Shown here: piece by piece, positions 1 to 64,000 of the stretch
Position numbering within the stretch: the stretch's first letter is position 1
How the letters are laid out: every line of letters begins with the position of its first letter
Source of the DNA: Nostoc sp. TH1S01
GTDB lineage: Bacteria > Cyanobacteriota > Cyanobacteriia > Cyanobacteriales > Nostocaceae
Reading direction: 5' to 3'
Assembly: GCA_018993265.1 (NCBI GenBank)
Contig: JAGKSW010000052.1
Span: 1-64,000, forward strand
Length of the DNA stretch: 64,000 nucleotides
Made by a program: the position numbers and the translations under genes
Notes under the pieces: model-generated
Database searches by the model: none
Told to the model about the DNA's origin: nothing
Seen by the model: only the letters and a program-made list of their open reading frames with translations

Positions 1-11
1 TTATTTAGTCA

Positions 12-1144
12 TACCAATTAAAAATGAAGCTGCATATAATGGAGAAAAGCAAACTTGGTAAGTTAACCCAAACATGAGCCGCCCATTTAAAATTGCGATC
101 GCCGAGAGTGAAGAGGAACTGAAAAAACGCCTACAAACAACGTCTTCGGGAATCCAGAAAGAAAAGTTACAAATGTTGTGGTGGCTGGCGAGTGGTCAAG
201 TTAAGCAACAGCAAGAAATAGGGCAACGTTTGGGTAGAGATACATCAACGGTGACAAGATGGTTGCAAAAGTATAGAGCCAGTGGGCTGTCTGGCTTGCT
301 AGAAATTAAGAAAGCACCTGGAGCAAACCGAAAAATTAATGATGAGGCCCTCGCTGCGCTCAAGCAAGAACTGGAAACAGAGAAAGGGTTTGGTAGTTAC
401 GGTGAAATAGTCGAGTGGTTGAAACGCCAACATGGGCTGGAGCTTGAGTATGGAACAGTCTATGGTTGGGTGCGATATCGATTGGGTGCGAAATTGAAAG
501 TACCACGCCCTCAAAGCCAAAAACAGGACGAAGAGTTAGTATCGGAATTTAAAAAAAACTCGGCATCATTCTCGTAACTTTGAAACAACATAAGAGCGCA
601 AAACAAATGTGTTCGCTACTTGTGTCAGGATGAAACAAGGTTGGGACTTCACTACTCTCACGGGAAAAGTAATTACCGCTTCAGGCTTTAAACCTACTGT
701 TGAGGTGAAATGGCCGCGGGAAAAATGCGTGGATCTATGGTGCCATTGAACCGTTAACTGGAGATCATTTCCTTTATGAGTACCCAAAACTGGATGGCGA
801 GTGTTTTCAGCAGTTTTTGGACTGGCTATCTGTGCAATTAGGTAGCGATTACGCTATTTTACAGGTTGATCAAGCTCCTGCTCATACCAGTTCCGCAATT
901 AGCTGGCCGGAGAATATTATTCCGCTGTTTCAGCCACCATCAGCACCTGAACTTAACCCAATTGAGAGACTTTGGCAGCTTCTCAAAAAACCTCTCAAAA
1001 ATCAACTTTTTTCTTCTTTACAAGCTTTACGCGAGCGCATCCAAGAAATCTTCGACCAACTGACATTTGAGCAGGTAATTTCTATCTCTTCTTATAACTT
1101 TATCCTGGAAGCTCTATTCTATGCAGCTTCATATTAAATTGGTA
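12..1144 (+). mobile_element. IS630-family insertion sequence, decayed
   Basis: About 1.13 kb bounded by imperfect terminal inverted repeats: the left end reads CCAATTAAAAATGAAGCTGC and the right end, reverse-complemented, reads CCAATTTAATATGAAGCTGC. Both ends abut a TA dinucleotide (12-13 and 1143-1144), the target duplication typical of the IS630/Tc1/mariner superfamily. The transposase inside is broken by several frameshifts, so this copy cannot move by itself, although its ends look intact enough to be mobilised in trans. Confidence 0.85.
74..1137 (+). pseudogene. IS630-family transposase, frameshifted
   Basis: The N-terminal part (74-577) has a helix-turn-helix region (about residues 40-80) typical of IS630 transposases. 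The C-terminal part (817-1137) carries the DDE domain with LQVDQAPAHTS and PELNPIERLW. The stretch between them is coding-like in shifting frames: CQDETRLGL (first catalytic Asp) near 625-650, then TTLTGKVITASG, then WIYGAIEPLTGDHFLYEYP. The first shift lies at a run of eight A near 550, which in IS630 elements can be a programmed frameshift. The later shifts near 640 and 735 are better explained by decay. All three catalytic acidic residues survive in the pieces. Confidence 0.85.
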
Positions 1145-1211
1145 TCAGGCTCTTGACTCTAGTTGGATATGACGGTATTTAAATGCTTAATATGCTGTAG
1201 TAACTCCAACC

Positions 1212-1631
1212 ATGTCTACCGAACAAAACAAAGCCATTGCCCTAGAATTTTACCAAGCCTTTGACAATGGCAGTGTTGAAAAAGCCAAAAAAATCATAGC
1301 TGCAAATTTTACTGCTCATACAACAGGCGCATCGGAACCTCTCGATTTAGATGGTTTTATCGAGTATGGGTTGATGATGCGTAATGCTTTTCCTGATGGA
1401 AAGCATACATTTGCAGATGTGATTGTTGAGAATGATAAAGTCGTTACCCGTGGGACATTTAGCGGTACTCATGAGGGAGAATTACTGGGTTTTCCGCCCA
1501 CAGGTCAGCAAGTTAAATTTGCCGTTATGCACATAGACCAGATTATTGATGGCAAAGTCACCGAACATTGGGGACAAGCAGATATTATGGCTTTGATGCA
1601 ACAACTGGGTATTCTTCCCCCATCAATGTAA
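1212..1631 (+). CDS. SnoaL-like (polyketide-cyclase fold) family protein
   Basis: This 139-residue protein has the pattern of the SnoaL-like/ester-cyclase group of the NTF2-like superfamily: an N-terminal helix (NKAIALEFYQAFDNG), HTTGASEPLDLDGF, FPDGKHTFADVIVENDKVV, the strand TRGTFSGTHEGELLGFPPTG, and C-terminal GKVTEHWGQADIMALMQQLG. The family includes cyclases, hydrolases and many proteins of unknown role, so no substrate can be named. It stands alone, just downstream of the dead IS630 copy, and no strong ribosome-binding site is visible before the ATG. Length is normal for the family. Confidence is high for the fold and low for the function. Confidence 0.8.
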   Translation: MSTEQNKAIALEFYQAFDNGSVEKAKKIIAANFTAHTTGASEPLDLDGFIEYGLMMRNAFPDGKHTFADVIVENDKVVTRGTFSGTHEGELLGFPPTGQQVKFAVMHIDQIIDGKVTEHWGQADIMALMQQLGILPPSM

Positions 1632-1848
1632 GTAATTCAAACTCAGCGTTACTTTGTGTTTGACAAATAAGCCTGACTAATAAGTCTGTGTATACGAAAC
1701 CGTCAATTCTTGGTATCTCGTTTGATGATTTGATTTTAGATTTTAAATCATCCTGACTGTTTTTCATAGGGTTTTCGGGATATCTTTAAGCTCATACCCA
1801 TTAAAGGGTAAAGCTTTCAGGCTAAAATTTATGTAGGAGGTAATTTAT

Positions 1849-2064
1849 ATGTTAAAAACCATTCAAGGAACTTATAAAGACGGCAAAATCGAATTAGATG
1901 AAATACCATTAGGCATCACTGAAAGCAAAGTTTTCGTAACTTTCTTAGAAAGCGAACCCACAAATTGGCCAGAAATAATCATGGAATATCAAGGTTTAGA
2001 AGAAAGTATCATCTTTGAATCATATCGGGAGGAAATGTTACCGCCGAAGGAAATAGAAATTTAA
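1849..2064 (+). CDS. Probable antitoxin of a VapBC-type pair
   Basis: A 71-residue acidic protein that begins MLKTIQGTYKDGKIELDE. That start resembles the short cyanobacterial antitoxin-like proteins (DUF104/DUF2281 type) whose N-terminal strand resembles other small DNA-binding antitoxins. An AGGAGGT ribosome-binding site lies 9 bases before the ATG. The next gene, a PIN-domain toxin, starts 2 bases after this stop, the usual antitoxin-toxin coupling. In such pairs the antitoxin binds the toxin through its C-terminus, here acidic and extended, and often represses the operon. No operator was recognised. The assignment rests mainly on the neighbour. Confidence 0.7.
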   Translation: MLKTIQGTYKDGKIELDEIPLGITESKVFVTFLESEPTNWPEIIMEYQGLEESIIFESYREEMLPPKEIEI

Positions 2065-2066
2065 TT

Positions 2067-2471
2067 ATGGGTTATCTACTAGACACTTGCGTAATTAGTG
2101 ATTTTGTTCAAGGAGAAGCAAACACCCTCAAACAATTAAAATCAACATCTCGTGCTGATATTTTTGTTTCATCGATCACAGTTATGGAAGTGAAATATGG
2201 ATTAGCTATTAATCCACAACGCGCTGTTAAAATTCAATCTATTATTGAAACTTTATTAAGCTCAATTACAATTTTACCTTTTGACTATAAAGAAGCCGAA
2301 CAAGCTGCTCAAATTAGAAGCTTGCTCAAATTAGCAGGTTTACCTATAGGTGCTTATGATGTACTGATTGCAGCCACCGCAGTCATCAATAATCACGTTT
2401 TAGTAACATCTAATATCCGAGAGTTTCAAAGAGTGCCTAATTTACAAATTGAAAATTGGCGTTCTAATTAA
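2067..2471 (+). CDS. vapC: VapC-like PIN-domain toxin ribonuclease
   Basis: A 134-residue PIN-domain protein. It starts MGYLLDTCVISDFVQ, with the first conserved Asp in LLDTC, and has VMEVKYGLA with the conserved Glu, GAYDVLIAATA with a later Asp, and LVTSNIREFQRVPNLQIENW at the C-terminus. These acidic residues coordinate Mg2+ or Mn2+ in PIN nucleases, which in VapC cleave tRNA or other RNA. The length is typical and no catalytic residue appears to be missing. It is translationally coupled to the upstream antitoxin. A truncated relative is found at 27070-27189. Confidence 0.88.
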   Translation: MGYLLDTCVISDFVQGEANTLKQLKSTSRADIFVSSITVMEVKYGLAINPQRAVKIQSIIETLLSSITILPFDYKEAEQAAQIRSLLKLAGLPIGAYDVLIAATAVINNHVLVTSNIREFQRVPNLQIENWRSN

Positions 2472-2504
2472 ATAGCGATCGCCTCCTCAAAAGAGATAAA
2501 TTAA

Positions 2505-3857
2505 TTACATAAATCCGGCCGATTCGTATAACCTTTGCACCATCGCCGTAATTTTTGCCCCATAGTCTAAATCTGCTGACCAACGACCAGAAAGTTGACT
2601 AACTAAAGGTGCAATTCCGCGTGTGACAAAGCGAAATCTGGGGTCAACCACTTCATTTACTAAAGGTTCTAAACTGGCGTAAGCTTTTAAATGTTGAATA
2701 TGCGCCCTGACTCCAATTCTGGCACTTTCAAACGCAGCCGCATCAGAACCACCACCAATACTACCAAGTCCAGCAAAGTTGTTTTGTTCTGGTCTAATAT
2801 CACCACCAAAGCGTAAAAAACCTGTTTCGACACACATTTGACAAAAGGCGATATCATAATTTACACCTTCAATTGTGGCTTCTTCTCGATACAGTTTTGG
2901 AAGGTCAGGAAATTTCACCAAAGCAGTTTCATTGTTATTTCGCAGAAATAGTTGTAGCTGCACTTCGGAAGTATTACCACGGGAGATAATTTGATCCATT
3001 TGACCTTTGCAAATCACCAAAATCGAACGGAGGTTAACAGTACGTGTGGCGCTATCCCAATTGACAGAAATATTAAAATCCCTGAGTTCTACAGCTTTGA
3101 CATATACAACTCGGCGATAGGTAATTCGGTTGACATTTTGGGCTGTTGTTAAGTCAATTCGCAAGCGGTCTACTAAATCAACGGGAATATAAGCGTTACC
3201 ATTGACTAATATGCCTTGTTCTGAGTAGTTCTGCCCGTTGATGTTGATATTGATAGATGGATAAGTTGGTTCGGTGGGAGTTCCGGGTGTGGGGTCAATA
3301 ACACGACTCCAAGAAGCCAAACCATCAGCAATACCCAAAGCAAAATCACGGCGACGGTTTTGCAGCAAGGCGCGGTCATCGGGGCTGCTGAGAAATCCAA
3401 CTTGCATTAATAATGAAGGCAGTGTCGTTTGACGACAAAAGGCTAAACGTCCTAAGCCACTATCAGTATCTGGTTTGACTCCCCGATTGGGTAATTGCGG
3501 AACACGGCGTAACAAACCGACTAACAGCAGTTCAGCATTACTTTTACGTTCATTATTATTAGCAATATAAAATACACTAGCTCCACGCACCGTTGGACTA
3601 CTGGCGGAATCAGCATGAATTTCTAGGGCGACATCACCCCGACGACCACGAGAATTTATCCAAGCAATAGTTTCGGCGGCGCTTAAATCGTCAGGAACAG
3701 CCAAAACTTCAAAAGTCCGCGCCCGCAGTTCTGTAACAATTAAATCCCGCAGCAGAATCATTTCTCTCGCTTCCGTGGTTCCCCCAGCAATTGAACCTGG
3801 ATCGATTCCTCCTGCTTCTTTGCCTCCGTGCGCCGCCGAAATAAAAATACGCCCCAT
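2505..3857 (-). CDS. N-acetylmuramoyl-L-alanine amidase with C-terminal glucosaminidase-like domain
   Basis: 450 residues. Residues 1 to about 185 form an Amidase_3 domain: IFISAAHGG supplies the first zinc His, TTEAREM the Glu, ALEIHADS the second His, and PSLLMQVGFLSS follows the family. A central region (about 200-280, INGQNYSEQGILVNGNAYIPVDLV) resembles the copper-amine-oxidase N-terminal-like stalk domain. The C-terminal ~150 residues (ATIEGVNYDIAFCQMCVETG, QNNFAGLGSIGGG) match glucosaminidase or lysozyme-like hydrolases. It would cleave peptidoglycan amide and possibly glycan bonds. No signal peptide is visible, as in several cyanobacterial homologues. It is divergent from dnaG, with a heptamer-repeat region between them. 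Confidence 0.85.
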   Translation of the reverse strand: MGRIFISAAHGGKEAGGIDPGSIAGGTTEAREMILLRDLIVTELRARTFEVLAVPDDLSAAETIAWINSRGRRGDVALEIHADSASSPTVRGASVFYIANNNERKSNAELLLVGLLRRVPQLPNRGVKPDTDSGLGRLAFCRQTTLPSLLMQVGFLSSPDDRALLQNRRRDFALGIADGLASWSRVIDPTPGTPTEPTYPSINININGQNYSEQGILVNGNAYIPVDLVDRLRIDLTTAQNVNRITYRRVVYVKAVELRDFNISVNWDSATRTVNLRSILVICKGQMDQIISRGNTSEVQLQLFLRNNNETALVKFPDLPKLYREEATIEGVNYDIAFCQMCVETGFLRFGGDIRPEQNNFAGLGSIGGGSDAAAFESARIGVRAHIQHLKAYASLEPLVNEVVDPRFRFVTRGIAPLVSQLSGRWSADLDYGAKITAMVQRLYESAGFM

Positions 3858-3951
3858 CTTCAGTATTTCCTCTTAAAAAATTAAGCGTAAGCAATTCTAT
3901 ACATAATTCTTCGTCTAGCAACAAGAATATAATAGCTATCAGAAGTATTTT

Positions 3952-4012
3952 GTCATTAGTCATTAGTCATTAGTCCTTGGCAATGACTAATGACTAATGA
4001 CCAAGGACTAAT
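3952..4012. repeat. Heptameric tandem repeat with inverted arms upstream of dnaG
   Basis: TCATTAG-type heptamers are repeated, and 12-base arms ATTAGTCCTTGG (3969-3980) and CCAAGGACTAAT (4001-4012) are exact reverse complements. The block ends seven bases before the dnaG ATG, so it would form a hairpin in the dnaG leader. This is the short tandemly repeated sequence class common in Nostocales intergenic regions. Confidence 0.8.
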
Positions 4013-4018
4013 AACTAT

Positions 4019-6070
4019 ATGTACATTCCCCGCTTGCACCCAGACACAATTGAGGAAATTAAACAACGTGCTGATATTGTGGATGTGGTATCAGAACACG
4101 TAGTTTTACGCAAGCGTGGTAAAGATTTTATCGGTTTGTGTCCGTTCCATAATGAGAAAAGTCCTAGCTTTACAGTCAGCCAAAGTAAGCAAATGTATTA
4201 TTGCTTTGGCTGTAATGCAGGGGGAAATGCAATTAAGTTTTTGATGGATTTGGGGAAACAATCTTTCACGGAAGTAGTGCTGGATTTGGCGCGGCGCTAT
4301 CAAGTGAATGTACAAACCCTCGAACCTGAACAAAGACAAGAATTACAGCGTCAATTGTCGTTGCGAGAACAATTATATGAAGTTCTGGCAACCACAGCGC
4401 ATTTTTATCAGCACGCCCTCCGCCAAACCCAGGCGCAAAAGGCGTTGCAGTATTTACTTGTGAATCGCCAATTAAAAGATGCAACTATTCAGCAGTTTGG
4501 CTTGGGTTACGCCCCCGCCGGTTGGGAAACGCTGTATAGGTATTTGGTGGAAAATAAACATTATCCTGTGCAGTTGCTAGAAAAAGCAGGATTAATTAAG
4601 CCGCGCAAAGAAGGGGGCGGTTATTATGATGTCTTCCGCGATCGCCTGATGATTCCCATCCGCGATATTCAAGGGCGTGTGATTGCGTTTGGCGGACGAA
4701 CGCTTACTGACGAACAACCAAAATATCTCAATTCCCCAGAAACCGAACTATTTAATAAAGGTAAAACGTTATTCGCCATTGACTTAGCCAAAACCGGAAT
4801 TGCTCAACATGACCAAGCGGTCGTAGTAGAAGGATATTTTGATGCGATCGCGCTTCATGCGGCGGGTATTAACAATGCTGTTGCTTCTTTGGGTACAGCC
4901 TTGAGTTTAGAACAAGTCCGCCTAATATTACGTTACACCGACTCAAAACAGTTAGTTCTTAACTTTGATGCCGATAAAGCCGGGACTAACGCGGCGGAAA
5001 GAGCGATCGGAGAAATTGCTGATTTAGTATATAAAGGTGAGGTCAAATTAAGGATTCTCAATCTACCTACAGGCAAAGATGCTGATGAATTTCTAAAAAC
5101 TCATGGCTCATCGGAGTATCAAATTCTAGCAAGTACCATTGCTCGATTAACCACCTTACAGAAATATAGATATAGGAAGATAGATGAGTTATCCGCAAAT
5201 GAGCGGAAAGAACTGCTTGACAGCGCCCCACTCTGGATAGATTGGCAGATACAGCAAATTATAAAAAACCGCGATTTAAGACAAGCAACAGATTTTCAGG
5301 AAGTATCTCAAGAGTTTGTAAAAATACTTAAAAAAATTGAAAATAAAGAGACACGAGACTATTATCTTTTCCACTGCGCTGAAATTTTGAGCTTAAAGGA
5401 TGCAAGTCTTATACCCTTAAGAGCAGAAAATCTTTTAACTCAAATTTCTCCAGCTACAGCTACATATTCTAAGTCAACACCTACAAAGAGAGAATGGAAT
5501 AGCAAAAAACCATCTCCATCTTCTATACCGCAAACAGATAAAAGTCTTTTAGAACAAGCCGAGGCTTTATTGCTGCGAATTTATTTACACTGTCCCGAAC
5601 AGCGACAAGCAATTATTAACGAACTGGAAGAACGAAATTTAGATTTTAGCTTGTCTCATCATCGGTTTTTGTGGGGACAGATTTTAGAATTAGAGGAAGC
5701 AGAGGAATTTCATACTCAGCACTCAGCACTCAGCACTCAGCACTCAAAAGAGAATTTAATTTCTAGTTTGCAAGATATATATTTAGAATTAGGTGAAGAA
5801 ATAGAATTAATTTCTCATTTGTTTCATTTAAATGAAAAGAGTAAAAAAGAGATACTCCGCACCCCGCAAGTTGTTCTTGCTGCAACTGCTTGTATGGAAA
5901 GAGTATTGCGAGAAAAACGTTATCGTTACTTTTTGGAATTATGGCAAGAAACAGATCCAGAAGTAGAGCCGGAAAAATGGCGATCGTATTATGAGGCATT
6001 TTACAACGAAAAAATCAAACTTCAAGAACTCGATCGCCAGCGCCAGTTTTCTCTCACTGATTTGTTATAG
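4019..6070 (+). CDS. dnaG: DNA primase DnaG
   Basis: 683 residues. It makes RNA primers at the replication fork. The N-terminal zinc-binding domain shows C41, H44, C62 and C65 in CPFHNEKSPSF and YYCFGCNAGG. The RNA-polymerase core includes GLGYAPAGW and FRDRLMIPIRDIQGRVIAFGGR. The TOPRIM domain has VVVEGYFDAIALHAAG with its Glu and LVLNFDADKAG with its DxD-like acid pair. The C-terminal ~200 residues are the helicase-binding type. Two points are odd: a heptamer tandem repeat lies in frame at 5714-5746 in the helicase-binding region, and the start codon follows an intergenic repeat hairpin with no clear ribosome-binding site. Core function should be intact. Confidence 0.97.
   Translation: MYIPRLHPDTIEEIKQRADIVDVVSEHVVLRKRGKDFIGLCPFHNEKSPSFTVSQSKQMYYCFGCNAGGNAIKFLMDLGKQSFTEVVLDLARRYQVNVQTLEPEQRQELQRQLSLREQLYEVLATTAHFYQHALRQTQAQKALQYLLVNRQLKDATIQQFGLGYAPAGWETLYRYLVENKHYPVQLLEKAGLIKPRKEGGGYYDVFRDRLMIPIRDIQGRVIAFGGRTLTDEQPKYLNSPETELFNKGKTLFAIDLAKTGIAQHDQAVVVEGYFDAIALHAAGINNAVASLGTALSLEQVRLILRYTDSKQLVLNFDADKAGTNAAERAIGEIADLVYKGEVKLRILNLPTGKDADEFLKTHGSSEYQILASTIARLTTLQKYRYRKIDELSANERKELLDSAPLWIDWQIQQIIKNRDLRQATDFQEVSQEFVKILKKIENKETRDYYLFHCAEILSLKDASLIPLRAENLLTQISPATATYSKSTPTKREWNSKKPSPSSIPQTDKSLLEQAEALLLRIYLHCPEQRQAIINELEERNLDFSLSHHRFLWGQILELEEAEEFHTQHSALSTQHSKENLISSLQDIYLELGEEIELISHLFHLNEKSKKEILRTPQVVLAATACMERVLREKRYRYFLELWQETDPEVEPEKWRSYYEAFYNEKIKLQELDRQRQFSLTDLL
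5714..5746 (+). repeat. ACTCAGC heptamer tandem repeat inside dnaG
   Basis: Four perfect ACTCAGC units plus a partial fifth lie within the reading frame and encode a low-complexity Thr/Gln/His/Ser/Ala/Leu stretch (TQHSALSTQHS). The same heptamer appears near 9591-9603. The repeat class is normally intergenic in cyanobacteria. Confidence 0.9.
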
Positions 6071-6160
6071 TTGAGTTCAAAAAGGAACAGGCAACAGGCA
6101 AATCTGCATAAATAAATTGAAGATTCTGCACATAAATTGCCCAATTTCATAACAAATTGG

Positions 6161-6206
6161 TGACTTTAGTCATATATCAATTAGAAATGAGTAGTGACTA
6201 AAGTCA
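6161..6206. promoter_or_regulatory. Two copies of TGACTWWAGTCA, possible operator pair
   Basis: TGACTTTAGTCA (6161-6172) and TGACTAAAGTCA (6195-6206) are reverse complements of each other, and each is itself a near-palindrome. They are 34 bases apart centre to centre, about three helical turns, about 170 bases before the exporter adaptor gene. This looks like a two-site operator; the regulator is unknown. The pair could also form a stem with a 22-base loop. Confidence 0.5.
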
Positions 6207-6375
6207 TACAAGAGAACAGTCCGTTTTGGCTGATAATTAAGTTGCAAACTTGAAATTTTCTGCTTATATAGTCACTATAGCGATTGTATAAGATTAGGCA
6301 ATTGAAAGTACGAGCAACCAAGTGGTTGGACTTGAAGAACTAGCTCAGTAGCCATTTTGGACAACGGACAAAGTT

Positions 6376-7926
6376 ATGAAACTTGATACATCAAAGCCTG
6401 TAGATTCATCAGTTCTACCTTTAGAACAGAAAAAACAAAAAAAGTATAATTGGCTACTTTGGTTGCTCATGCTCAGTCTGTTGGGTGGAATTGGCTATGG
6501 GGTGTATTACCGAATAGCAGTAGTACCTGGCCAAGAAGCTAGACAAAAGATATTAACACAGTCGGTAGAAAGACGAAATTTAGCGATCGCAGTTTCGGCT
6601 AATGGTACAGTCAAACCGGAGCGATCGATTAACCTCAGTCCCAAAAATTCGGGTGTACTCAAAACCCTGCTGGTTAAAGAAGGCGATACGGTCAAACAAG
6701 GCCAAATTCTCGCTTACATGGATGATTCCAACCTGCGGGGTAGTTTGGTGCAAGCCCAAGGACAGGTAGCCCAAGCCGAGGCAAATCTGCAAAAAGCTCA
6801 AGCCGGGAATCGCCCACAAGATATCGCCCAAGCCCAAGCACAACTCGATGAAGCCGAAGCAAATCTGCAAAAAGTCCAAGCCGGTAATCGTCCCCAAGAT
6901 ATCGCCCAAGCGCAAGCACGCTTAAGAAGCGCCCAAGCCAGCTTAGTTCAAGCAGAAGATGATTTACGGCGCAATCAACAACTATATAACTCTGGTGCTA
7001 TTTCCCTGCAAACGGTTATTCAAAAACGGTCAACCCGTGACAGCGCCCAAGCCCAAGTCAATGAAGCGCAACAAGCATTAGCCTTGCAACAAGCTGGTTC
7101 ACGCTCAGAAGATATTCAACAAGCTAGAGCGACTGTGAAACAGCGACAAGAAGCTTTGGCATTACTAAAAGCCGGAAACCGCCCAGAAGATATTGAAGTC
7201 GCCCGCGCTCAAGTTATTTCAGCCCGTGGTTCACTGCAAAACATCCAAGCCCAAATCAACGACACAATTATTCGCGCCCCCTTTAATGGGGTAGTAACGC
7301 AAAAATTCGCTGATCCTGGTGCTTTTGTGACTCCTACCACTTCCGGGAGTGCTGTTTCTTCCGCCACTTCTTCTTCGATTTTGGCTTTAGCGTCTGTGAA
7401 TCAGGTTGTAGCCAATTTATCAGAATCAAACATTGCCAAAATTCGCCTTGGTCAACCAGTAACCATTAAAGCTGATGCTTACCCAGGAAAAGTTTTTGAG
7501 GGGAAAGTAAGTCAAATTGCGGCGCAAGCAACCGTCGAGCAGAACGTTACTAGTTTTCAGGTCAAAGCATCTCTGTCCGACCCGCAAAATTTACTCCGGT
7601 CGGGAATGAACGTCGATGTGGATTTCCAAGTTGGTGAGCTAGAAAATGCTTTAGTTGTCCCCACCGCCTCAGTTGTGCGGCGAGAAAGAGCCACAGGCGT
7701 GTATGTTTTAGGAGCAAATGAGCAACCTGTATTTACTCGCATTGAAACTGGCGTGACTGTGAATAACTTTACAGAAGTGAAGTCTGGATTAACAGGTGAT
7801 GAAAAAGTCTTGCTGAGTTTCCCCCCTGGTTCACGACCCCAGTCAACGCCACGGGGAGGTGTATTTCCTGGCGTTGGCGGTGGAGGAGGCCGTTCTTCTG
7901 GCGGCGGTGGGCGTTCTAGTCGTTAA
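6376..7926 (+). CDS. HlyD/MacA-type membrane-fusion (adaptor) protein, DevB-like
   Basis: 516 residues: a short cytoplasmic N-terminus, one membrane helix (about 25-46, YNWLLWLLMLSLLGGIGYG), then a lipoyl half-motif (LKTLLVKEGDTVKQGQILAYMDDS). A long alpha-hairpin follows, rich in Ala and Gln, with a unit close to QAGNRPQDIAQAQAQL repeated near 140-190 and degenerate copies later. The second lipoyl half is APFNGVVTQKFADPGAFV, then a beta-barrel. The Gly/Ser-rich tail (about 495-516) is unusual. It would bridge the inner-membrane ABC permease and a TolC channel. The permease, ATPase and TolC-like genes follow on the same strand, separated by 110-200-base repeat-bearing gaps. Cyanobacterial relatives include DevB, but no substrate can be assigned here. 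Confidence 0.9.
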   Translation: MKLDTSKPVDSSVLPLEQKKQKKYNWLLWLLMLSLLGGIGYGVYYRIAVVPGQEARQKILTQSVERRNLAIAVSANGTVKPERSINLSPKNSGVLKTLLVKEGDTVKQGQILAYMDDSNLRGSLVQAQGQVAQAEANLQKAQAGNRPQDIAQAQAQLDEAEANLQKVQAGNRPQDIAQAQARLRSAQASLVQAEDDLRRNQQLYNSGAISLQTVIQKRSTRDSAQAQVNEAQQALALQQAGSRSEDIQQARATVKQRQEALALLKAGNRPEDIEVARAQVISARGSLQNIQAQINDTIIRAPFNGVVTQKFADPGAFVTPTTSGSAVSSATSSSILALASVNQVVANLSESNIAKIRLGQPVTIKADAYPGKVFEGKVSQIAAQATVEQNVTSFQVKASLSDPQNLLRSGMNVDVDFQVGELENALVVPTASVVRRERATGVYVLGANEQPVFTRIETGVTVNNFTEVKSGLTGDEKVLLSFPPGSRPQSTPRGGVFPGVGGGGGRSSGGGGRSSR

Positions 7927-8116
7927 TCAAGTTAAAAGTCAAAAAGCAAAAGTAAAAAATTCGGCGTTGCATAAATGCGGTATGAAATCATAAAATTCTA
8001 CTTTTAAAACTCTTGCTCTTTGCGTCTTTGCGTCTTTGCGTGAGACAAAAATCATCCCCTCAATAAGCAACGCCAAAAACTCATACATTAATGCTTTAAA
8101 TTTAAAATTGGTTAGT

Positions 8117-9406
8117 ATGCTTCAGAGTTTATCTAAAATTCCCAAAATCCAAAAAAGACCTAGTAAGTCTACTGTGCCGTTGACTGAAATAATATCAATG
8201 GCTGTAGAAACGCTGTGGAGTAATAAATTACGCACAGGACTAACGATGCTAGGGGTAATTATTGGGATTGCTTCTGTGATTGCTATTACTTCTGTGGGTC
8301 AAGGGGTGCAGAAAAGTGTTGAAAATCAAATCCAAGCTTTAGGAACAGATGTATTGCAAGTTTTAGCAGGTGCAGCCAGAAGTGGAAATATCCGTCAAGG
8401 CGTGGGTTCTACTAGTACCTTAACTTGGGAAGATGCCAAAGCGATCGCTCAACAAGCACCATCAGCCGATTTGGTTTCGGCATATCTGCAAAGAAATGCT
8501 CAAGTAGTATATGGTGGCGAAAATACTTCCACCACAATCTACGGTACAGACTTAAATTATCCCGATGCACGCAATACTCATCCGCAAGAGGGACGATTTT
8601 TCACCCAAGAAGAACTCGATTCTAGTAAGCAAGTGGCGGTGATTGGGCCAACAGTCAAAAGAACATTATTCGGCGATAGTACTAAAGTTATTGGTGAACA
8701 AATTCGCATTCAAGGAGAAACGTATGAAGTAATTGGCATCATGGAACCAAAAGGCGCTCAAGGGCCGATGGATAGAGATGACCAAATTTTTATTCCTTTA
8801 ACTAGTATGTCGGGGAGACTAGTAGGGAATAATGCTTTAACTGGTGTTTCGGTAAATGGAATTTTAATCAAAGCTAGCAATCAGGACAAATTAGAAGCGG
8901 CGCAATTTCAAGTTACTAATATTTTGCGCTTGCGCCACGAAATTTATCCCCCGCAAGCTGATGATTTTCGGATTACGAATCAAGCTGATATTGTTAGTAC
9001 CTTTACTAATGTTGTCGGTTTATTTACAATCATGGTAGTAGCGATCGCCGGAATTTCTCTGGTGGTTGGTGGCATCGGAATTGCCAATATTATGCTGGTT
9101 TCTGTAGTAGAAAGAACCAGAGAAATTGGCATCCGTAAAGCAGTCGGGGCAACTAATTCAGCAATTCTCAATCAATTTTTAGCCGAGGCGATCGTGATTT
9201 CGATTGTCGGTGGCGGTATTGGTATGGGCAGTGGTATTTTAATTGCCTTTGGCGCATCGAGTATTTTTAAATTTCCCTTTGTGATTTCTTTTGTATCAGT
9301 AGTTGTTGGTTTTGGACTTTCGTTATTTGTTGGGCTAGTTGCTGGTGTGATTCCGGCTCGCAATGCTTCAAAATTAGACCCGATTACAGCTTTACGAAGT
9401 GATTAG
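8117..9406 (+). CDS. MacB/DevC-type ABC exporter permease
   Basis: About 429 residues from ATG 8117. An in-frame start at 8036 lies in a repeated Tctttgcg-type sequence, so I prefer 8117. The N-terminal helix (LWSNKLRTGLTMLGVIIGIASVIAI) is followed by a large periplasmic MacB_PCD domain, then three C-terminal membrane helices of the FtsX type (VVGLFTIMVVAIAGISLVVGG, the EAIVISIVGGGIGMGSGILI region, and FVSVVVGFGLSLFVGLVAGV). The motif SVVERTREIGIRKAVGATN is diagnostic for this permease family. It pairs with the ATPase at 9610 and the adaptor at 6376 as a tripartite exporter. Confidence 0.92.
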   Translation: MLQSLSKIPKIQKRPSKSTVPLTEIISMAVETLWSNKLRTGLTMLGVIIGIASVIAITSVGQGVQKSVENQIQALGTDVLQVLAGAARSGNIRQGVGSTSTLTWEDAKAIAQQAPSADLVSAYLQRNAQVVYGGENTSTTIYGTDLNYPDARNTHPQEGRFFTQEELDSSKQVAVIGPTVKRTLFGDSTKVIGEQIRIQGETYEVIGIMEPKGAQGPMDRDDQIFIPLTSMSGRLVGNNALTGVSVNGILIKASNQDKLEAAQFQVTNILRLRHEIYPPQADDFRITNQADIVSTFTNVVGLFTIMVVAIAGISLVVGGIGIANIMLVSVVERTREIGIRKAVGATNSAILNQFLAEAIVISIVGGGIGMGSGILIAFGASSIFKFPFVISFVSVVVGFGLSLFVGLVAGVIPARNASKLDPITALRSD

Positions 9407-9495
9407 TTTTAGAAATAAAACCTTATCACTTTTCTCTTCTATTCATATATTAAATAAAACTGCCACATATAGCCTTTCCTAATCTGCTGAGGTAC

Positions 9496-9538
9496 AAATT
9501 TATCTGCGTCCATCTGCGTTCATCTGCGGTTAATTATT
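9496..9538. repeat. Dispersed repeat (CATCTGCGTT type), inverted partner at 10297
   Basis: TTATCTGCGTCCATCTGCGT and the following bases up to GCGGTTAATTATT occur in reverse-complement, diverged form at 10297-10335 (AATTAACCGCAGATAAACGC onward). The two copies flank the ATPase gene in opposite orientation. This repeat is common between genes in Nostocales. Confidence 0.7.
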
Positions 9539-9609
9539 CTTGCTTGTACTTCACTAGAAGAAGAAACGCTATAACTAATATTTTTACTCACTACTCAGCA
9601 CTCAAAAAT

Positions 9610-10281
9610 ATGACCACAATGATTTGGATGGAATCTATCACAAAAACATATCAACTTGGAGAAATGAGCGTTCCAATTCTCAAAGGTATTCACCTATCAA
9701 TTGAAGAGGGGGAATATGTTGCAATTATGGGTGCATCAGGTTCAGGTAAATCTACACTGATGAACATTCTGGGCTGTTTAGATAGACCTACTAATGGAAA
9801 TTATATTTTTGAAGGCAGAAATTTAACTACTTTTGATGATGATGAATTAGCTTATATCCGCAATCAAAGGATAGGTTTTGTGTTCCAACAATTTAATTTA
9901 TTAGCAAGAGCAACAGCACTAGAAAATGTGATGTTACCAATGGTTTATGCTAACTTACCAAAACACAAACGTCGGGAAAGAGCCTTGACAGCTTTAACAA
10001 GAGTAGGATTAGCTGAACGTATTCTCAACCGTCCAAGTCAACTTTCTGGAGGACAACAACAGCGAGTTGCGATCGCGCGTGCTTTAGTTAATCGACCAGC
10101 ATTAGTTTTAGCCGATGAACCAACCGGTGCGTTAGACACAGAAACTTCTTATGAAGTGATGAATTTGCTCACAGAATTGAATGAGCAAGGTATCACAATT
10201 GTGATTGTTACCCATGAACCAGATATTGCAGCGCAAACTAAAAGAACTATTCGCGTCCAAGACGGTTTAATTGTTGGTTGA
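9610..10281 (+). CDS. MacB/DevA-type ABC exporter ATP-binding protein
   Basis: 223 residues from ATG 9610. The longer open frame from 9544 runs through repeat-like sequence and lacks family similarity. Walker A is GASGSGKST, the Q-loop region FVFQQFNLL, the signature [15 protein letters not shown], Walker [14 protein letters not shown], and the H-loop [11 protein letters not shown], all intact. It is a LolD/MacB-like ATPase that powers the adjacent permease. Gene order (adaptor, permease, ATPase, outer-membrane factor) follows the devBCA arrangement. Confidence 0.95.
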
Positions 10282-10296
10282 TTTAGGTGATTACAA

Positions 10297-10335
10297 AATA
10301 ATTAACCGCAGATAAACGCGGATGCACGCGGATAT
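10297..10335. repeat. Dispersed repeat, inverted partner of 9496-9538
   Basis: AATTAACCGCAGATAAACGC continues with two GGATGCACGC-like units. It is the reverse complement, with several mismatches, of the copy before the ATPase gene. Confidence 0.65.
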
Positions 10336-10409
10336 CATTCTCTCAGGTGATAGTCAGACAATATGACGTAATTTAAACTTTATTAACCACTCTCCACTCC
10401 CTACTCTCT

Positions 10410-11810
10410 ATGTTATTTTCTGTGCATTCTACCTGGTTTGTTGTAGCGATCGCTCTCTTAATTTCTGCTGTGCCAAAGAGTGTTTATGCTCAAACTCCAC
10501 CGCAGACAACACCAAAAATTCCCACAGAAAACTTAAATCCTAATGCCAATCCTTTACAATTTCCTACTAAACCAGAAGAGGTGCAGATTCAAAGAACTGT
10601 GCCACTGAGTTTGGCACAGGCTTTAGAATTAGCCAGACGCAACAATCGTACTTTACAAGTCACAATTTTAGAGTTAGAACGTAGTCGCGCAGCACTTCGA
10701 GAATCTCAAGCAGCTTTGTTTCCCACTCTGGATATCAACGGGAGTGTGACAAATAGTGGTAATGGCTTTAGTAGTAATTCTTCTCAACCAAGTACTTCTT
10801 TTAACGGTACAGCACAACTAAATTATGACCTTTACACATCTGGTAATCGTCAAGCTATTATCAGACAAGCCGAAGAACAGTTACGTATAGATGAGTTAGA
10901 TGTGGAAAACCAATCCAGAGAAATTGAACTGAATGTCAGAACTCAATACTACAATTTGCAACAAGCCGATGAGCAAGTCAGAATTAATCAATCTGCGGTA
11001 GCCAATGCTCAAGCGAGTTTGCAAGATGCTCAAGCCAGAGAAAGAGCAGGTGTAGGTACAAGATTTGATGTACTACAAGCGCAAGTAAATTTAGCTAATG
11101 CCCAACAAGACTTGACTAATTCTTTATCAAACCAGCAAATTGCCCGTCGTCAGTTTGGAACTCTACTCAGTTTACCCCAATCAGTAGATATCACCGCCGC
11201 AGATACAGTAACACTAGCAGGTCTTTGGCAACCAACCTTAGAACAAACAATTGTCGAAGCTTTTCAAAATCGCCCAGAATTGCGCCAACAAATAGCCCAA
11301 AGAAATATTTCCGAACAACAGCGACGACAGGCATTAGCGCAGGTAAGACCGCAAGTTAGTTTAGTGACGAGTTATAACTTACTCGATCGCTTTAACGATA
11401 CCGCCAGCGTTACTGATGGTTATTCTATTGGTCTGCAAGCCAGTACGAATTTATTTGATGGGGGAGCCGCCAGAGCTAGAGCAGCGCAAGCTAGAACTAA
11501 TATTGCGATCGCAGAAACTCAATTTGCCAATCAGCGTGACCAAATTCGCTTTAATGTTGAACAATACTACGCTCAACTACGTTCTAATTTAGATAATGTG
11601 CAAACTTCTAGTGTCGGTTTAGAACAAGCCAGAGAAGCGTTGAACATCGCCAGAATTAGATATCAAGCTGGTGTAGGTACGCAAACAGAAGTCATTGAAG
11701 CAGAAAATGACTTAACCAGAGCCGAAGGTAATCGAGTCACCGCAATTTTAGATTACAACCGAGCTTTAGCCAATCTCCAACGGACTGTGAGTGCAAGAAC
11801 CTTGCCTTAG
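10410..11810 (+). CDS. TolC-family outer-membrane efflux protein
   Basis: 466 residues. The signal peptide (about 1-27) has the hydrophobic core WFVVAIALLISAVP and a likely cleavage after SVYA. The mature protein shows two OEP repeats: LSLAQALELARRNNRTLQV starts the first, and LEQTIVEAFQNRPELRQQIA starts the second. Long coiled-coil helices and an Asn-Asp-rich periplasmic end (GVGTRFDVLQAQVNLANAQ and GVGTQTEVIEAENDLTRAE) are the paired TolC hairpin motifs. It would form the outer-membrane channel for the exporter encoded just upstream. Confidence 0.94.
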   Translation: MLFSVHSTWFVVAIALLISAVPKSVYAQTPPQTTPKIPTENLNPNANPLQFPTKPEEVQIQRTVPLSLAQALELARRNNRTLQVTILELERSRAALRESQAALFPTLDINGSVTNSGNGFSSNSSQPSTSFNGTAQLNYDLYTSGNRQAIIRQAEEQLRIDELDVENQSREIELNVRTQYYNLQQADEQVRINQSAVANAQASLQDAQARERAGVGTRFDVLQAQVNLANAQQDLTNSLSNQQIARRQFGTLLSLPQSVDITAADTVTLAGLWQPTLEQTIVEAFQNRPELRQQIAQRNISEQQRRQALAQVRPQVSLVTSYNLLDRFNDTASVTDGYSIGLQASTNLFDGGAARARAAQARTNIAIAETQFANQRDQIRFNVEQYYAQLRSNLDNVQTSSVGLEQAREALNIARIRYQAGVGTQTEVIEAENDLTRAEGNRVTAILDYNRALANLQRTVSARTLP

Positions 11811-11847
11811 TGGTGTGGCAAGACTAAAGAAGTGCATAAATAAAGCT

Positions 11848-11874
11848 CTTGTGGGATGGGCTTCTAGCCTGTCT
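11848..11874 (+). repeat. Short dispersed repeat, 27 bases
   Basis: GTGGGATGGGCTTCTAGCCT lies within a 27-base segment that recurs at 23465-23491 with one mismatch. It is part of the noncoding repeat load between genes. Confidence 0.75.
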
Positions 11875-11883
11875 GCTAAGGGT

Positions 11884-12007
11884 AATATCATGTCCGGCAA
11901 ATCAGTTATGATTCAGCATATCTGTGCAGACACATCAAAACCCTCTCCCCTGCTTCCTCTGCTTCCTCTGCGGTCTTAATCATAAGTCTTTTATCGGACA
12001 CGATATT
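11884..12007. repeat. MITE-like element with 14-bp terminal inverted repeats
   Basis: It begins AATATCATGTCCGG and ends near TCGGACACGATATT. The ends are inverted repeats with one or two mismatches. A second copy, with the same ends and a similar pyrimidine-rich CCCTGCT/CCTCTGC interior, lies at 63611-63743. It has no coding capacity and is noncoding between the TolC-like and AraC-like genes. Confidence 0.75.
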
Positions 12008-12027
12008 AGCTCCTCATACCAAACAAA

Positions 12028-12930
12028 ATGTTGGAAAAAGGCATCAAACTAGATTACCGTCAACCCAATGCAGCAGATTCACTTCTGCCCCAGCCTTCAG
12101 TTTTATCAAGTGCAGGTTGGCGGAATTTACATCTAGAGGTTTTTCAACAACCTAAATTTGAAATTGCTGAACATCAACACACAATGCATGTGATTGCTTA
12201 TGCACCTACTTCTGCCAATTTTCCTTTATGCTCCACAGGAGAACGGTGGTTAGACGGTAAGCTTTACCATGAAACACGCCGACAGGGAGATTGTGCAATC
12301 ATTCCTGCCCAGATTTCCCACCGCTGTAACTGGAATACCTCAGTTGAGTTTATGGTTTTGGCAATTGAGCCTATTCTACTAAAGCAAATTGGTCAAGATT
12401 TAGTAGCAGAAGATCACATCGAACTTATCCCCCAGTTTATGAGTCAGTCTGATGCCTTAATTCAAGGCATTTTTGCTACCTTAAGGCAGGAAGTAGAATT
12501 GAGTAAATTTGGTGGTGATTTGCTGATTGATAGTCTGCAAACAACATTAGCAATTCATCTATTACGCAACTATTGTGTTACCAAGCCTAAACTCTCTACT
12601 TATTCACAGGGTTTATCTCAATCAGCCTTACAACAAGTGACGCAGTATATTCATGAAAATCTTCATCAGGATTTGAAACTAATTGAATTAAGTACCATCA
12701 CCCAACTCAGTCCTTATTATTTTCTCAAGCTTTTTAAGCAATGTATGGGAATTACACCCCACCAATACATTCTGCAATGTCGTCTTGAACAAGCCAAGTA
12801 TTTATTACAAAGCAGCAAAATAAGTATTGCAGAGATTGCAGTCCGAACGGGTTTTTCTGACCAGAGCCATTTGACGAGGTGTTTCAAACGCAGGTTTCGT
12901 GTCACACCTAAACAACTACTGCACAATTAA
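12028..12930 (+). CDS. AraC-family transcriptional regulator
   Basis: 300 residues. The N-terminal half is a cupin-like sensing domain (about 40-130, with FEIAEHQHTMHVIAY and GDCAIIPAQISHRCNW). The C-terminal ~100 residues are two helix-turn-helix motifs: LIELSTITQLSPYYFLKLFK with GITPHQYILQCRLEQAK, then ISIAEIAVRTGFSDQSHLTR with FKRRFRVTPKQLL. The dienelactone hydrolase gene follows after 92 bases and is the likeliest target. The inducer is unknown. Confidence 0.9.
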   Translation: MLEKGIKLDYRQPNAADSLLPQPSVLSSAGWRNLHLEVFQQPKFEIAEHQHTMHVIAYAPTSANFPLCSTGERWLDGKLYHETRRQGDCAIIPAQISHRCNWNTSVEFMVLAIEPILLKQIGQDLVAEDHIELIPQFMSQSDALIQGIFATLRQEVELSKFGGDLLIDSLQTTLAIHLLRNYCVTKPKLSTYSQGLSQSALQQVTQYIHENLHQDLKLIELSTITQLSPYYFLKLFKQCMGITPHQYILQCRLEQAKYLLQSSKISIAEIAVRTGFSDQSHLTRCFKRRFRVTPKQLLHN

Positions 12931-13022
12931 CCACAAGATTTTACTAAAATCTCGCAACTTTTTTCTATAAGTCTGAATTGCTGGCTTTTTAAGCTATCAG
13001 TAGACTCTAGTGAAAAAAGAAG

Positions 13023-13748
13023 ATGAGAATTACAAAAACTGAGGTGCTAATTTCTACGCCCTGTGGGCAAATGCCTGCTGTGTTAATCACACCAAATCAA
13101 CCCGGACGTAAACCCGCTATTCTGCTGTTGATGGAGGCATTTGGACTCACACCACACATTCAAGATGTCGCTGTCAGAATTGCCAATCGAGGCTATGAGG
13201 TATTAGTACCAGATTTATACTACCGTGAGTTGCCCAATAACAAATTTGGTTATGACCAGGTAGAGCAGGCGATGGCTATGATGTGGCGGTTAGATTTTGG
13301 TCAGCCAATGGAAAATGACATTCTAGCTGCATTGATGTATTTGAAGTCTCTGCCAGATGTTGATGCAAATCGAATTGGAGTCACTGGATTTTGTTTGGGA
13401 GGTGGATTGACTTTTTTCACAGCTTGCAAGTTGTCAAACCAAATTACAGCGGCGGCTCCTTTTTACGGCATGGTTTTAGATGAGTGGATTGAGGCAGTGC
13501 AAGATATTACTGTACCTGTGTATTTGTTTTTTGGTGGTCAAGATCCTTTTATTTTGAGCGATCGCATCCAGCAAATCAACACTCGATTTCAAGAATTGGG
13601 CAAAGACTACATCTTAAAGGTTTATCCCAACGCAGGGCATGGTTTCTTCTGTCACGAACGCTCAGACTACAATCGCGCCGCAGCGGAAGATGCTTGGTGT
13701 GAACTAATGGGATTCTTCGAGAAATATTTACCAAAAACATGGGTTTGA
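13023..13748 (+). CDS. Dienelactone hydrolase family protein
   Basis: 241 residues with an alpha/beta-hydrolase fold. The nucleophile Cys124 lies in GFCLGGG, the acid is the Asp of FGGQDPF, and the His is in PNAGHGFFC, the DLH catalytic triad. The family hydrolyses lactones and related esters in aromatic degradation, but many cyanobacterial members have unknown substrates. It probably belongs with the AraC-type gene upstream. It ends just before the first sulfur-island promoter, and a short GC-rich dyad (TCGCCCTTGAAGGGCGA at 13755-13771) may end its transcript. Confidence 0.88.
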   Translation: MRITKTEVLISTPCGQMPAVLITPNQPGRKPAILLLMEAFGLTPHIQDVAVRIANRGYEVLVPDLYYRELPNNKFGYDQVEQAMAMMWRLDFGQPMENDILAALMYLKSLPDVDANRIGVTGFCLGGGLTFFTACKLSNQITAAAPFYGMVLDEWIEAVQDITVPVYLFFGGQDPFILSDRIQQINTRFQELGKDYILKVYPNAGHGFFCHERSDYNRAAAEDAWCELMGFFEKYLPKTWV

Positions 13749-13830
13749 GGTTCCTCGCCCTTGAAGGGCGACTTTGCTTAATTTAGGAAAAATCTGGAGC
13801 TAAAAACTCAGATATAAATACACTAGACAG

Positions 13831-13860
13831 TTCAAATAATATTACTATATAGTTATAATA
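13831..13860 (+). promoter_or_regulatory. Promoter with shared ACT-N4-AGT operator (site A)
   Basis: The perfect 10-base palindrome ACTATATAGT (13844-13853) sits in an AT-rich dyad, TATTACTATATAGTTATA. A -10-like TATAAT (13854-13859) follows directly, and a -35-like TTCAAA (13831-13836) lies 17 bases before it. The site is about 40 bases upstream of the persulfide-dioxygenase-like gene. The same architecture recurs at 16226, 16894, 18281 and 25292. Confidence 0.7.
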
Positions 13861-13891
13861 TCAATTAATACGGCATCAGGATTTAGGCATA

Positions 13892-14584
13892 ATGTTATTC
13901 CGACAACTATTTGACGTAGAAACTAGTACATATACTTACTTAATTGCAGATTTAGGCACAAAAACGGCGATTTTGGTCGATCCGGTATTAGAACAAGTGG
14001 AGCGCGATCGCCAATTGCTGCAAGAATTAGGACTAACTCTCAAATATTGTTTAGAAACCCATATCCACGCCGATCATATTACTGGCACAGCGAAACTGCG
14101 AGAAATAACAGGTTGTTTGGGAATTGTGCCAGAGAATGCCCAAGCTGGATGTGCAGACAGATTTATAAAAGATGGCGAAGTTATAGAATTAGGGAGCGTA
14201 AAAGTAGAAGCGATCGCCACTCTCGGTCATACAGATAGCCATAATGCCTATTTAGTGAATGGTACTCACCTACTCACGGGAGACTCGCTGTTTATTCGTG
14301 GTTGTGGACGGACAGACTTTCAGAGTGGCAACGCTGGAATGATGTACGATGTCGTCACCCAAAAATTATTCACATTGCCCGACGAAACCCTAGTCTATCC
14401 TGGTCATGATTATCGCGGTCACGCAGTTTCTACCATTGGCGAAGAAAAACAATGGAACCCTCGGTTTGCAGGACGTAACCGCGAAGAATTTATTCAATTA
14501 ATGGCAAACCTAAATTTACCCAACCCGAAAAAAATCATGGAAGCCGTACCCGCCAACCAACGCTGCGGTAACGTGGCGGCGTAA
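13892..14584 (+). CDS. Persulfide dioxygenase-like (ETHE1-type) metallo-beta-lactamase-fold protein
   Basis: 230 residues. The metal motif THIHADH gives H57, H59, D61 and H62, with H113 (GHTDSH), D131 (LTGDSLF) and H172 (YPGHDY). In the ETHE1/PDO group only two His and one Asp of this set bind the single iron, and the segment RGCGRTDFQ is typical of that group. PDO oxidises glutathione persulfide to sulfite with O2. The next genes are a rhodanese and a TSUP transporter, a common PDO neighbourhood, and the gene is first behind operator site A. Glyoxalase-II-type hydrolase activity is the main alternative. Confidence 0.88.
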   Translation: MLFRQLFDVETSTYTYLIADLGTKTAILVDPVLEQVERDRQLLQELGLTLKYCLETHIHADHITGTAKLREITGCLGIVPENAQAGCADRFIKDGEVIELGSVKVEAIATLGHTDSHNAYLVNGTHLLTGDSLFIRGCGRTDFQSGNAGMMYDVVTQKLFTLPDETLVYPGHDYRGHAVSTIGEEKQWNPRFAGRNREEFIQLMANLNLPNPKKIMEAVPANQRCGNVAA

Positions 14585-14663
14585 TTAAGGGAAATAGAGG
14601 CTAGAGGTTAGGGACTAGAGGCTAGAGAAGATTTATAGAATCTCTGCGTGCTTTTCTTTGCGC

Positions 14664-14729
14664 CTTTGCGCCTACTCTTCTCCTGACGGAGACGCTACGC
14701 GAACGAGAAGCCGCTACCGCGTCTATGCG
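14664..14729. repeat. 66-bp dispersed repeat, exact inverted copy at 20147-20212
   Basis: It contains CGGAGACGCTACGCGAACG. The full 66 bases are the exact reverse complement of 20147-20212. It lies in the 239-base gap between the PDO and rhodanese genes. The family is widespread in Nostocales genomes. Confidence 0.92.
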
Positions 14730-14823
14730 TGAGATAAAAATCATCCCCGTCATCAGCAACACCAAAATTTTCAGATTTCACCGTATCTCTGCGTTTAAAA
14801 ATATTCCTCAAAGGTAAACAGTA

Positions 14824-15369
14824 ATGACCATTTCTCATACACGCAAATTACAAACCATTGATGCTCAAACTCTCCAACAGTTACTCAAACAACAAACTGT
14901 CACCCTTATAGATGTGCGTGAACCATCTGAATATGCTGGAGAACATATTCCCGATGCAACACTGATTTCCTTGTCCAAATTTGATCCGCGCAAAGTGCCG
15001 CAAACCCAAGACACTCAAGTAGTTCTCTACTGTCGTTCTGGGAATCGTTCAAAAATGGCAGCGCAAAAACTATTTGATGCTGGATTTACAGAAGTCACCC
15101 ATCTTGAAGGCGGTCTGGCCGCTTGGAAAGCCGCAGGTTATCCCACCAAAATTAACAAAAATGCTCCAATTAGTTTAATGCGGCAAGTGCAAATTGTTGC
15201 AGGTTCGTTAGTGTTTACAGGTACATTACTGGGTGCATTTGTTTCTCCTTGGTTCTTGATTCTGAGTGGGTTTGTCGGAGCCGGATTGATGTTTGCGGGA
15301 ATTACAGATACCTGCGCGTTAGCAATGCTACTTTCAAAACTGCCTTATAATCAACGGAGCAGTGTATGA
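14824..15369 (+). CDS. Rhodanese with C-terminal DUF2892 membrane domain
   Basis: 181 residues. The rhodanese domain (about 12-118) has LIDVREPSEYAGEHIPDA and the active-site loop C70-RSGNR. The C-terminal part (about 125-175) has two membrane helices (VQIVAGSLVFTGTLLGAF and WFLILSGFVGAGLMFAGI), ending with a DUF2892-like segment that contains DTCALAMLL. It should carry sulfane sulfur as a cysteine persulfide at the membrane. Its stop overlaps the TSUP transporter start by 4 bases, so the two are translationally coupled. With the upstream PDO it probably forms one transcription unit. Confidence 0.92.
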   Translation: MTISHTRKLQTIDAQTLQQLLKQQTVTLIDVREPSEYAGEHIPDATLISLSKFDPRKVPQTQDTQVVLYCRSGNRSKMAAQKLFDAGFTEVTHLEGGLAAWKAAGYPTKINKNAPISLMRQVQIVAGSLVFTGTLLGAFVSPWFLILSGFVGAGLMFAGITDTCALAMLLSKLPYNQRSSV

Positions 15370-16238
15370 CCTGGATAATTGGACATTTACTAGCTGCTTG
15401 TATTGGGTTGAGCTTGGGTTTGATTGGTGGCGGTGGTTCGGTATTGGCATTGCCAGTTTTAGTTTACGTCATGGGTATCCCACCAAAATCTGCGATCGCT
15501 ATGACTTTGGCGATCGTCGGTACTGTGAGTTTGTTAGGTATCATTCCTCACTGGCGAGCTAAAAACATTCAGTTGAAAACAGCATTAATTTTCGGTTCCG
15601 CCACTATGCTGGGAGCATTTGTGGGAGCAAAAGTTGCGTTGCTACCTTTTGTGACCGAAACTTTCCAAATGTTGCTGTTTGCCATCATGATGTTGTTGGC
15701 AGCAGTATTAATGATTCGCCGTAGTTCTCAAAAAACAGCCGCAGATGATCCGTTAGCTTTGTATCCCCCACCAGTCTGTAAATATTGCTGGTTGTGGTTA
15801 ATGACTGAAGGATTAGGAGTAGGGATACTCACTGGCTTGATTGGTGTTGGTGGTGGATTTGCGATTGTTCCAGCTTTAGTGCTTTTGGGAAAAGTACCCA
15901 TGAAAAAAGCAATTGGCACATCACTCATGATTATCGTGTTTAATTCAATTGCTGGCTTTTTGACCTATTGGGGACATATTTCTTTCAATTGGCAGTTGAT
16001 GTTATCTTTCATTGTGGCTGCTAGTGGCGGAACAATTTTTGGTGCATATTTGGCAGAATTTGTTCCTGCTCATAGACTGCAAAAAAGCTTTGGCTATTTT
16101 TTACTAGCAGTTGCAGCTTTGGTGCTGTTCCAAAATCGCCATTCTTTTCAATCAAGCAAAGTGTCAGAGTACACGCCTAATATTCGTGATCGACTTTATA
16201 TTTCTGGGAACAAGAATCATAATATCAATACTATATAG
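15366..16238 (+). CDS. TSUP/TauE-SafE family sulfur-compound transporter
   Basis: 290 residues, about eight membrane helices in two related halves. The repeated glycine motifs LSLGLIGGGGSVLALPVLVY and ILTGLIGVGGGFAIVPALVL are diagnostic of TSUP permeases. Members move sulfite, sulfoacetate, thiosulfate or sulfide across the inner membrane. Coupling to the rhodanese and PDO points to export of sulfite or thiosulfate made from persulfide; that is inference. Operator site B overlaps its last codons, so the arsR promoter starts inside this gene. Confidence 0.9.
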   Translation: MTWIIGHLLAACIGLSLGLIGGGGSVLALPVLVYVMGIPPKSAIAMTLAIVGTVSLLGIIPHWRAKNIQLKTALIFGSATMLGAFVGAKVALLPFVTETFQMLLFAIMMLLAAVLMIRRSSQKTAADDPLALYPPPVCKYCWLWLMTEGLGVGILTGLIGVGGGFAIVPALVLLGKVPMKKAIGTSLMIIVFNSIAGFLTYWGHISFNWQLMLSFIVAASGGTIFGAYLAEFVPAHRLQKSFGYFLLAVAALVLFQNRHSFQSSKVSEYTPNIRDRLYISGNKNHNINTI

Positions 16239-16247
16239 TAATATAGT
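16226..16247 (+). promoter_or_regulatory. Promoter with shared ACT-N4-AGT operator (site B)
   Basis: The same 10-base palindrome as site A, ACTATATAGT (16230-16239), is followed three bases later by -10-like TATAGT (16242-16247). It lies 26 bases before the arsR ATG, partly inside the end of the TSUP gene, and suggests autoregulation. The -35 is weak. Confidence 0.65.
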
Positions 16248-16265
16248 AAATAGATATATTTAGAC

Positions 16266-16616
16266 ATGAGTATGTTAGAAAATTCACCTGCTGCCCTTGG
16301 GCCGATTGCAGATTATTTTAAAGTACTTTCAGAAACTAGCAGGCTCCAAGTTTTGTGCAGTTTAAAATCGGGTAGCAAAAACGTCTCAGAAATTATCGAA
16401 GCTACCGGACTGGGACAAGCCAATGTGTCTAAACATTTAAAAATTTTGGCACAAGCAGGTATTGTTCAGCGCCAACCTCAAGGAGTAAGTATTTACTATG
16501 AGATTGTTGACCCTTTGATTTTTGAAATCTGCGAGTTGGTGTGTGATCGCCTCTCCATTCGTTTAGAACAACAAACAGCGCAGTTAAAACAACTAGAAGC
16601 TTTACGCAGCCGTTGA
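16266..16616 (+). CDS. ArsR-family regulator with SqrR/BigR-like cysteines
   Basis: 116 residues. The winged helix-turn-helix is clear: SETSRLQVLCSLKSG, then VSEIIEATGLGQANVSKHLKILAQAGIVQ and the wing RQPQGVSIYYEIV. Cysteines C31 (helix 2) and C89/C93 (C-terminal helix) fall about where the persulfide-sensing regulators SqrR and BigR carry their two reactive cysteines. The arsenic-sensor ELCVC motif is absent. The gene sits in the middle of sulfide and persulfide genes and has a candidate operator at its own promoter. Related ArsR-type repressors control sulfide operons in other bacteria, including the plasmid suo operon of Synechocystis. The sensing chemistry is inferred, not shown. Confidence 0.88.
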   Translation: MSMLENSPAALGPIADYFKVLSETSRLQVLCSLKSGSKNVSEIIEATGLGQANVSKHLKILAQAGIVQRQPQGVSIYYEIVDPLIFEICELVCDRLSIRLEQQTAQLKQLEALRSR

Positions 16617-16709
16617 AATCACTCTGGGAGTAGGGAGTGGGGAATAGGGAGTAGTCAATATTACTCAATCACATTAAGAGGTTATTTATAAAGTAAAAAT
16701 AAAATTCTC

Positions 16710-16824
16710 GTAGGGTGTGTTAGGCGCAAATTGTGAGCTAATTCATCACCAAAACTAGAGCCGAGCGCCTAACGCACCATTATAATCTGGCGGTGCGTTA
16801 GGCTGAAGCCATAACACACCCTAC
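16710..16824. repeat. Foldback repeat with GTAGGGTGTGTTA ends
   Basis: The left end GTAGGGTGTGTTAGGC (16710-16725) and right end TAACACACCCTAC (16812-16824) are inverted, with inner GCCTAACGCACC/GGTGCGTTAGGC arms. It is a small MITE-like or palindromic repeat of a class common in cyanobacteria and lies between arsR and psbA. Confidence 0.8.
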
Positions 16825-16855
16825 TTAAGATTTACTTCATAAATCGTCTCTAATG

Positions 16856-16892
16856 CAGCGCAGTTTAGTAACTAAACTGCGCTGATTTTTTG
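16856..16892 (+). terminator. Strong intrinsic terminator between arsR and psbA
   Basis: A perfect 14-base stem, CAGCGCAGTTTAGT (16856-16869) with ACTAAACTGCGCTG (16871-16884), is followed by ATTTTTTTG. It would stop transcripts from arsR and insulate the psbA promoter that starts directly after it. Confidence 0.85.
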
Positions 16893-16893
16893 C

Positions 16894-16922
16894 TTGATTA
16901 TATTACTAATAAGTTATATAAT
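16894..16922 (+). promoter_or_regulatory. psbA promoter with shared ACT-N4-AGT operator (site C)
   Basis: A -35 TTGATT (16894-16899) and -10 TATAAT (16917-16922) are separated by 17 bases. The spacer holds ATTACTAATAAGTTAT, with the ACT-AATA-AGT half-sites at 16905-16914 and flanking TATAT/ATATA arms. A repressor here would block polymerase directly. The leader is about 53 bases to the psbA ATG. Confidence 0.75.
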
Positions 16923-16981
16923 AAATAAATAGCAAGCAAGCCTTGTTAATTTTGCACCATTCCATTCACATCTATAGAAAA

Positions 16982-18064
16982 ATGACAACGCTTATAAATC
17001 AGCGCGGTAGCGCCAACTTATGGGAAAGATTCGCTAACTGGATCACCAGTACTGAAAATCGAATGTATGTTGGTTGGTTTGGAGTCATCCTGATTCCCAC
17101 AGCCTTAACTGCTGCGATCGTCTTTATCCTTGCATTTATAGCCGCGCCACCCGTTGATGTCGATGGTATCCGAGAACCTGTATCGGGTTCACTGTTGTAT
17201 GGCAATAACATTATTACTGCTACTGTAGTTCCCACTTCAGCCGCTATTGGCTTGCACTTATACCCCATTTGGGAAGCGGCTTCTCTAGATGAATGGCTGT
17301 ACAATGGCGGCCCTTATCAGATGATTGTACTGCACTTCTTACTAGCTATCTATGCCTATATGGGTAGGCAATGGGAATTGAGTTATCGCTTAGGAATGCG
17401 CCCTTGGATTCCTGTAGCTTTTTCTGCTCCCGTGGCAGCTGCAACAGCCGTATTGTTGATTTATCCCATTGGACAAGGTAGTTTTTCTGATGGCATGATG
17501 CTGGGGATTTCTGGAACTTTTAACTTCATGATTGTGTTTTCACCAGAACACAATATTCTTATGCACCCATTTCACATGATTGGTGTTGCAGGAGTATTTG
17601 GTGGCGCGTTGTTCTCAGCGATGCACGGTTCTTTAGTAACTTCCACATTGGTTCGGGAAACATCTGAAGCAGAATCAGCCAACATTGGTTATAAATTTGG
17701 TCAAGAAGGCGAAACCTACAACATCGTAGCTGCACATGGTTACTTTGGGCGCTTAATCTTTCAATATGCCAGCTTTAATAATTCCCGTTCCTTACATTTC
17801 TTTTTAGCGGCTTGGCCAGTAATTGGCATTTGGTTTGCTGCTTTAGGTGTCAGCACAATGTCGTTTAACTTGAATGGTTTTAACTTTAATAACTCGATTT
17901 TGGATCACCAAGGACGAACAATTAACACTTGGGCAGACCTTCTCAATAGAGCCAACCTGGGTATTGAAGTCATGCACGAGCGCAATGCTCACAATTTCCC
18001 TCTAGATTTAGCATCTGGTGAGCCTCAACCAATTGCACTTGCAGCGCCTGCAATTGCTAGTTAG
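16982..18064 (+). CDS. psbA: Photosystem II D1 protein, microaerobic (D1-prime) type
   Basis: 360 residues from ATG 16982 ([17 protein letters not shown], the usual D1 start); the extra upstream codons are not D1. Water-oxidation ligands D170, E189, H332, E333, H337, D342 and A344 are present, as are Y161, H190, H198, H215, S264 and H272, with a 16-residue C-terminal extension for processing. It has the three marks of low-oxygen D1-prime: A80 (G80A), L158 (F158L) and A286 (T286A). P144 and M173 match the low-oxygen PsbA2 of Thermosynechococcus. Unusual are S187-P188 where D1 normally has Q187-A188, next to E189/H190. It sits behind operator site C and is monocistronic, so it is probably induced with the sulfide genes. 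Confidence 0.96.
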
Positions 18065-18099
18065 TTATTACTTTTTTCTGGTGAGTCATGTTATTTTTG

Positions 18100-18126
18100 C
18101 ACCCTCTTTCTGAGGGTGTTTTTTTG
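18100..18126 (+). terminator. psbA intrinsic terminator
   Basis: Stem CACCCTC (18100-18106) and GAGGGTG (18112-18118) with a five-base loop, followed by eight T, 36 bases after the psbA stop. Confidence 0.9.
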
Positions 18127-18280
18127 TTGTTATCTGATAAAAAAAGTCTTGTTGAATCATCTGGCATTAATCAAAGACAAATTTTCCATCCAAACTGTCT
18201 ATAAGTTTGAGCCTCATTCAAACTTGTCGGTGTGTTGCTCTAAATATTAGAAAAAGTAACAAAATTATCCCAAATATCAC

Positions 18281-18308
18281 TTGTTATATTACTGTCTAGT
18301 TATATAAT
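18281..18308 (+). promoter_or_regulatory. Promoter of the sHdr-like operon with shared operator (site D)
   Basis: -35-like TTGTTA (18281-18286), spacer 16, -10 TATAAT (18303-18308). The spacer contains ACTGTCTAGT (18291-18300) inside the dyad TTATATTACT/AGTTATATAA. The architecture is identical to site C, about 55 bases before hdrC1. Confidence 0.75.
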
Positions 18309-18363
18309 AGATATATAATTATTAAAGGTGTCATTCAGCCAATAGAATGACGGAGCTTTATTT

Positions 18364-19071
18364 ATGGGCAAATTATTTAACGAGCTGAAAAAAGATATTT
18401 TGTATCAGCATGGGATGAATGCCTGTTTAAATTGTGGTGTGTGTACTGCCGTATGTCCAGCAGCAGAGTTTAGTGATTACTCTCCTAGAGAAGTGATGAA
18501 TCTCGTGCAGTCGGAAGATGACGAACAGATTGAGGAGTTACTCAAGTCAGACAAAATTTGGTTTTGTGGACAGTGTTTTTCTTGTAAAACTCGGTGTCCT
18601 AGAGGTAACAGTACCGCCTCGGTAATTCTTGCTTTACGTCGCCTGTCAATTAGACATGGTTACTTTGCTGAGTCCGAAAAAGGTAGACAACAATTAATTG
18701 CGAAACGGGTATTTGGGGAAAATGTTCTCAAACGCGGTTACACCTTGCTGGGAGAAAATATCGCACCTTCCCACTTCCCGGAACTCGGTGAAAACTGGGA
18801 ATACTATTACGAACATATGCAAGAAATGCGGCAATGGTGGGATGTACCGATGAATCTGGAAAATAGTCCAGGTTCGCATCGAGTGATTCCAGAAAAAGAT
18901 ATGGAAGAAGTACGAGCAATTTATCAAACCACTGGCGCAGTCTATTTAATGGATGCAGTCGAACAAGGTATGGAGAAGAAACTAGGCAGCAAGACTGAAG
19001 TAGAGAAATATTGGCAAACCTGGCTAGAAACTGGCGATAGCAGAAACTACGAACTTAAATCCACTAAATAG
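18364..19071 (+). CDS. sHdrC1-like iron-sulfur protein (heterodisulfide-reductase-like subunit C)
   Basis: 235 residues. Two ferredoxin-type [4Fe-4S] motifs lie at CLNCGVCTAVCP (C21, C24, C27, C31) and CGQCFSCKTRCP (C68, C71, C74, C78). The C-terminal ~140 residues form a helical extension. It is the electron-transfer subunit of an Hdr-like complex. It is the first gene behind operator site D, with GGAG about 8 bases before the ATG, and is followed after 11 bases by the B1-like gene. The five-gene order C1-B1-A-C2-B2 matches the bacterial sHdr sulfur-oxidising complex. A generic SdhB/GlpC-type reductase is less likely because of the neighbours. Confidence 0.85.
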   Translation: MGKLFNELKKDILYQHGMNACLNCGVCTAVCPAAEFSDYSPREVMNLVQSEDDEQIEELLKSDKIWFCGQCFSCKTRCPRGNSTASVILALRRLSIRHGYFAESEKGRQQLIAKRVFGENVLKRGYTLLGENIAPSHFPELGENWEYYYEHMQEMRQWWDVPMNLENSPGSHRVIPEKDMEEVRAIYQTTGAVYLMDAVEQGMEKKLGSKTEVEKYWQTWLETGDSRNYELKSTK

Positions 19072-19082
19072 GGTGAAAAATA

Positions 19083-20129
19083 ATGAAGCTGGCAGGGAAA
19101 AATCAAGCTTGGGAAAGACACCAAAAAACAGTTCCCACTGTAGACGATGAAGGTGGCAAGTTGTGGGGATGCTTTCGGAGTTGTTTTCTGCAAAGTGCAG
19201 CCCCTTATACAGAGGGTATTGCTTATAAGATTTTGAAAAACGAATTAGGTATGGAACTGCGGGAAGCACCCGGTCATACTTCCTGTGGTGCTATTGGCTA
19301 TCACGGGGATGTATCCAACCTAGAAACACAAATGGTAATGGCAGCGAGAAATTTTTCTGTTGCTCATCATGACCTGGGTGTAGATAATCTCTTCTCTTTT
19401 TGCGTTACCTCCTTTGCTAACTACACGGAAATGATTCAACTTTGGGAAGAAGAACCAGAGTTGAGAGAGTATACACAAAAGACCTTGAAAGAAACCACCG
19501 GACGGGATTTTTGGATTCCTCACGTTTCTGGCGGTAGACCTTCTGTGGTTCATGCTTCGGATATTTTCTTCGCAAATCGGCATAAATTAGCTGCCAAAGC
19601 CAAGTATAGTCTCAAGGGTATCAAAGCTACTGACCACGTTGGATGTCACTACAGTAAGATTTTCCCAGAGGAAGCGATCGGTGGAACTGAGTTTCCGCAG
19701 GTGCTAGTTGGGTTATTAGAAGCTTTTGGTGCAGAGATTGTTGACTATCCGGAACGCAGACATTGCTGTGGAATGGGTTTTCGGCAGTGTGCTTTTCCAG
19801 AAAATAGAGATTACACCGCTAGTAGTGTTTATAAGAAATTGGTGAGTCTGAAGGAGGCGCATCCAGACTGTAATTTAGTCCTGACTAACTGTCCAGGGTG
19901 TACGGTGTTTCTGGATGCGGAACAAGGAACGATTAAAGAGGTGTTAGAAGAAGAGTTTAATGTCAGTATCCTGGACTATGCTCAATTGACTGGTTTGTTG
20001 TTGGGTTATGACCCATTCAAGGATTGTGGGTTGAATGCTAAGGCTGTGCCGATTGAGCCTTTGTTGGACAAGATTGGTATTCCTTATGACAAGAGTAAAA
20101 CGGCAGAGGAGCGTAGGAGGCCGTTTTAG
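19083..20129 (+). CDS. sHdrB1-like CCG-domain protein
   Basis: 348 residues with two CCG-type halves. The second is intact: C188 (HVGCHYSK), C228-C229 (RRHCCGMGF), and C270 and C273 (NCPGC), enough for one noncubane [4Fe-4S] cluster of the HdrB kind. The first half is degenerate: C30 and C34 near the start, C68 in SCGA where CCG is expected, and C107-V-T-S where CxxC is expected. HdrB subunits carry the heterodisulfide or persulfide chemistry. It is tightly linked to hdrC1. The 117-base gap to the A subunit gene contains a 66-bp dispersed repeat. Confidence 0.85.
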   Translation: MKLAGKNQAWERHQKTVPTVDDEGGKLWGCFRSCFLQSAAPYTEGIAYKILKNELGMELREAPGHTSCGAIGYHGDVSNLETQMVMAARNFSVAHHDLGVDNLFSFCVTSFANYTEMIQLWEEEPELREYTQKTLKETTGRDFWIPHVSGGRPSVVHASDIFFANRHKLAAKAKYSLKGIKATDHVGCHYSKIFPEEAIGGTEFPQVLVGLLEAFGAEIVDYPERRHCCGMGFRQCAFPENRDYTASSVYKKLVSLKEAHPDCNLVLTNCPGCTVFLDAEQGTIKEVLEEEFNVSILDYAQLTGLLLGYDPFKDCGLNAKAVPIEPLLDKIGIPYDKSKTAEERRRPF

Positions 20130-20146
20130 GCTTTGGATTTGTTTCG

Positions 20147-20212
20147 CGCATAGACGCGGTAGCGGCTTCTCGTTCGCGTAGCGTCTCCGTCAGGAGAAGA
20201 GTAGGCGCAAAG
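20147..20212. repeat. 66-bp dispersed repeat inside the sHdr-like operon
   Basis: Exact reverse complement of 14664-14729. It interrupts the operon between hdrB1 and hdrA and would be transcribed as part of the mRNA, where it can form a hairpin (GCGTAGCGTCTCCGT and TAGACGCGGTAGC segments). Confidence 0.92.
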
Positions 20213-20246
20213 ACGCAGAGAGTAGGAGAGTTTAGAGGTGAAAGTC

Positions 20247-21311
20247 ATGGGTAAGAATGTGGTAGTGATTGGGGGCGGTGTTGCTGGGATGGCTGCGGCG
20301 GGGAGGTTACAGGATTTTGGGTATGAGGTGGTGTTAATTGAGAAGGCGGCTGCGATTGGCGGTCATGTTAAGAATTGGTATAAGGTGTTTCCCGATTTTA
20401 CGGATGCTACTGAGATTATTAGTCAGTTGAAGGGGAATTTGAATAGGACGAGAATTTTAACTGATTGTACGGTAACTCTTATTGCTGGGTCTGCACCTAA
20501 TTTTCAATTGACTACTTCGACGGGTGAAATTATCGATGCAGCTGCAATTTTGGTGGCGACGGGATTTAAGCCGTTTGATGCGGCTTTGAAGGAGGAATAT
20601 GGTTATGGTATCTACGATAATTCTGTGACTTCCATTGAATTGGATGCGATGTTGAAACATCATACGGTGAAGACTGTTGCTGGTAAAACACCTAAGAAGG
20701 TGGCGATGATTCACTGTGTCGGTTCTAGAGATGAGAAAGTTAATAATAATTACTGTTCGAGGGTCTGTTGTACGAACACGATTAAGGTGGCAATTGAAGT
20801 TAAACAGCAGATTCCTGATTGTGAAATTTATTGTCTCTACATGGATATTCGGGTGTTCGGTCGTGGTTATGAAGAACTGTACCGCACATCTCAGGAAGAT
20901 TATGGGATTCAGTTTATTCGCGGTCGGTTGTCGGAGGCGAATGAGAAAACTGATGGCAGTTTATTGTTAAGACTAGAAGATACACTCACAGCCAGACCGA
21001 TGCGGTTGACTGTTGATATGTTGGTGTTAATGGTGGGGATGTGCGCCAATACGGAATTGTCGGATGTGGCAGGGTTGAAAGTCGGTGCAGACCGTTTTTA
21101 TGTGACTGCAAATATGCAATACTCCAACAATTCTTCACCCAGACAAGGCATTTTTCTGGCGGGGACAGCTACAGGGCCGAAAGCAATTGTGGAATCAATT
21201 ACTGATGGACGTTCGGCTGCGGCGGAAATTGCGGCTTTTTTGGCTAGTCAGCCAGTAGGTTCTCAAAATGGTTACTCGCCTGTGACGGAAATTGCAACTT
21301 CACTTCATTAG
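20247..21311 (+). CDS. sHdrA-like FAD flavoprotein
   Basis: 354 residues from ATG 20247, with AGAGG six bases upstream; a GTG three codons earlier is possible. The FAD-binding Rossmann motif is VVVIGGGVAGMAAAGRL, followed by VVLIEKAAAIGGHV, the ATG-type motif AAILVATGFKPFD, and near the C-terminus GIFLAGTATGPKAIVESITDG. The central segment AMIHCVGSRD (C160) with NYCSRVCC (C173, C177, C178) is the iron-sulfur site characteristic of HdrA-like proteins. Its ~350 residues fit the short bacterial sHdrA rather than the long methanogen HdrA. It would pass electrons between the two CB halves encoded on either side. Confidence 0.87.
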   Translation: MGKNVVVIGGGVAGMAAAGRLQDFGYEVVLIEKAAAIGGHVKNWYKVFPDFTDATEIISQLKGNLNRTRILTDCTVTLIAGSAPNFQLTTSTGEIIDAAAILVATGFKPFDAALKEEYGYGIYDNSVTSIELDAMLKHHTVKTVAGKTPKKVAMIHCVGSRDEKVNNNYCSRVCCTNTIKVAIEVKQQIPDCEIYCLYMDIRVFGRGYEELYRTSQEDYGIQFIRGRLSEANEKTDGSLLLRLEDTLTARPMRLTVDMLVLMVGMCANTELSDVAGLKVGADRFYVTANMQYSNNSSPRQGIFLAGTATGPKAIVESITDGRSAAAEIAAFLASQPVGSQNGYSPVTEIATSLH

Positions 21312-21322
21312 GGTCTAAAAAA

Positions 21323-21904
21323 ATGGCAGCAAAAAAATGTTTCTTTGGGTTGAAGGTCGATCGCCAGGTGGATGGCGACAAGATGAACCGCGAGTTTCTC
21401 AAGAAAGTGCAGGCGGAGGGTGGTGATTACGCCGCGATCGCCAGTTGTATGCAATGTGGTACTTGTAGCGGTGGCTGTACCAATGCTGACCGGATGGATA
21501 TTTTACCGCGCAGCTTGGTATTGATGATTCAAAGAGGTGATTGGGAAAAGGTGCTGCAAAGTCAGGCTTTGTGGTTATGTACTTCTTGTCAGATTTGTAC
21601 AACCAGATGTCCCCGTGGGGTGCGTCCAGCAGATGTGATTGAAGCTGTGAAGGCGATCGCTATTCGAGAAGGCATCAAAAATGATTCTGTCAGGTTCAAT
21701 CAGATATTTGTGGAATTAATCAAAAAACGCGGCATTCTCTTTGAACCGGAATTAATGCAAGAGTATGGCGGTATGGCTGCCGTTCTGGAACAAGCTCAAT
21801 TAGGCATCAAATTAGCTCTGCGGGGCAAAATGTCGCCATTTCCGGCTCACATCAAAGACCCTAAACAATTTAGCGCAGCATTAGCAAAGGCAGAGAAACA
21901 ATGA
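21323..21904 (+). CDS. sHdrC2-like iron-sulfur protein
   Basis: 193 residues. Two [4Fe-4S] motifs: CMQCGTCSGGC (C42, C45, C48, C52, followed by Thr instead of the usual Pro) and CTSCQICTTRCP (C86, C89, C92, C96). A helical C-terminal region follows. It starts 11 bases after hdrA, and its stop overlaps the B2-like start by 4 bases (ATGA), so C2 and B2 are translationally coupled. In canonical sHdr operons a small hypothetical gene lies between A and C2; it is absent here. Confidence 0.86.
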   Translation: MAAKKCFFGLKVDRQVDGDKMNREFLKKVQAEGGDYAAIASCMQCGTCSGGCTNADRMDILPRSLVLMIQRGDWEKVLQSQALWLCTSCQICTTRCPRGVRPADVIEAVKAIAIREGIKNDSVRFNQIFVELIKKRGILFEPELMQEYGGMAAVLEQAQLGIKLALRGKMSPFPAHIKDPKQFSAALAKAEKQ

Positions 21905-22770
21905 AATTTTCTTATTATCCGGGATGTAGCCTGCATACAACTGCCAGAGAGTTTGATATCTCCACTAAAGTCGTAATGCAAGAACTAGGAATTGAACTTG
22001 AGGATTTACATGATTGGTCTTGTTGTGGGGGTTCTGTAGCTGGTGCTGTTTCTCACGATGTGGGTATGGCTTTGGCGGCGAGAAATGTGGCTTTGGCACA
22101 GCAACAAAATCTCGACTTGTTAGCATCTTGTTCTGGTTGTTACAACAAATCAGCGAGAGCAGCACAAGCATTAGAAAATCAGACAGAACGAGATAAAATC
22201 ACCGCAATTTTGTCAGAGATGGGAGTATCTATTACTGATTCCAAGATTAAAGTTAGAAATGTGGTGGATGTTTTACTCAATGATGTTGATATCTCCACCC
22301 ATATCAAAAAACCCCTCAAAGGTTTGAAGGTAGCTTGTTATTATGGTTGTCTCCTCACTAGACCAGCAGACATTACTGGATGGGACTCTCCAGTGTTCCC
22401 AATGTCAATGGATAAACTAGCTCAAAAGTGTGGCGCGGAGGTCGTTGATTTCCGCTCCAAAACCAAATGTTGCGGCGGTTCTATGGTCATCCCTAAAGAA
22501 GATGTCGCCTTGGAACTGACAAAGCAACTATTAGATGAGGCTAAATCTCTTGAGGCTGATTGTATAGTTTTGGCTTGTCCTTTGTGTGCTACAAACTTAG
22601 AAATTAAACAACCAGATATTGAGAAGAAATATAATGTTAACTATCGGCTACCGATTATCTACATTACAGAATTAATTGGACTGGCTTGTGGGATTGCACC
22701 GAGAAAAATAGGCTTGCATAAGCACATAATTTCTACTAATTCAGTTTTACAGAGATTGAATGTATTTTAG
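21901..22770 (+). CDS. sHdrB2-like CCG-domain protein
   Basis: 289 residues with two complete CCG motifs: C9, C41-C42, C77 and C80 (YYPGCSL, SCCGGS, ASCSGC), then C146, C190-C191, C226 and C229 (ACYYGC, TKCCGG, ACPLC). Each can hold a noncubane [4Fe-4S] cluster. In Hdr enzymes such clusters bind and split disulfides; in sHdr they are thought to handle protein-bound persulfide. It is the last gene of the five-gene Hdr-like set. A secreted rhodanese follows after 109 bases. Confidence 0.88.
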   Translation: MKFSYYPGCSLHTTAREFDISTKVVMQELGIELEDLHDWSCCGGSVAGAVSHDVGMALAARNVALAQQQNLDLLASCSGCYNKSARAAQALENQTERDKITAILSEMGVSITDSKIKVRNVVDVLLNDVDISTHIKKPLKGLKVACYYGCLLTRPADITGWDSPVFPMSMDKLAQKCGAEVVDFRSKTKCCGGSMVIPKEDVALELTKQLLDEAKSLEADCIVLACPLCATNLEIKQPDIEKKYNVNYRLPIIYITELIGLACGIAPRKIGLHKHIISTNSVLQRLNVF

Positions 22771-22879
22771 TAATTATGAGCAATAAATTTTGAAATGGAA
22801 ATATCAATTGATTCAGGCAGTAACATGGTGAACAAATATGTCTTTACTGATAATCGAAAACAATAGCCAGATATAGACA

Positions 22880-23401
22880 ATGAAATATCAAAAATTCCTG
22901 GCAAATTTACTAGCAATATGGATATTTTTAGGTATTCTTTTTTGTGTCACATATAACTTGCCAGCCTTAGCATTGACTCAAACCGCATCTAACCCAATTA
23001 CAAAGGTCAAAACAGTGTTAAATTCAGACTCAGACATAAAAAAAGCAGTTGATCATTATCTGAATTCCATTCCCAAAGGCTATTACACTGTGGGTAATGT
23101 AGAAGAATTGCAAAGGTTACTCAGGGAAGATAATACACTTTTGATTGATGTTAGAGAACCTACCGAGTATGCAGATGGACATATTGGTAATGCGATTAAT
23201 ATTCCTTTGCCAAAACTGACACAAAACCTCGATAAAATTCCCTCAAATCAGTCTGTGGTGATTTACTGTACTTCTGGTTATCGTTCAGCAATGGCAGTGA
23301 TGAGTTTACGCCTTTTGGGTTATGAAAATGTGGGTGGTTTTCCCCCAAGTATCAATGGTTGGAAAGCCGCAGGTCAGAAGTTAAATAGTGTTGCCTCATA
23401 A
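22880..23401 (+). CDS. Exported or membrane-anchored rhodanese
   Basis: 173 residues. The hydrophobic N-terminus (about 7-32, LANLLAIWIFLGILFCVTYN) with a possible cleavage after ALA indicates export to the periplasm or lumen, or membrane anchoring. The single rhodanese domain has LLIDVREPTEYADGHIGNA and the active loop C130-TSGYR. It could receive sulfane sulfur made by SQR outside the cytoplasm. It lies 109 bases after the Hdr-like operon on the same strand with no terminator visible between, so it is probably co-expressed. It is distinct from the rhodanese-DUF2892 protein at 14824. Confidence 0.9.
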   Translation: MKYQKFLANLLAIWIFLGILFCVTYNLPALALTQTASNPITKVKTVLNSDSDIKKAVDHYLNSIPKGYYTVGNVEELQRLLREDNTLLIDVREPTEYADGHIGNAINIPLPKLTQNLDKIPSNQSVVIYCTSGYRSAMAVMSLRLLGYENVGGFPPSINGWKAAGQKLNSVAS

Positions 23402-23464
23402 TTGAGCAAAATTAATGTATTATATGTAATACGCATCTAATCTAAAATGATGCATGAAAATTAT

Positions 23465-23525
23465 CTTGTGGGATGGGCTTTTAGCCTGTCTGGTGCGGGC
23501 AAGATGCCCACACCACCACAAAACT
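23465..23525. repeat. Dispersed foldback repeat
   Basis: Its first 27 bases match 11848-11874 with one mismatch. Here it continues GTGCGGGCAAGATGCCCACAC, a short hairpin. It lies between the convergent rhodanese (+) and Rieske (-) genes. Confidence 0.7.
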
Positions 23526-23558
23526 ATATTTTTGCACTACTTTAGGCTTGCCAAACCA

Positions 23559-24095
23559 CTACAACCACCAGGGTTTTTCTCCGGTGCGAGGATCTGTTTC
23601 TGTCCAGGGTGATATCAAAATGCTGTTCTCGATGACAGCAACTTGGACAATCTTCAGTGGGAGAGGTGCAGGGCCACGAACCACTGTTCCATCAGGTGCA
23701 TAGAGAGAACCATGACAGGGACATTGGAATTGTTGCTCAACAGGATTCCAGGGGAAAGTACAGCCAAGATGAGTACAGTTATCAACAATTCCGATCGCAT
23801 CAAGGTTGTGGTCTTGTGTAACTGTTAAGTAAGTTGGTTCACCACGCAAACCTGCAACCAACGCACGGGTTCCCTGCGGTTCTACCAGAATTTGCGAAGC
23901 CGGAATTGGATTCCCCAGAATATCTTTAGCAATGATGGCTCCCCCTGCGCTTGTTGATTCTGCGGGAGGAATGAAGAATTTACCAACAGTATAAAGTGCG
24001 GAACCAGCCGTAGCTGCAACAGTGGCTCCTGTCAAAAAATTCAGGAGTTGTCGTCGTGATAAGGATGGATTTTCAATGGGAAAACTATTGTTCAT
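23559..24095 (-). CDS. petC: Rieske iron-sulfur protein, cytochrome b6f PetC-type
   Basis: 178 residues from ATG 24095, preceded by AGGAAA; the longer open frame to 24257 runs through a low-complexity CTTTTGCC repeat. The N-terminal twin-arginine-like SRRQLLNFLTGATVAATAGS and membrane helix match PetC. The cluster ligands are C107-T-H109-LGC112 and C125-P-C127-H128. The tail GEKPWWL matches PetC. The length equals a normal PetC. Cyanobacteria often carry several petC copies. This one shares the locus with SQR and a low-oxygen D1 and probably lies in the unit of the flavoprotein gene upstream, so it may be a sulfide or low-oxygen b6f isoform. That last point is inference. Confidence 0.93.
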   Translation of the reverse strand: MNNSFPIENPSLSRRQLLNFLTGATVAATAGSALYTVGKFFIPPAESTSAGGAIIAKDILGNPIPASQILVEPQGTRALVAGLRGEPTYLTVTQDHNLDAIGIVDNCTHLGCTFPWNPVEQQFQCPCHGSLYAPDGTVVRGPAPLPLKIVQVAVIENSILISPWTETDPRTGEKPWWL

Positions 24096-24249
24096 GATTA
24101 ATTTCCTGAGTTTATTTGAGATAAATTGACAGTACAAATCGGCGAAAATAAACAGACTATCTGGAATTGCTAAAAGGCTTGTGGTATCACTATTCTTTCT
24201 TTTTCCTTTTGCCTTTTTCCTTTTGACTTTTGCCTTTTGCGTAGCGGTA

Positions 24250-25248
24250 CTAGACATTTACTGTCAAATGTTCTTCCCAGCGACGCGCACCACGAGAGTG
24301 ACGAATATCGCGCCAGATTTGTGTAGCAGCTAAAGCACCATCACTAGCAGCAACTACAACCTGATTTAATCCAACTTTCAAATCACCAATAGCAAAAATA
24401 CGTGGGTGAGAAGTTCGACACATCCTATCTGTGACTAAGTTATTTCCTTTTAACTCTAAGTTTATTCCTTGCAGATAAGTGTTGTGATAATGAGAACCCA
24501 TTGAAATCAAACCAGTTTCTAACTCAATCACCGAACCATCAACTAGTTCTACTCCAGTCATCTGATGATTGTGTCCCAAGAATTGCTGAATCTGTGTTTC
24601 TACTAGAGGATAACCATGTTCTTGAAGTTTTTGACGCATATTAGGACTGACTGCAAAGCTTCCATGTGTAAACACAGTTATATAAGGTGTGAACCAACTT
24701 AAGTTGAATACCATTTCTTCAATACTGGCTTCACTACCTGCAAAGAAACCGCATTTTTTATCTGTCATTTCGTAGCCATCACAGACCATACAGACATGCA
24801 GATTATAGCCAGCATAATCATAAACATTTCGCATTTCTGCTAAGGGTGGCAAGTTGTCAATAATTCCACTCGCTGCAATCAAATATCGAGAGCGAAACAC
24901 AGCAGAAATGCTATTGACACGGCCAATTTTGACTTTGACAGCAAAGGTTTCTCCTTCATCTATGACTTCTTCAACATACGCATTGAGAAAATCACCATCA
25001 ACAGACGCATAATGTTCTTTTCCTTGCTGCAACAGAACTTTTCCGGGAGTGTTTGGTGGTAAACCCAGATAGTTATGTAGTTCTTGCATCCAGAAAGAGC
25101 GAGCTTTACCTTTGTCGATAATTAAACTAGAAAGCCGAAAGCGTTGTAGATAAATACCCGCAGACAGTCCCCCTGCACCACCGCCGACAATAATCACATC
25201 ATAGATTTGGTGAAGGCGCTCATTGAGATTTTTCTTGGAAAGTTCCAT
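24250..25248 (-). CDS. Thioredoxin-reductase-like FAD protein with CxxC
   Basis: 332 residues. FAD-binding VIIVGGGAGGLSAGIYL at the N-terminus; the redox pair C153-M-V-C156 followed by DGYE, comparable to the CATCDG of thioredoxin reductase; and the C-terminal FAD motif IFAIGDLKVGLNQVVVAASDG. The NADPH-binding Gly motif is replaced by GFFAGSEASIEE, so pyridine-nucleotide use is uncertain. It may reduce a disulfide or persulfide partner. It is the first gene on the minus side of the palindromic promoter at 25292, about 43 bases away, followed by the Rieske gene after 154 bases, and is divergent from sqr. Confidence 0.86.
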   Translation of the reverse strand: MELSKKNLNERLHQIYDVIIVGGGAGGLSAGIYLQRFRLSSLIIDKGKARSFWMQELHNYLGLPPNTPGKVLLQQGKEHYASVDGDFLNAYVEEVIDEGETFAVKVKIGRVNSISAVFRSRYLIAASGIIDNLPPLAEMRNVYDYAGYNLHVCMVCDGYEMTDKKCGFFAGSEASIEEMVFNLSWFTPYITVFTHGSFAVSPNMRQKLQEHGYPLVETQIQQFLGHNHQMTGVELVDGSVIELETGLISMGSHYHNTYLQGINLELKGNNLVTDRMCRTSHPRIFAIGDLKVGLNQVVVAASDGALAATQIWRDIRHSRGARRWEEHLTVNV

Positions 25249-25291
25249 TTTTGTTGATTGATTTTAAAATAGTAACACAAGTCTTTATAAT

Positions 25292-25327
25292 TATTGACTA
25301 TATTACTAATTAGTAGTATAGTCAATA
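25292..25327. promoter_or_regulatory. Palindromic bidirectional promoter and operator (site E)
   Basis: A 36-base palindrome with a single mismatched pair. Its core is ACTAATTAGT (25305-25314), the ACT-N4-AGT motif of sites A-D. On the plus strand it gives -35 TTGACT (25294-25299), spacer 17 and -10 TATAGT (25317-25322). By symmetry it reads the same way on the minus strand. It would drive sqr in one direction and the flavoprotein and Rieske genes in the other under one repressor. A partial second site, GCTAATTAGTTA, lies at 25433-25444. Confidence 0.8.
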
Positions 25328-25545
25328 GTATGAGTAGTATCGGTCAATTATCTTTTTTAGAGTTAGCTAGAACTAAATTTCTATTAAGGAAACATTTTGA
25401 GCATTTAATTGTATAGATAATATAATTACATTGCTAATTAGTTAACTAAACTAACGAAACTCAAGTGTGATTAACAGGATAAGCAAGCTAGTGTGAATAT
25501 TTATCTTTTGCTCCTGTGCCAGATGTTAAAAATGGGGTATTAAAC

Positions 25546-26856
25546 ATGGTTCACGTCGTCGTAATCGGTGCAGGGATTGGTGGTTTACCAACAGCTTATG
25601 AACTAAGGCATTTATTACCAAAATGCGATCGCATTACGTTGATTTCTGACAACCCCAAATTTACCTTTATTCCCTCCCTACCTTGGGTAGCCTTAGATTT
25701 AACCCCTTTAGAAAAGGTTCAACTAGATATAGAAAGTTTGCTTTGGGGGCGGGGAATTGCATGGCTAGAAGGAAAAGTTACAAATCTTGATCCCTATACC
25801 CAAACCCTGAGTGTCGCGGGAAAAACCATCGATTACGACTACGCCGTGATTGCCACAGGCGCATCCTTAGCACTGGATAGTATACCGGGATTAGGCCCAG
25901 AACAAGGTTATACCCAATCTGTATGTAATCCTCATCACGCCTTATTAGCGCAGCAGGAATGGCGAAAATTTATCGAGAATCCGGGGCCTTTGGTAGTCGG
26001 TGCAGTACCAGGAGCAAGCTGTTTTGGCCCTTTATATGAGTTTGCTTTACTAGCAGATTATGTTTTGCGAAGAAGGGGTTTGCGTCACAAAGTACCAATT
26101 ACAGTAGTTACACCAGAACCCTATGCGGGTCATTTGGGCATTGGAGGAATGACAAATTCTGCTGAGTATGTGACTCAAATGCTACAGCAACAAAATATTG
26201 AATATTTGGAAAATGCGGCAGTTGTCGAGATTAGTCCACAAAAGATTACCTTAGCAGATGGTCGGATTTTACCTTTTCAATATTCAATGCTCATCCCACC
26301 TTTCCACGGCGCAACATTTTTGCGGTCAACACCAGGATTAACTGACCAAAAAGGATTTGTACCCACTTTACCAACCTACCAACATCCAAAGTTTCCTTCA
26401 ATATATAGTTTGGGTGTGGTAGTGCAGTTAACTCCACCAGAAAAGACACCCATACCAATTGGTGTACCCAAAACCGGACAAATGACCGAAGCAATGGGAA
26501 TGGCTGTGGCGCATAACATTGCGAGGGAATTGGGAGTAATTCAAGCCTCCCCAGTTACACCAACTCTAGAAGCGATTTGTATGGCAGATTTTGGCGATCG
26601 CGGGATCATTTTTGTGGCTGCACCAGTATTACCTGATTCTGTGACTGGAAAACGCAGGATTGCTGTAGCTCAACGGGGTCGTTGGGTAAGTTGGCTGAAA
26701 CTGGCTTTTGAGAAATTTTTCTTAACTAAAATGCGTTTGGGGATGTCTATACCTTGGTTTGAGCGTTGGGGTTTGCGAATTTTAGGTTTATCTTTAGTGG
26801 AACCGCTTTCAGATTCGCCAATGTTGAGTGTAGAAGATATTGCCCATAGTAAGTAG
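25546..26856 (+). CDS. sqr: Sulfide:quinone reductase
   Basis: 436 residues from ATG 25546; an in-frame GTG at 25516 is possible. It oxidises sulfide to sulfane sulfur and reduces plastoquinone at the membrane. FAD motifs are VVVIGAGIGGLPTAYEL, AVIATGASLAL and SLGVVVQLTPPEKTPIPIG. The three catalytic cysteines of Acidithiobacillus-type SQR are present: C127 (QSVCNPHH), C159 (GASCFGPLYEFA) and C345 (AICMADFGDRG). The C-terminal amphipathic segment (WVSWLKLAFEKFFLTKMRLG) fits membrane association. It lies behind the bidirectional operator, with a leader of roughly 215 bases. The NDH-2 family is the main relative, but the cysteines exclude it. Confidence 0.94.
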   Translation: MVHVVVIGAGIGGLPTAYELRHLLPKCDRITLISDNPKFTFIPSLPWVALDLTPLEKVQLDIESLLWGRGIAWLEGKVTNLDPYTQTLSVAGKTIDYDYAVIATGASLALDSIPGLGPEQGYTQSVCNPHHALLAQQEWRKFIENPGPLVVGAVPGASCFGPLYEFALLADYVLRRRGLRHKVPITVVTPEPYAGHLGIGGMTNSAEYVTQMLQQQNIEYLENAAVVEISPQKITLADGRILPFQYSMLIPPFHGATFLRSTPGLTDQKGFVPTLPTYQHPKFPSIYSLGVVVQLTPPEKTPIPIGVPKTGQMTEAMGMAVAHNIARELGVIQASPVTPTLEAICMADFGDRGIIFVAAPVLPDSVTGKRRIAVAQRGRWVSWLKLAFEKFFLTKMRLGMSIPWFERWGLRILGLSLVEPLSDSPMLSVEDIAHSK

Positions 26857-26864
26857 AGCGACGT

Positions 26865-26999
26865 AAATATAGGAATCCGACTTGATTATTGAAATTACTT
26901 ATGTAGGTAGGGAATAGGGAACAGGGAACAGGGAACAGGAAAAGAAGTAACAGAAGTGTACTGAGTTTTTTTCAGAAATCAAATATGATTCCTATATTT
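26865..26999. repeat. MITE-like repeat with 13-bp perfect inverted ends
   Basis: AAATATAGGAATC (26865-26877) and GATTCCTATATTT (26987-26999) are exact reverse complements. The interior has GGGAACA heptamers (near 26920-26940). A diverged copy lies at about 63277-63398, with GTCTACTGA and CCTATATTTGTG. It is noncoding, just after sqr. Confidence 0.75.
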
Positions 27000-27069
27000 G
27001 TAGTTGGGAAGAGGCAGGAGGGAAGAGGGTTTTAGGTTAATTAACCTTTCTTAATATAGTTTTGTTTTT

Positions 27070-27189
27070 TTCTATCGGCTTACTTACACGATCGCAAATA
27101 ACTTAGTTTTAGTCACAGGTAATACTAAACATTATCAAAAAATCCAAGCTTTAGGATACCCTTTAGTAATCAATAATTGGCGAGAATGA
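27070..27189 (+). pseudogene. vapC: Relic of a VapC/PIN-domain toxin (C-terminal end)
   Basis: In one frame ending at TGA 27187-27189 the sequence reads ...TIANNLVLVTGNTKHYQKI followed by QALGYPLVINNWRE. That is the standard C-terminal end of PIN-domain toxins, including the NTKH and NW elements. No N-terminal half and no antitoxin are present upstream; a MITE-like repeat lies there instead. It is a dead fragment of a toxin-antitoxin locus. Confidence 0.75.
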
Positions 27190-27241
27190 GTTTTTTTGAT
27201 TGATGGGCATAATTAACCTTTAAAATTACCAATAATATTTC

Positions 27242-28573
27242 CTACGACTCTTCTAATACTTGCTGATTTGGCTCATAGAGTGGCTCTTGGCAACCAATAC
27301 CCATAACTAATAATCCAGGCCAATATAAATAAACTAATATTTCTAAATTCTCACCAAAAGTATACAAAAAAAGAATCATCACAATACTCAAGCCAACTTT
27401 GGCTGTCGGACATTTGCTATCCATTGACTTAATTAATAAATAGACAAAAGTTAAAGCCATTGGAATAGCTAAGGCGATAAATCCCACAATTCCTTTGACA
27501 AACAATAAACCTGCCCAAGTATGATGTGAACCGATAGGCATGTGTTCAACAAGGTGCGGGCCATCTTCTACTACACCATGTCCCCAAATTGGGGCTTCAG
27601 CTTTCCACCGATATATAGCAATTCGTTTCAAGGCCATACGTACCCTTGTAGAGCCTGCCCTTGCTGCTTTGAAACTTTCCCAAAAATTATTCACAGCCAT
27701 AATTATCGATGGTGAGAAAATCCCACCTAAATAACTCAAAAATCCCAGCCCAATTAATATTTTTGGTCGATTCATTCCAGAGAAAACTGTTGTAAATAAA
27801 GGAATTAATACTATACAAACCTGTGCTAGGCGCGACTTACAAACAAAGCACATTAATACAGCACCAATTAATCCAAACCAGCGCCATTTTTTATCTTTTT
27901 CTTGCAAGGCCAGCATAAAATAAACATTGCCGACAAAACCCAAGGCTGGCCCCCAAGGGGTAAATAGTCGCCAACGTAAATCGCCTGTGCTACCGTCAAT
28001 TTCGTAAAGAGGCACATCAAAAAATTCATTACCTGGCCCGCCGACAGCTTTGAGTGGGGAGACGTACAGAATTTGAGGTAGATGTAACGAAGGAGTTAAT
28101 AGTAAAAAAGGGGTAATTAATAAAGTATGAAACCCAACAATACAAACTGCGCGATATATAATTTGAGGGCGGATTTTTAAGCATCCAGCTAAGGGATAAA
28201 GCGCCAGTGCTGCCCAACCTTTTGCCCAACCAATAGAAGATTTAATAATTAAACCAGTTGGCAAATTATAGTCTAGATGTCCAGCTATTAATGATATTTC
28301 CATCAGGAGCATCCCAATTACCCAAACCCAGAGAATCCAAGAAATCGAGATTTTTTCTGCGGGTGGTGTGTCTGGGGTTTGAGCCAGAATTTTAATGAGG
28401 AGAAATAATAACAACAGCCAACCCATGAGAGCGCCAACAACATATAGCCCTCCCACTACCCAGATAAAATAGGTGTTAGCGATCGCCCACCAAACTACTT
28501 TTTCTGGTATGTTCTGTGGTTGGATATCATCTGGATGAATCTGTTTTTTGGGTTTTTTGCTCATTTTAACCAA
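27242..28573 (-). CDS. O-antigen ligase/Wzy-like membrane polymerase
   Basis: 443 residues with about ten to twelve membrane helices, and a large loop holding AIYRWKAEAPIWGHGVVEDG and HMPIGSHHTWAGLLFVKGIVG, like the Wzy_C/O-antigen ligase signature (H-x-H in the periplasmic loop). It would polymerise or ligate undecaprenyl-linked polysaccharide. It overlaps the Wzz-like gene upstream by 8 bases and is the last gene of a three-gene unit on the minus strand (Wza-like, Wzz-like, Wzy-like). Confidence 0.85.
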   Translation of the reverse strand: MVKMSKKPKKQIHPDDIQPQNIPEKVVWWAIANTYFIWVVGGLYVVGALMGWLLLLFLLIKILAQTPDTPPAEKISISWILWVWVIGMLLMEISLIAGHLDYNLPTGLIIKSSIGWAKGWAALALYPLAGCLKIRPQIIYRAVCIVGFHTLLITPFLLLTPSLHLPQILYVSPLKAVGGPGNEFFDVPLYEIDGSTGDLRWRLFTPWGPALGFVGNVYFMLALQEKDKKWRWFGLIGAVLMCFVCKSRLAQVCIVLIPLFTTVFSGMNRPKILIGLGFLSYLGGIFSPSIIMAVNNFWESFKAARAGSTRVRMALKRIAIYRWKAEAPIWGHGVVEDGPHLVEHMPIGSHHTWAGLLFVKGIVGFIALAIPMALTFVYLLIKSMDSKCPTAKVGLSIVMILFLYTFGENLEILVYLYWPGLLVMGIGCQEPLYEPNQQVLEES

Positions 28574-29963
28574 GCCACTTCGATAGCTTATCTAGCCAAG
28601 GTTTACGAATCCATAACAAGCACAAGCCAAGGGTAGAAAACATAGAACCAGCCGCAGCACCAGCTAAAACAAACCCCTTCTTCGGTGCAGTAGGTTCGTC
28701 GGGAATACTCGGCTCTACCAACATTTGCGCTAAAGGATAAGCGGCAAAAATATCTCCTTGTCCCAAATCTAATTTGGTTAAGGTGGAAGCAAACATCGCC
28801 TCTGCAATTTGTTCATCCCGCTTCAAATTGTCCATCGTAGATTGCCGTTGAGAAAGAGTTTCTAAACGCTTCTCTAATCGCTGAATCTCCAAATCTAAAG
28901 TTTGAACCTGAGCTTTGAGTCCTTGTTGGTCAGATCGGTAAGAGACTAAATTTTGAAATAATGTATCTCGACTTGTACCACTCGCAGGTAAAGCTAAACG
29001 GTTTAAGGCCTCTATGGTCATCGGTTTTTTTAATAACAGTTCACTGCGCTGTAATATTCCTGTCAAAGCAGATTCTTGCCTTTTAGTTTCCTTAACTACT
29101 TGGGGATGGTTAGGGCCAAACTTCGTGATTAAAATTTCGAGACTAGCGGTAGCTTCACTGTAGTCTTTGACATTTTGCTGAAAAATTTGGTCTACTAACA
29201 ATAGAAAAGCATCAGCTGCTTCTTGAGAAGATAGCCCTAAGTTCTTCTCCAACTGCTGCAATCTTTGGGTAGTAAACTGTTCTTGCGCTCTGATTTCTGC
29301 CCGTTGTCGCCGTAATTGCTCAATATTGGATGACAAATTACCTATTTGATCAGGGAAACTTAACCCAGAGCGCATTTTGTATTCTGAAAGGCGTTTTTGC
29401 GCTTGTTCTAGTTTGTGTTGAGCAGCTAATAAAGTTTTTTCTGTCGGCCCCTTGCGCTGACTAAGTTCTCCAGAGCGTAAAAAATTGATTTGAAATACTA
29501 TAGATTGATACAAAGCTAGAGATTTATTCCGCGCTTCTTGGGGACTTCTGCCGATAACTTCAAACTGCATGATTGTTGTGTTGTCTAGCAGTTTGATACG
29601 AGGTTTATTAAATTGGGCTTCGGGAATTTTTGCGATCGCAGCAGCTTTCTTTAACACTGCATCACTAGTAAAAATATATTCATAATTTGCCCTAGCATCA
29701 TAAGTAGAACCACCAATACCAGAACTACTAAAAGATGATGCTTGACCAATGTCTGGCAAGTTAACGTTAACACCAAAACTGGCACCAGAGAGAATCAAGG
29801 CGAACTCGCTGGTATAAGTTGGTTTAGTAACTTTTAAATAATGCAGTGCTGACACCCAAATTAAGGCGTTACCAATCATACTCAAAATGAAATAACGGAG
29901 CCAACGACCTTGGAGCAGATTGATAATTTGGATTTTTTGCAAAATTGAAACCTTTTGAATCAT
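28566..29963 (-). CDS. GumC/Wzz-like chain-length determinant protein
   Basis: 465 residues. Membrane helices lie near residues 20-40 (YFILSMIGNALIWVSALHYL) and 435-455 (GFVLAGAAAGSMFSTLGLCLLW), bracketing a long periplasmic coiled coil (about 165-400) rich in Glu, Gln and Arg. The pre-TM2 proline motif PSIPDEPTAPKKG is typical. No C-terminal tyrosine kinase domain is present. It controls polysaccharide chain length and couples to the Wza-like exporter. Its start overlaps the Wza-like stop by 4 bases. Confidence 0.88.
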   Translation of the reverse strand: MIQKVSILQKIQIINLLQGRWLRYFILSMIGNALIWVSALHYLKVTKPTYTSEFALILSGASFGVNVNLPDIGQASSFSSSGIGGSTYDARANYEYIFTSDAVLKKAAAIAKIPEAQFNKPRIKLLDNTTIMQFEVIGRSPQEARNKSLALYQSIVFQINFLRSGELSQRKGPTEKTLLAAQHKLEQAQKRLSEYKMRSGLSFPDQIGNLSSNIEQLRRQRAEIRAQEQFTTQRLQQLEKNLGLSSQEAADAFLLLVDQIFQQNVKDYSEATASLEILITKFGPNHPQVVKETKRQESALTGILQRSELLLKKPMTIEALNRLALPASGTSRDTLFQNLVSYRSDQQGLKAQVQTLDLEIQRLEKRLETLSQRQSTMDNLKRDEQIAEAMFASTLTKLDLGQGDIFAAYPLAQMLVEPSIPDEPTAPKKGFVLAGAAAGSMFSTLGLCLLWIRKPWLDKLSKWLG

Positions 29964-30991
29964 TTGAATATATCTCGCAGAATTGGAATCGGAGATAGGA
30001 TGGTTTTAATCACATCCTGAAATTGAATAACTCTGGAGTCATAACAAGTGATAATATCGTTTGGCTTTAAGAAGGGGTTGTTAGTATCATCGTTTGATTT
30101 CATTAGCAAATTATTAACATGACGCTCTAAGTATGTAGTTTTGCCAGTCAAATGTTCAGTCGTGACTAATATGGCTTTGCGTTCTGCATTCGTTCCCCGC
30201 GTTCCGCCAGCGCAGTTAGCCGCTGCTACTGCATGAGAAAAGCGAGAACCATAGGGAAAGGATGTGGCATCACGACCAATCCCGGAAACGGCGTTGCCTG
30301 TAGCAGGTACAGTTAAATTAGAGAGAAAGACTTTCACCCCGATAGGTGTAATTTGTGAGGGACGCACAAATTCATTGTGCATTTGTCCTGAATCGGGAAC
30401 GATGACGCGATCGCCTGCAATTAACGGCACATCTGCAAAGGGTTCACCTGTTAAAACTCCAGATAAATCAATTATCCGAGTCTCTCCTTGACGAATTAAC
30501 TGCACATTTTTAATATCGGCGGTGGGGGTGACTCCTCCAGCATCACGAATTGCTACCGTTAAATAACGGTTGTAGGCATATTGACCAGCTACCGGCACAG
30601 GCGGTTGTGATTTTTCTCCGGGAGAAAATTCATTGATCATTACCCGTCCTGGTGAAAATGTAGCTCCACTCACAAACACTATAATTGGCGACCACTGCAC
30701 CACACCTAAATTCACCCGCAAAAAAGAAGGCTGAAAAAAGCCACCATCAATCAAAGCGTGGGTGAGATTTGCTTGAACTTGCGCTGGTTCTAAACCAGCT
30801 ACGGGTAAAGGCGATAAATAAGGAATTTCCAAATTCCCATCTAAGTTGACCTCAAAAATGCCGCTAAACTCTTCTCCTTCGGGAATACTAACCCTCAAGC
30901 GATCGCCTGGAGAAAGCGGTAAGGCAAAACAAGGTGTTGCTATGGTCAAGGTAGCAGCGATCGCATTCAAAATAATTAAACGTTTGAACAT
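29960..30991 (-). CDS. Wza-like polysaccharide export outer-membrane protein
   Basis: 343 residues. The signal peptide (about 1-23, FKRLIILNAIAATLTIATPCFA) is followed by a Poly_export domain (LSPGDRLRVSIPEGEEFSGIFEVNLDGNL with PYLSPLPVAGL) and SLBB-like regions (VFVSGATFSPGRVMI and NKYLTVAIRDAGG-like). It forms the outer-membrane exit for polysaccharide. It is the first gene of a three-gene operon and is divergent from the pyruvyl-transferase gene. Confidence 0.88.
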   Translation of the reverse strand: MFKRLIILNAIAATLTIATPCFALPLSPGDRLRVSIPEGEEFSGIFEVNLDGNLEIPYLSPLPVAGLEPAQVQANLTHALIDGGFFQPSFLRVNLGVVQWSPIIVFVSGATFSPGRVMINEFSPGEKSQPPVPVAGQYAYNRYLTVAIRDAGGVTPTADIKNVQLIRQGETRIIDLSGVLTGEPFADVPLIAGDRVIVPDSGQMHNEFVRPSQITPIGVKVFLSNLTVPATGNAVSGIGRDATSFPYGSRFSHAVAAANCAGGTRGTNAERKAILVTTEHLTGKTTYLERHVNNLLMKSNDDTNNPFLKPNDIITCYDSRVIQFQDVIKTILSPIPILRDIFK

Positions 30992-31508
30992 GAACCAATA
31001 AAACCAAGTGTTAATTCAGTACAAAAGTATTAAATACAGTAATCAGCTACGTAAAAATACGCTTTAATACGTTAATAGTAACCGTCAAAATCTATACCTA
31101 TTTTTTCTTCATGCCAAATATATAATCAGGATATATTTTTACTCTAGGTATAAAAATTTTCCAATTGAGATTTACAAAATAACTTTTACAGCTTTCGCTT
31201 GATTTATCTAACTATGTAATTCTACTTTCGTCTTCTCAGTAGAGAATCAGTACTTAAAAAAAAAGATACAAAAAATATTAGACAAATATCCAAAAATAGT
31301 TTATAAAAAAAATACATTCATTTTGCATATCTGAACCTTTCTTCAAGTTAGCTATTTGTTGCTTGAAGAAGTTAGGGTTTATGCACAGATCAGGGGAAAT
31401 CAGGCGTGTTAACGAGTGTAGGTATTAATAAACTTCACACTCGCAGAAAAAGATATCAAGCATCTACCAGTCACGTAACGATGGAATTCATCACTCTGTT
31501 GGGCAAAC
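30992..31508. other. 517-base divergent intergenic region
   Basis: AT-rich with no open frame of note. It must hold the promoters for the Wza-like operon (-) and the pyruvyl-transferase gene (+). A 9-base inverted repeat, TTCTTCAAG (31339-31347) and CTTGAAGAA (31362-31370), is visible; no run of T follows it, so it may be an operator rather than a terminator. Confidence 0.5.
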
Positions 31509-32567
31509 ATGGGACTCACCATTGGACTGGTAAATACATATTCAACTTTAAATATTGGTGATGCGGCAATTTATAGTGCGCTGACTGCTTTAGCATCAGA
31601 GGCTAAAGTTGTAGCGCAATTTCAAGATGCACAACCAAACTACATCCCCGGATTGCAGATTTTACCGGAGATTGGGAAATGTGATGCTTATATTAGTGTC
31701 GGTGGGGATATTTTCAACAACGCCCGTGAAGGTTTAATTACAAAAGCCTTTATCCGCAATTTGCTTCAGTTAAGGCGATCGCCAGGGCAAACCTTTCTAT
31801 TCGGACAATCAATTCCGCGATCGTGTCATGGATTGAGTTTTCAGGCTTTGACATTTTGCTTACGTCGCTTGGCTGCTGTATGTGTGAGGGATGCTGAAAG
31901 CCATAAACGTTTAACCCAAGCTGGTGTCAATGCAATTTTATCTTTTGATGCAGCTTTCAGTCTGTCAGTTAGCGAACAGGCGAAAGCCACAGCCAAAAAT
32001 GTTTTACAAGCCTTAGATATCCAACCAGAGTCAGCCGCATTGATTTCGTTGCGTGCCTTTGACTCCATGTATAGCCATAATAATCAAAAGTTTCAACAGC
32101 AAATCGTGACTCTGAGCCGTAACCTCTACAAGCAGGGATATCAGCCAGTATTGTTAATTCAATCTCAAGCTTACGGTGCAGATAATGACTTAGCCGTGGC
32201 AGAACAAATTGCTGTGCAAGCCCCAGAGCTAAAAATTTTTAATCCCTTTGCTGTAACTCATAAACAATCTCATTGGCAATTAGTTATGGGAGTGTTAGCT
32301 ATTTGTCGTTTGATTGTCGCCGTTCGTTATCATACAGCAGTGCTGGCGCTGGCTAGTGGCAAAGTTCCATTTAATTTGTACTACTCAAATAAGGGCAAAG
32401 ATTTAACCCAACGCTTAGGAATTCCTGGGTGTAGCCTAGACAAGTTTGATCCAGATAAATATATAGATGCGATCGCTCGTACCTCAGAGCAGACTTTTGA
32501 TCATGATGCCATTCGTACTCAAGTAAAACAAGCTTTTAATCAATGCTGGCAAAGTATAAAAGGGTAA
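31509..32567 (+). CDS. Polysaccharide pyruvyl transferase family protein (CsaB-like)
   Basis: 352 residues. N-terminal LVNTYSTLNIGDAAIYSAL and CDAYISVGGDIFNN, and C-terminal AVRYHTAVLALASGKVPFNL, fit the PS_pyruv_trans family, which moves a pyruvyl group from phosphoenolpyruvate to a sugar in exopolysaccharides. It is the first gene of the plus-strand half of the exopolysaccharide locus and is followed after 4 bases by a glycosyltransferase fragment. The sugar acceptor cannot be inferred. Confidence 0.85.
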   Translation: MGLTIGLVNTYSTLNIGDAAIYSALTALASEAKVVAQFQDAQPNYIPGLQILPEIGKCDAYISVGGDIFNNAREGLITKAFIRNLLQLRRSPGQTFLFGQSIPRSCHGLSFQALTFCLRRLAAVCVRDAESHKRLTQAGVNAILSFDAAFSLSVSEQAKATAKNVLQALDIQPESAALISLRAFDSMYSHNNQKFQQQIVTLSRNLYKQGYQPVLLIQSQAYGADNDLAVAEQIAVQAPELKIFNPFAVTHKQSHWQLVMGVLAICRLIVAVRYHTAVLALASGKVPFNLYYSNKGKDLTQRLGIPGCSLDKFDPDKYIDAIARTSEQTFDHDAIRTQVKQAFNQCWQSIKG

Positions 32568-32571
32568 TTTT

Positions 32572-33186
32572 ATGAATCATCTACATCCTGAATTTGATAA
32601 TAACCTGACTATTCAGCAGCAAATAGGCGATCGGCCTTTTGTCTTAAATGTCAGTGATAATCTTCCTCGCAAACAGTTGGATATTCTTCTAGAAACCTAT
32701 GCGCGTCTGCGGTATCATCACCCAGAATTATTATTGGTGAGAGTCGGCCCAGAATGGGAACCAGAAATGCAGGCACGAATCGAGCGATTAGGCATTCGTT
32801 ATGGTATCCGATTGTTCTCTCAACTAGAACAACAAGATTTAGTAGAACTTTATCAACGCGCAGCAATAGTGTTAATCACTAGTGAAAGCGAAAGTTTGGA
32901 TCTACCTTTGGTTTGTCGTCACGTAGCTGTAGTAAGCGATGTACCCGTACTGCAAGAAGTAGAAGAAAACACTGTGGTTTACTGTCGAATTGACAAGCCA
33001 GATGTTTGGGCTAATACCATCACCCGTTTACTCCATCATCTAGAAGCAGCCTTGGGATTATCTCTGCGATTAAACTCAGGAAAAAAATCTTCTTGGTCAT
33101 CTCATCCTGAGAACATCACTCAACTCAATAACCATTACAAGTTTTTGCCTCATGAAAGTACTGCATATAATCAGTTTGCATGGTAG
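32572..33186 (+). pseudogene. Truncated GT4-family glycosyltransferase
   Basis: 204 residues that look like only the C-terminal half of a GT4 glycosyltransferase: FVLNVSDNLPRKQLDILLET, LLLVRVGPEWEPEMQARIER and LVELYQRAAIVLITSESES. The N-terminal acceptor domain is missing. The donor-site region is shortened, so the usual GFGLP-x-EA-ACG stretch is reduced to SLDLPLVCRHVAVVSDVPVL. The open frame is intact and may still be translated, but catalysis is doubtful. The next sequence, from ATG 33152, reads MKVLHIISLHGSL, like the start of another GT4 gene that is cut off by a repeat. Confidence 0.65.
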
Positions 33187-33228
33187 TTTAATGGCTCTTG
33201 CAGCTGCTAAACCGAGTCTAGAGCATCG

Positions 33229-33345
33229 ATTCAGTAATCAAAAACCTAACCCCCCAGCCCCCTTCCCTGGTAGGGAAGGGGGAGCCAAACTCCCCTCTCC
33301 TCGTAGGAGAGGGGTAGGGGGAGAGGTTCTTTCAAGATTACTGAA
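33229..33345. repeat. CCCCCAGCCCCCTTCCC-type foldback repeat
   Basis: GATTCAGTAATC near 33228-33239 is roughly mirrored by GATTACTGAATTGG near 33334-33347. Inside are nested hairpins CCCTTCCCTGGTAGGGAAGG and CTCCTCGTAGGAGAG. It is a common cyanobacterial intergenic repeat. It interrupts the apparent start of a glycosyltransferase gene at 33152. Confidence 0.8.
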
Positions 33346-33380
33346 TTGGTGTTCTAGGAACAGATATTAAAGGAGTGTAA

Positions 33381-34658
33381 ATGAACTGGACGCGAACTCT
33401 ACAAAAACGTCTGTTCCAAGACCGCTTCATCCGTAATATTGGTTGGATGGGGGCGGCAGAATTAGTCATTCGAGTCTTTAGACTGGTCACGACTGTGATT
33501 CTGGCGCGGTTCCTCAGTCCAGAAGATTATGGACTTGCAGCCATTGTCTTAATGACTTATGAATTTATTCGTGTTTTCACCCGTAATGGCATAGCCGATA
33601 AAATTATTCAAGCAGATGCCTCTGAAGTAGAGGATTTATGCCGTACTGCTTACGGTTTGAATTGGTTAATTGCTGGTGTTTTATTGATCGTGCAGTGTTT
33701 GGCATCCTTGGCGATCGCCAAGTTCTATAATAATTCCCAACTCATCCTCCCTATTTGTTTAATCGCCATTACCTATCTCATCTATCCCTTGGGAATGGTG
33801 CAAACAGCCTTAATTAGAAGAGAAAACCGCCTCAACATTTTGGCATTGATTACTTCGGTGCAAGTATCTACAGATAACGTTTTGACAGCCATCTTGGCCT
33901 TATCGGGGATGGGAATGTGGGCGATTGTTTTACCAAAATTTCTAGTGGCTCCTATTTGGATTATTCTTGCTTTTAAATATCATCCTTGGCGAATGACTCA
34001 ATCTCTGAGCTTTGCGAAAGGCCGACAAATTACTTCCTTTGGCTCCCGTGTTTTGGGGATTGAGTTACTCTCTATCTTTCGAGAAAACGTGGATTATTTG
34101 TTGATTGGTCGGTTTGTCGGTGTGCAAGCTTTAGGTGTATATTATTTTGCTTTTAATGCCGGATTAGGACTGAGCCTGAGTGTAATAAATGCTATCAGGG
34201 TATCATTATTTTCTGATTTATGTGACCTTAATTCTCAAGCCAGCTTATTTGCTCAACGCTATATGCAAAGCCTACGTAAAATAGCTGTGATTATTGTGCC
34301 GCTAGTCATATTCCAATCAAGTTTAGCGCCCTTCTACGTTCCCTTAGTATTTGGAAATCAATGGGTTGAGCGCGGAGCCTTACCAATTTTAATTTTGATT
34401 TGTTGTTCGGCTTTATCTCGTCCCTTTGCTGATGCAGCTTCCTTGATGTTTCGTGCTTTTGGTCAGCCGCAAATCGAATTGCGTTGGAATCTGATATTTA
34501 CTGTTTGTCTAGCCACCGCTATATGGATAGGAACACAGTGGGGTATTTTAGGAGCCGCAATTGCTGTGATGACAACTCACCTAACTTTGCAACCTTTATA
34601 TACTCTTTGGGCGACTCGTCAGACTCTACCTAAATTTGTGCAGGAGGCGCAGATATGA
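33381..34658 (+). CDS. Wzx/RfbX-type polysaccharide flippase
   Basis: 425 residues, about 12 to 14 membrane helices, MOP superfamily. The N-terminus (FIRNIGWMGAAELVIRVFRL, then ARFLSPEDYGLAAIVLMTYE) is typical of the MviN/Wzx exporters of the WzxC group. It flips lipid-linked oligosaccharide across the inner membrane. A clear AGGAG lies 9 bases before the ATG. Its stop overlaps the next glycosyltransferase start by 4 bases. Confidence 0.9.
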   Translation: MNWTRTLQKRLFQDRFIRNIGWMGAAELVIRVFRLVTTVILARFLSPEDYGLAAIVLMTYEFIRVFTRNGIADKIIQADASEVEDLCRTAYGLNWLIAGVLLIVQCLASLAIAKFYNNSQLILPICLIAITYLIYPLGMVQTALIRRENRLNILALITSVQVSTDNVLTAILALSGMGMWAIVLPKFLVAPIWIILAFKYHPWRMTQSLSFAKGRQITSFGSRVLGIELLSIFRENVDYLLIGRFVGVQALGVYYFAFNAGLGLSLSVINAIRVSLFSDLCDLNSQASLFAQRYMQSLRKIAVIIVPLVIFQSSLAPFYVPLVFGNQWVERGALPILILICCSALSRPFADAASLMFRAFGQPQIELRWNLIFTVCLATAIWIGTQWGILGAAIAVMTTHLTLQPLYTLWATRQTLPKFVQEAQI

Positions 34659-35620
34659 ATGCAACTAGCCCAATGGTATCAGTCGTGATTCCTGCTTACA
34701 ATGCTGCTCAGTTTTTACCAGATGCGATCGCCTCTGTACAACAACAAACCTTTGCTGATTGGGAACTATTGATAGTTAACGATGGTTCTACAGATGACAC
34801 AATAGAAGTTATCCGAGAATATCAAAAAAATAGCGATCGCATTCATTTGATCAATCAACCAAATCAAGGTGTTTCCACTGCTCGCAATCATGGAGTAGAA
34901 AACAGTCAAGGTCAAATCATCGCCTTTCTTGACGCTGATGATCAATGGTATCCCGACAAACTCAGCCAACACCTAACACATCTGCAATCAAATCCCCGTT
35001 TAGGAGTCAGCTTTGCCCAAGTCGAAATTCTCAATCAGACTAGTGAACCAACCGGACAGATTTCTAGTTCTCGTTTAACCCAATTAAAACCAGAATATTT
35101 CCTCTCGGAAAACCCTACTACCACCACTTCTAACTGGGTAATTCGTAAAGAAGTTTTTACGCAAGTAGGAGGATTCAGCCCAGAAATGAGTTATTCCGAA
35201 GATTTGGAATGGCTACTCAGAGTCATCTGTACAACTGATTGGCAAATAGCCGGGATTAACCAAGTTTTGACGCGCTATCGTACAAGTTCCAGTGGACTTT
35301 CCTCCCAGTTATATCGTATGGAAGCAGGCTGGAACCAACTCATAGCCAAAGCCAGAATCTATGCACCCCAATTAGTTGAGCGTCACTTTGCTTTAGCCCA
35401 AGCTGTACATCTGCGTTATTTAGCCCGTCGTGCTTTTCGTCTGCAATTACCTGCTAAAGTCGGTATTGATTTTATCAGTCGTGCCTTACATTCAGATTGG
35501 CGATTGTTGTTTCATCAACCGCAACGTACTTTATTGACTTTGGTAGCGGTATTTGCAAAGTTGTTAATAGAAAAGCTATCTATCACATCCCAACCAGCAC
35601 AGCCAAGGTTAAAAATTTGA
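34655..35620 (+). CDS. GT2-family glycosyltransferase
   Basis: 321 residues. GT-A fold: VSVVIPAYNAAQFLPDAIASV, then LIVNDGSTDDT and AFLDADDQW (the DxD-like metal site), with a later acidic region SYSEDLEWLLRV. It adds a sugar from a nucleotide donor during repeat-unit assembly. It is coupled to the flippase by a 4-base overlap. A similar enzyme, probably a paralogue, is at 35923; the C-terminal segments (LRYLARRAFRLQLP here, LRYLARRAVRQRSP there) match closely. Confidence 0.9.
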   Translation: MNATSPMVSVVIPAYNAAQFLPDAIASVQQQTFADWELLIVNDGSTDDTIEVIREYQKNSDRIHLINQPNQGVSTARNHGVENSQGQIIAFLDADDQWYPDKLSQHLTHLQSNPRLGVSFAQVEILNQTSEPTGQISSSRLTQLKPEYFLSENPTTTTSNWVIRKEVFTQVGGFSPEMSYSEDLEWLLRVICTTDWQIAGINQVLTRYRTSSSGLSSQLYRMEAGWNQLIAKARIYAPQLVERHFALAQAVHLRYLARRAFRLQLPAKVGIDFISRALHSDWRLLFHQPQRTLLTLVAVFAKLLIEKLSITSQPAQPRLKI

Positions 35621-35922
35621 ACTATGGTAGGTGACAGGTTACAGGTAATAGGTTACAGAGTTAAATCTCATAAATAACTGGGCTATGGCTATCAATATGA
35701 ATTAGGCTCAAAATCGCTTCAATAATTGCCTTTTCCTCAAGATAATAAGACTTACACAAAAAATTTCTGACACTTTCTTTTATCCCTCCGTGTCCTCCCG
35801 AAGTTTGCTCAACGCGGGGAACCCGCGCACGCAACTTCTCTCTGCGTCTGTGTGGTTCGATATTTCAATTACTTGCGTCTAAGTCCTGACGATAAATCTT
35901 CACACCAACTCAATTACACACT
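35621..35922. other. 302-base intergenic region with repeats
   Basis: It has GGTTACAGGTAATAGGTTAC tandem heptamer-like units (35637-35656) and CCGTGTCCTCCCGAAGTTTG/CTCTGCGTCTGTG dispersed repeat sequence (about 35785-35852). No gene or terminator was recognised. Confidence 0.5.
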
Positions 35923-36993
35923 ATGAATTTATCTGTGATTATTCCGGTTTATAACTCGGAAAGTTCAGTTGCAGAAACGCTTCATTCCGTCTTAGCGCAA
36001 ACTTACCGCGACTTTGAAATTATCATTGTTGACGATGGTTGCACAGATAAAAGCATTGATATCTGCAAAAGCTTTGATGATCCGCGCATCAAAATTATCC
36101 AGCAACAGAATCGTGGACTGGCTGGGGCGAGAAATACGGGTATTCGTCATGCTCAAGGTGAATACTTAGCTTTTATTGATAGTGATGATTTGTGGCTACC
36201 GCAGAAGTTAGAAAAACATATACAACATTTTGCGCGATCGCCCAATGTGGGAGTGAGTTTTTCTCGTTCTAGCTTGATTGATGACCAGGGTAAACCTCTG
36301 GGAATTTATCAAATGCCCAAATTGACAGATATTACACCCGAATATTTATTCTGCCGCAATCCTATCAGTAATGGTTCTGCGGTAGTAATTCGACGGGCGG
36401 TTTTGGATGAAATTAAGTTTCCAGAAAATCTCTATGGAGAGGTTGAAGACTTTTACTTTGACGATCGCTTTCGTCAATCGGAAGATATTGAATGTTGGCT
36501 GAGAATTGCCTTACAAACTAATTGGCAGATAGAAGGCATACCCGAAGCTCTGACTCTCTACCGCGTCAATATGGGTGGTTTATCGGCAAATATTCTCAAG
36601 CAATATGAATCTTGGGAAAAAATTATCGTGAAAACCCAAGTTTATCATCCTGATTTTGTTGAAAAATGCGGAAATAAAGCTAGAGCTTACCAATTGCGAT
36701 ACTTAGCACGTCGGGCTGTCAGACAGCGATCGCCAGAAATAGCTGTTAGTCTTCTGCATCAAGCTGTCAAAACCTATTGGCGAATTCTGTTAGAAGAACC
36801 TCGACGCACTTTCATTTCTTTGAGTGCAGCTTATTTACTGTGGATGCTGCCGAAAAATATCTATCAACAACTAGAACAATTGATGATGCAAATCACTGGT
36901 ATCACTCAAAAACGACGTATTCAAAAAGAAGAAGTCAGAAGTCAAAATCAAATAAATTCCCCCCTTTTTCAGGAGAGGCTCAAGGGGATATAA
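35923..36993 (+). CDS. GT2-family glycosyltransferase
   Basis: 356 residues. LSVIIPVYNSESSVAETLHS, IIVDDGCTDKS and AFIDSDDLW mark the GT-A domain; QSEDIECWLRIAL is the later acidic motif. The C-terminal ~110 residues match the paralogue at 34655, which suggests a tandem duplication. The last ~20 codons (RIQKEEVRSQNQINS...) look like an extension into repeat-type sequence. It belongs to the exopolysaccharide locus. Confidence 0.9.
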   Translation: MNLSVIIPVYNSESSVAETLHSVLAQTYRDFEIIIVDDGCTDKSIDICKSFDDPRIKIIQQQNRGLAGARNTGIRHAQGEYLAFIDSDDLWLPQKLEKHIQHFARSPNVGVSFSRSSLIDDQGKPLGIYQMPKLTDITPEYLFCRNPISNGSAVVIRRAVLDEIKFPENLYGEVEDFYFDDRFRQSEDIECWLRIALQTNWQIEGIPEALTLYRVNMGGLSANILKQYESWEKIIVKTQVYHPDFVEKCGNKARAYQLRYLARRAVRQRSPEIAVSLLHQAVKTYWRILLEEPRRTFISLSAAYLLWMLPKNIYQQLEQLMMQITGITQKRRIQKEEVRSQNQINSPLFQERLKGI

Positions 36994-37053
36994 ATACAGT
37001 CTGTTACTTTACAAACATCTTCAAAACAATCAATCTGAAGAAAAGAATCATTT

Positions 37054-37509
37054 ATGAAAGTTTTACTTGTTTGCTCTTCTGGTGGGCATTTTAAAGGACT
37101 CCAACAACTGCATCATTTCTGGAAAAATCATGAACGAATTTGGGTAACTTTTCATACTGCTACAACAGAAGCTGCTTTAACTGGAGAAAAAGTGTACTGG
37201 GCTTATAGTCCAACAAATCGCAATCTTCCTAATTTATTGAGGAATATGTTATTGGCTTTTAAAGTAATCAATGAAACCAGACCACAACTCATCTTATCTA
37301 CAGGTGCAGGTGTTGCTGTTCCTTTTTTAATTGTAGGGAAACTCTTTGGCAGTCAAACAGTATTTGTAGAATCGGTAACACGAATTAAGACTTTGAGTTT
37401 ATCCGCCAAGTTAGTATTACCTTTTTTGAATGTTTTGTATGTGCAGTGGCCACAACTGCAAGCTCGCTATCCCCAAGCCGAACTCATTACACCCCAGGAA
37501 AGTTTATGA
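37054..37509 (+). CDS. Alg14-like (PssD/EpsE-type) glycosyltransferase subunit
   Basis: 151 residues. N-terminal MKVLLVCSSGGHFKGLQQLH and TRPQLILSTGAGVAVPFLIVGK match Alg14-type proteins, the membrane-anchoring subunit that recruits an Alg13-like catalytic partner. The partner is encoded next, with a 4-base ATGA overlap. In bacteria such pairs (for example PssD/PssE and CpsF/CpsG types) add the second sugar of a repeat unit. Confidence 0.88.
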   Translation: MKVLLVCSSGGHFKGLQQLHHFWKNHERIWVTFHTATTEAALTGEKVYWAYSPTNRNLPNLLRNMLLAFKVINETRPQLILSTGAGVAVPFLIVGKLFGSQTVFVESVTRIKTLSLSAKLVLPFLNVLYVQWPQLQARYPQAELITPQESL

Positions 37510-38018
37510 TTTTAGTCACAGTTGGTACAGAACAATATCCTTTTAATCGCCTCATGTCTTGGATTGAAGTATTGCTAGAAACTGAATTAATTCAAGAAGA
37601 AATAGTTGTGCAGTATGGTAATTCGACGATTTTACCTGCTGGCGCAAAAGTTTATCGTTTTGTCAAAGAAGATAAATTTCAGGAGTTGATTAATCAAGCA
37701 AGAATTGTGATTGCTCATTGTGGAGAAGGCACTTTATTACTGCTAGATTCTCTAGAGAAACCTTATATTTTAGTATCTCGCAGCCAGAGATATCAAGAAC
37801 ACGTCGATGATCATCAAGTAGAACTAGCTTTAGCACTATCACAAATCAATGTTCCGATTGCTTGGTCGCCTGGTGATTTAATGCGATTTATCAATGAACC
37901 TAGAAAAGTATCTCTGGCAGAAATTTCTCAAGCTTCAGCACAGGCTATTTGCGAAAGTCTCCACAACCGTTTTGCTCAACCTCTTAAAACAGAACTATCA
38001 GTAGGTATATCCAGATGA
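37506..38018 (+). CDS. Alg13-like (PssE-type) glycosyltransferase subunit
   Basis: 170 residues from ATG 37506, which overlaps the Alg14-like stop; the open frame reaches further upstream, but those codons read in the other gene. MILVTVGTEQYPFNRLMSWI and IVIAHCGEGTLLLLDSLEKPYILVSRSQ are the Glyco_tran_28-type donor-binding motifs. It would be the catalytic partner of the preceding protein. Its stop overlaps the next start by 4 bases. Confidence 0.88.
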   Translation: MILVTVGTEQYPFNRLMSWIEVLLETELIQEEIVVQYGNSTILPAGAKVYRFVKEDKFQELINQARIVIAHCGEGTLLLLDSLEKPYILVSRSQRYQEHVDDHQVELALALSQINVPIAWSPGDLMRFINEPRKVSLAEISQASAQAICESLHNRFAQPLKTELSVGISR

Positions 38019-39016
38019 GCAGTCTTAACGCTAAAACTCCATTTTCTCTAGTTACTACTCGCATGAATAGCACTTTATTAGTGCAGTTACCACCAAGATT
38101 AACTGTGATTGATGCTGTTGCTTTTAGAAAATATTTTCAACAATGGATTGAAGACTCTAATTTGACAAAAATTATCTTAGATTTTGGTCAAACTACAGTG
38201 ATTGATAGTAGTGGCGTGGGGTCATTAATTAGTAACCATAAATCTGCACAAGTAAAAAACATTCAGTTACTTTTTTGGAGTGTACAACCACAGGTGAAAT
38301 TAGCTTTTGCCTTGGGAGGTTTAGAGCAGATATTTAATATCGAGGCGAATACGGAAGCTATAGTTCCTACAGTAAATCGCCGAATTGAACAGCGTCCACC
38401 CTTAACTCATCCTTCGGTGCGATCGCCAATCAAACGAGCCATTGATATTATTGGTGCGATTATTGGCTTGGCTGTGACGGCTTTACTCTTTATACCGATT
38501 GCGATCGCCATTAAACTTGATAGTCCAGGGCCAGTGCTGTTGAGTGAAATTCGCTGTGGTTGGATGGGGCGACGGTTTCGTACTTGGAAGTTTCGTTCGA
38601 TGGTGACAAATGCTGAAGTTCTCAACGCTACTGTTGCTCACCAAACTTCTGAAGCTTTTTTTCATGATGAGCATGACCCACGCATTACCCCTGTTGGTCG
38701 CTTCCTTCGTAGAACCAGTTTAGATGAATTTCCCCAATTTTGGAATGTTCTTATCGGCGATATGAGCTTGCTAGGGACGCGTCCACCAACACCCGAAGAG
38801 TTAGAAAAATACGAAGTGAGTAATTGGCAAAGATTGGATGTTAGGCCGGGACTGAGTGGCGAGTGGCAAGTTAATGGTCGTTCAAAAATCCGTAACTTTG
38901 AGGATGTGATTGAACTAGATTTGCGTTATCAACAGAATTGGAGTTTACTCTATGATTTTAAATTAATGCTCAAAACAATTCCTGTGATTTTCCATAAAGA
39001 TTCAGGGGCAGTTTAA
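38015..39016 (+). CDS. STAS-domain fused to undecaprenyl-phosphate sugar phosphotransferase
   Basis: 333 residues in two parts. Residues ~16-120 are a STAS/anti-sigma-antagonist domain with IILDFGQTTVIDSSGVGSLI, where D64-S65-S66-G67 holds the expected phosphorylatable serine. Residues ~136-333 are a bacterial sugar transferase: one membrane helix (about 142-166), PGPVLLSEIRCGWMGRRFRTWKFRSM, DEFPQFWNVLIGDMSLLGTRP and RPGLSGEWQVNGRS. The enzyme would start repeat-unit synthesis on the lipid carrier. The fused STAS domain, with an RsbW-like kinase gene directly after (no gap), suggests that phosphorylation controls initiation of exopolysaccharide synthesis. Confidence 0.9.
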   Translation: MSSLNAKTPFSLVTTRMNSTLLVQLPPRLTVIDAVAFRKYFQQWIEDSNLTKIILDFGQTTVIDSSGVGSLISNHKSAQVKNIQLLFWSVQPQVKLAFALGGLEQIFNIEANTEAIVPTVNRRIEQRPPLTHPSVRSPIKRAIDIIGAIIGLAVTALLFIPIAIAIKLDSPGPVLLSEIRCGWMGRRFRTWKFRSMVTNAEVLNATVAHQTSEAFFHDEHDPRITPVGRFLRRTSLDEFPQFWNVLIGDMSLLGTRPPTPEELEKYEVSNWQRLDVRPGLSGEWQVNGRSKIRNFEDVIELDLRYQQNWSLLYDFKLMLKTIPVIFHKDSGAV

Positions 39017-39490
39017 ATGCCACTGGAAACAGATTCATTGATTCGTCAATCTACCCTACAAGTTGCCAGCAATTTAGATGCAATTGTTACGGTGGTAGAG
39101 TGGTTTGATCAATTCAACTGTAAACAACTACCTTTTCAAATGTGGATTGAAGGCCAAACTGCATTAGTAGAGGGGTTTACTAATGTGGTTCGCCATGCCC
39201 ATAAACACCTAAATCCACAACCGCCTGTTGAGTTAGCAGCGGCAATTTCATCTGATGAATATTTCCAAATTTATATTTGGGATCAAGGTGAGATTTTTAA
39301 TTTAGAAGCAGAGCTGGAAAAACTCAATCAACAAATAAGCGATCGCAATTTCAACCCTTTAGATCATGAAGCTCACTGGGGGTGTATTTTTCTCTTAAAG
39401 CTCAGGAAAAATTATGGTTGGAATGTCAGTTATATTCGTGAATCAGGAGAGAGAAACTGTTTGTTACTCAAGAAAAAAATAAACTTTTAA
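39017..39490 (+). CDS. RsbW-like anti-sigma/serine kinase (HATPase)
   Basis: 157 residues. GHKL ATPase features: N-box EGFTNVVRHAH, G1-like IYIWDQGEIFN, and the later GCIFLLKLRKNYGWNVSY. RsbW/SpoIIAB-type kinases phosphorylate a Ser in STAS proteins. It starts immediately after the STAS-sugar transferase and is followed by the tandem STAS gene, so it has two likely substrates in the same locus. HmpW/HmpV-type partner switching controls motility and polysaccharide in Nostoc; orthology here is not shown. Confidence 0.85.
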   Translation: MPLETDSLIRQSTLQVASNLDAIVTVVEWFDQFNCKQLPFQMWIEGQTALVEGFTNVVRHAHKHLNPQPPVELAAAISSDEYFQIYIWDQGEIFNLEAELEKLNQQISDRNFNPLDHEAHWGCIFLLKLRKNYGWNVSYIRESGERNCLLLKKKINF

Positions 39491-39601
39491 ATCATTATTA
39501 TTAATAATGGGCATGAGGTATAGCGTTCTGTTAGTCTAAAATTCCTCATGTCCAAACTTCTTTAAGTGATTATCACACTAATGGTATTTTCCACAAAGAT
39601 T

Positions 39602-40252
39602 ATGAATTCCAAAGTAAAAGTTATTAAACCTAGTGGGATTTTTGATGGTAGAAAAGGCAGGCAAGTCAACGAAAGAGTTATTAATTTAATCGACTCTGGT
39701 TTCAAAACTTTTTTGATTGATTTTCAAAGCGTTAACTTTATGGATAGTGCTGGATTTGGTACCCTAATTTTAACCTTGAAAACAGTTAAAGATAAACAAG
39801 GTCGGCTAGGAATTTGTGCCATCAATGATCAAATTAGCATGATTCTAGACATTAGTGGTACAGCAACAGCCTTTGAAGTATTTTCTGACCAGGAATCATT
39901 TGTCAAAACAGTTAATCAAGTTATGACTTCTAAAGTAAAAGTTATTAAGCCTAGCGGAATTTTTGATGGCAAAAAAGGTAGACAAATTAACGAGCGTGTC
40001 AGCAAATTACTTGACTCTGGGTTTACAACTTTTTTGATTGATTTTCAAGCCGTTAATTTTATGGATAGTGCTGGGTTTGGCACCTTAATTTTAACTTTGA
40101 AAACAGTTAAAGATCATCAAGGGCATCTCAGCCTTTGTGGAATTAACGAGCAGATTAAAATGATTCTAGATATTAGTGGTACCACAAACGCTTTTGAAAT
40201 ATTTCCTGACCAAGAATCATTTATCAAAAAAGCTACTCAATACCAAACTTAA
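39602..40252 (+). CDS. Tandem STAS-domain anti-sigma factor antagonist
   Basis: 216 residues from ATG 39602 (MNSKVKVIKPSGIFDG). Two nearly identical STAS domains, each about 107 residues, begin at 39602 and 39923; the repeat period is 321 bases. Both contain VNFMDSAGFGTLILTLKTVK with the phosphorylatable Ser in DSAGFG. It is a probable substrate of the RsbW-like kinase and of the RsbU-like phosphatase encoded convergently (20-base overlap at the 3' ends). A double antagonist from recent duplication is unusual. Confidence 0.9.
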   Translation: MNSKVKVIKPSGIFDGRKGRQVNERVINLIDSGFKTFLIDFQSVNFMDSAGFGTLILTLKTVKDKQGRLGICAINDQISMILDISGTATAFEVFSDQESFVKTVNQVMTSKVKVIKPSGIFDGKKGRQINERVSKLLDSGFTTFLIDFQAVNFMDSAGFGTLILTLKTVKDHQGHLSLCGINEQIKMILDISGTTNAFEIFPDQESFIKKATQYQT

Positions 40253-41417
40253 CTTCTAATAAAGAGAAATCATCGTTAAAAATTTGGCTACCTGTTGTAC
40301 TTTTAACTGCATCTAAAATTACATCTAAATCTGTAGAGAATTGCTGATGACATAAAGTAAGTAAATTGATAAAGCTGTGTAAATTCCACATCTTGCCATC
40401 AGACTTTTCGACTTCGTAAATGCCATCACTAAACACATACAGTTTACTACCCGATTTAATGTCACATACCGCATGATAATATTGGTGTGTGGCATATACT
40501 CCAATAGGTACGTTGCGGGTCATTAATTGTTCTACCTGTAAATCAGATGCTGTGGCAGGCGACAATAATATAGCGGGAGGATGACCTGCACTAGCATAGG
40601 TTAGCTGAGAAGAAATCCTATTAAAAACTCCATACCAGATAGTAAAGTATTGGTAGTTTTGCTGATCCATTTGAAACACTTTATTTAAGCTTTGGAAAAC
40701 TTCAGATGGATTATAAAGACTAGCCTGGGGGAGAGATTGCGATCGCAACAGATTATGTATCGAAATTGAAGGTAGCGCCGCAGCTAATCCATGACCGGAT
40801 ACATCAAGTAAATACATGACTAAATTATCTTCATCTAGCCAATAATAATCAAAACAATCACCACCCAATTGACGGCAGGGGAAAAATCGAGAATTGATGG
40901 TAATTTCTCCTGATAGGGGTTGGGGAAGAATAGATTTTACATAATCAGCAGCTTCACTTAATTCTGTTTCTAAGAGTTGTTTTTGGGTTTGTAAATCTTG
41001 CGCTAACTTCTGAAGTTCTTGATTTGCCTGATATAGTCTGAGTCCGGCTCGGACGCGAGCTTTTAATTCATTCACCTCAATGGGTTTGCTCAAGAAATCA
41101 TCTGCGCCTGTATCTAAACCTTCAACTCGGTCTTCTACAGCTTTGCGTGAGGTGAGCAAAATAAAGAATGCCGCTGAAAGAGAAGGCTCAGATTTAATTT
41201 TGCGGCATAGTTCTAAGCCATCCATTTCTTCCATTTGCCAATCAGAAATAATCAGCGCCGGATTATGTTGATAAGCTTGTTCTAATCCTTGTATACCAGT
41301 TGATGCCAGAATTACCTCATATCCCTGAGATTGTAGAGCTTGTTTTAAAACTATTTGAATCAGGCGATCATCATCAATTACTAAGATTTTGAATGGAGAA
41401 TTTGAGGTTTCAGACAT
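40233..41417 (-). CDS. Response-regulator PP2C-type (RsbU-like) phosphatase
   Basis: 394 residues. A receiver domain (about 10-125) with phospho-Asp in LIISDWQMEEMDG, LLTSRKAVEDRVEG and KPIEVNELKARV, then a coiled-coil linker, then a SpoIIE/PP2C domain (about 175-394) with CRQLGGDCFDYYWLDEDNLV, LDVSGHGLAAALPS and the late metal site NDDFSLLEVKF. It would dephosphorylate STAS proteins when its receiver is phosphorylated and so closes a partner-switching loop with the neighbours. Confidence 0.92.
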   Translation of the reverse strand: MSETSNSPFKILVIDDDRLIQIVLKQALQSQGYEVILASTGIQGLEQAYQHNPALIISDWQMEEMDGLELCRKIKSEPSLSAAFFILLTSRKAVEDRVEGLDTGADDFLSKPIEVNELKARVRAGLRLYQANQELQKLAQDLQTQKQLLETELSEAADYVKSILPQPLSGEITINSRFFPCRQLGGDCFDYYWLDEDNLVMYLLDVSGHGLAAALPSISIHNLLRSQSLPQASLYNPSEVFQSLNKVFQMDQQNYQYFTIWYGVFNRISSQLTYASAGHPPAILLSPATASDLQVEQLMTRNVPIGVYATHQYYHAVCDIKSGSKLYVFSDGIYEVEKSDGKMWNLHSFINLLTLCHQQFSTDLDVILDAVKSTTGSQIFNDDFSLLEVKFGIE

Positions 41418-41465
41418 ATTTTATAAAAATTAATATATTTTGCTATGAAAAAATTTTCTAGTTGA

Positions 41466-44400
41466 TCATTCCGATGAATTAATGTTTTTTAATTCTGTAA
41501 TGACCTTTTTATATTCGGCTTCAAGCTGATTAATCAGGACAGAGATTGCCTCTAAAGATTGAGTTGTAGCAGCATCTTCTAAGGTTTCACAAATCTCTCC
41601 TAAGTTAACAGCGCCAATACTCACACTAGGCGATCGCAAAGCATGAGCCGCTTTTTGTAACTTTGTTCTGTCTCCTACGGCAATGCCGTCTTTAATCATT
41701 TGCATTTTCATCGGCGTATCCTCTAAGTAAACTTGGATGAGTTCAGCAACTAAATGCTCACCATCACTACCTGCCATGTTTTTTAGCTCTTCTAAAAAAC
41801 TGGAGTCAATTGCAGCTGGAACATTGGCATCTGGAGATATAAAAGGTAATCCAGACTCAGGTACATCTATTAACTCAGGCGGTGCAGGATTTTGGTGTTG
41901 TTGAATATCCAACTTTTTCAGAACGGTTTCGAGGGCTTCTAGACGAATTGGTTTACTGATGTAATCGTTCATCCCAACTCTGAAGCACTCTTGACGATCT
42001 TCCAGACGAGCATGGGCGGTCATCGCAATTATCCAGGGTTGAGCATTAGGGGAAAATTCCTGGCGAATCCGCATAGTAGTTTCCCAGCCATCCATTTCTG
42101 GCATTTGGATATCCATAAACACAACATCATAGAGTTGCCTTTGCAAGGCTTCTAGAGCTTCACGCCCATTATTGGCTACATCTGCCCGAAAACCTAATCT
42201 ATTCAGCATTTTCAGCGCAATCTTCTGATTCACCAACACATCTTCCACCAAGAGAATCTTAATTGGCAAACTTTTGGCAAGTTGGGCATCAATTGTTGGT
42301 AGATGTGGTGCAGGTAAGCGCGAATAAGAAGGAATAGTAATTTGAGCCTCGGCTCGTCGGGTAGACCAACTACCACGCACAATTTTTAAGAGCGTATTAT
42401 GTAACTGGTACTGTCGCACAGGTTTATGCAAAAAGGCAGCAAACTCAGCAGCTACCTGTTTTATTTCTAAAGTTTGCTTGCCTTTAGAACTCAACATCAC
42501 CAAAGGCAAGTTTTGCTGTTTGGGTATAGCTCGAATTTGATCGGTGATTTCTTGAATATCCAGATGAGGACAATCGATATCTAATATAGCGAGGTCAAAG
42601 GCTGGTTGTTTTTCTAAGCATTGGTTAATAGACCTTAATTCTATTGGTTGGACATAGAGTCCCAAGCTCTGAAGTTGCCAGGTTAAACATTGCTGTAAAT
42701 TGGTATGAGAGGCTGCCAGCAGTAATCGCTTGCCCACCAACTCTGGATAAATACTGTATGAACTCTCGATCGCCGAAGGATCAACTTGCAGTGTGAGTGT
42801 GAAATTGAAAGTAGAACCTTTACCAAATTCACTTTCTACCCACATTCTGCCTCCCATAATTTCGCTGAGGCGCTTGCTAATGGCTAATCCTAAACCTGTG
42901 CCACCATAACGCCGAGTCATGGAAGCATCGACCTGACTAAAGGGCTTAAACAGTCGATCTAGGCGATCGCTCGGAATCCCAATCCCTGTATCGCTCACCG
43001 CAAATAGAAATTCGTAATCTACATAATCACTAGTTATAGCTTCTGGTTTATAAACTTGCTGTTGTCCGGTGATTGTCACAACAACTTCTCCAACTTTAGT
43101 GAATTTCACAGCATTGCTGACTAAATTCCAGAGAATCTGACGCACGCGGGTAATATCACCAATAATTAAAGTTGGTGTGTGGGGTTGGAATTTGTACAAC
43201 AGTTCGATGCCTTTCAAAGCTGCTTGGGGAGCCAGTAAATCTAGGGCTTCTTCCACACACACTTGCAAATCGAAAGGTTGTTCTTCTAACTCTAAATTGC
43301 CAGACTCAATTTTAGAAAAGTCGAGAATGTCATTAATAATAGTTAATAAAGCATCACCACTATTGCGGATAGTTTCGACATAATCGATTTGCTCAGGTTT
43401 CAGGGAAGTATCCAAAAGTAATCCAGTCATGCCAATGATGGCATTCATGGGAGTGCGAATTTCATGACTCATGGTAGCCAGGAAATTACTCTTGGCCATA
43501 TTGGCAGCCTCAGCTGCTTGCTTGGCAAGATTTAGTTCTTCATTTTGCTGAGCTAGCAAATCGGCTTGGCGAGTTTCTTTCTCCAGCAATTGGGCTTGGG
43601 TGAGAGCAATGCTCATTTGATCTGCTAAGTGATTGAGGAGGTCTAATTCTAAATCACTCCATTGTCTGGGGCGCTCGCACTGATGTACAATTAATAACCC
43701 CCATAAATTTTCCCGCACCAAAATTGGTACGACTAGATGGGCTTTTACCTGACAATCGTCTATCTCACAGCGGTGAAATTCTATTTCCCCTAAATTGGAA
43801 ACAGCACTCATGTGCCTGTCATGATACAAATTGAGATATTTATCCTGTAGACAAGCATCACACATATCTTTGTTTAAAACCACTGACCATTCCGGGACTA
43901 CTGCTTCCTGAACAATTGTGCCAGAACCATCAGGGTTAATTTGGAAGATTAAAACGCGATCAGCCTGTAAAATTCGCTGTACTTCGGTGACTGTTGTCTG
44001 GAGGATTTTTTCTAGTTGTAAGGACTGACGAATTTCTTCCGTAATTTGCTTAAGTAGAATAGCGCGTTCATATTGCTGCTGTAGCTCTTCTTCTGCCTTT
44101 TTGCGTTCGGTAATATCTAAATGGGTTCCCACCATTCTCAGAAATTTTCCTTGGAAATCGCGGTTTACCAACTTACCCCGATCCAAAATCCATTTCCATT
44201 TTCCTGATTTAGTGAGAAAGCGTGCTTCCGCCTCATAAAAAGGTGTATGACCTTTGAGGTGAGCTATGAGTCGTTGTCGCATCAACAGTCGGTCTTCTGG
44301 ATGAATCAATCCATTAACAACTTTAATATTGTCTTTGATTTCATCTGGATGATAACCGAGCATTGTATACCAGCGTGCGCTACGATAAACTTCTCCGGTA

Positions 44401-45356
44401 GCTAAATTCCAGTCCCAAAGCCCTTCTTCTACCGCATCCAGCGCCAATGTTAACCGTTCTTCACTTAATCTCAGGGCGTTTTCTGATTGTTTTCTCAGGG
44501 TAATGTCACGATATTTCCATAAGTGACCATAGAATTTGCCATCAACAACAATGGGGGTATAGTCTTGTTCTAAAGTTCGCCCATCTTTGAGTTGCCATTC
44601 TTGATTGACAACTATTTCTCCTTGGTTGATAATCTCATCGAGACGGTGGATAAATTTTTCTGGCTGAGCGAAAAGTTGCTTGCTTGCTTCGGATGCTTGG
44701 CGACAATCCATACCCTGTAAAGCTTCTGGCCGCAGGGGAATACTAAATAGATGGCAGAATTCTTGATTGACCAGAACAACGTGCCGGTTCTCGTCTTCTA
44801 ACAAGATACCAATTTGTAAACTTTCAATCAGTGTTGTTAACCTGGAAGCTGTGGCTCTTAATTCGGCGCGTTGATCTGTGAGTTTTGTGGTGAGTTTTTT
44901 GGCATCTGTGAGGGCAGAATTCTTAGCTTGTAAGAGAAATAGATAATCTGAAACTGAGTCATATAAAGGAAAATCATCGATACTCAGTTCTAACTTTTTG
45001 AGAGCAGTAATATCTGTAATCCAGGGAGAGCCAAGAAATACCAAACAATTGCCATCTTCCACATATACCATCTGTCCCTTGAGCTGCATATCTTTGTGGA
45101 GCGATTGCAACAGGAAAAGCGATCGCGTTTGCTCTGAGATAGCTTCAAAACTAGCTGGACAGCTAGGACGATTGATGCAGAAATGTTCTTCTAAGGAAGT
45201 ATTGATAATTGTAATCGGTTCTAGTAACCGTTGAAGCACCTCACCCACCTGGATAATCTGCATTTCTCGATCTATCACCAGATGGAAGGGAAACAGTGCT
45301 GCAAATTGGTCAGCACTGGGACTGAATTGTCTTAACTCCGCATCATTCTTGGTCAT
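41466..45356 (-). CDS. HNOBA-PAS-PAS-GAF hybrid histidine kinase with two receivers and HPt
   Basis: About 1296 residues from ATG 45356, which overlaps the H-NOX stop by 14 bases; the open frame to 45440 would overlap far more. Order: an HNOBA (H-NOX-associated) domain at about 10-190 ([20 protein letters not shown]), a signalling helix, PAS (about 195-310), PAS-PAC (about 325-445), GAF (about 460-610), then kinase with phospho-His about 631 ([14 protein letters not shown]) and ATPase boxes. The first receiver is weak (LAILDIDCP), the second complete with Asp about 1081 ([11 protein letters not shown]), and a C-terminal HPt has His about 1238 ([10 protein letters not shown]). It should take NO or redox input from the H-NOX partner. 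Confidence 0.9.
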
Positions 45357-45915
45357 CGGAATGGGAATCTGTGTATTGAATAGAGAAGGTATCGTGAGGA
45401 TCTCCTTGGTCACGAAAACTAGTTTGACTAACATCCACATTTGTGTGAAAACGTTTTCCTAGTCCGTAGAGCAAACCAATCACCATTGGCGCTAATCCTT
45501 GACGAGTTGATTGGTAGTGAAGATCCATAGATTGTTCACTACTGTGTTCACAGTTAAAAGAAGGGGGACGAAGTTGCGAAAAACTCAAACCCACTCTGGC
45601 ATGGAGATTGTCTAGATTTTCTATAAATTGCGGTAAAGAGGTTCCAGCACTATCTAAAAGTTCCCCATAGCCTTCTTCCGCAGTATAGTTAACCCAATAT
45701 TCACCAAAAGCTTTCAAAATCTCGTGTGCAGGTGTACCCAATACTTCACAAGCAGCTTCCACTAAACGATAGGTGACTTCATCAGGATAACCATCCATAC
45801 CAATAAAAAAATCTATATCTTCATATCCCGCCTTGCGTTTGATAATTTCCCAAGTATCCTCTCCGTGGCATTCACAAATCATGTCTTGAATTGCTTTGTT
45901 AACCAAACCGTACAT
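45343..45915 (-). CDS. H-NOX heme nitric-oxide sensor
   Basis: 190 residues. Starts [18 protein letters not shown]. The proximal heme ligand is H105 (LHARVG), the YxSxR heme-propionate motif is Y134-S136-R138, and W74, P118 and M144 are all at the positions seen in the structurally known Nostoc H-NOX. Family members bind NO and some bind CO. It overlaps the HNOBA kinase start by 14 bases and is its likely sensor partner. The C-terminal acidic tail DSHSDDQE is longer than the family core. Confidence 0.95.
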
Positions 45916-46163
45916 TATCCAACTCCTGTGTATAATATTTAATCAAGATTTTAAGTAAAAATTGCGAGTCGGCAAATATTGCTCATATAAATACAAATCA
46001 ATATATTCTAAATATAATGAGGCTGCTAAAATTTATAACTTCCGTTATCACCTTTTGTCCACTTGAAAAGCCAAGTATAAAATAAACATTCTTTAAGATG
46101 AATGGCTCAGACAAGTACTTTTGTCAGGGCACAATACTATGCGCCCTTATGAGCCTTGTAATT

Positions 46164-49100
46164 TTAAGCGGTAATTGGAAGGGCAATCACGAATTCTGTT
46201 CCTTCACCTAAAACAGAATTGACTGTGATTTTACCGTCGTGTTTTTCTTCCACAATTTGACGGGCGATCGCTAATCCTAAACCTGTACCTTTACCTACTG
46301 ACTTAGTAGTAAATAAATGGTCAAATATCTTTTGCTTGACTTCTTCACTCATCCCTTTACCATTATCAGCAATTGATATTTTTACGTATTGATGATCTAT
46401 TATTGATGTTGTAATTGTAATGCGGTTAGGATAAGCTTTGATCTCGGCAAAACTCTTACCAATATTTGCTTCTTCTAGCGCATCAATAGCATTGGCAAGA
46501 ATATTCATAAATACCTGATTCAATTGTCCAGGAAAACAATTGACTAAAGGTAAATCACCATAGTTAGTAATTACTTCAAATGCTGGGTGTTGTTGATTTG
46601 CTTTGAGGCGATGCTTGAGAATTAAAATTGTGCTGTCAATGCCTTCATGGAGATTAAATTTTACTTTGTAGTCTTTGTCAGCGCGAGAAAATGTCCGCAA
46701 GCTAGTGCTAATATTTTTCAGCCTATCGCACGCCATGACCATTGAATCGATTGTTTTAGGTAAGTCCTCTAACAGAAAATATAAGTCAATTTCTTTACCA
46801 TGATTTTGAATTTCATGACTAGGATTTTCTAAGTTTTCTTGATAGAGTTTCAAATGTTCTGTGATATCGGCAAAATTGGGTTTAGTTTGTTGAAGTGTAG
46901 CAGAAATAAAGCCTAGAGGATTATTCATTTCATGGGCGACACCTGCAACTAAATTACCCAACGCAGACATTTTTTCACTTTGGACTATCTGCAATTGGGC
47001 ATGTTGTAAATCAGTGAATGCTTGCTCTAACTTTTGGGCATATTCCTGAGCAGATTCATAAAGTCGGGCATTTTCTAGAGAAATGGCAGCTTGAGCGCAA
47101 ATGAGATTGAGTATTTCGATGCGATCGCTCGTAAATGCTCCTGCGACTAAGTTATTTTCTAGATATAAAATGCCCATCAACTTACCTTGACGCAAAATCG
47201 GACTACACAAGATACTCTTAGGCTGTTGACGCACAATATACGGGTCATTGGCTAAGGTGGTATCTGCGCTTGCATCCAACAAGACAACCGTTTGTTGACT
47301 GTGCTTGACTTTGTAAATGAGCTTGTGGGGAATATCCTGACTGTCTTCAATGGCAAGACTTTGCAGCACAATGGGTTGTTTTCCCTGAGTAATTGAGCCT
47401 TGAATTAGCAGATGATTGTCTTGCAATAGCATTAACACACATTTATCAGCCCCAGCATTTTCAATCACGATGGAAAGTAACGATGAAAGCAGTTTTTCTA
47501 GTTTGATTTCACCGGAGATAGTTTGAGACGCTTTGAGAATTGTTGTTAAATCTAGGGTATCTGAGACACTGGTGCTGCTGGATGTGGCAGGAATAGTAGA
47601 TGTCATAGTCTCTAAAGGAACAATAGTTTCCTTAGTAGAAAAAACAGAACGGCTTTGTTGTAATATCGGCGCAAGTAATTGGAGATAGCGTTTTTCCAAA
47701 TCGGCAACTTTGGCTTTTGCTCCCCAACGAGCATAACAGTAGTAGGCTTCTTGCATATAGCCTGCGGCAACTTTCTTTTTCTCCCATGCAAGGTAAAATT
47801 TTGCGGCTAGTTCGTTGGCTAAACCTTCTTCTTGGATGTAGCCGCTGGCTTTAGCTTGAGAAATAGCTCGGTCGTAAAATTCTATTGCAGCGGTTTTATC
47901 ACCTAAAACTCGATGTTTTTCCGCCTCCACTAAATAGAATCGATGCAACTGATTCATAGGTGCATAATTTGCCCACTGTTGCATGATTTGTTGATTTTCT
48001 GCTACCTGCTGTAAAATCTCCTGTTGTTGTATGGGTGATGCAGTAGGAAATAAAGCGAGTTGCACTAAAGAATCATACCAGTTGAGCAATGAGATGTTAG
48101 GCAGTGCATATCCTGAACCAGAATATTGTTTAGCTTTAATCGCATATTCCACTGCCAAATCTAGGACTTGAAACAGATAACAAAGCATCAGTTTGTTGAC
48201 ACAAAAATGCCAGAAACTATTAGGGTCAATACTTTGCTCATTTAATACCAGCGTTGACTTCTCATCGTAGGCTGTACCAACTAATTCCCAAGGTGTAGCT
48301 GTTGATTCGATTAAATTCAAGACTATTTGGTGATAAATATTGTGATAATTTAGTGTCGCTTGTTTGTGAATTTTGACTAAAGCTGCACTATAAATCGCCA
48401 ATTCATTCGCTAGTGTAGTTAATTCTTGACCAGCGACATAAGCGTGGTAGCAATAAACAGATGCACCGTGACAGGCAAAAGCTAAGTCTCCAATTTCTAA
48501 ACCTCTGGCATATGCTTGCAGTAAGGGCTTGAGGGTAGCGGCTAGAGGTTCTTTCCAATGGGTGATAAAACCATGAACAACTACCAGGACTCTGGCTTCA
48601 TATTCATGGTCTGAAAACTTGGAAAGCAGTTGCAAGGCTAACTGACCAAATTCATAACCTTGGAGGATACTATTTGACTGACCACTCAGCATCAGCCCAT
48701 ACCCTGAATAAACAAAGGCACTGGCGGAGGTATTACCGTATTTGATGGATAGAGGCACTTTCTTTAGCACTAGCAAGCGGTGGAGTTCCGGTTTTGCTAA
48801 ATAAGCAGGGATGTCTACTTTAACTAAGACACGCAACGCAGTACGTAATTCCATCTGCTGCATTTCTGGTAAGTCAGCTAACTCAGCTACTGTTTTATCA
48901 CTGAGAAGAGCTTGAATTTCCTGTAAACCCAGAAAAAAATCTTCATCTGTTGGTTCTGGGGGAAACTCAATGCCAATTGGCCGCAAAAATTGCATGGCTG
49001 TATCAATAGCTGCCAAGAACTTACTTTGGATTGTGTAGGATTCAATTTTGACTTCGTAGACTTTGGCTGTATCAATGATTGCTTTGGCTTGTTGTAACAC

Positions 49101-51575
49101 TTCCTGAGCAAAGTTTTCCATTAAGTCTAGTTCGCCACTGAGATAACTGGCTTCGGTTGCTTCGTTATATAAGCTTAAGGTGAAATCATAGTCAGATTGC
49201 CAAGGGTTGGTGGGGAGTAAATCAATACTGATTTTTAGGTAAGCTAGTGCAGCATTGTAGGCCGTTGAGGCTTTAGCTTTTTTGCCAGCAATAAAGTTTA
49301 ATCGGGATAGTTGATGGCGTTCTTGTGGTTCACGGAATTGTTCAATGCCAATATTTAATTGATTTGCGATCGCAAAAACCTGTTCCTCTAGTTCTGCTTC
49401 TGGGGTGTTTGACCACAGTAAACGACCGATTTTGACATGGGTTGTCTGTTTTTGGTCTTCTGGGATTAATGAGTAAGCCGCTTGTTGGACGCGATCGTGC
49501 AGGAATTTATAAACAAAAATTTCCCCATTGTCTTGATTCACACCTTGGTTTTCTGCATCCACGAAAAACTTATAAATCTCTGTCTGCGGTAAAATCAAGC
49601 CTGACTGCAAAGCATTCCATAAACAAGTTGCAGTTTCTACTATAGATTCTTGACTAACTAAAGCTAATGTTTTTAAATCAAATTCATTCCCAATACAAGC
49701 TGCTATCTGTAAAATATTGTGTGTTGCTGGTGGTAGTTTTTGCAGTTGCACAGCCATAAACTCAACTACATCATCAGAAATTGCTAAGGCTTTCACTGCA
49801 CTAATGTCGCACTGCCAATTGCTCCCCTCCCAGTCAAATGTAATCAGTCCATCCTCATACAATGACTTAAGAAACTGCGTACTAAAAAAAGGATTCCCCT
49901 GGGTTTTCTGATATACTAATTGAGTTAGTGTTTGAGCAATTATTGGTGAACATTTTAGCGTATCTGCGACAAGTAAATTTAAGCTAAAATCATTCAATGG
50001 TGCAAGGTTAACAGTATTTATTGTGCCTTGGAACTTAATAATTTCAGCTAAAGTGAGCATCAAGGGATGGGCGGCTGAAACTTCATTATCTCGATAAGCC
50101 CCAATTAATAATAAATATTCGTTAGCTGATTCATTCATCAACAATTGCATTAAATTTAAAGATGCTGAATCTGCCCACTGTAAATCATCTAAAAATATGA
50201 CTAAAGGATGTTCTTTAGTTGTCAGTACCCGCACAAACTTCTGAAATAATAAATTAAATCTGTTTTGAGCAGCATTACCTGATAATTCTATGGCGGGTGG
50301 TTGTTGACCAATAATGCGTTCTAATTCGGGGATAACTTCAATAATTACCTGTCCGTTTTCACCAACAGCCGCTAAAATCTGACGCTTATATTCCTGGATT
50401 TGAGCATCATTTTCTGTTAACAATTGTCCCATTAAATCGCGGAAAGCTTGCACAAATGCCGAAAAGGGAATATTGCGGTTAAATTGGTCAAATTTACCTT
50501 TGATGAAATAGCCGCGTTGTCTTAGTATTGGTTTATGCACTTCGTTAACAACGGCTGTTTTCCCGATTCCAGAGAACCCAGCCACCAGCATCATTTCTGT
50601 TGCGCCTTGGCTGACTCTATCGAAAGCTTCTAGTAGGGTTTGTACTTCGGTTTCTCTACCATAAAGTTTATCGGGAATAAGGAAGCGATCGCACACATCC
50701 CGACTAGCAATATCAAAACTTTGAATCTCACCAGTTTCTTTTAGCTGAATTAAACATTTTTCTAAATCAAATTTCAATCCTAATGCACTTTGATATCTAT
50801 CTTCGGCATTTTTCGCCATCAGCTTGCTGACAATTTCTGAGATAAATGAAGGGATATCTGGATTAATTTCGTGTATGAGTGGGGGAATTTTAGCAATATG
50901 AGAATGTACCAATTCCATTGCATCATGAGACTGGAATGGTAGCTCATCTGTAAGTAATTCATAAAATGTCACACCCAGGGAATAAAAATCTGTGCGATAA
51001 TCAATTCCGCGATTCATTCTCCCGGTTTGTTCTGGAGATATATAAGCAAGTGTTCCTTCTAAAACATTGGGGTTAACTAGGGTTTGAGTTTCTCTGGGTA
51101 ATAATGATGCAATACTAAAGTCAATTAATTTAATTTGTTTGGTTTCGGGATTTATTAAGATATTGCTGGGTTTGATATCTTTATGAATAATGCGCTCATG
51201 ATAGAGTAAATCTAAGATGTCGCACAGAGCGATCGCTATCACTAAAAATTCTTCTAAAGATTTTTGGGTTTCTCTAGTTCGCCACTCCTTCAGAGAAATT
51301 CCCCCAAAGTCTTCCATAACTAGTGCATAACCATTTTGACAAGGTTCTAGACTGTAGGTTTGGACTATCAGGGGGGAGTTGAGATTTTTGGCAATTGTGT
51401 ACTGGTTGCGAAACAACAAAAGTTCGTTAAAGCTGGGATAAGGATTTTTTAGTAATTTAACGACTACTGGTTGTTGATCAACTTCTCGATAACCTCGATA
51501 AACTTGGGTTCGGGAGCCATTGTAGAGTTCTTCGCTGATGCTATATCCGGGAATATTCACAAGAGTGCCAATCAT
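46164..51575 (-). CDS. Multidomain Ser/Thr kinase-ATPase-GAF-histidine kinase
   Basis: 1803 residues. An N-terminal Hanks-type kinase (about 10-270) has Lys40 in VVVKLLK, HKDIKPSN (D133), DFS instead of DFG (D152) and LAYISPEQTGRM. Next is an ATPase (about 310-560) with Walker A GFSGIGKTAV, a long TPR-like helical region, a GAF domain (about 1370-1520), and a histidine kinase (His about 1548 in GVAHEMNNPLG, N-box NQVFMNILANAID, G-boxes DNGKGM and [11 protein letters not shown]). Such hybrids are typical of filamentous cyanobacteria. The downstream gene set gives no clear target. It lies 73 bases after its paralogue. Confidence 0.93.
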   Translation of the reverse strand: MIGTLVNIPGYSISEELYNGSRTQVYRGYREVDQQPVVVKLLKNPYPSFNELLLFRNQYTIAKNLNSPLIVQTYSLEPCQNGYALVMEDFGGISLKEWRTRETQKSLEEFLVIAIALCDILDLLYHERIIHKDIKPSNILINPETKQIKLIDFSIASLLPRETQTLVNPNVLEGTLAYISPEQTGRMNRGIDYRTDFYSLGVTFYELLTDELPFQSHDAMELVHSHIAKIPPLIHEINPDIPSFISEIVSKLMAKNAEDRYQSALGLKFDLEKCLIQLKETGEIQSFDIASRDVCDRFLIPDKLYGRETEVQTLLEAFDRVSQGATEMMLVAGFSGIGKTAVVNEVHKPILRQRGYFIKGKFDQFNRNIPFSAFVQAFRDLMGQLLTENDAQIQEYKRQILAAVGENGQVIIEVIPELERIIGQQPPAIELSGNAAQNRFNLLFQKFVRVLTTKEHPLVIFLDDLQWADSASLNLMQLLMNESANEYLLLIGAYRDNEVSAAHPLMLTLAEIIKFQGTINTVNLAPLNDFSLNLLVADTLKCSPIIAQTLTQLVYQKTQGNPFFSTQFLKSLYEDGLITFDWEGSNWQCDISAVKALAISDDVVEFMAVQLQKLPPATHNILQIAACIGNEFDLKTLALVSQESIVETATCLWNALQSGLILPQTEIYKFFVDAENQGVNQDNGEIFVYKFLHDRVQQAAYSLIPEDQKQTTHVKIGRLLWSNTPEAELEEQVFAIANQLNIGIEQFREPQERHQLSRLNFIAGKKAKASTAYNAALAYLKISIDLLPTNPWQSDYDFTLSLYNEATEASYLSGELDLMENFAQEVLQQAKAIIDTAKVYEVKIESYTIQSKFLAAIDTAMQFLRPIGIEFPPEPTDEDFFLGLQEIQALLSDKTVAELADLPEMQQMELRTALRVLVKVDIPAYLAKPELHRLLVLKKVPLSIKYGNTSASAFVYSGYGLMLSGQSNSILQGYEFGQLALQLLSKFSDHEYEARVLVVVHGFITHWKEPLAATLKPLLQAYARGLEIGDLAFACHGASVYCYHAYVAGQELTTLANELAIYSAALVKIHKQATLNYHNIYHQIVLNLIESTATPWELVGTAYDEKSTLVLNEQSIDPNSFWHFCVNKLMLCYLFQVLDLAVEYAIKAKQYSGSGYALPNISLLNWYDSLVQLALFPTASPIQQQEILQQVAENQQIMQQWANYAPMNQLHRFYLVEAEKHRVLGDKTAAIEFYDRAISQAKASGYIQEEGLANELAAKFYLAWEKKKVAAGYMQEAYYCYARWGAKAKVADLEKRYLQLLAPILQQSRSVFSTKETIVPLETMTSTIPATSSSTSVSDTLDLTTILKASQTISGEIKLEKLLSSLLSIVIENAGADKCVLMLLQDNHLLIQGSITQGKQPIVLQSLAIEDSQDIPHKLIYKVKHSQQTVVLLDASADTTLANDPYIVRQQPKSILCSPILRQGKLMGILYLENNLVAGAFTSDRIEILNLICAQAAISLENARLYESAQEYAQKLEQAFTDLQHAQLQIVQSEKMSALGNLVAGVAHEMNNPLGFISATLQQTKPNFADITEHLKLYQENLENPSHEIQNHGKEIDLYFLLEDLPKTIDSMVMACDRLKNISTSLRTFSRADKDYKVKFNLHEGIDSTILILKHRLKANQQHPAFEVITNYGDLPLVNCFPGQLNQVFMNILANAIDALEEANIGKSFAEIKAYPNRITITTSIIDHQYVKISIADNGKGMSEEVKQKIFDHLFTTKSVGKGTGLGLAIARQIVEEKHDGKITVNSVLGEGTEFVIALPITA

Positions 51576-51648
51576 ATACCTAAATCTTGAAAATGTCTGG
51601 ATTTAGTATTCCCAAATGATCACCTGAACTCTATTTCAATGTAAAAAT

Positions 51649-54600
51649 TTACACTGGTATTTGTATGATAAATTCTGTTCCCTTACCCTGAATAGAGTTG
51701 ACTGCAATTTGACCGCCGTGTTTTTCTTCCACAATTTGCCGGGCGATCGCTAATCCTAATCCTGTGCCTTGACCTACTGATTTAGTAGTAAATAAATGGT
51801 CAAAGATGCGACTTTTCACATCTGCACTCATCCCTTTGCCGTTATCTCGAATATGAATGTAAACTTGATTGGCAGTTACATAAGTACGGATAATAATTAC
51901 TTGCGGATGAGTTTGTAATTCAGCAAATGTCTGCGTTTGCGCCATCTCATCAAACATATCAATGGCATTAGCCAAGATATTCATAAAGACTTGGTTTAAC
52001 TGCCCTGGAAAACATTCAATTTCTGGTATATCACCATATTCTTGCTGAATATTGATAGCAGGACGGTTTTCGTTAGCTTTGAGGCGATATTTTAAAATTA
52101 ATAGGGTACTATCCAGACCTTCATGAATATTAGCTATGACTTTGCAATCGGTGTCAGCACGGGAGAAAGTACGCAGACTATTACTAATCGATTTAATGCG
52201 TTTATTTGCTTCAGTCATAGAATGCAGCAACTTGGGTAAATCTGCAACTAAAAATTCCAAATCAATTTCTTCGGCATTTTGTTGAATTGGGGCAGCAGGT
52301 TCACTATAGTATTGTTGATAAAGTTTTAGATGTCCAATTAAATCTCGAATATATTCTTTGGCATTAGTGATACTACCATTGAGGAAACCAATAGGATTAT
52401 TGACTTCATGAGCCACACCAGCAACTAAGTTACCCAAAGATGCCATTTTTTCATTTTGTACCATCTGGAGTTGGGCTTGTTTGAGGTCTTGTAAAGCTGT
52501 TTCTAACTCCTGAGATTTTTTATGAATTGCGGCTTCTGCGCGTTGGCGATCGCTAATATCTAAACCCATCGAAACACCACCGCAAACATTACCATCCAAG
52601 TCAAGCATGGGTGCATTAAACCATTCACAAACAATCCGCTGTCCATCTTTAGTAATGTTTTCATTAATGGCGTGAGAACCTCCAGTTTCAGCCAAAATGG
52701 AAGTAGCAACATCATCTACATAAGCGTGATATTCTTCAGGAATAATTGTACGCAAATGCTTCCCAATAATTTCTGCTGCTTGATAGCCAAATAATTTTTC
52801 TGCGGCGGGATTCCAACTTTGAAATTCAAACTTAGTATTCCACTCTAAAATGGCTACTGGTGTTTGTTGAATCATGATTTGCAATCTTTTTTGAGATTGC
52901 TCTAAATGGTAAGATTTTTCCCGTTCTTGGGCGTGGAGTCGAGCATTTTCTAAAGAAATAGCAGCTTGGGTACAAAGAAAGTTGAGAATGAGAATGCGAT
53001 CGCTAGTAAACACTCCACTAGTAAACTGATTTCTTAAATATAAAATCCCAACCAAATTTCCTTGATTGAGAATTGGTAAGCACAACACACTTTTTGGTTG
53101 GTGTTGAGTTAAATATTCCCCGATTACAGGTAAATTAGTTTTCAGGTTATCGAAAACTATAACTTCTTGGGTATTTTTGACATACTGTATTAGCTTAATT
53201 GGTAACTGAAAATTACCTTCAAAAGGTTCAGAAAAAAGTTGTATAGTTTCCGGTGTAGCAATAGCTTGAAGCTGCCAGTGACCCTCGCTATCAGGTAAGA
53301 TTAAGGCACAGTAATCTCCCCCAGAGTTTTGCAAAATAATCTGAGTTAGTTTTTGTAATAGTTCATCCAGTTGAATTGTACTGGACAATACTTGAGAAGC
53401 TTTGAGAATGGTAGTAAAATCTATCGCAGTATTAATGTTAGCACTAGAAGAACTGTTGACTGTTGTGGAAGAATGACTCGACGAAATATTTGGTAAAACT
53501 AAAGTCTCCAGAGCATCCCAGATGTTAAGGACAGGATTGGCCTGTGGGAAAACGGAGCGCAATAAATGAGGATAGCGATATTCTAGATCCTCGGTTTTCG
53601 CTGTTGCACCCCAATTAGTATAGCCATAGTAAGCTTCTTGCATATACACTGAAGCTATTTTTTCTTTACCCCAGTTAAGGTAAAATTTGGCAGCTAGCTC
53701 ATTGCTGAGTGCTGCTTCTTGGAGGTATTCATTTTTCTGCGCTCCAGCAATAGCACGATCATAAAGCTCTATCGCCTGAGAAAAATTACCGGAAACTCTA
53801 GCCATTTCCGCCGTCAGCAAATAATATTTATGCAGAAAGTTTTCTGGACAATTGTCTGCCCATGTTTTGATGAGTTGCTGATGTTGCTGAATTATCTGCC
53901 AATAAGATTGTTTTTCTTCTAGTGTTGCTGTTGGGTAGAGAGCAATTAAACTCAGTGGGTAATAAAAGTGATATTGAATGATCGGAAAAAAATTCAGGTT
54001 AGCAGCAAGTGTTTCCTCGTTCATGATTGCAGTTTTCACTGCATCAGTATAATCACCATAAATGTAAGATAATTGAATTCTCAAAAAGCAATACCAATTA
54101 ATTCCTGATGGAAAATTATTTTTGCGCCAAGTGTTAATACAATTTATGTCTTCAATTTCCCAATCTGCTAGTAATTCAGTTTCGGAAATTAACCCTTGTA
54201 AATGTAGTAAAAATTGCCTTTGTTGAGTAAAAATATGCAATATATTGACATCATTTACTTGCTGAATATAGTTGGCATATTTCTCAGTTTCCGCATAAAT
54301 CTCTCCTAGACATTCACCCTGCATCAGCATCGTCCATATCAGGAAGATAACTGAACCAACACCAAATACTAAATCTCCACATTCACTACAAATTTTGAAT
54401 GAGCGTTGATAGAGAGACAAATTGGTTTTTAAAGGTTTAATATAAGGATTAATTGTGTGACAAAATATATTACTATTCTGGGCAAGATATTGAATATTAT
54501 TGAATTTTTGATCGAGTTCTAGGGCTTGCTGAGCAAACTGATAAGCAACTTTGTATTCTCCTTGTTTGACCAGAGCCATCCCATAATAACAGTAACCAAG

Positions 54601-57459
54601 ACCAGAAGTTTCTGAATTACCATACTCCAAGGAAGTATGAGTCATTAACAGACAAATCAATTGAGTAATTTCAATGTTTCCTGCTAAATAACTGGCTGCC
54701 AATAAAACTGCTAACAGCTTCATACAAGCTTGCTTAATGGGATTGCTCATTGCAGGAAGAGAAAGCAGGTCGTAATAAATCTTATTTGCCCGAAATGCTT
54801 GCAATTTCTGAAGTTCAGCATCAAGGGCAATTTGAATTTCTGCTGGTGTATTTGGTAGAGTAATGCCCAAAATATCCAAACCTCGGAACCCAGCATCAAT
54901 AGCAGCATTAAAGTCTTCACCTTGAGTGATTTTTAAATTTATTAATGCTGCGTAAATATCGGCTTGATCAAAAACACTTTTGGCGTGCTGTAAGGTAATA
55001 TCAAATAGTTTTTCAGCTTGTGCAAAATTGCCAAGTAAATATTCACATTCCGCCCGTTCTTGATACAGGAAGAATGTGAGTTTATAATTGTTTTCCCAAC
55101 TATCTGCTGATAAAAGATTTATCCCAGCAATAAAGTATTTTATTGCTGCTTTATACGCATTAGATTTTTTGGCTTTTCTGCCAGCAGTTAAGTTCAATTT
55201 GGCTAATTCATCTTTTTCTAGTTGTTGAGTAATAAAATGAACGCCTAGATGCAGGTGATTGACAATATCAAAAATTTTATTTTCCTGTTGAGCTACAGGG
55301 GTATGATGTAATAATTTTTGTCCAATTTGGTAATGAGTTATCTGTTTTTGGTCATAGTCAATCAGAGAATAGGCTGCTTGTTGAACGCGATCGTGCAGAA
55401 ATCTATATGTTGGATTGATAGTATGTTCCGTTTCAAAATCCTCCATATCCTCGTGAAAGAATTGGTAGACCTGGCTATTGGGTAAAATTAAGCCTTCTTG
55501 CAATGCTTTCCATAATGCTGTAGCCGTATCCATTGGTGATTGTTCAGAGATAAGCATCACCGTTGCTAAATCAAAAGTGTTCCCCACACAGGCGGCTAAC
55601 TTCAGCACATTTTGTGTTGATGCTGGCAATTTCTGTAATTGCAGCGCCATAAATTCCACTACATCATCGGTAAGTGATAGTGCATTTACTTGGATCAGAT
55701 CACATTCCCAATAACAGCGATCGCAATTAAAGGTAATGTATTTTTCTTCATGTAATGCTTTGAGAAACTGAATTGTAAAAAAGGGATTACCTTGAGTTTT
55801 TCGCTCGATTAATTCTGTTAGAGGTTTGGCAATTTCTAAGGAACAATTTAAGGTGTCTGCAACCAAATGATTGGTATCTTCAAAAGTCAAAGGTTGCAGG
55901 TTAATCGTATTCACACTCGCCTGTGTTGGCTTCATTTGTTCTACCATCAACATCAATGGATGAACAGGCGACACTTCATTATCTCGATATGCACCTAATA
56001 GCAGCAGATAACTACTCTTGTGCATTAAAACTTTAATCAATTCCAAGGAAGCTAAATCAGCCCACTGTAAATCATCTAAAAATATGACTAACGGATGGTT
56101 GATGGTGGTAAATATTTCAATAAACTTTTGGAATAACAAATTAAACCGATTTTGTGCCGCACTACCCGATAATTCAGGTGCCGGTGGTTGTTTACCAATA
56201 ATTAGTTCTAATTCGGGAATCACTTCAATTAGAACTTGGCCATTTTCTCTGACAACTGCCAAAATCTTGGCTTGCCATTGCTGGAGTTGTGTGTCAGATT
56301 CTGACAATAATTGTGCCATCAAGTTGCGGAAGGCTTGCACAAATGCGAAAAACGGAATGTTGCGATCAAACTGGTCAAATTTGCCTTGAATAAAATAGCC
56401 GCGTTGCTGGGCAATCAGTTTATACATTTCGTTAACGACAGCTGTTTTGCCAATCCCAGAAAATCCTGCAACCAGCATTAATTCTGAAGAGCCTGCGCTC
56501 ACACGTTCAACAGCATTTATGAGAGTTTGGACTTCGGCTTCCCGTCCATAGAGTTTTTCTGGAAAGAGAAAGCGATCGCAAATATCTCGCTCGGCAATGG
56601 TAAAGTATTCAATCTTGCCAGTTAATTGATATTGAGCCAGACATGTTTCTAAATCAAATTTTAAACTCAAAGCACTTTGATAGCGGTCTTCGGCATTTTT
56701 CGCCATCAATTTCATGACAATCTCTGCAATTACCTGGGGGATTTCTGCACCGTTGAGTTCATCTGGTTGTTTAGCAATATGACAATGCACTAACTCCATT
56801 GGGTCATCACAGATAAACGGTAAATTCCCCGTTAATAATTCATAAAAAGTCACACCCAAAGAATAAAAATCACTGCGGTAATCGATACCTCGATTCATTC
56901 TCCCGGTTTGTTCTGGAGAAACATAAGCAAGTGTGCCTTCTAAGACATTCGGACTTTTGATTTCTTGGGTTTCTTTCGGAAGTAATGAAGCGATACTAAA
57001 ATCGATGAGTTGAACTTGTTTTGTTTGGGGATTAATTAAGATATTCGCGGGTTTGATATCTTTGTGGATGACCCGATTTTGGTGCAAATTTTGGAGAATA
57101 TTAGCTAATTGGATGGCGATCACTAAAAATTCACTAAGGCTGAGGGTAGTAGCTTTGATATATTCTCTTAACGCAATTCCCCCCGTATCTGCCATCACTA
57201 AAATATAACCACTACCATAGGGTTCTAATGCTAAAGAATGAACAATCCCAGGAATACGAAGATTTTTACTAATGTTATATTGATTGCGAAATTGCAGTAA
57301 TTCTTGAAAACTAGGAGATTCTGAGGTCAAAAGCTTGATGACTACTGGCAGTTGATCAAATTGGCGAATAGCGCGATATACTCTGGTTCGAGAGCCTGCA
57401 TACAGTACTTCGCTAATTTGATATCCAGAAATTATGGTAGAGCAAACTTGAGTTGCCAT
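51649..57459 (-). CDS. Multidomain Ser/Thr kinase-ATPase-GAF-PAS-histidine kinase
   Basis: 1936 residues, a clear paralogue of the gene at 46164. The Hanks-type kinase (about 10-272) has HKDIKPANI and DFSIASLLPKE. The ATPase has GFSGIGKTAVVNEMYK. A helical TPR-like region follows, then GAF (about 1370-1510), an extra PAS domain (about 1525-1635, ILEWNTKFEFQSWNPAAEKL) and the histidine kinase (His about 1683, GVAHEVNNPIG). The PAS insertion is the main difference from the neighbour. Tandem duplication with domain gain is the simplest explanation. Confidence 0.93.
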   Translation of the reverse strand: MATQVCSTIISGYQISEVLYAGSRTRVYRAIRQFDQLPVVIKLLTSESPSFQELLQFRNQYNISKNLRIPGIVHSLALEPYGSGYILVMADTGGIALREYIKATTLSLSEFLVIAIQLANILQNLHQNRVIHKDIKPANILINPQTKQVQLIDFSIASLLPKETQEIKSPNVLEGTLAYVSPEQTGRMNRGIDYRSDFYSLGVTFYELLTGNLPFICDDPMELVHCHIAKQPDELNGAEIPQVIAEIVMKLMAKNAEDRYQSALSLKFDLETCLAQYQLTGKIEYFTIAERDICDRFLFPEKLYGREAEVQTLINAVERVSAGSSELMLVAGFSGIGKTAVVNEMYKLIAQQRGYFIQGKFDQFDRNIPFFAFVQAFRNLMAQLLSESDTQLQQWQAKILAVVRENGQVLIEVIPELELIIGKQPPAPELSGSAAQNRFNLLFQKFIEIFTTINHPLVIFLDDLQWADLASLELIKVLMHKSSYLLLLGAYRDNEVSPVHPLMLMVEQMKPTQASVNTINLQPLTFEDTNHLVADTLNCSLEIAKPLTELIERKTQGNPFFTIQFLKALHEEKYITFNCDRCYWECDLIQVNALSLTDDVVEFMALQLQKLPASTQNVLKLAACVGNTFDLATVMLISEQSPMDTATALWKALQEGLILPNSQVYQFFHEDMEDFETEHTINPTYRFLHDRVQQAAYSLIDYDQKQITHYQIGQKLLHHTPVAQQENKIFDIVNHLHLGVHFITQQLEKDELAKLNLTAGRKAKKSNAYKAAIKYFIAGINLLSADSWENNYKLTFFLYQERAECEYLLGNFAQAEKLFDITLQHAKSVFDQADIYAALINLKITQGEDFNAAIDAGFRGLDILGITLPNTPAEIQIALDAELQKLQAFRANKIYYDLLSLPAMSNPIKQACMKLLAVLLAASYLAGNIEITQLICLLMTHTSLEYGNSETSGLGYCYYGMALVKQGEYKVAYQFAQQALELDQKFNNIQYLAQNSNIFCHTINPYIKPLKTNLSLYQRSFKICSECGDLVFGVGSVIFLIWTMLMQGECLGEIYAETEKYANYIQQVNDVNILHIFTQQRQFLLHLQGLISETELLADWEIEDINCINTWRKNNFPSGINWYCFLRIQLSYIYGDYTDAVKTAIMNEETLAANLNFFPIIQYHFYYPLSLIALYPTATLEEKQSYWQIIQQHQQLIKTWADNCPENFLHKYYLLTAEMARVSGNFSQAIELYDRAIAGAQKNEYLQEAALSNELAAKFYLNWGKEKIASVYMQEAYYGYTNWGATAKTEDLEYRYPHLLRSVFPQANPVLNIWDALETLVLPNISSSHSSTTVNSSSSANINTAIDFTTILKASQVLSSTIQLDELLQKLTQIILQNSGGDYCALILPDSEGHWQLQAIATPETIQLFSEPFEGNFQLPIKLIQYVKNTQEVIVFDNLKTNLPVIGEYLTQHQPKSVLCLPILNQGNLVGILYLRNQFTSGVFTSDRILILNFLCTQAAISLENARLHAQEREKSYHLEQSQKRLQIMIQQTPVAILEWNTKFEFQSWNPAAEKLFGYQAAEIIGKHLRTIIPEEYHAYVDDVATSILAETGGSHAINENITKDGQRIVCEWFNAPMLDLDGNVCGGVSMGLDISDRQRAEAAIHKKSQELETALQDLKQAQLQMVQNEKMASLGNLVAGVAHEVNNPIGFLNGSITNAKEYIRDLIGHLKLYQQYYSEPAAPIQQNAEEIDLEFLVADLPKLLHSMTEANKRIKSISNSLRTFSRADTDCKVIANIHEGLDSTLLILKYRLKANENRPAINIQQEYGDIPEIECFPGQLNQVFMNILANAIDMFDEMAQTQTFAELQTHPQVIIIRTYVTANQVYIHIRDNGKGMSADVKSRIFDHLFTTKSVGQGTGLGLAIARQIVEEKHGGQIAVNSIQGKGTEFIIQIPV

Positions 57460-57798
57460 TTATACATGCCCCTATGCCAGTTAATTTTTGCTTATCTATA
57501 TAGATGAAGCTATTTACGTCAAAGCTTAGTATTCCCATTTATTAGGTATTAACTAACAACAATATTCAAAATACGTATATTTTCATACATAAAATTAAGT
57601 TTTAGAGTAGGGTGTAAGGGTGTAGTTTTTCAAAACCCTTATACCCCTATACCCTTACCCCCCAATACGGTTCGGATAAGAAATTTATTCGTGAGGGTAG
57701 GTAGGGGAGCAGGGGAGCAGGGAGGAACGAAGCAATGACAGCTTACATTTAAGAATGTTTATTTACTTATCAAAACTCAATTACTCATAAATTTTGCC
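57460..57798. other. 339-base intergenic region with imperfect foldback
   Basis: Between divergent genes. It holds an AT-rich stretch near 57480-57600, then GTAGGGTGTAAGGGTGTAG with a partly complementary CCCTTATACCCCTATACCC (57607-57655), an imperfect foldback of repeat type, and GGGGAGCAGGGGAGCAGGGA heptamer-like units (57703-57722). No gene is seen. Confidence 0.5.
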
Positions 57799-58929
57799 AT
57801 GATTCCGCAGATTGAAAACATATTTTTACGGCAAATGGCCTCTGGCGATCGCCTATATTTACAAGTTTATAAATTTATTGGCGCTCACCCAGGCAAAAAG
57901 GTTTACATTCAATCTAACTTACACGGTTCAGAAATTTCTGGTAACGCTGTTATTCAGCAACTTATAGAATTTTTACTCAGTATTGAGGATACAGATTTAG
58001 TCGGAGAAATTTGGTTAGTTCCGGTGTGTAATCCAATGGGAACCAATGAACGCGCACAACATTTTTCTCCTGGTAGACACTGTGTTTACGAAGCTAGAGA
58101 CTGGAACCGCATTTTTTGGGATTATGAAAAAGTAGCTGATAATTTAACAGAATTTGCTCAATCGCAATTGCTACTTGAGCAAGAAACTATTCGCCAAAAC
58201 TATTTGAGTAAAATCAAAAATGAATTTACTAAAAAATTAGACGTAATTAATTCACAGAGTAGTTTGCCATATACTGATCAATTTAGTTATCAACTGCAAA
58301 GTTTGAGTTTAGATGCAGATTACTTGATTGACTTGCACAGTTCCACCAATCAAGGTTTAGACTACATATATTACTTTCGCGATCGCCAAGATAGTGCCAA
58401 ATATTTTTTGCTCAACTATGGCATTTTACTTGATAAATACGATGGCGATGCTTTTGATGAAGCATTTATCAAACCCTGGTTAGCATTGGAAGCAATTTTT
58501 CAAAGTTTAGGCAGAAATATTCAATTTGATGTTGAGGCTTGGACACTAGAATTAGGTGCAGGAATGCAGATAAATTCCCACTCAGTTACTAAAGGTGTGC
58601 AAGGAGTGAAAAATTATTTAGTCCAGAAAGGTATCTTAAAAACCGGAAACTTTGCTCACGAACATATAGAAAATCATGTCATGGCTGTTTTCCACAGCAG
58701 TAACAGAACTAAGTATTATGCGATCGCTGGCGGCATGATTCAATCTAGAGTCGCATTAGGTAGTGTCGTGAAAGCAGGAGATAGACTTTATCAAATTATT
58801 AGTTTTAATAAAGAAGGTGAATTGCCGAAATTGATTGATATTTATGCTGAACATGATGGATTAATTTATGATGTTGGCACTAATCAGGCTGTGAATCAAG
58901 GAGAGTTTGTCTTAGGAATTATTTATTAA
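57799..58929 (+). CDS. Succinylglutamate desuccinylase/aspartoacylase family protein
   Basis: 376 residues. The zinc-peptidase-like motif NLHGSEISGNAV holds the first His and Glu, and YLIDLHSSTNQG the second His. The rest fits the AstE/AspA fold with a C-terminal beta domain (GSVVKAGDRLYQIISFNKEG). Members deacylate N-acyl amino acids or related amides; the substrate is unknown. It is followed 20 bases later by a quinone-oxidoreductase-like gene, probably in one transcript. Confidence 0.85.
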   Translation: MIPQIENIFLRQMASGDRLYLQVYKFIGAHPGKKVYIQSNLHGSEISGNAVIQQLIEFLLSIEDTDLVGEIWLVPVCNPMGTNERAQHFSPGRHCVYEARDWNRIFWDYEKVADNLTEFAQSQLLLEQETIRQNYLSKIKNEFTKKLDVINSQSSLPYTDQFSYQLQSLSLDADYLIDLHSSTNQGLDYIYYFRDRQDSAKYFLLNYGILLDKYDGDAFDEAFIKPWLALEAIFQSLGRNIQFDVEAWTLELGAGMQINSHSVTKGVQGVKNYLVQKGILKTGNFAHEHIENHVMAVFHSSNRTKYYAIAGGMIQSRVALGSVVKAGDRLYQIISFNKEGELPKLIDIYAEHDGLIYDVGTNQAVNQGEFVLGIIY

Positions 58930-58949
58930 TTAAATGATGGTACAAGTTT

Positions 58950-59960
58950 ATGAGAGCTTACGAAATTCAAAGCAATGCCGGAATTGATGCTTTAAAATTA
59001 GTCGATCGCCCCCAACCCGAACCCGCAGCCGGACAAGTTCTAATTAAGGTAAGAGCAACATCTTTGAATTATCGTGATTTGCTGGTGGCTGAGGGAAGCT
59101 ACGGTTCCGGGTTGAAATATCCGCTAATTCCTATGTCTGATGGTGCAGGGGAAGTTGTTGCTGTGGGTGAAGGTGTCACACGGGTAAAAAAAGGCGATCG
59201 CGTCGCCGGGATTTTCTTCCAAACTTGGATTTATGGCTCTTTAACCAGAGAAAAAATGAAATCTGACTTGGGTGGCGGTATTGACGGAATGTTGGCTGAA
59301 TACGTTGTGTTACATCAAGATGGACTAGTAATCTTACCTGATCACCTTTCCTACACCGAAGGAGCCACTTTACCTTGTGCTGCTGTCACCGCTTGGCACG
59401 CTTTGGTGACGAAAGGTAATATCTGTGCAAATGACACTGTATTGTTGCTGGGTACTGGCGGAGTTTCGATTTTTGCCCTTCAGTTTGCCAAAATCCACGG
59501 TGCGAGAGTCATCATTACTTCCAGCAGTGATGAGAAATTAGCACGCGCGAAACAACTGGGTGCTGATGAAATTATCAATTACAAAATCACACCCGATTGG
59601 GAAAAGCAAGTTTACGAGTTAACCAATCGTATTGGTGTAGATCATATAGTCGAAGTCGGCGGCGCAGGTACTTTACCACAATCACTCCAAGCCACCAGAA
59701 TTGGGGGGCGTGTCAGCTTAATCGGTGTGCTGACAGGTAGAGGACGTGAGATTGATCCCATGCCCATCTTATTTAAAAGTCTCACAGTACAGGGAATTTA
59801 TGTAGGCAGTCGAGAAATGTTTGAAACCATGAATCAAGCAATATCTCAACATCAAATCTTCCCCATAATTGATTTAGTTTTTCCATTCACCGCCGCCCCA
59901 GACGCTTATCGCTACCTCAAAACTGCCAACCACTTCGGTAAAGTCGTCATTGAAGTTTAA
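58950..59960 (+). CDS. Zinc-free MDR-family NAD(P) alcohol dehydrogenase/quinone oxidoreductase
   Basis: 336 residues of the medium-chain dehydrogenase/reductase superfamily. N-terminal GroES-like domain (LNYRDLLVAEGSYGSGLKYP), the substrate region EGATLPCAAVTAWHAL, and the cofactor motif VLLLGTGGVSIFALQFAK with the basic ITSSSDEKLARAK that favours NADP. The usual structural zinc Cys set is not present, so a quinone-oxidoreductase-like member is likely. It is coupled to the upstream aspartoacylase-like gene by 20 bases. Confidence 0.87.
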   Translation: MRAYEIQSNAGIDALKLVDRPQPEPAAGQVLIKVRATSLNYRDLLVAEGSYGSGLKYPLIPMSDGAGEVVAVGEGVTRVKKGDRVAGIFFQTWIYGSLTREKMKSDLGGGIDGMLAEYVVLHQDGLVILPDHLSYTEGATLPCAAVTAWHALVTKGNICANDTVLLLGTGGVSIFALQFAKIHGARVIITSSSDEKLARAKQLGADEIINYKITPDWEKQVYELTNRIGVDHIVEVGGAGTLPQSLQATRIGGRVSLIGVLTGRGREIDPMPILFKSLTVQGIYVGSREMFETMNQAISQHQIFPIIDLVFPFTAAPDAYRYLKTANHFGKVVIEV

Positions 59961-60089
59961 ATTCATACTTCATACTTCATACTTTCCTTTGGCTTCCCCC
60001 TCTCAGAAGAAATTCATTTAGGCGATACTCAGTTATATTAGGATGCACAGAGTTGAGTATCCACGAAAAAACCCAATATCAAGACTGTA

Positions 60090-61058
60090 ATGACTTATCT
60101 AGAAACAGCAGCAGAATTTTACCGCGAAGTTGCAGAAACACCCGAAGTCGGACTGTGTTGTGTCCAAAGTTCACCCTTGCAATTCCCAGGCTTGAAAATT
60201 CCTTTGCCGATGCAAGAAATGAACTATGGTTGTGGTACAACGGTTCACCCTACAGAACTCATCAACCAACCCACTGTGCTTTATGTTGGTGTTGGTGGTG
60301 GATTAGAGGCGCTGCAATTCGCTTATTTTTCTCGCCGTGCTGGTGCGGTAATAGCTGTTGAACCCGTGGCTGCTATGCGAGAGGCTGCTACACGCAATCT
60401 AGAAAATGCTGCCACCGAAAATTCTTGGTTTGAGCCAAATTTTGTGGAAATTCGGGCGGGTGATGCTTTTAATTTGCCTGTAGCTGATGCTTCGGTGGAT
60501 ATTGTCGCACAGAATTGCCTGTTCAATATTTTTGAGCCAGAAGATTTAACCAGAGCTTTAAAAGAAGCATATCGTGTGCTGAAACCAGGTGGACGTTTGC
60601 AGATGAGCGATCCCATTGCGACACGTCCAATTCCTACCCATCTTCAACAAGATGAGCGACTACGAGCCATGTGTTTGTCAGGCGCACTTACCTACGAAGA
60701 GTATACTCAGCGTATTATTGATGCTGGCTTTGGTCAAATTGAAATTCGCGCCCGTCGTCCTTATCGCTTACTGGATGCTCAAACTTACAACTTAGAAGAC
60801 AACCTTCTTTTAGAAAGTCTTGATTCGGTTTCTTTCAAAGTTGCAATTCCCGAAGATGGCGCTTGTATTTTTACTGGCAAGACAGCTATTTACTGTGGTG
60901 CAGCAGCTTTGTTTGATGATGGTGCAGGACATCTGCTTCAGCGTGGTGTTCCCGCCGCCGTCTGTGATAAAACTGCTGCCAAACTGGCGGCTCTAGAGCC
61001 GAAACAAATCGTTATAACTGATTCAACCTGGCACTATAACGGTGGTGGTTGCTGTTAA
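60090..61058 (+). CDS. arsM: Arsenite S-adenosylmethionine methyltransferase (ArsM-type, arsenosugar cluster)
   Basis: 322 residues. SAM motif VLYVGVGGGLEALQFAYFS, then AVEPVAAMREAATRNL and DASVDIVAQNCLFNIF with a Cys. GLCCVQSS near the start and a C-terminal GGGCC supply additional Cys pairs that suit arsenic binding. ArsM methylates As(III). The PiT-like transporter and ArsS-type radical-SAM gene follow on the same strand with small gaps, the arrangement of cyanobacterial arsenosugar biosynthesis. An ATG at 60053 in another frame is not coding. Confidence 0.88.
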   Translation: MTYLETAAEFYREVAETPEVGLCCVQSSPLQFPGLKIPLPMQEMNYGCGTTVHPTELINQPTVLYVGVGGGLEALQFAYFSRRAGAVIAVEPVAAMREAATRNLENAATENSWFEPNFVEIRAGDAFNLPVADASVDIVAQNCLFNIFEPEDLTRALKEAYRVLKPGGRLQMSDPIATRPIPTHLQQDERLRAMCLSGALTYEEYTQRIIDAGFGQIEIRARRPYRLLDAQTYNLEDNLLLESLDSVSFKVAIPEDGACIFTGKTAIYCGAAALFDDGAGHLLQRGVPAAVCDKTAAKLAALEPKQIVITDSTWHYNGGGCC

Positions 61059-61072
61059 AATCAAAACCCAAA

Positions 61073-62032
61073 ATGTTAATTATTAGTTTATTTTTGGCTA
61101 CATTATTTTTGGCTTACTCTCATGGAGCAAATGACAACTTTAAAGGTGTAGCAACGCTGTTTGGTTGCGGTAGAACGAGCTACCAAACAGCAATTTTATG
61201 GGCAACTATTATGACCTTTGCAGGTTCGGTTGCTTCAATATTTATGGCTGGTACATTAGTGAAAAACTTTTCTGGACAAGGCATTTTTCCAGATGAAATC
61301 GCTAACGTGCCAGAAATTCATTTAGCAGTGGCGATCGCATCTGGTGTAATGGTGTTGATGGCTGCTTTAACAGGATTTCCGATTTCTACAACTCACAGCT
61401 TAACAGGTGGGTTACTAGGGGCGGGATTAGTAGCGATTGGTCTTAAAGTTAATTTTAGCGTATTAATACAATCTTTTCTTGTACCTTTATTGTTTAGTCC
61501 CGTAGTTGCCATTTTACTAGCAGCAGGGATTTATAAATTAATTGAATATGGTAATTCTCAATTTAATTTATTTACCAATCAAAAAATCTTAGATACTCTC
61601 CATTGGATCAGTGCAGGAATTGTTAGTTTTGCTAGGGGAATCAATCAAACGCCAAAACTAGTTGCTATTATTTTGATTATTGAATATTTTTCCATTCAGG
61701 GCGGCATGTTAACGATCGCAATGGCCATAGGACTGGGTGGTTTACTCAACTCCCAAAGAATAGCCGCAACCATGAGTACAAGAATTACTACTATAGATTC
61801 TACTCAAGGTTTGTCTGCCAATCTCGTGACTGGATTTTTAGCGATCGCAGCTACTTGTTTTGGGTTACCCATTTCTACAACTCATGTTGCGGTTAGTTCC
61901 ATTGTTGGCGCTGGCTTAACTGAAAAAAAAGTTAATTTACGTGTTTTCTCTCAAATAATTATTGCCTGGATTTTTACTTTACCCGCTACCGCAATTATTA
62001 GTGGCATAGCTTATAGATTATTGCAAGGCTAA
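61073..62032 (+). CDS. PiT-type phosphate permease
   Basis: 319 residues from ATG 61073, 14 bases after the arsM stop; the frame from 61049 overlaps arsM. Ten or so membrane helices. The two PiT signature repeats AYSHGANDNFKGVATLFG and TGFPISTTHSLTGGLLGAG are present, with a second GLPISTTHVAVSSIVGAGL. It imports phosphate with protons or sodium and may admit or exclude arsenate; its place between arsM and arsS suggests a link to arsenic handling. Confidence 0.9.
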   Translation: MLIISLFLATLFLAYSHGANDNFKGVATLFGCGRTSYQTAILWATIMTFAGSVASIFMAGTLVKNFSGQGIFPDEIANVPEIHLAVAIASGVMVLMAALTGFPISTTHSLTGGLLGAGLVAIGLKVNFSVLIQSFLVPLLFSPVVAILLAAGIYKLIEYGNSQFNLFTNQKILDTLHWISAGIVSFARGINQTPKLVAIILIIEYFSIQGGMLTIAMAIGLGGLLNSQRIAATMSTRITTIDSTQGLSANLVTGFLAIAATCFGLPISTTHVAVSSIVGAGLTEKKVNLRVFSQIIIAWIFTLPATAIISGIAYRLLQG

Positions 62033-62082
62033 AGATTTATCTCAGCGGATATTTTTCATTTTAAAATTAGGAAGATAAACTC

Positions 62083-63078
62083 ATGCAAACCACTTCAATA
62101 TTTACTAACTTCAATCAAAAATTAAAGACACCTTTAACTAAAAAGAAAATTACTGTTTTGCAAATTAACTTGGGTAAACGTTGCAACCTCGCTTGTACGC
62201 ATTGCCATGTTGAAGCCAGCCCAAAACGCACAGAAGAACTGTCTCCAGAGATTTGTACACAGTTGATTGAATTAATTCATAAATTTCCTGAAATTGAGAT
62301 TGTTGATTTGACTGGTGGCGCACCAGAAATGAATTATGGATTTAAACCATTAGTAGAAGCAGCTAGAGCAACTAATAAACAGGTAATTGTGCGGTCTAAT
62401 TTGACTATTTATTTTGTAGAGGGCTTTGGTGATTTACCAGAATATTTTGCCCAAAATCAAATTAGAGTTGTTGCTTCTCTGCCTTGTTACTTAGCCGATA
62501 ATGTTGATAAAATGCGAGGTGCTGGTGTTTTTGATGATTCTATCAAAGCTTTGCAGTGGCTTAACCGCGTCGGCTATGGTCATGAACCTAATTTAATTTT
62601 AGATTTAGTTTATAATCCCCAGTTGCCTAGAGGTGAAAAATTTGCTTTAGCACCTGAACAGAATATGTTAGAGCAAGATTATAAGAAATTTTTAAAAGAC
62701 AATTTTGATATTCAATTTAATAATTTATTTACCATCACCAATCTACCAGTTGGTAGGACTAAGCTGTATTTAGAGCGCAAAAAACTCTATCTACCCTACT
62801 TACAATTTTTAGAATCCCATTTCAACGCCAGCACTGTTGAGCATTTAATGTGTCGAAATGAAATTTCGATTGACTATTTGGGTAATGTTTATGATTGCGA
62901 TTTTAACCAAATGATGAATCTACCCGCGAAAAATGCTCATGGGGAAAACTTAACAGTTACTCAATTGTTAGCAGCTAGTAATTTAGACTTAATTTCTGAG
63001 GTACAAACAGCCGCCTATTGTTATGGTTGTACAGCAGGTAGTGGTTCTAGCTGTGGTGGAGCTTTAGTTGAAAATTAA
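62083..63078 (+). CDS. arsS: Arsenosugar biosynthesis radical-SAM protein ArsS-type
   Basis: 331 residues. The radical-SAM cluster is CNLACTHCHVE (Cys36, Cys40, Cys43 approximately), followed by VDLTGGAPEM. The C-terminal half has further Cys: LMCRNEISIDYLGNVYDCDF and YCYGCTAGSGSSCGG, an SPASM-like region for extra clusters. ArsS-type enzymes are thought to transfer the adenosyl/ribosyl group to dimethylarsenite in arsenosugar formation. It follows arsM and the PiT gene. Confidence 0.9.
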   Translation: MQTTSIFTNFNQKLKTPLTKKKITVLQINLGKRCNLACTHCHVEASPKRTEELSPEICTQLIELIHKFPEIEIVDLTGGAPEMNYGFKPLVEAARATNKQVIVRSNLTIYFVEGFGDLPEYFAQNQIRVVASLPCYLADNVDKMRGAGVFDDSIKALQWLNRVGYGHEPNLILDLVYNPQLPRGEKFALAPEQNMLEQDYKKFLKDNFDIQFNNLFTITNLPVGRTKLYLERKKLYLPYLQFLESHFNASTVEHLMCRNEISIDYLGNVYDCDFNQMMNLPAKNAHGENLTVTQLLAASNLDLISEVQTAAYCYGCTAGSGSSCGGALVEN

Positions 63079-63187
63079 CTCCAAAAAGCATGAAAAACCT
63101 AAGAATTTAGGTTTTTGTCATCAAACGATAATCTGGCTGCAAATTTTATTAAATATGGGTAAATAATCTTCCAATGGGTTATATGAT

Positions 63188-63256
63188 GAGATTAGTTAAG
63201 TCTCCTCACACCACACTATAAAACCGTAGAGATTATATTCTTCTACGGTTTTTATT
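63188..63256 (+). ncRNA. yfr1: Yfr1-like small RNA (copy 1)
   Basis: The sequence has a 5' stem GAGATT/AAGTCTC (bulged G), then the single-stranded motif TCTCCTCACACCACAC (63201-63216), then an intrinsic terminator: AAACCGTAGA...TCTACGGTTTTT (63218-63252). The motif matches the ultra-conserved ACUCCUCACACC of the cyanobacterial RNA Yfr1, which in Nostoc controls envelope genes. A -10-like TATATGAT (63180s) precedes it. It lies about 285 bases before a second copy. Confidence 0.8.
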
Positions 63257-63276
63257 TTGTCTAAAAAGAGTATATA

Positions 63277-63398
63277 AGAATTCGGTTTGATTTGGGAATT
63301 TACTTGTGTAGCCAGGGAGTAGGGAGCAGGAAAGAAGCTTTGTCTAAGTCTACTGATTTTTCTCCAATTCAAATATGAGTCCTATATTTGTGAATTAA
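63277..63398. repeat. Diverged copy of the 26865-26999 MITE-like repeat
   Basis: Shared blocks are GTCTACTGA, TCAAATATGAGTCCTATATT and a GGGAGTAGGGAGCAGGA purine tract. It separates the two Yfr1-like RNAs. Confidence 0.65.
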
Positions 63399-63472
63399 GT
63401 CTGTACTTGCCGAAAATTTCTGTTACCAAAATTGTTACGAGCGTGTAGCAAACTAGTTAGTTACCGTATCAT

Positions 63473-63540
63473 GAGATTTAGTTAAGCTCCTCATACCACA
63501 CCGAAAGCCGTGCAATTTAAAATTGCAGCGGCTTTTTTCT
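63473..63540 (+). ncRNA. yfr1: Yfr1-like small RNA (copy 2)
   Basis: 5' stem GAGATT/AAGCTC, then GCTCCTCATACCACACC (63486-63502), then the terminator AAAGCCG, loop with TGCAATTTAAAATTGCA, GCGGCTTTTTT. The layout equals copy 1 and Yfr1, but the core has T instead of C at one position (CCTCATACC against CCTCACACC). It lies about 280 bases upstream of purH and is probably transcribed separately. Confidence 0.72.
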
Positions 63541-63610
63541 TTTCGGTCTCTAAACCCTTACACCCTCACACCCTGACACCCATTTTTATTTGATTACTCT
63601 CATGTTGATT

Positions 63611-63743
63611 AATATCATGTCCGGCTAATTAGTTATGTTACCGAATCTATGCAAAAAACCCAAAAACTCTTCCTCTCTCTGCCCCTCTGCTCCCCTGCTC
63701 CCTCTGCTGTCTTCATGATAAGTCTTTAACCGGACACGATATA
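63611..63743. repeat. Second copy of the MITE-like element at 11884-12007
   Basis: It begins AATATCATGTCCGG and ends CCGGACACGATAT. Interior TGCTCCCCTGCTCCCTCTGC-like pyrimidine tract as in the first copy. It lies between the Yfr1-like RNA and purH. Confidence 0.75.
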
Positions 63744-63823
63744 ACGCTATCATTCCTCATAGTCTTGAAGTGAACCAAGGGTTATGCAAAAATTGGGGTC
63801 TTTCGCATCTGAGGAATTGAGAC

Positions 63824-64000
63824 ATGGCGCGTCTAGCACTGCTGAGTGTATCTAATAAAACTGGTTTAATTGACCTAGCCCGTAGCTTGGTAGAAGAATT
63901 TGCATTTGATATCATCAGCAGTGGGGGAACAGCCAAAGCCCTCAAGGATGCGGGAATACCAGTAACTAAGGTTTCGGATTACACAGGTTCGCCGGAAATT
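63824..64000 (+). CDS. purH: PurH bifunctional IMP cyclohydrolase/AICAR transformylase, N-terminus (cut by window end)
   Basis: 59 codons are visible: [20 protein letters not shown], then [20 protein letters not shown] and [10 protein letters not shown], the MGS-like N-terminal IMP cyclohydrolase domain. It catalyses the last two steps of purine synthesis to IMP. A GAGG ribosome-binding site lies about 9 bases before the ATG. The remaining ~450 residues are outside the window. Confidence 0.95.

Follow-up and report, generated by a model that had tools for sequence, protein, structure and literature searches.

Candidate sulfide-responsive island combining a heterodisulfide-reductase-like gene set with D1 and Rieske isoforms in Nostoc sp. 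TH1S01

The DNA analysed here (the window) comprises the first 64,000 nucleotides of a 132-kb contig from the draft genome of Nostoc sp. TH1S01 (247 contigs, 7.65 Mb). All 14 genes of the island described in an earlier note on this DNA were found at 13892-26856 as open frames with matches to family profiles or PDB chains. They are given below with four operator copies.

13840-13857, +: operator copy 1, before PDO, exact TATTACTNNNNAGTWRTA
13892-14584, +: persulfide dioxygenase (PDO; ETHE1/PDO type), 277 bits to 4ysb and 223 to ETHE1 chain 4chl
14824-15369, +: rhodanese with YgaP-like membrane anchor (TM), PF00581 and PF11127
15366-16238, +: transporter of the TauE/SafE (TSUP) family, probably carrying a sulfur anion, PF01925, 189 bits
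16266-16616, +: ArsR-family repressor, presumed island regulator, PF01022, best PDB chains 13ct/6o8k at 42 bits
16901-16918, +: operator copy 2, before psbA, exact TATTACTNNNNAGTWRTA
16979-18064, +: psbA, D1' (group 3, low-oxygen type), from alignment
18287-18304, +: operator copy 3, 59 bp before hdrC1, exact TATTACTNNNNAGTWRTA
18364-19071, +: HdrC1, 8 Cys retained, predicted to hold two [4Fe-4S] clusters
19083-20129, +: HdrB1, C-terminal CCG motif intact, N-terminal CCG motif lacking 2 of 5 Cys (S67, S110)
20244-21311, +: HdrA, a short FAD form that has no ferredoxin domains, aligned to 6tjr over 326 of its 355 residues (208 bits); alternative GTG start possible at 20238
21323-21904, +: HdrC2, 8 Cys retained, predicted to hold two [4Fe-4S] clusters
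21901-22770, +: HdrB2, all 10 Cys of the two CCG motifs present, scoring 165 bits against methanogen HdrB (8rvu_b)
22880-23401, +: second rhodanese, PF00581, with a signal-like N-terminal segment (by eye)
23559-24095, -: PetC (Rieske), an isoform characteristic of loci with hdr, NF045928 at 292 bits, above cut-off
24250-25248, -: DDOR-type flavin disulfide oxidoreductase, 428 bits to Slr0600 (5jri)
25301-25318, +: operator copy 4, between the divergent DDOR and sqr genes, exact TATTACTNNNNAGTWRTA
25546-26856, +: sulfide:quinone oxidoreductase (SQR), type I, 332 bits to 3hyv and 323 bits to 3sz0

The families first proposed for PDO, the rhodaneses, TSUP, ArsR, D1, the five Hdr proteins, Rieske and SQR were confirmed by these matches. 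The protein at 24250-25248 had been called thioredoxin-reductase-like; that identity was dropped in favour of DDOR of the Slr0600 type on the score given above. The island D1 carries A80, L158 and A286 and keeps all Mn ligands (D170, E189, H332, E333, D342, A344) in an alignment numbered after a reference D1 sequence, with the row of locus L002 left out and that of L021 being a fragment. This combination is the signature of group 3 D1'. The island PetC shows 65-77% identity to 11 hdr-linked PetC proteins and 49% to the second full-length PetC of its own genome, so that by sequence it looks like a dedicated isoform.

The earlier claim of a common operator-like motif held up, with exact copies of one palindrome in the promoters of PDO, D1, HdrC1 and SQR. 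Allowing up to two mismatches, TATTACTNNNNAGTWRTA gave 12 matches in the window, several of them counted on both strands of one palindrome, against a mean of 2.05 and a maximum of 9 in 100 shuffles. Only one more exact copy (site C57) occurs elsewhere in the genome; at up to one mismatch, 19 matches per strand were obtained genome-wide versus 6 for a backward control. No sulfur-oxidation gene was seen by eye, from frame starts, near five operator sites of the same genome outside the island. A peroxiredoxin-like frame lies close to one own-genome site (L138).

For other cyanobacteria, the palindrome was generalised to TATNACTNNNNAGTNATA, fixed only after the relatives had been inspected. At up to two mismatches it precedes hdrC1 in 15 of 23 cyanobacterial loci, the window included (shuffled mean 0.9, largest 3). 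At up to one mismatch, and counting the window copies, it was found before PDO (5/9), type II SQR (3/13), type I SQR (1/5), D1 (2/4) and PetC (1/12), compared with 6 of 304 other frames and none of 68 HdrA, HdrB1 and HdrB2 frames. Chance as the origin of the operator was ruled out by the shuffles, the backward control, the hdrC1 counts and this frame-by-frame comparison. The island genes are likely to form one regulon, with ArsR as the presumed binder of the palindrome and sulfide or polysulfide as its putative inducer.

Several results weaken the regulon reading. The eight hdrC1 genes of those 23 loci that have no such site at up to two mismatches count against it, as does the presence of ArsR in only 2 of 22 hdr loci. 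No site at up to one mismatch precedes TSUP (0/5), the rhodanese cluster (0/14) or SulP (0/6); TSUP and rhodanese genes may be operon-internal. The best matches of the island ArsR, 13ct and 6o8k, are chains that we take to be SqrR. Its first cysteine aligns with theirs, and its C-terminal cysteine pair falls on non-cysteine columns of that 42-bit match, so that its second sensor cysteine is out of register with that of the nearest solved relative. Against NCBIfam BigR, the protein scores 42.8 bits (cut-off 155). In PCC 7002, polysulfide raises the transcripts of psbA, petC, pdo, rhod and tauE and lowers sqr expression (PMC12466478, in excerpt); this last response also speaks against the regulon reading.

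The five Hdr genes stand in one cluster in the order hdrC1-B1-A-C2-B2, and all five are present at 85% or more of their length in 19 of 23 other loci. HdrA (355 aa) consists of the FAD part alone and so lacks the ferredoxin domains of methanogen HdrABC. The cysteine counts omit rows without an own gene in the locus, for which a paralogue had been taken (L008 for HdrC1; L009 and L011 for HdrC2 and HdrB2), and for HdrC2 and HdrB2 also all four, or three, of the non-cyanobacterial rows. HdrA identity to one Altiarchaeales locus (L029) and three Bacteroidales loci (L030-L032) is 43-59%, and in all four the N-terminal CCG motif of HdrB1 is missing the same pair of cysteines. After C1-B1-A, however, these sets carry a frame of 609-640 aa, membrane-like by eye and with CCG motifs, preceded in Bacteroidales by a short HdrC-like frame, whereas the cyanobacteria have soluble HdrC2-HdrB2.

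The earlier assignment to the sHdr pathway stood as to layout and failed as to membership. In common with the sHdr-LbpA systems of Hyphomicrobium denitrificans and others are the C1-B1-A-C2-B2 order, the short FAD-only HdrA and the presumed ArsR-type control. LbpA, a lipoate-binding protein, is termed inevitable for sHdr genes in the excerpted text of PMC6067878, but no GCV_H protein, the profile used to look for LbpA candidates, was found within the hdr loci, and a second full-length one was found in none of 30 Hdr-positive genomes. The first 11 of these have one strong GCV_H each, two of them with an additional marginal piece of 35-39 positions; 17 of the 19 others have one and two have none, some being incomplete MAGs. 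No hyp gene lies between hdrA and hdrC2, the gap being 11 bp in the window and 5-205 bp in 22 of 23 other loci showing both genes, and no DsrE-type sulfurtransferase was found in the Nostoc genome, where rhodaneses are present. In the HdrA tree, the island protein groups with the archaeal and Bacteroidales relatives and is split from 6tjr at 99/96, 6tjr being a single sHdrA reference on a long branch. The tree is limited to this reference because a plasmid search turned up only PCC 7003 and a search of 395 genomes from the phylum of genome G388, run without a positive control, gave none at E 1e-70. A plain sHdr was rejected on the missing LbpA and hyp, which suggests that the Hdr layout by itself may not mark an LbpA-dependent pathway. 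A 2025 paper lists the cyanobacterium 'Sodalimona willei' as having no shdr genes (PMC12423496, in excerpt); Phormidium willei (L013), if the same organism, has all five hdr genes.

The island recurs in other cyanobacteria. Of 388 cyanobacterial genomes, 11 have HdrA, and every one of these also has SQR; among the remaining 377, SQR occurs in 137 (p = 2e-5, one-sided). SQR lies within 10 kb of hdr in 15 of 22 loci. The protein used as type II SQR query is genuinely related to SQR, scoring 389 bits against the human enzyme. Since SQR (148/388) is far commoner than Hdr, the latter is not required for SQR-based sulfide use. Common operator, likely regulon and recurrence together would join the D1 and Rieske isoforms to sulfide oxidation, as the earlier note had it, and connect their swap with sulfur sensing.

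The genes, operators, recurrence, SQR co-occurrence and lack of LbpA and hyp are read directly from the DNA; substrate, direction and electron acceptor of Hdr are what we infer. The reading we favour, at about even chances, is an ArsR-controlled sulfide/polysulfide regulon in which an LbpA-free Hdr complex oxidises the persulfide of SQR to sulfite without O2. SQR would oxidise sulfide, pass the electrons to plastoquinone and leave persulfide or polysulfide; the repressor would then leave its operator within the promoters, allowing the island genes to be expressed. D1' and the special PetC would remodel the electron chain at low oxygen. As long as oxygen is present, PDO, rhodanese and TSUP would convert persulfide to sulfite or thiosulfate, and without it Hdr C1-B1-A-C2-B2 would take the same sulfane sulfur to sulfite in a variant of the sHdr route that has no lipoate-binding protein and whose electrons would end up on plastoquinone or NAD(P).

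This reading as a whole is favoured by the four exact operators, the hdrC1 palindrome, the SQR co-occurrence, the hdr-sqr contiguity in PCC 7003 and the retention of both CCG sites in HdrB2. The polysulfide response of PCC 7002 and thiosulfate formation in one Sodalinema strain, as excerpted, add to this. Loci L013, L015 and L017 share one GTDB genus with Sodalinema (excerpt of PMC9420970), and S. stali CCY9619, tied to hdr by that shared genus only, forms thiosulfate and not sulfur (excerpt of PMC12694226). In the same excerpt two Sodalinema species have no sqr, which weakens the favoured reading. It is further weakened by the lack of LbpA and, in the own genome, of DsrE as sulfur carriers, by an HdrA nearest to complexes of presumed anaerobes, not necessarily sulfur oxidisers, and by the sufficiency of SQR and PDO with O2 for sulfite and thiosulfate (excerpt of PMC7042703).

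The main rival, which we consider rather unlikely, is the reductive direction: in dark anoxia Hdr would turn polysulfide or stored sulfur into sulfide, or it would recycle persulfides, with NAD(P)H, ferredoxin or quinol as donor and sulfane sulfur inducing as the substrate. The closest sets, L029-L032, with their membrane-like CCG frame, would be in keeping with a complex that anaerobes couple to quinones, and the nearest solved relative of HdrB2 is the methanogen HdrB, which reduces disulfides. However, the soluble C2-B2 module of the cyanobacteria differs from that of L029-L032, and the partners SQR and PDO are both oxidative-side enzymes. We regard as improbable a thiol redox valve, in which Hdr and DDOR would, under sulfide stress, move electrons from plastoquinone to disulfides and persulfides, of low molecular weight or in proteins, or back, with sulfite or sulfide not the main product; Hdr chemistry is disulfide chemistry and DDOR sits in the island, but its linkage is otherwise confined to 3 of 22 loci (L023 holds a 37-residue piece). 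Canonical sHdr with a borrowed lipoyl protein, such as the glycine-cleavage H protein, as LbpA is very improbable: layout, short HdrA and the one strong GCV_H in 28 of 30 Hdr-positive genomes agree with it, while the lack of a dedicated LbpA and of hyp, the HdrA tree and a GCV_H adjoining gcvT, hence a glycine-cleavage copy (context examined in the own genome only), stand against it.

The linkage of sqr to group 2/3 psbA and arsR in cyanobacteria had already been published (Grim and Dick 2016, PMC5061849, in excerpt). The words heterodisulfide, hdr and rieske are absent from that text, whose excerpt gives no operator, and the open-licence literature yielded no paper uniting all island parts or placing an Hdr set in such a setting. 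Sulfide oxidation in PCC 7002 likewise uses type I SQR and PDO, and rhodanese and tauE answer polysulfide there (excerpt of PMC12466478), but the excerpt of PMC7042703 describes no Hdr and has PDO requiring O2. Light-driven oxidation of sulfide to thiosulfate in cyanobacteria has long been known, probably via sulfite, by an enzyme not identified according to a 2017 review (PMC5972617, in excerpt).

The favoured oxidative reading would supply a candidate sulfite-forming enzyme and a predicted operator for cyanobacterial sulfide oxidation, and this unusual iron-sulfur complex could be the missing step from sulfide sulfur to sulfite without oxygen. More tentatively, and at less than even odds, C1-B1-A-C2-B2 may be the O2-independent sulfite-forming enzyme missing from cyanobacterial sulfide photosynthesis, belonging to an LbpA-free Hdr lineage, giving SQR cells six instead of two electrons per sulfide and co-induced with D1' and the PetC isoform by one sulfur-sensing repressor. 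Picosynechococcus PCC 7003 offers a tractable setting: its hdrC1B1AC2B2-sqr genes are contiguous on a plasmid and look like one operon.

The genes that the earlier note had assigned to the island between about 13831 and 26856 were all confirmed by family searches and searches of solved chains. In the solved-chain search, the SQR of the window matched nine bacterial SQR chains at 319–332 bits, and the metallo-beta-lactamase proved to be of the ETHE1/PDO type. The gene described as thioredoxin-reductase-like is present but had been misidentified, as its product matches Slr0600 at 428 bits, a protein type named DDOR; both terms co-occur in papers.

The D1 of the window carries A80, L158 and A286, the signature of the D1′ type, and all six Mn ligands. 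With these ligands kept, its sequence predicts that it should still support water oxidation. The D1 of another hdr locus (L010) is of the same D1′ type. Group 3 psbA has been described as the microaerobic form (PMC5061849, in part). By contrast, the D1 encoded next to hdr and petC in the CG_2015-22 cyanobacterial MAG (L022:4986-6020) is missing Mn ligands (Q170, N332, A333, L342). A further psbA copy in the strain's own genome (L005, G000:C224:770-1618) encodes a D1 in which Mn-ligand residues have been lost (D189, A333, V342, S344), which classes it by sequence as a group 2-like "rogue" D1. The PetC of the window keeps CTHLGC and CPCH, and shares 65–77% identity with 11 other hdr-linked PetC proteins and 49% with the other full-length PetC of its own genome.

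HdrA has no ferredoxin domains and matches 6tjr, the sHdrA of Hyphomicrobium denitrificans, at 208 bits across residues 4–329 of 355. Excluding rows where a paralogue had been picked up, the cluster cysteines are kept in all cyanobacterial rows of HdrC1 (eight cysteines, 23/23) and HdrC2 (22/22), as are the ten CCG cysteines of HdrB2 (22/22), with CCG positions taken from alignment to methanogen HdrB. HdrB1 keeps the C-terminal CCG motif, while its N-terminal CCG has Ser for Cys at two of five positions in all 22 cyanobacterial rows with letters there; in the four rows from Altiarchaeales and Bacteroidales, these two positions are likewise occupied by Ser or Thr. Of the 23 other loci, 19 contain the full five-gene set. 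Contig ends account for two incomplete sets (L008 starts in HdrB1, L009 stops in HdrC2), HdrB1 is split into two pieces in L026, and L011 has no C2-B2 in the 10 kb downstream, a sequence without N. A region of an Acidithiobacillus ferrooxidans plasmid (L100:3150-4490) combines HdrB-like and GcvH-like genes, hemerythrins and hcp.

The Hdr genes of the earlier note stand, with HdrA resembling 6tjr, but their plain membership in sHdr was rejected. LbpA is described as an inevitable partner of sHdr genes (PMC6067878, in part), whereas the retrieved cyanobacterial hdr loci contain neither an LbpA-like frame nor the hyp gene; one weak match (E = 0.89, L028) was the only LbpA-like signal in the fetched loci. 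The strain's own genome has no DsrE and a single GCV_H, adjoining gcvT. One strong GCV_H match was found in each of the 11 Hdr+ genomes, two of which (G225 and G087) have an extra marginal piece (22.1 and 21.6 bits), and 19 further Hdr+ genomes from other assemblies gave one GCV_H in 17 and none in 2. In a midpoint-rooted HdrA tree (57 rows, 16 cyanobacterial, out of 107 frames), cyanobacterial rows group with Altiarchaeales and Bacteroidales, split at 99/96 from sHdrA, which is a single row on a long branch (1.55); all four together form one branch at 100/98.

A locus scan, limited to a single genome for each species, had 22 cyanobacterial loci in its best 80 of 139; since it requires exact peptide words, it may miss relatives. 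Some of these 22 come from sulfidic or low-oxygen sites, for example Phormidium pseudopriestleyi (PMC8002359, in part) and, judging by its name, a "SulCav" Prochloron; others belong to Anabaena, Calothrix, Richelia and Microseira. At least one SQR type occurs in 15 of the 22 (type II 13, type I 4, both 2), alongside PetC (11), PDO (9), TSUP (4), D1 (3), DDOR (3) and ArsR (2), counts limited by loci that end at contig ends. The type II SQR of L011 scores 389 bits against human SQR, and the remaining 12 are 57–76% identical to it. Both SQR types occur as neighbouring genes next to hdr in two loci (L019:3600-6604 and L026:4726-7658). Across 388 sampled cyanobacterial genomes, HdrA was found in 11 (E up to 1e-30) and SQR in 148 (type I 108, type II 67). 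The Hdr-sqr part of the proposed co-occurrence check was positive, with SQR in 11/11 Hdr+ genomes versus 137/377 others (one-sided Fisher p = 2e-5, optimistic because genomes are related).

The earlier note knew of no description of all these parts together. This holds for an Hdr complex within a cyanobacterial sulfide regulon, of which no description was found in the available portions of the open-licence literature. The adjacency of sqr to group 2/3 psbA and arsR is already published (PMC5061849, in part). The hdrA2/B2/C2 genes of P. pseudopriestleyi were read as possibly electron bifurcation, with no tie to sulfide stated in the accessible part of that paper (PMC8002359). A 2026 mat study that looked for Hdr-like genes gives, in its accessible part, SQR only for cyanobacterial MAGs (PMC13384644). 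In PCC 7002, polysulfide raised psbA, petC, pdo, rhod and tauE and lowered sqr (PMC12466478, in part).

Sulfide electrons would enter plastoquinone through SQR; the persulfide would pass to PDO when O2 is present, and Hdr is a candidate for it when O2 is absent. We infer the direction of Hdr, its electron acceptor and the inducer. Phormidium willei, SL48-SHIP and OSCR (L013, L015, L017) belong to the same GTDB genus as Sodalinema gerasimenkoae (PMC9420970, in part). S. stali CCY9619 makes thiosulfate, and two Sodalinema species are reported without sqr in the accessible part of the same source (PMC12694226); hdr loci may be tied to thiosulfate-forming cyanobacteria through this genus.

As claimed, one operator-like motif is common to the island: exact TATTACTNNNNAGTWRTA lies upstream of PDO, D1, HdrC1 and SQR. 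By eye, each copy falls between two promoter-like elements spaced 16–17 bases apart, TTGnnn (TTCAAA for PDO) and TATAAT or TATAGT. Across the whole genome of the strain there is one more exact match besides these four, making five. The generalised pattern TATNACTNNNNAGTNATA, settled after first inspection of relatives, was scanned in 23 loci: PCC 7003, the window, and every one of the 22 cyanobacterial loci except L008, which starts inside HdrB1. It occurs within 300 bp of hdrC1 in 15/23 loci at up to two mismatches and in 9/23 at up to one, and in 8/23 none was found even at two; 100 sets shuffled by a custom routine that roughly preserved dinucleotide composition gave a mean of 0.9 and a maximum of 3.

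At up to one mismatch in the hdr loci, the pattern precedes PDO (5/9), SQR II (3/13), SQR I (1/5), D1 (2/4), DDOR (1/4), the YgaP-TM gene (1/8), PetC (1/12) and pooled HdrC1 and HdrC2 (8/43), compared with 6/304 other frames. It was absent before HdrA, HdrB1 and HdrB2 (0/68 frames), TSUP (0/5), the rhodanese cluster (0/14), SulP (0/6) and DUF2214 (0/5). Among the six other frames, one is window 28566-29963 and at least one more uses the pdo-sqr intergenic region of P. pseudopriestleyi (L021). An extra HdrB1 copy (88%) at L016:19239-20279, about 7 kb 3' of the hdr cluster, has an operator-like site at 19139. Window 14585-14823, 5' of rhodanese, and 20130-20243, in the hdrB1-hdrA gap, share the stretch CGCTACGCGAACG and its flanks in opposite orientation, with the look of a dispersed repeat.
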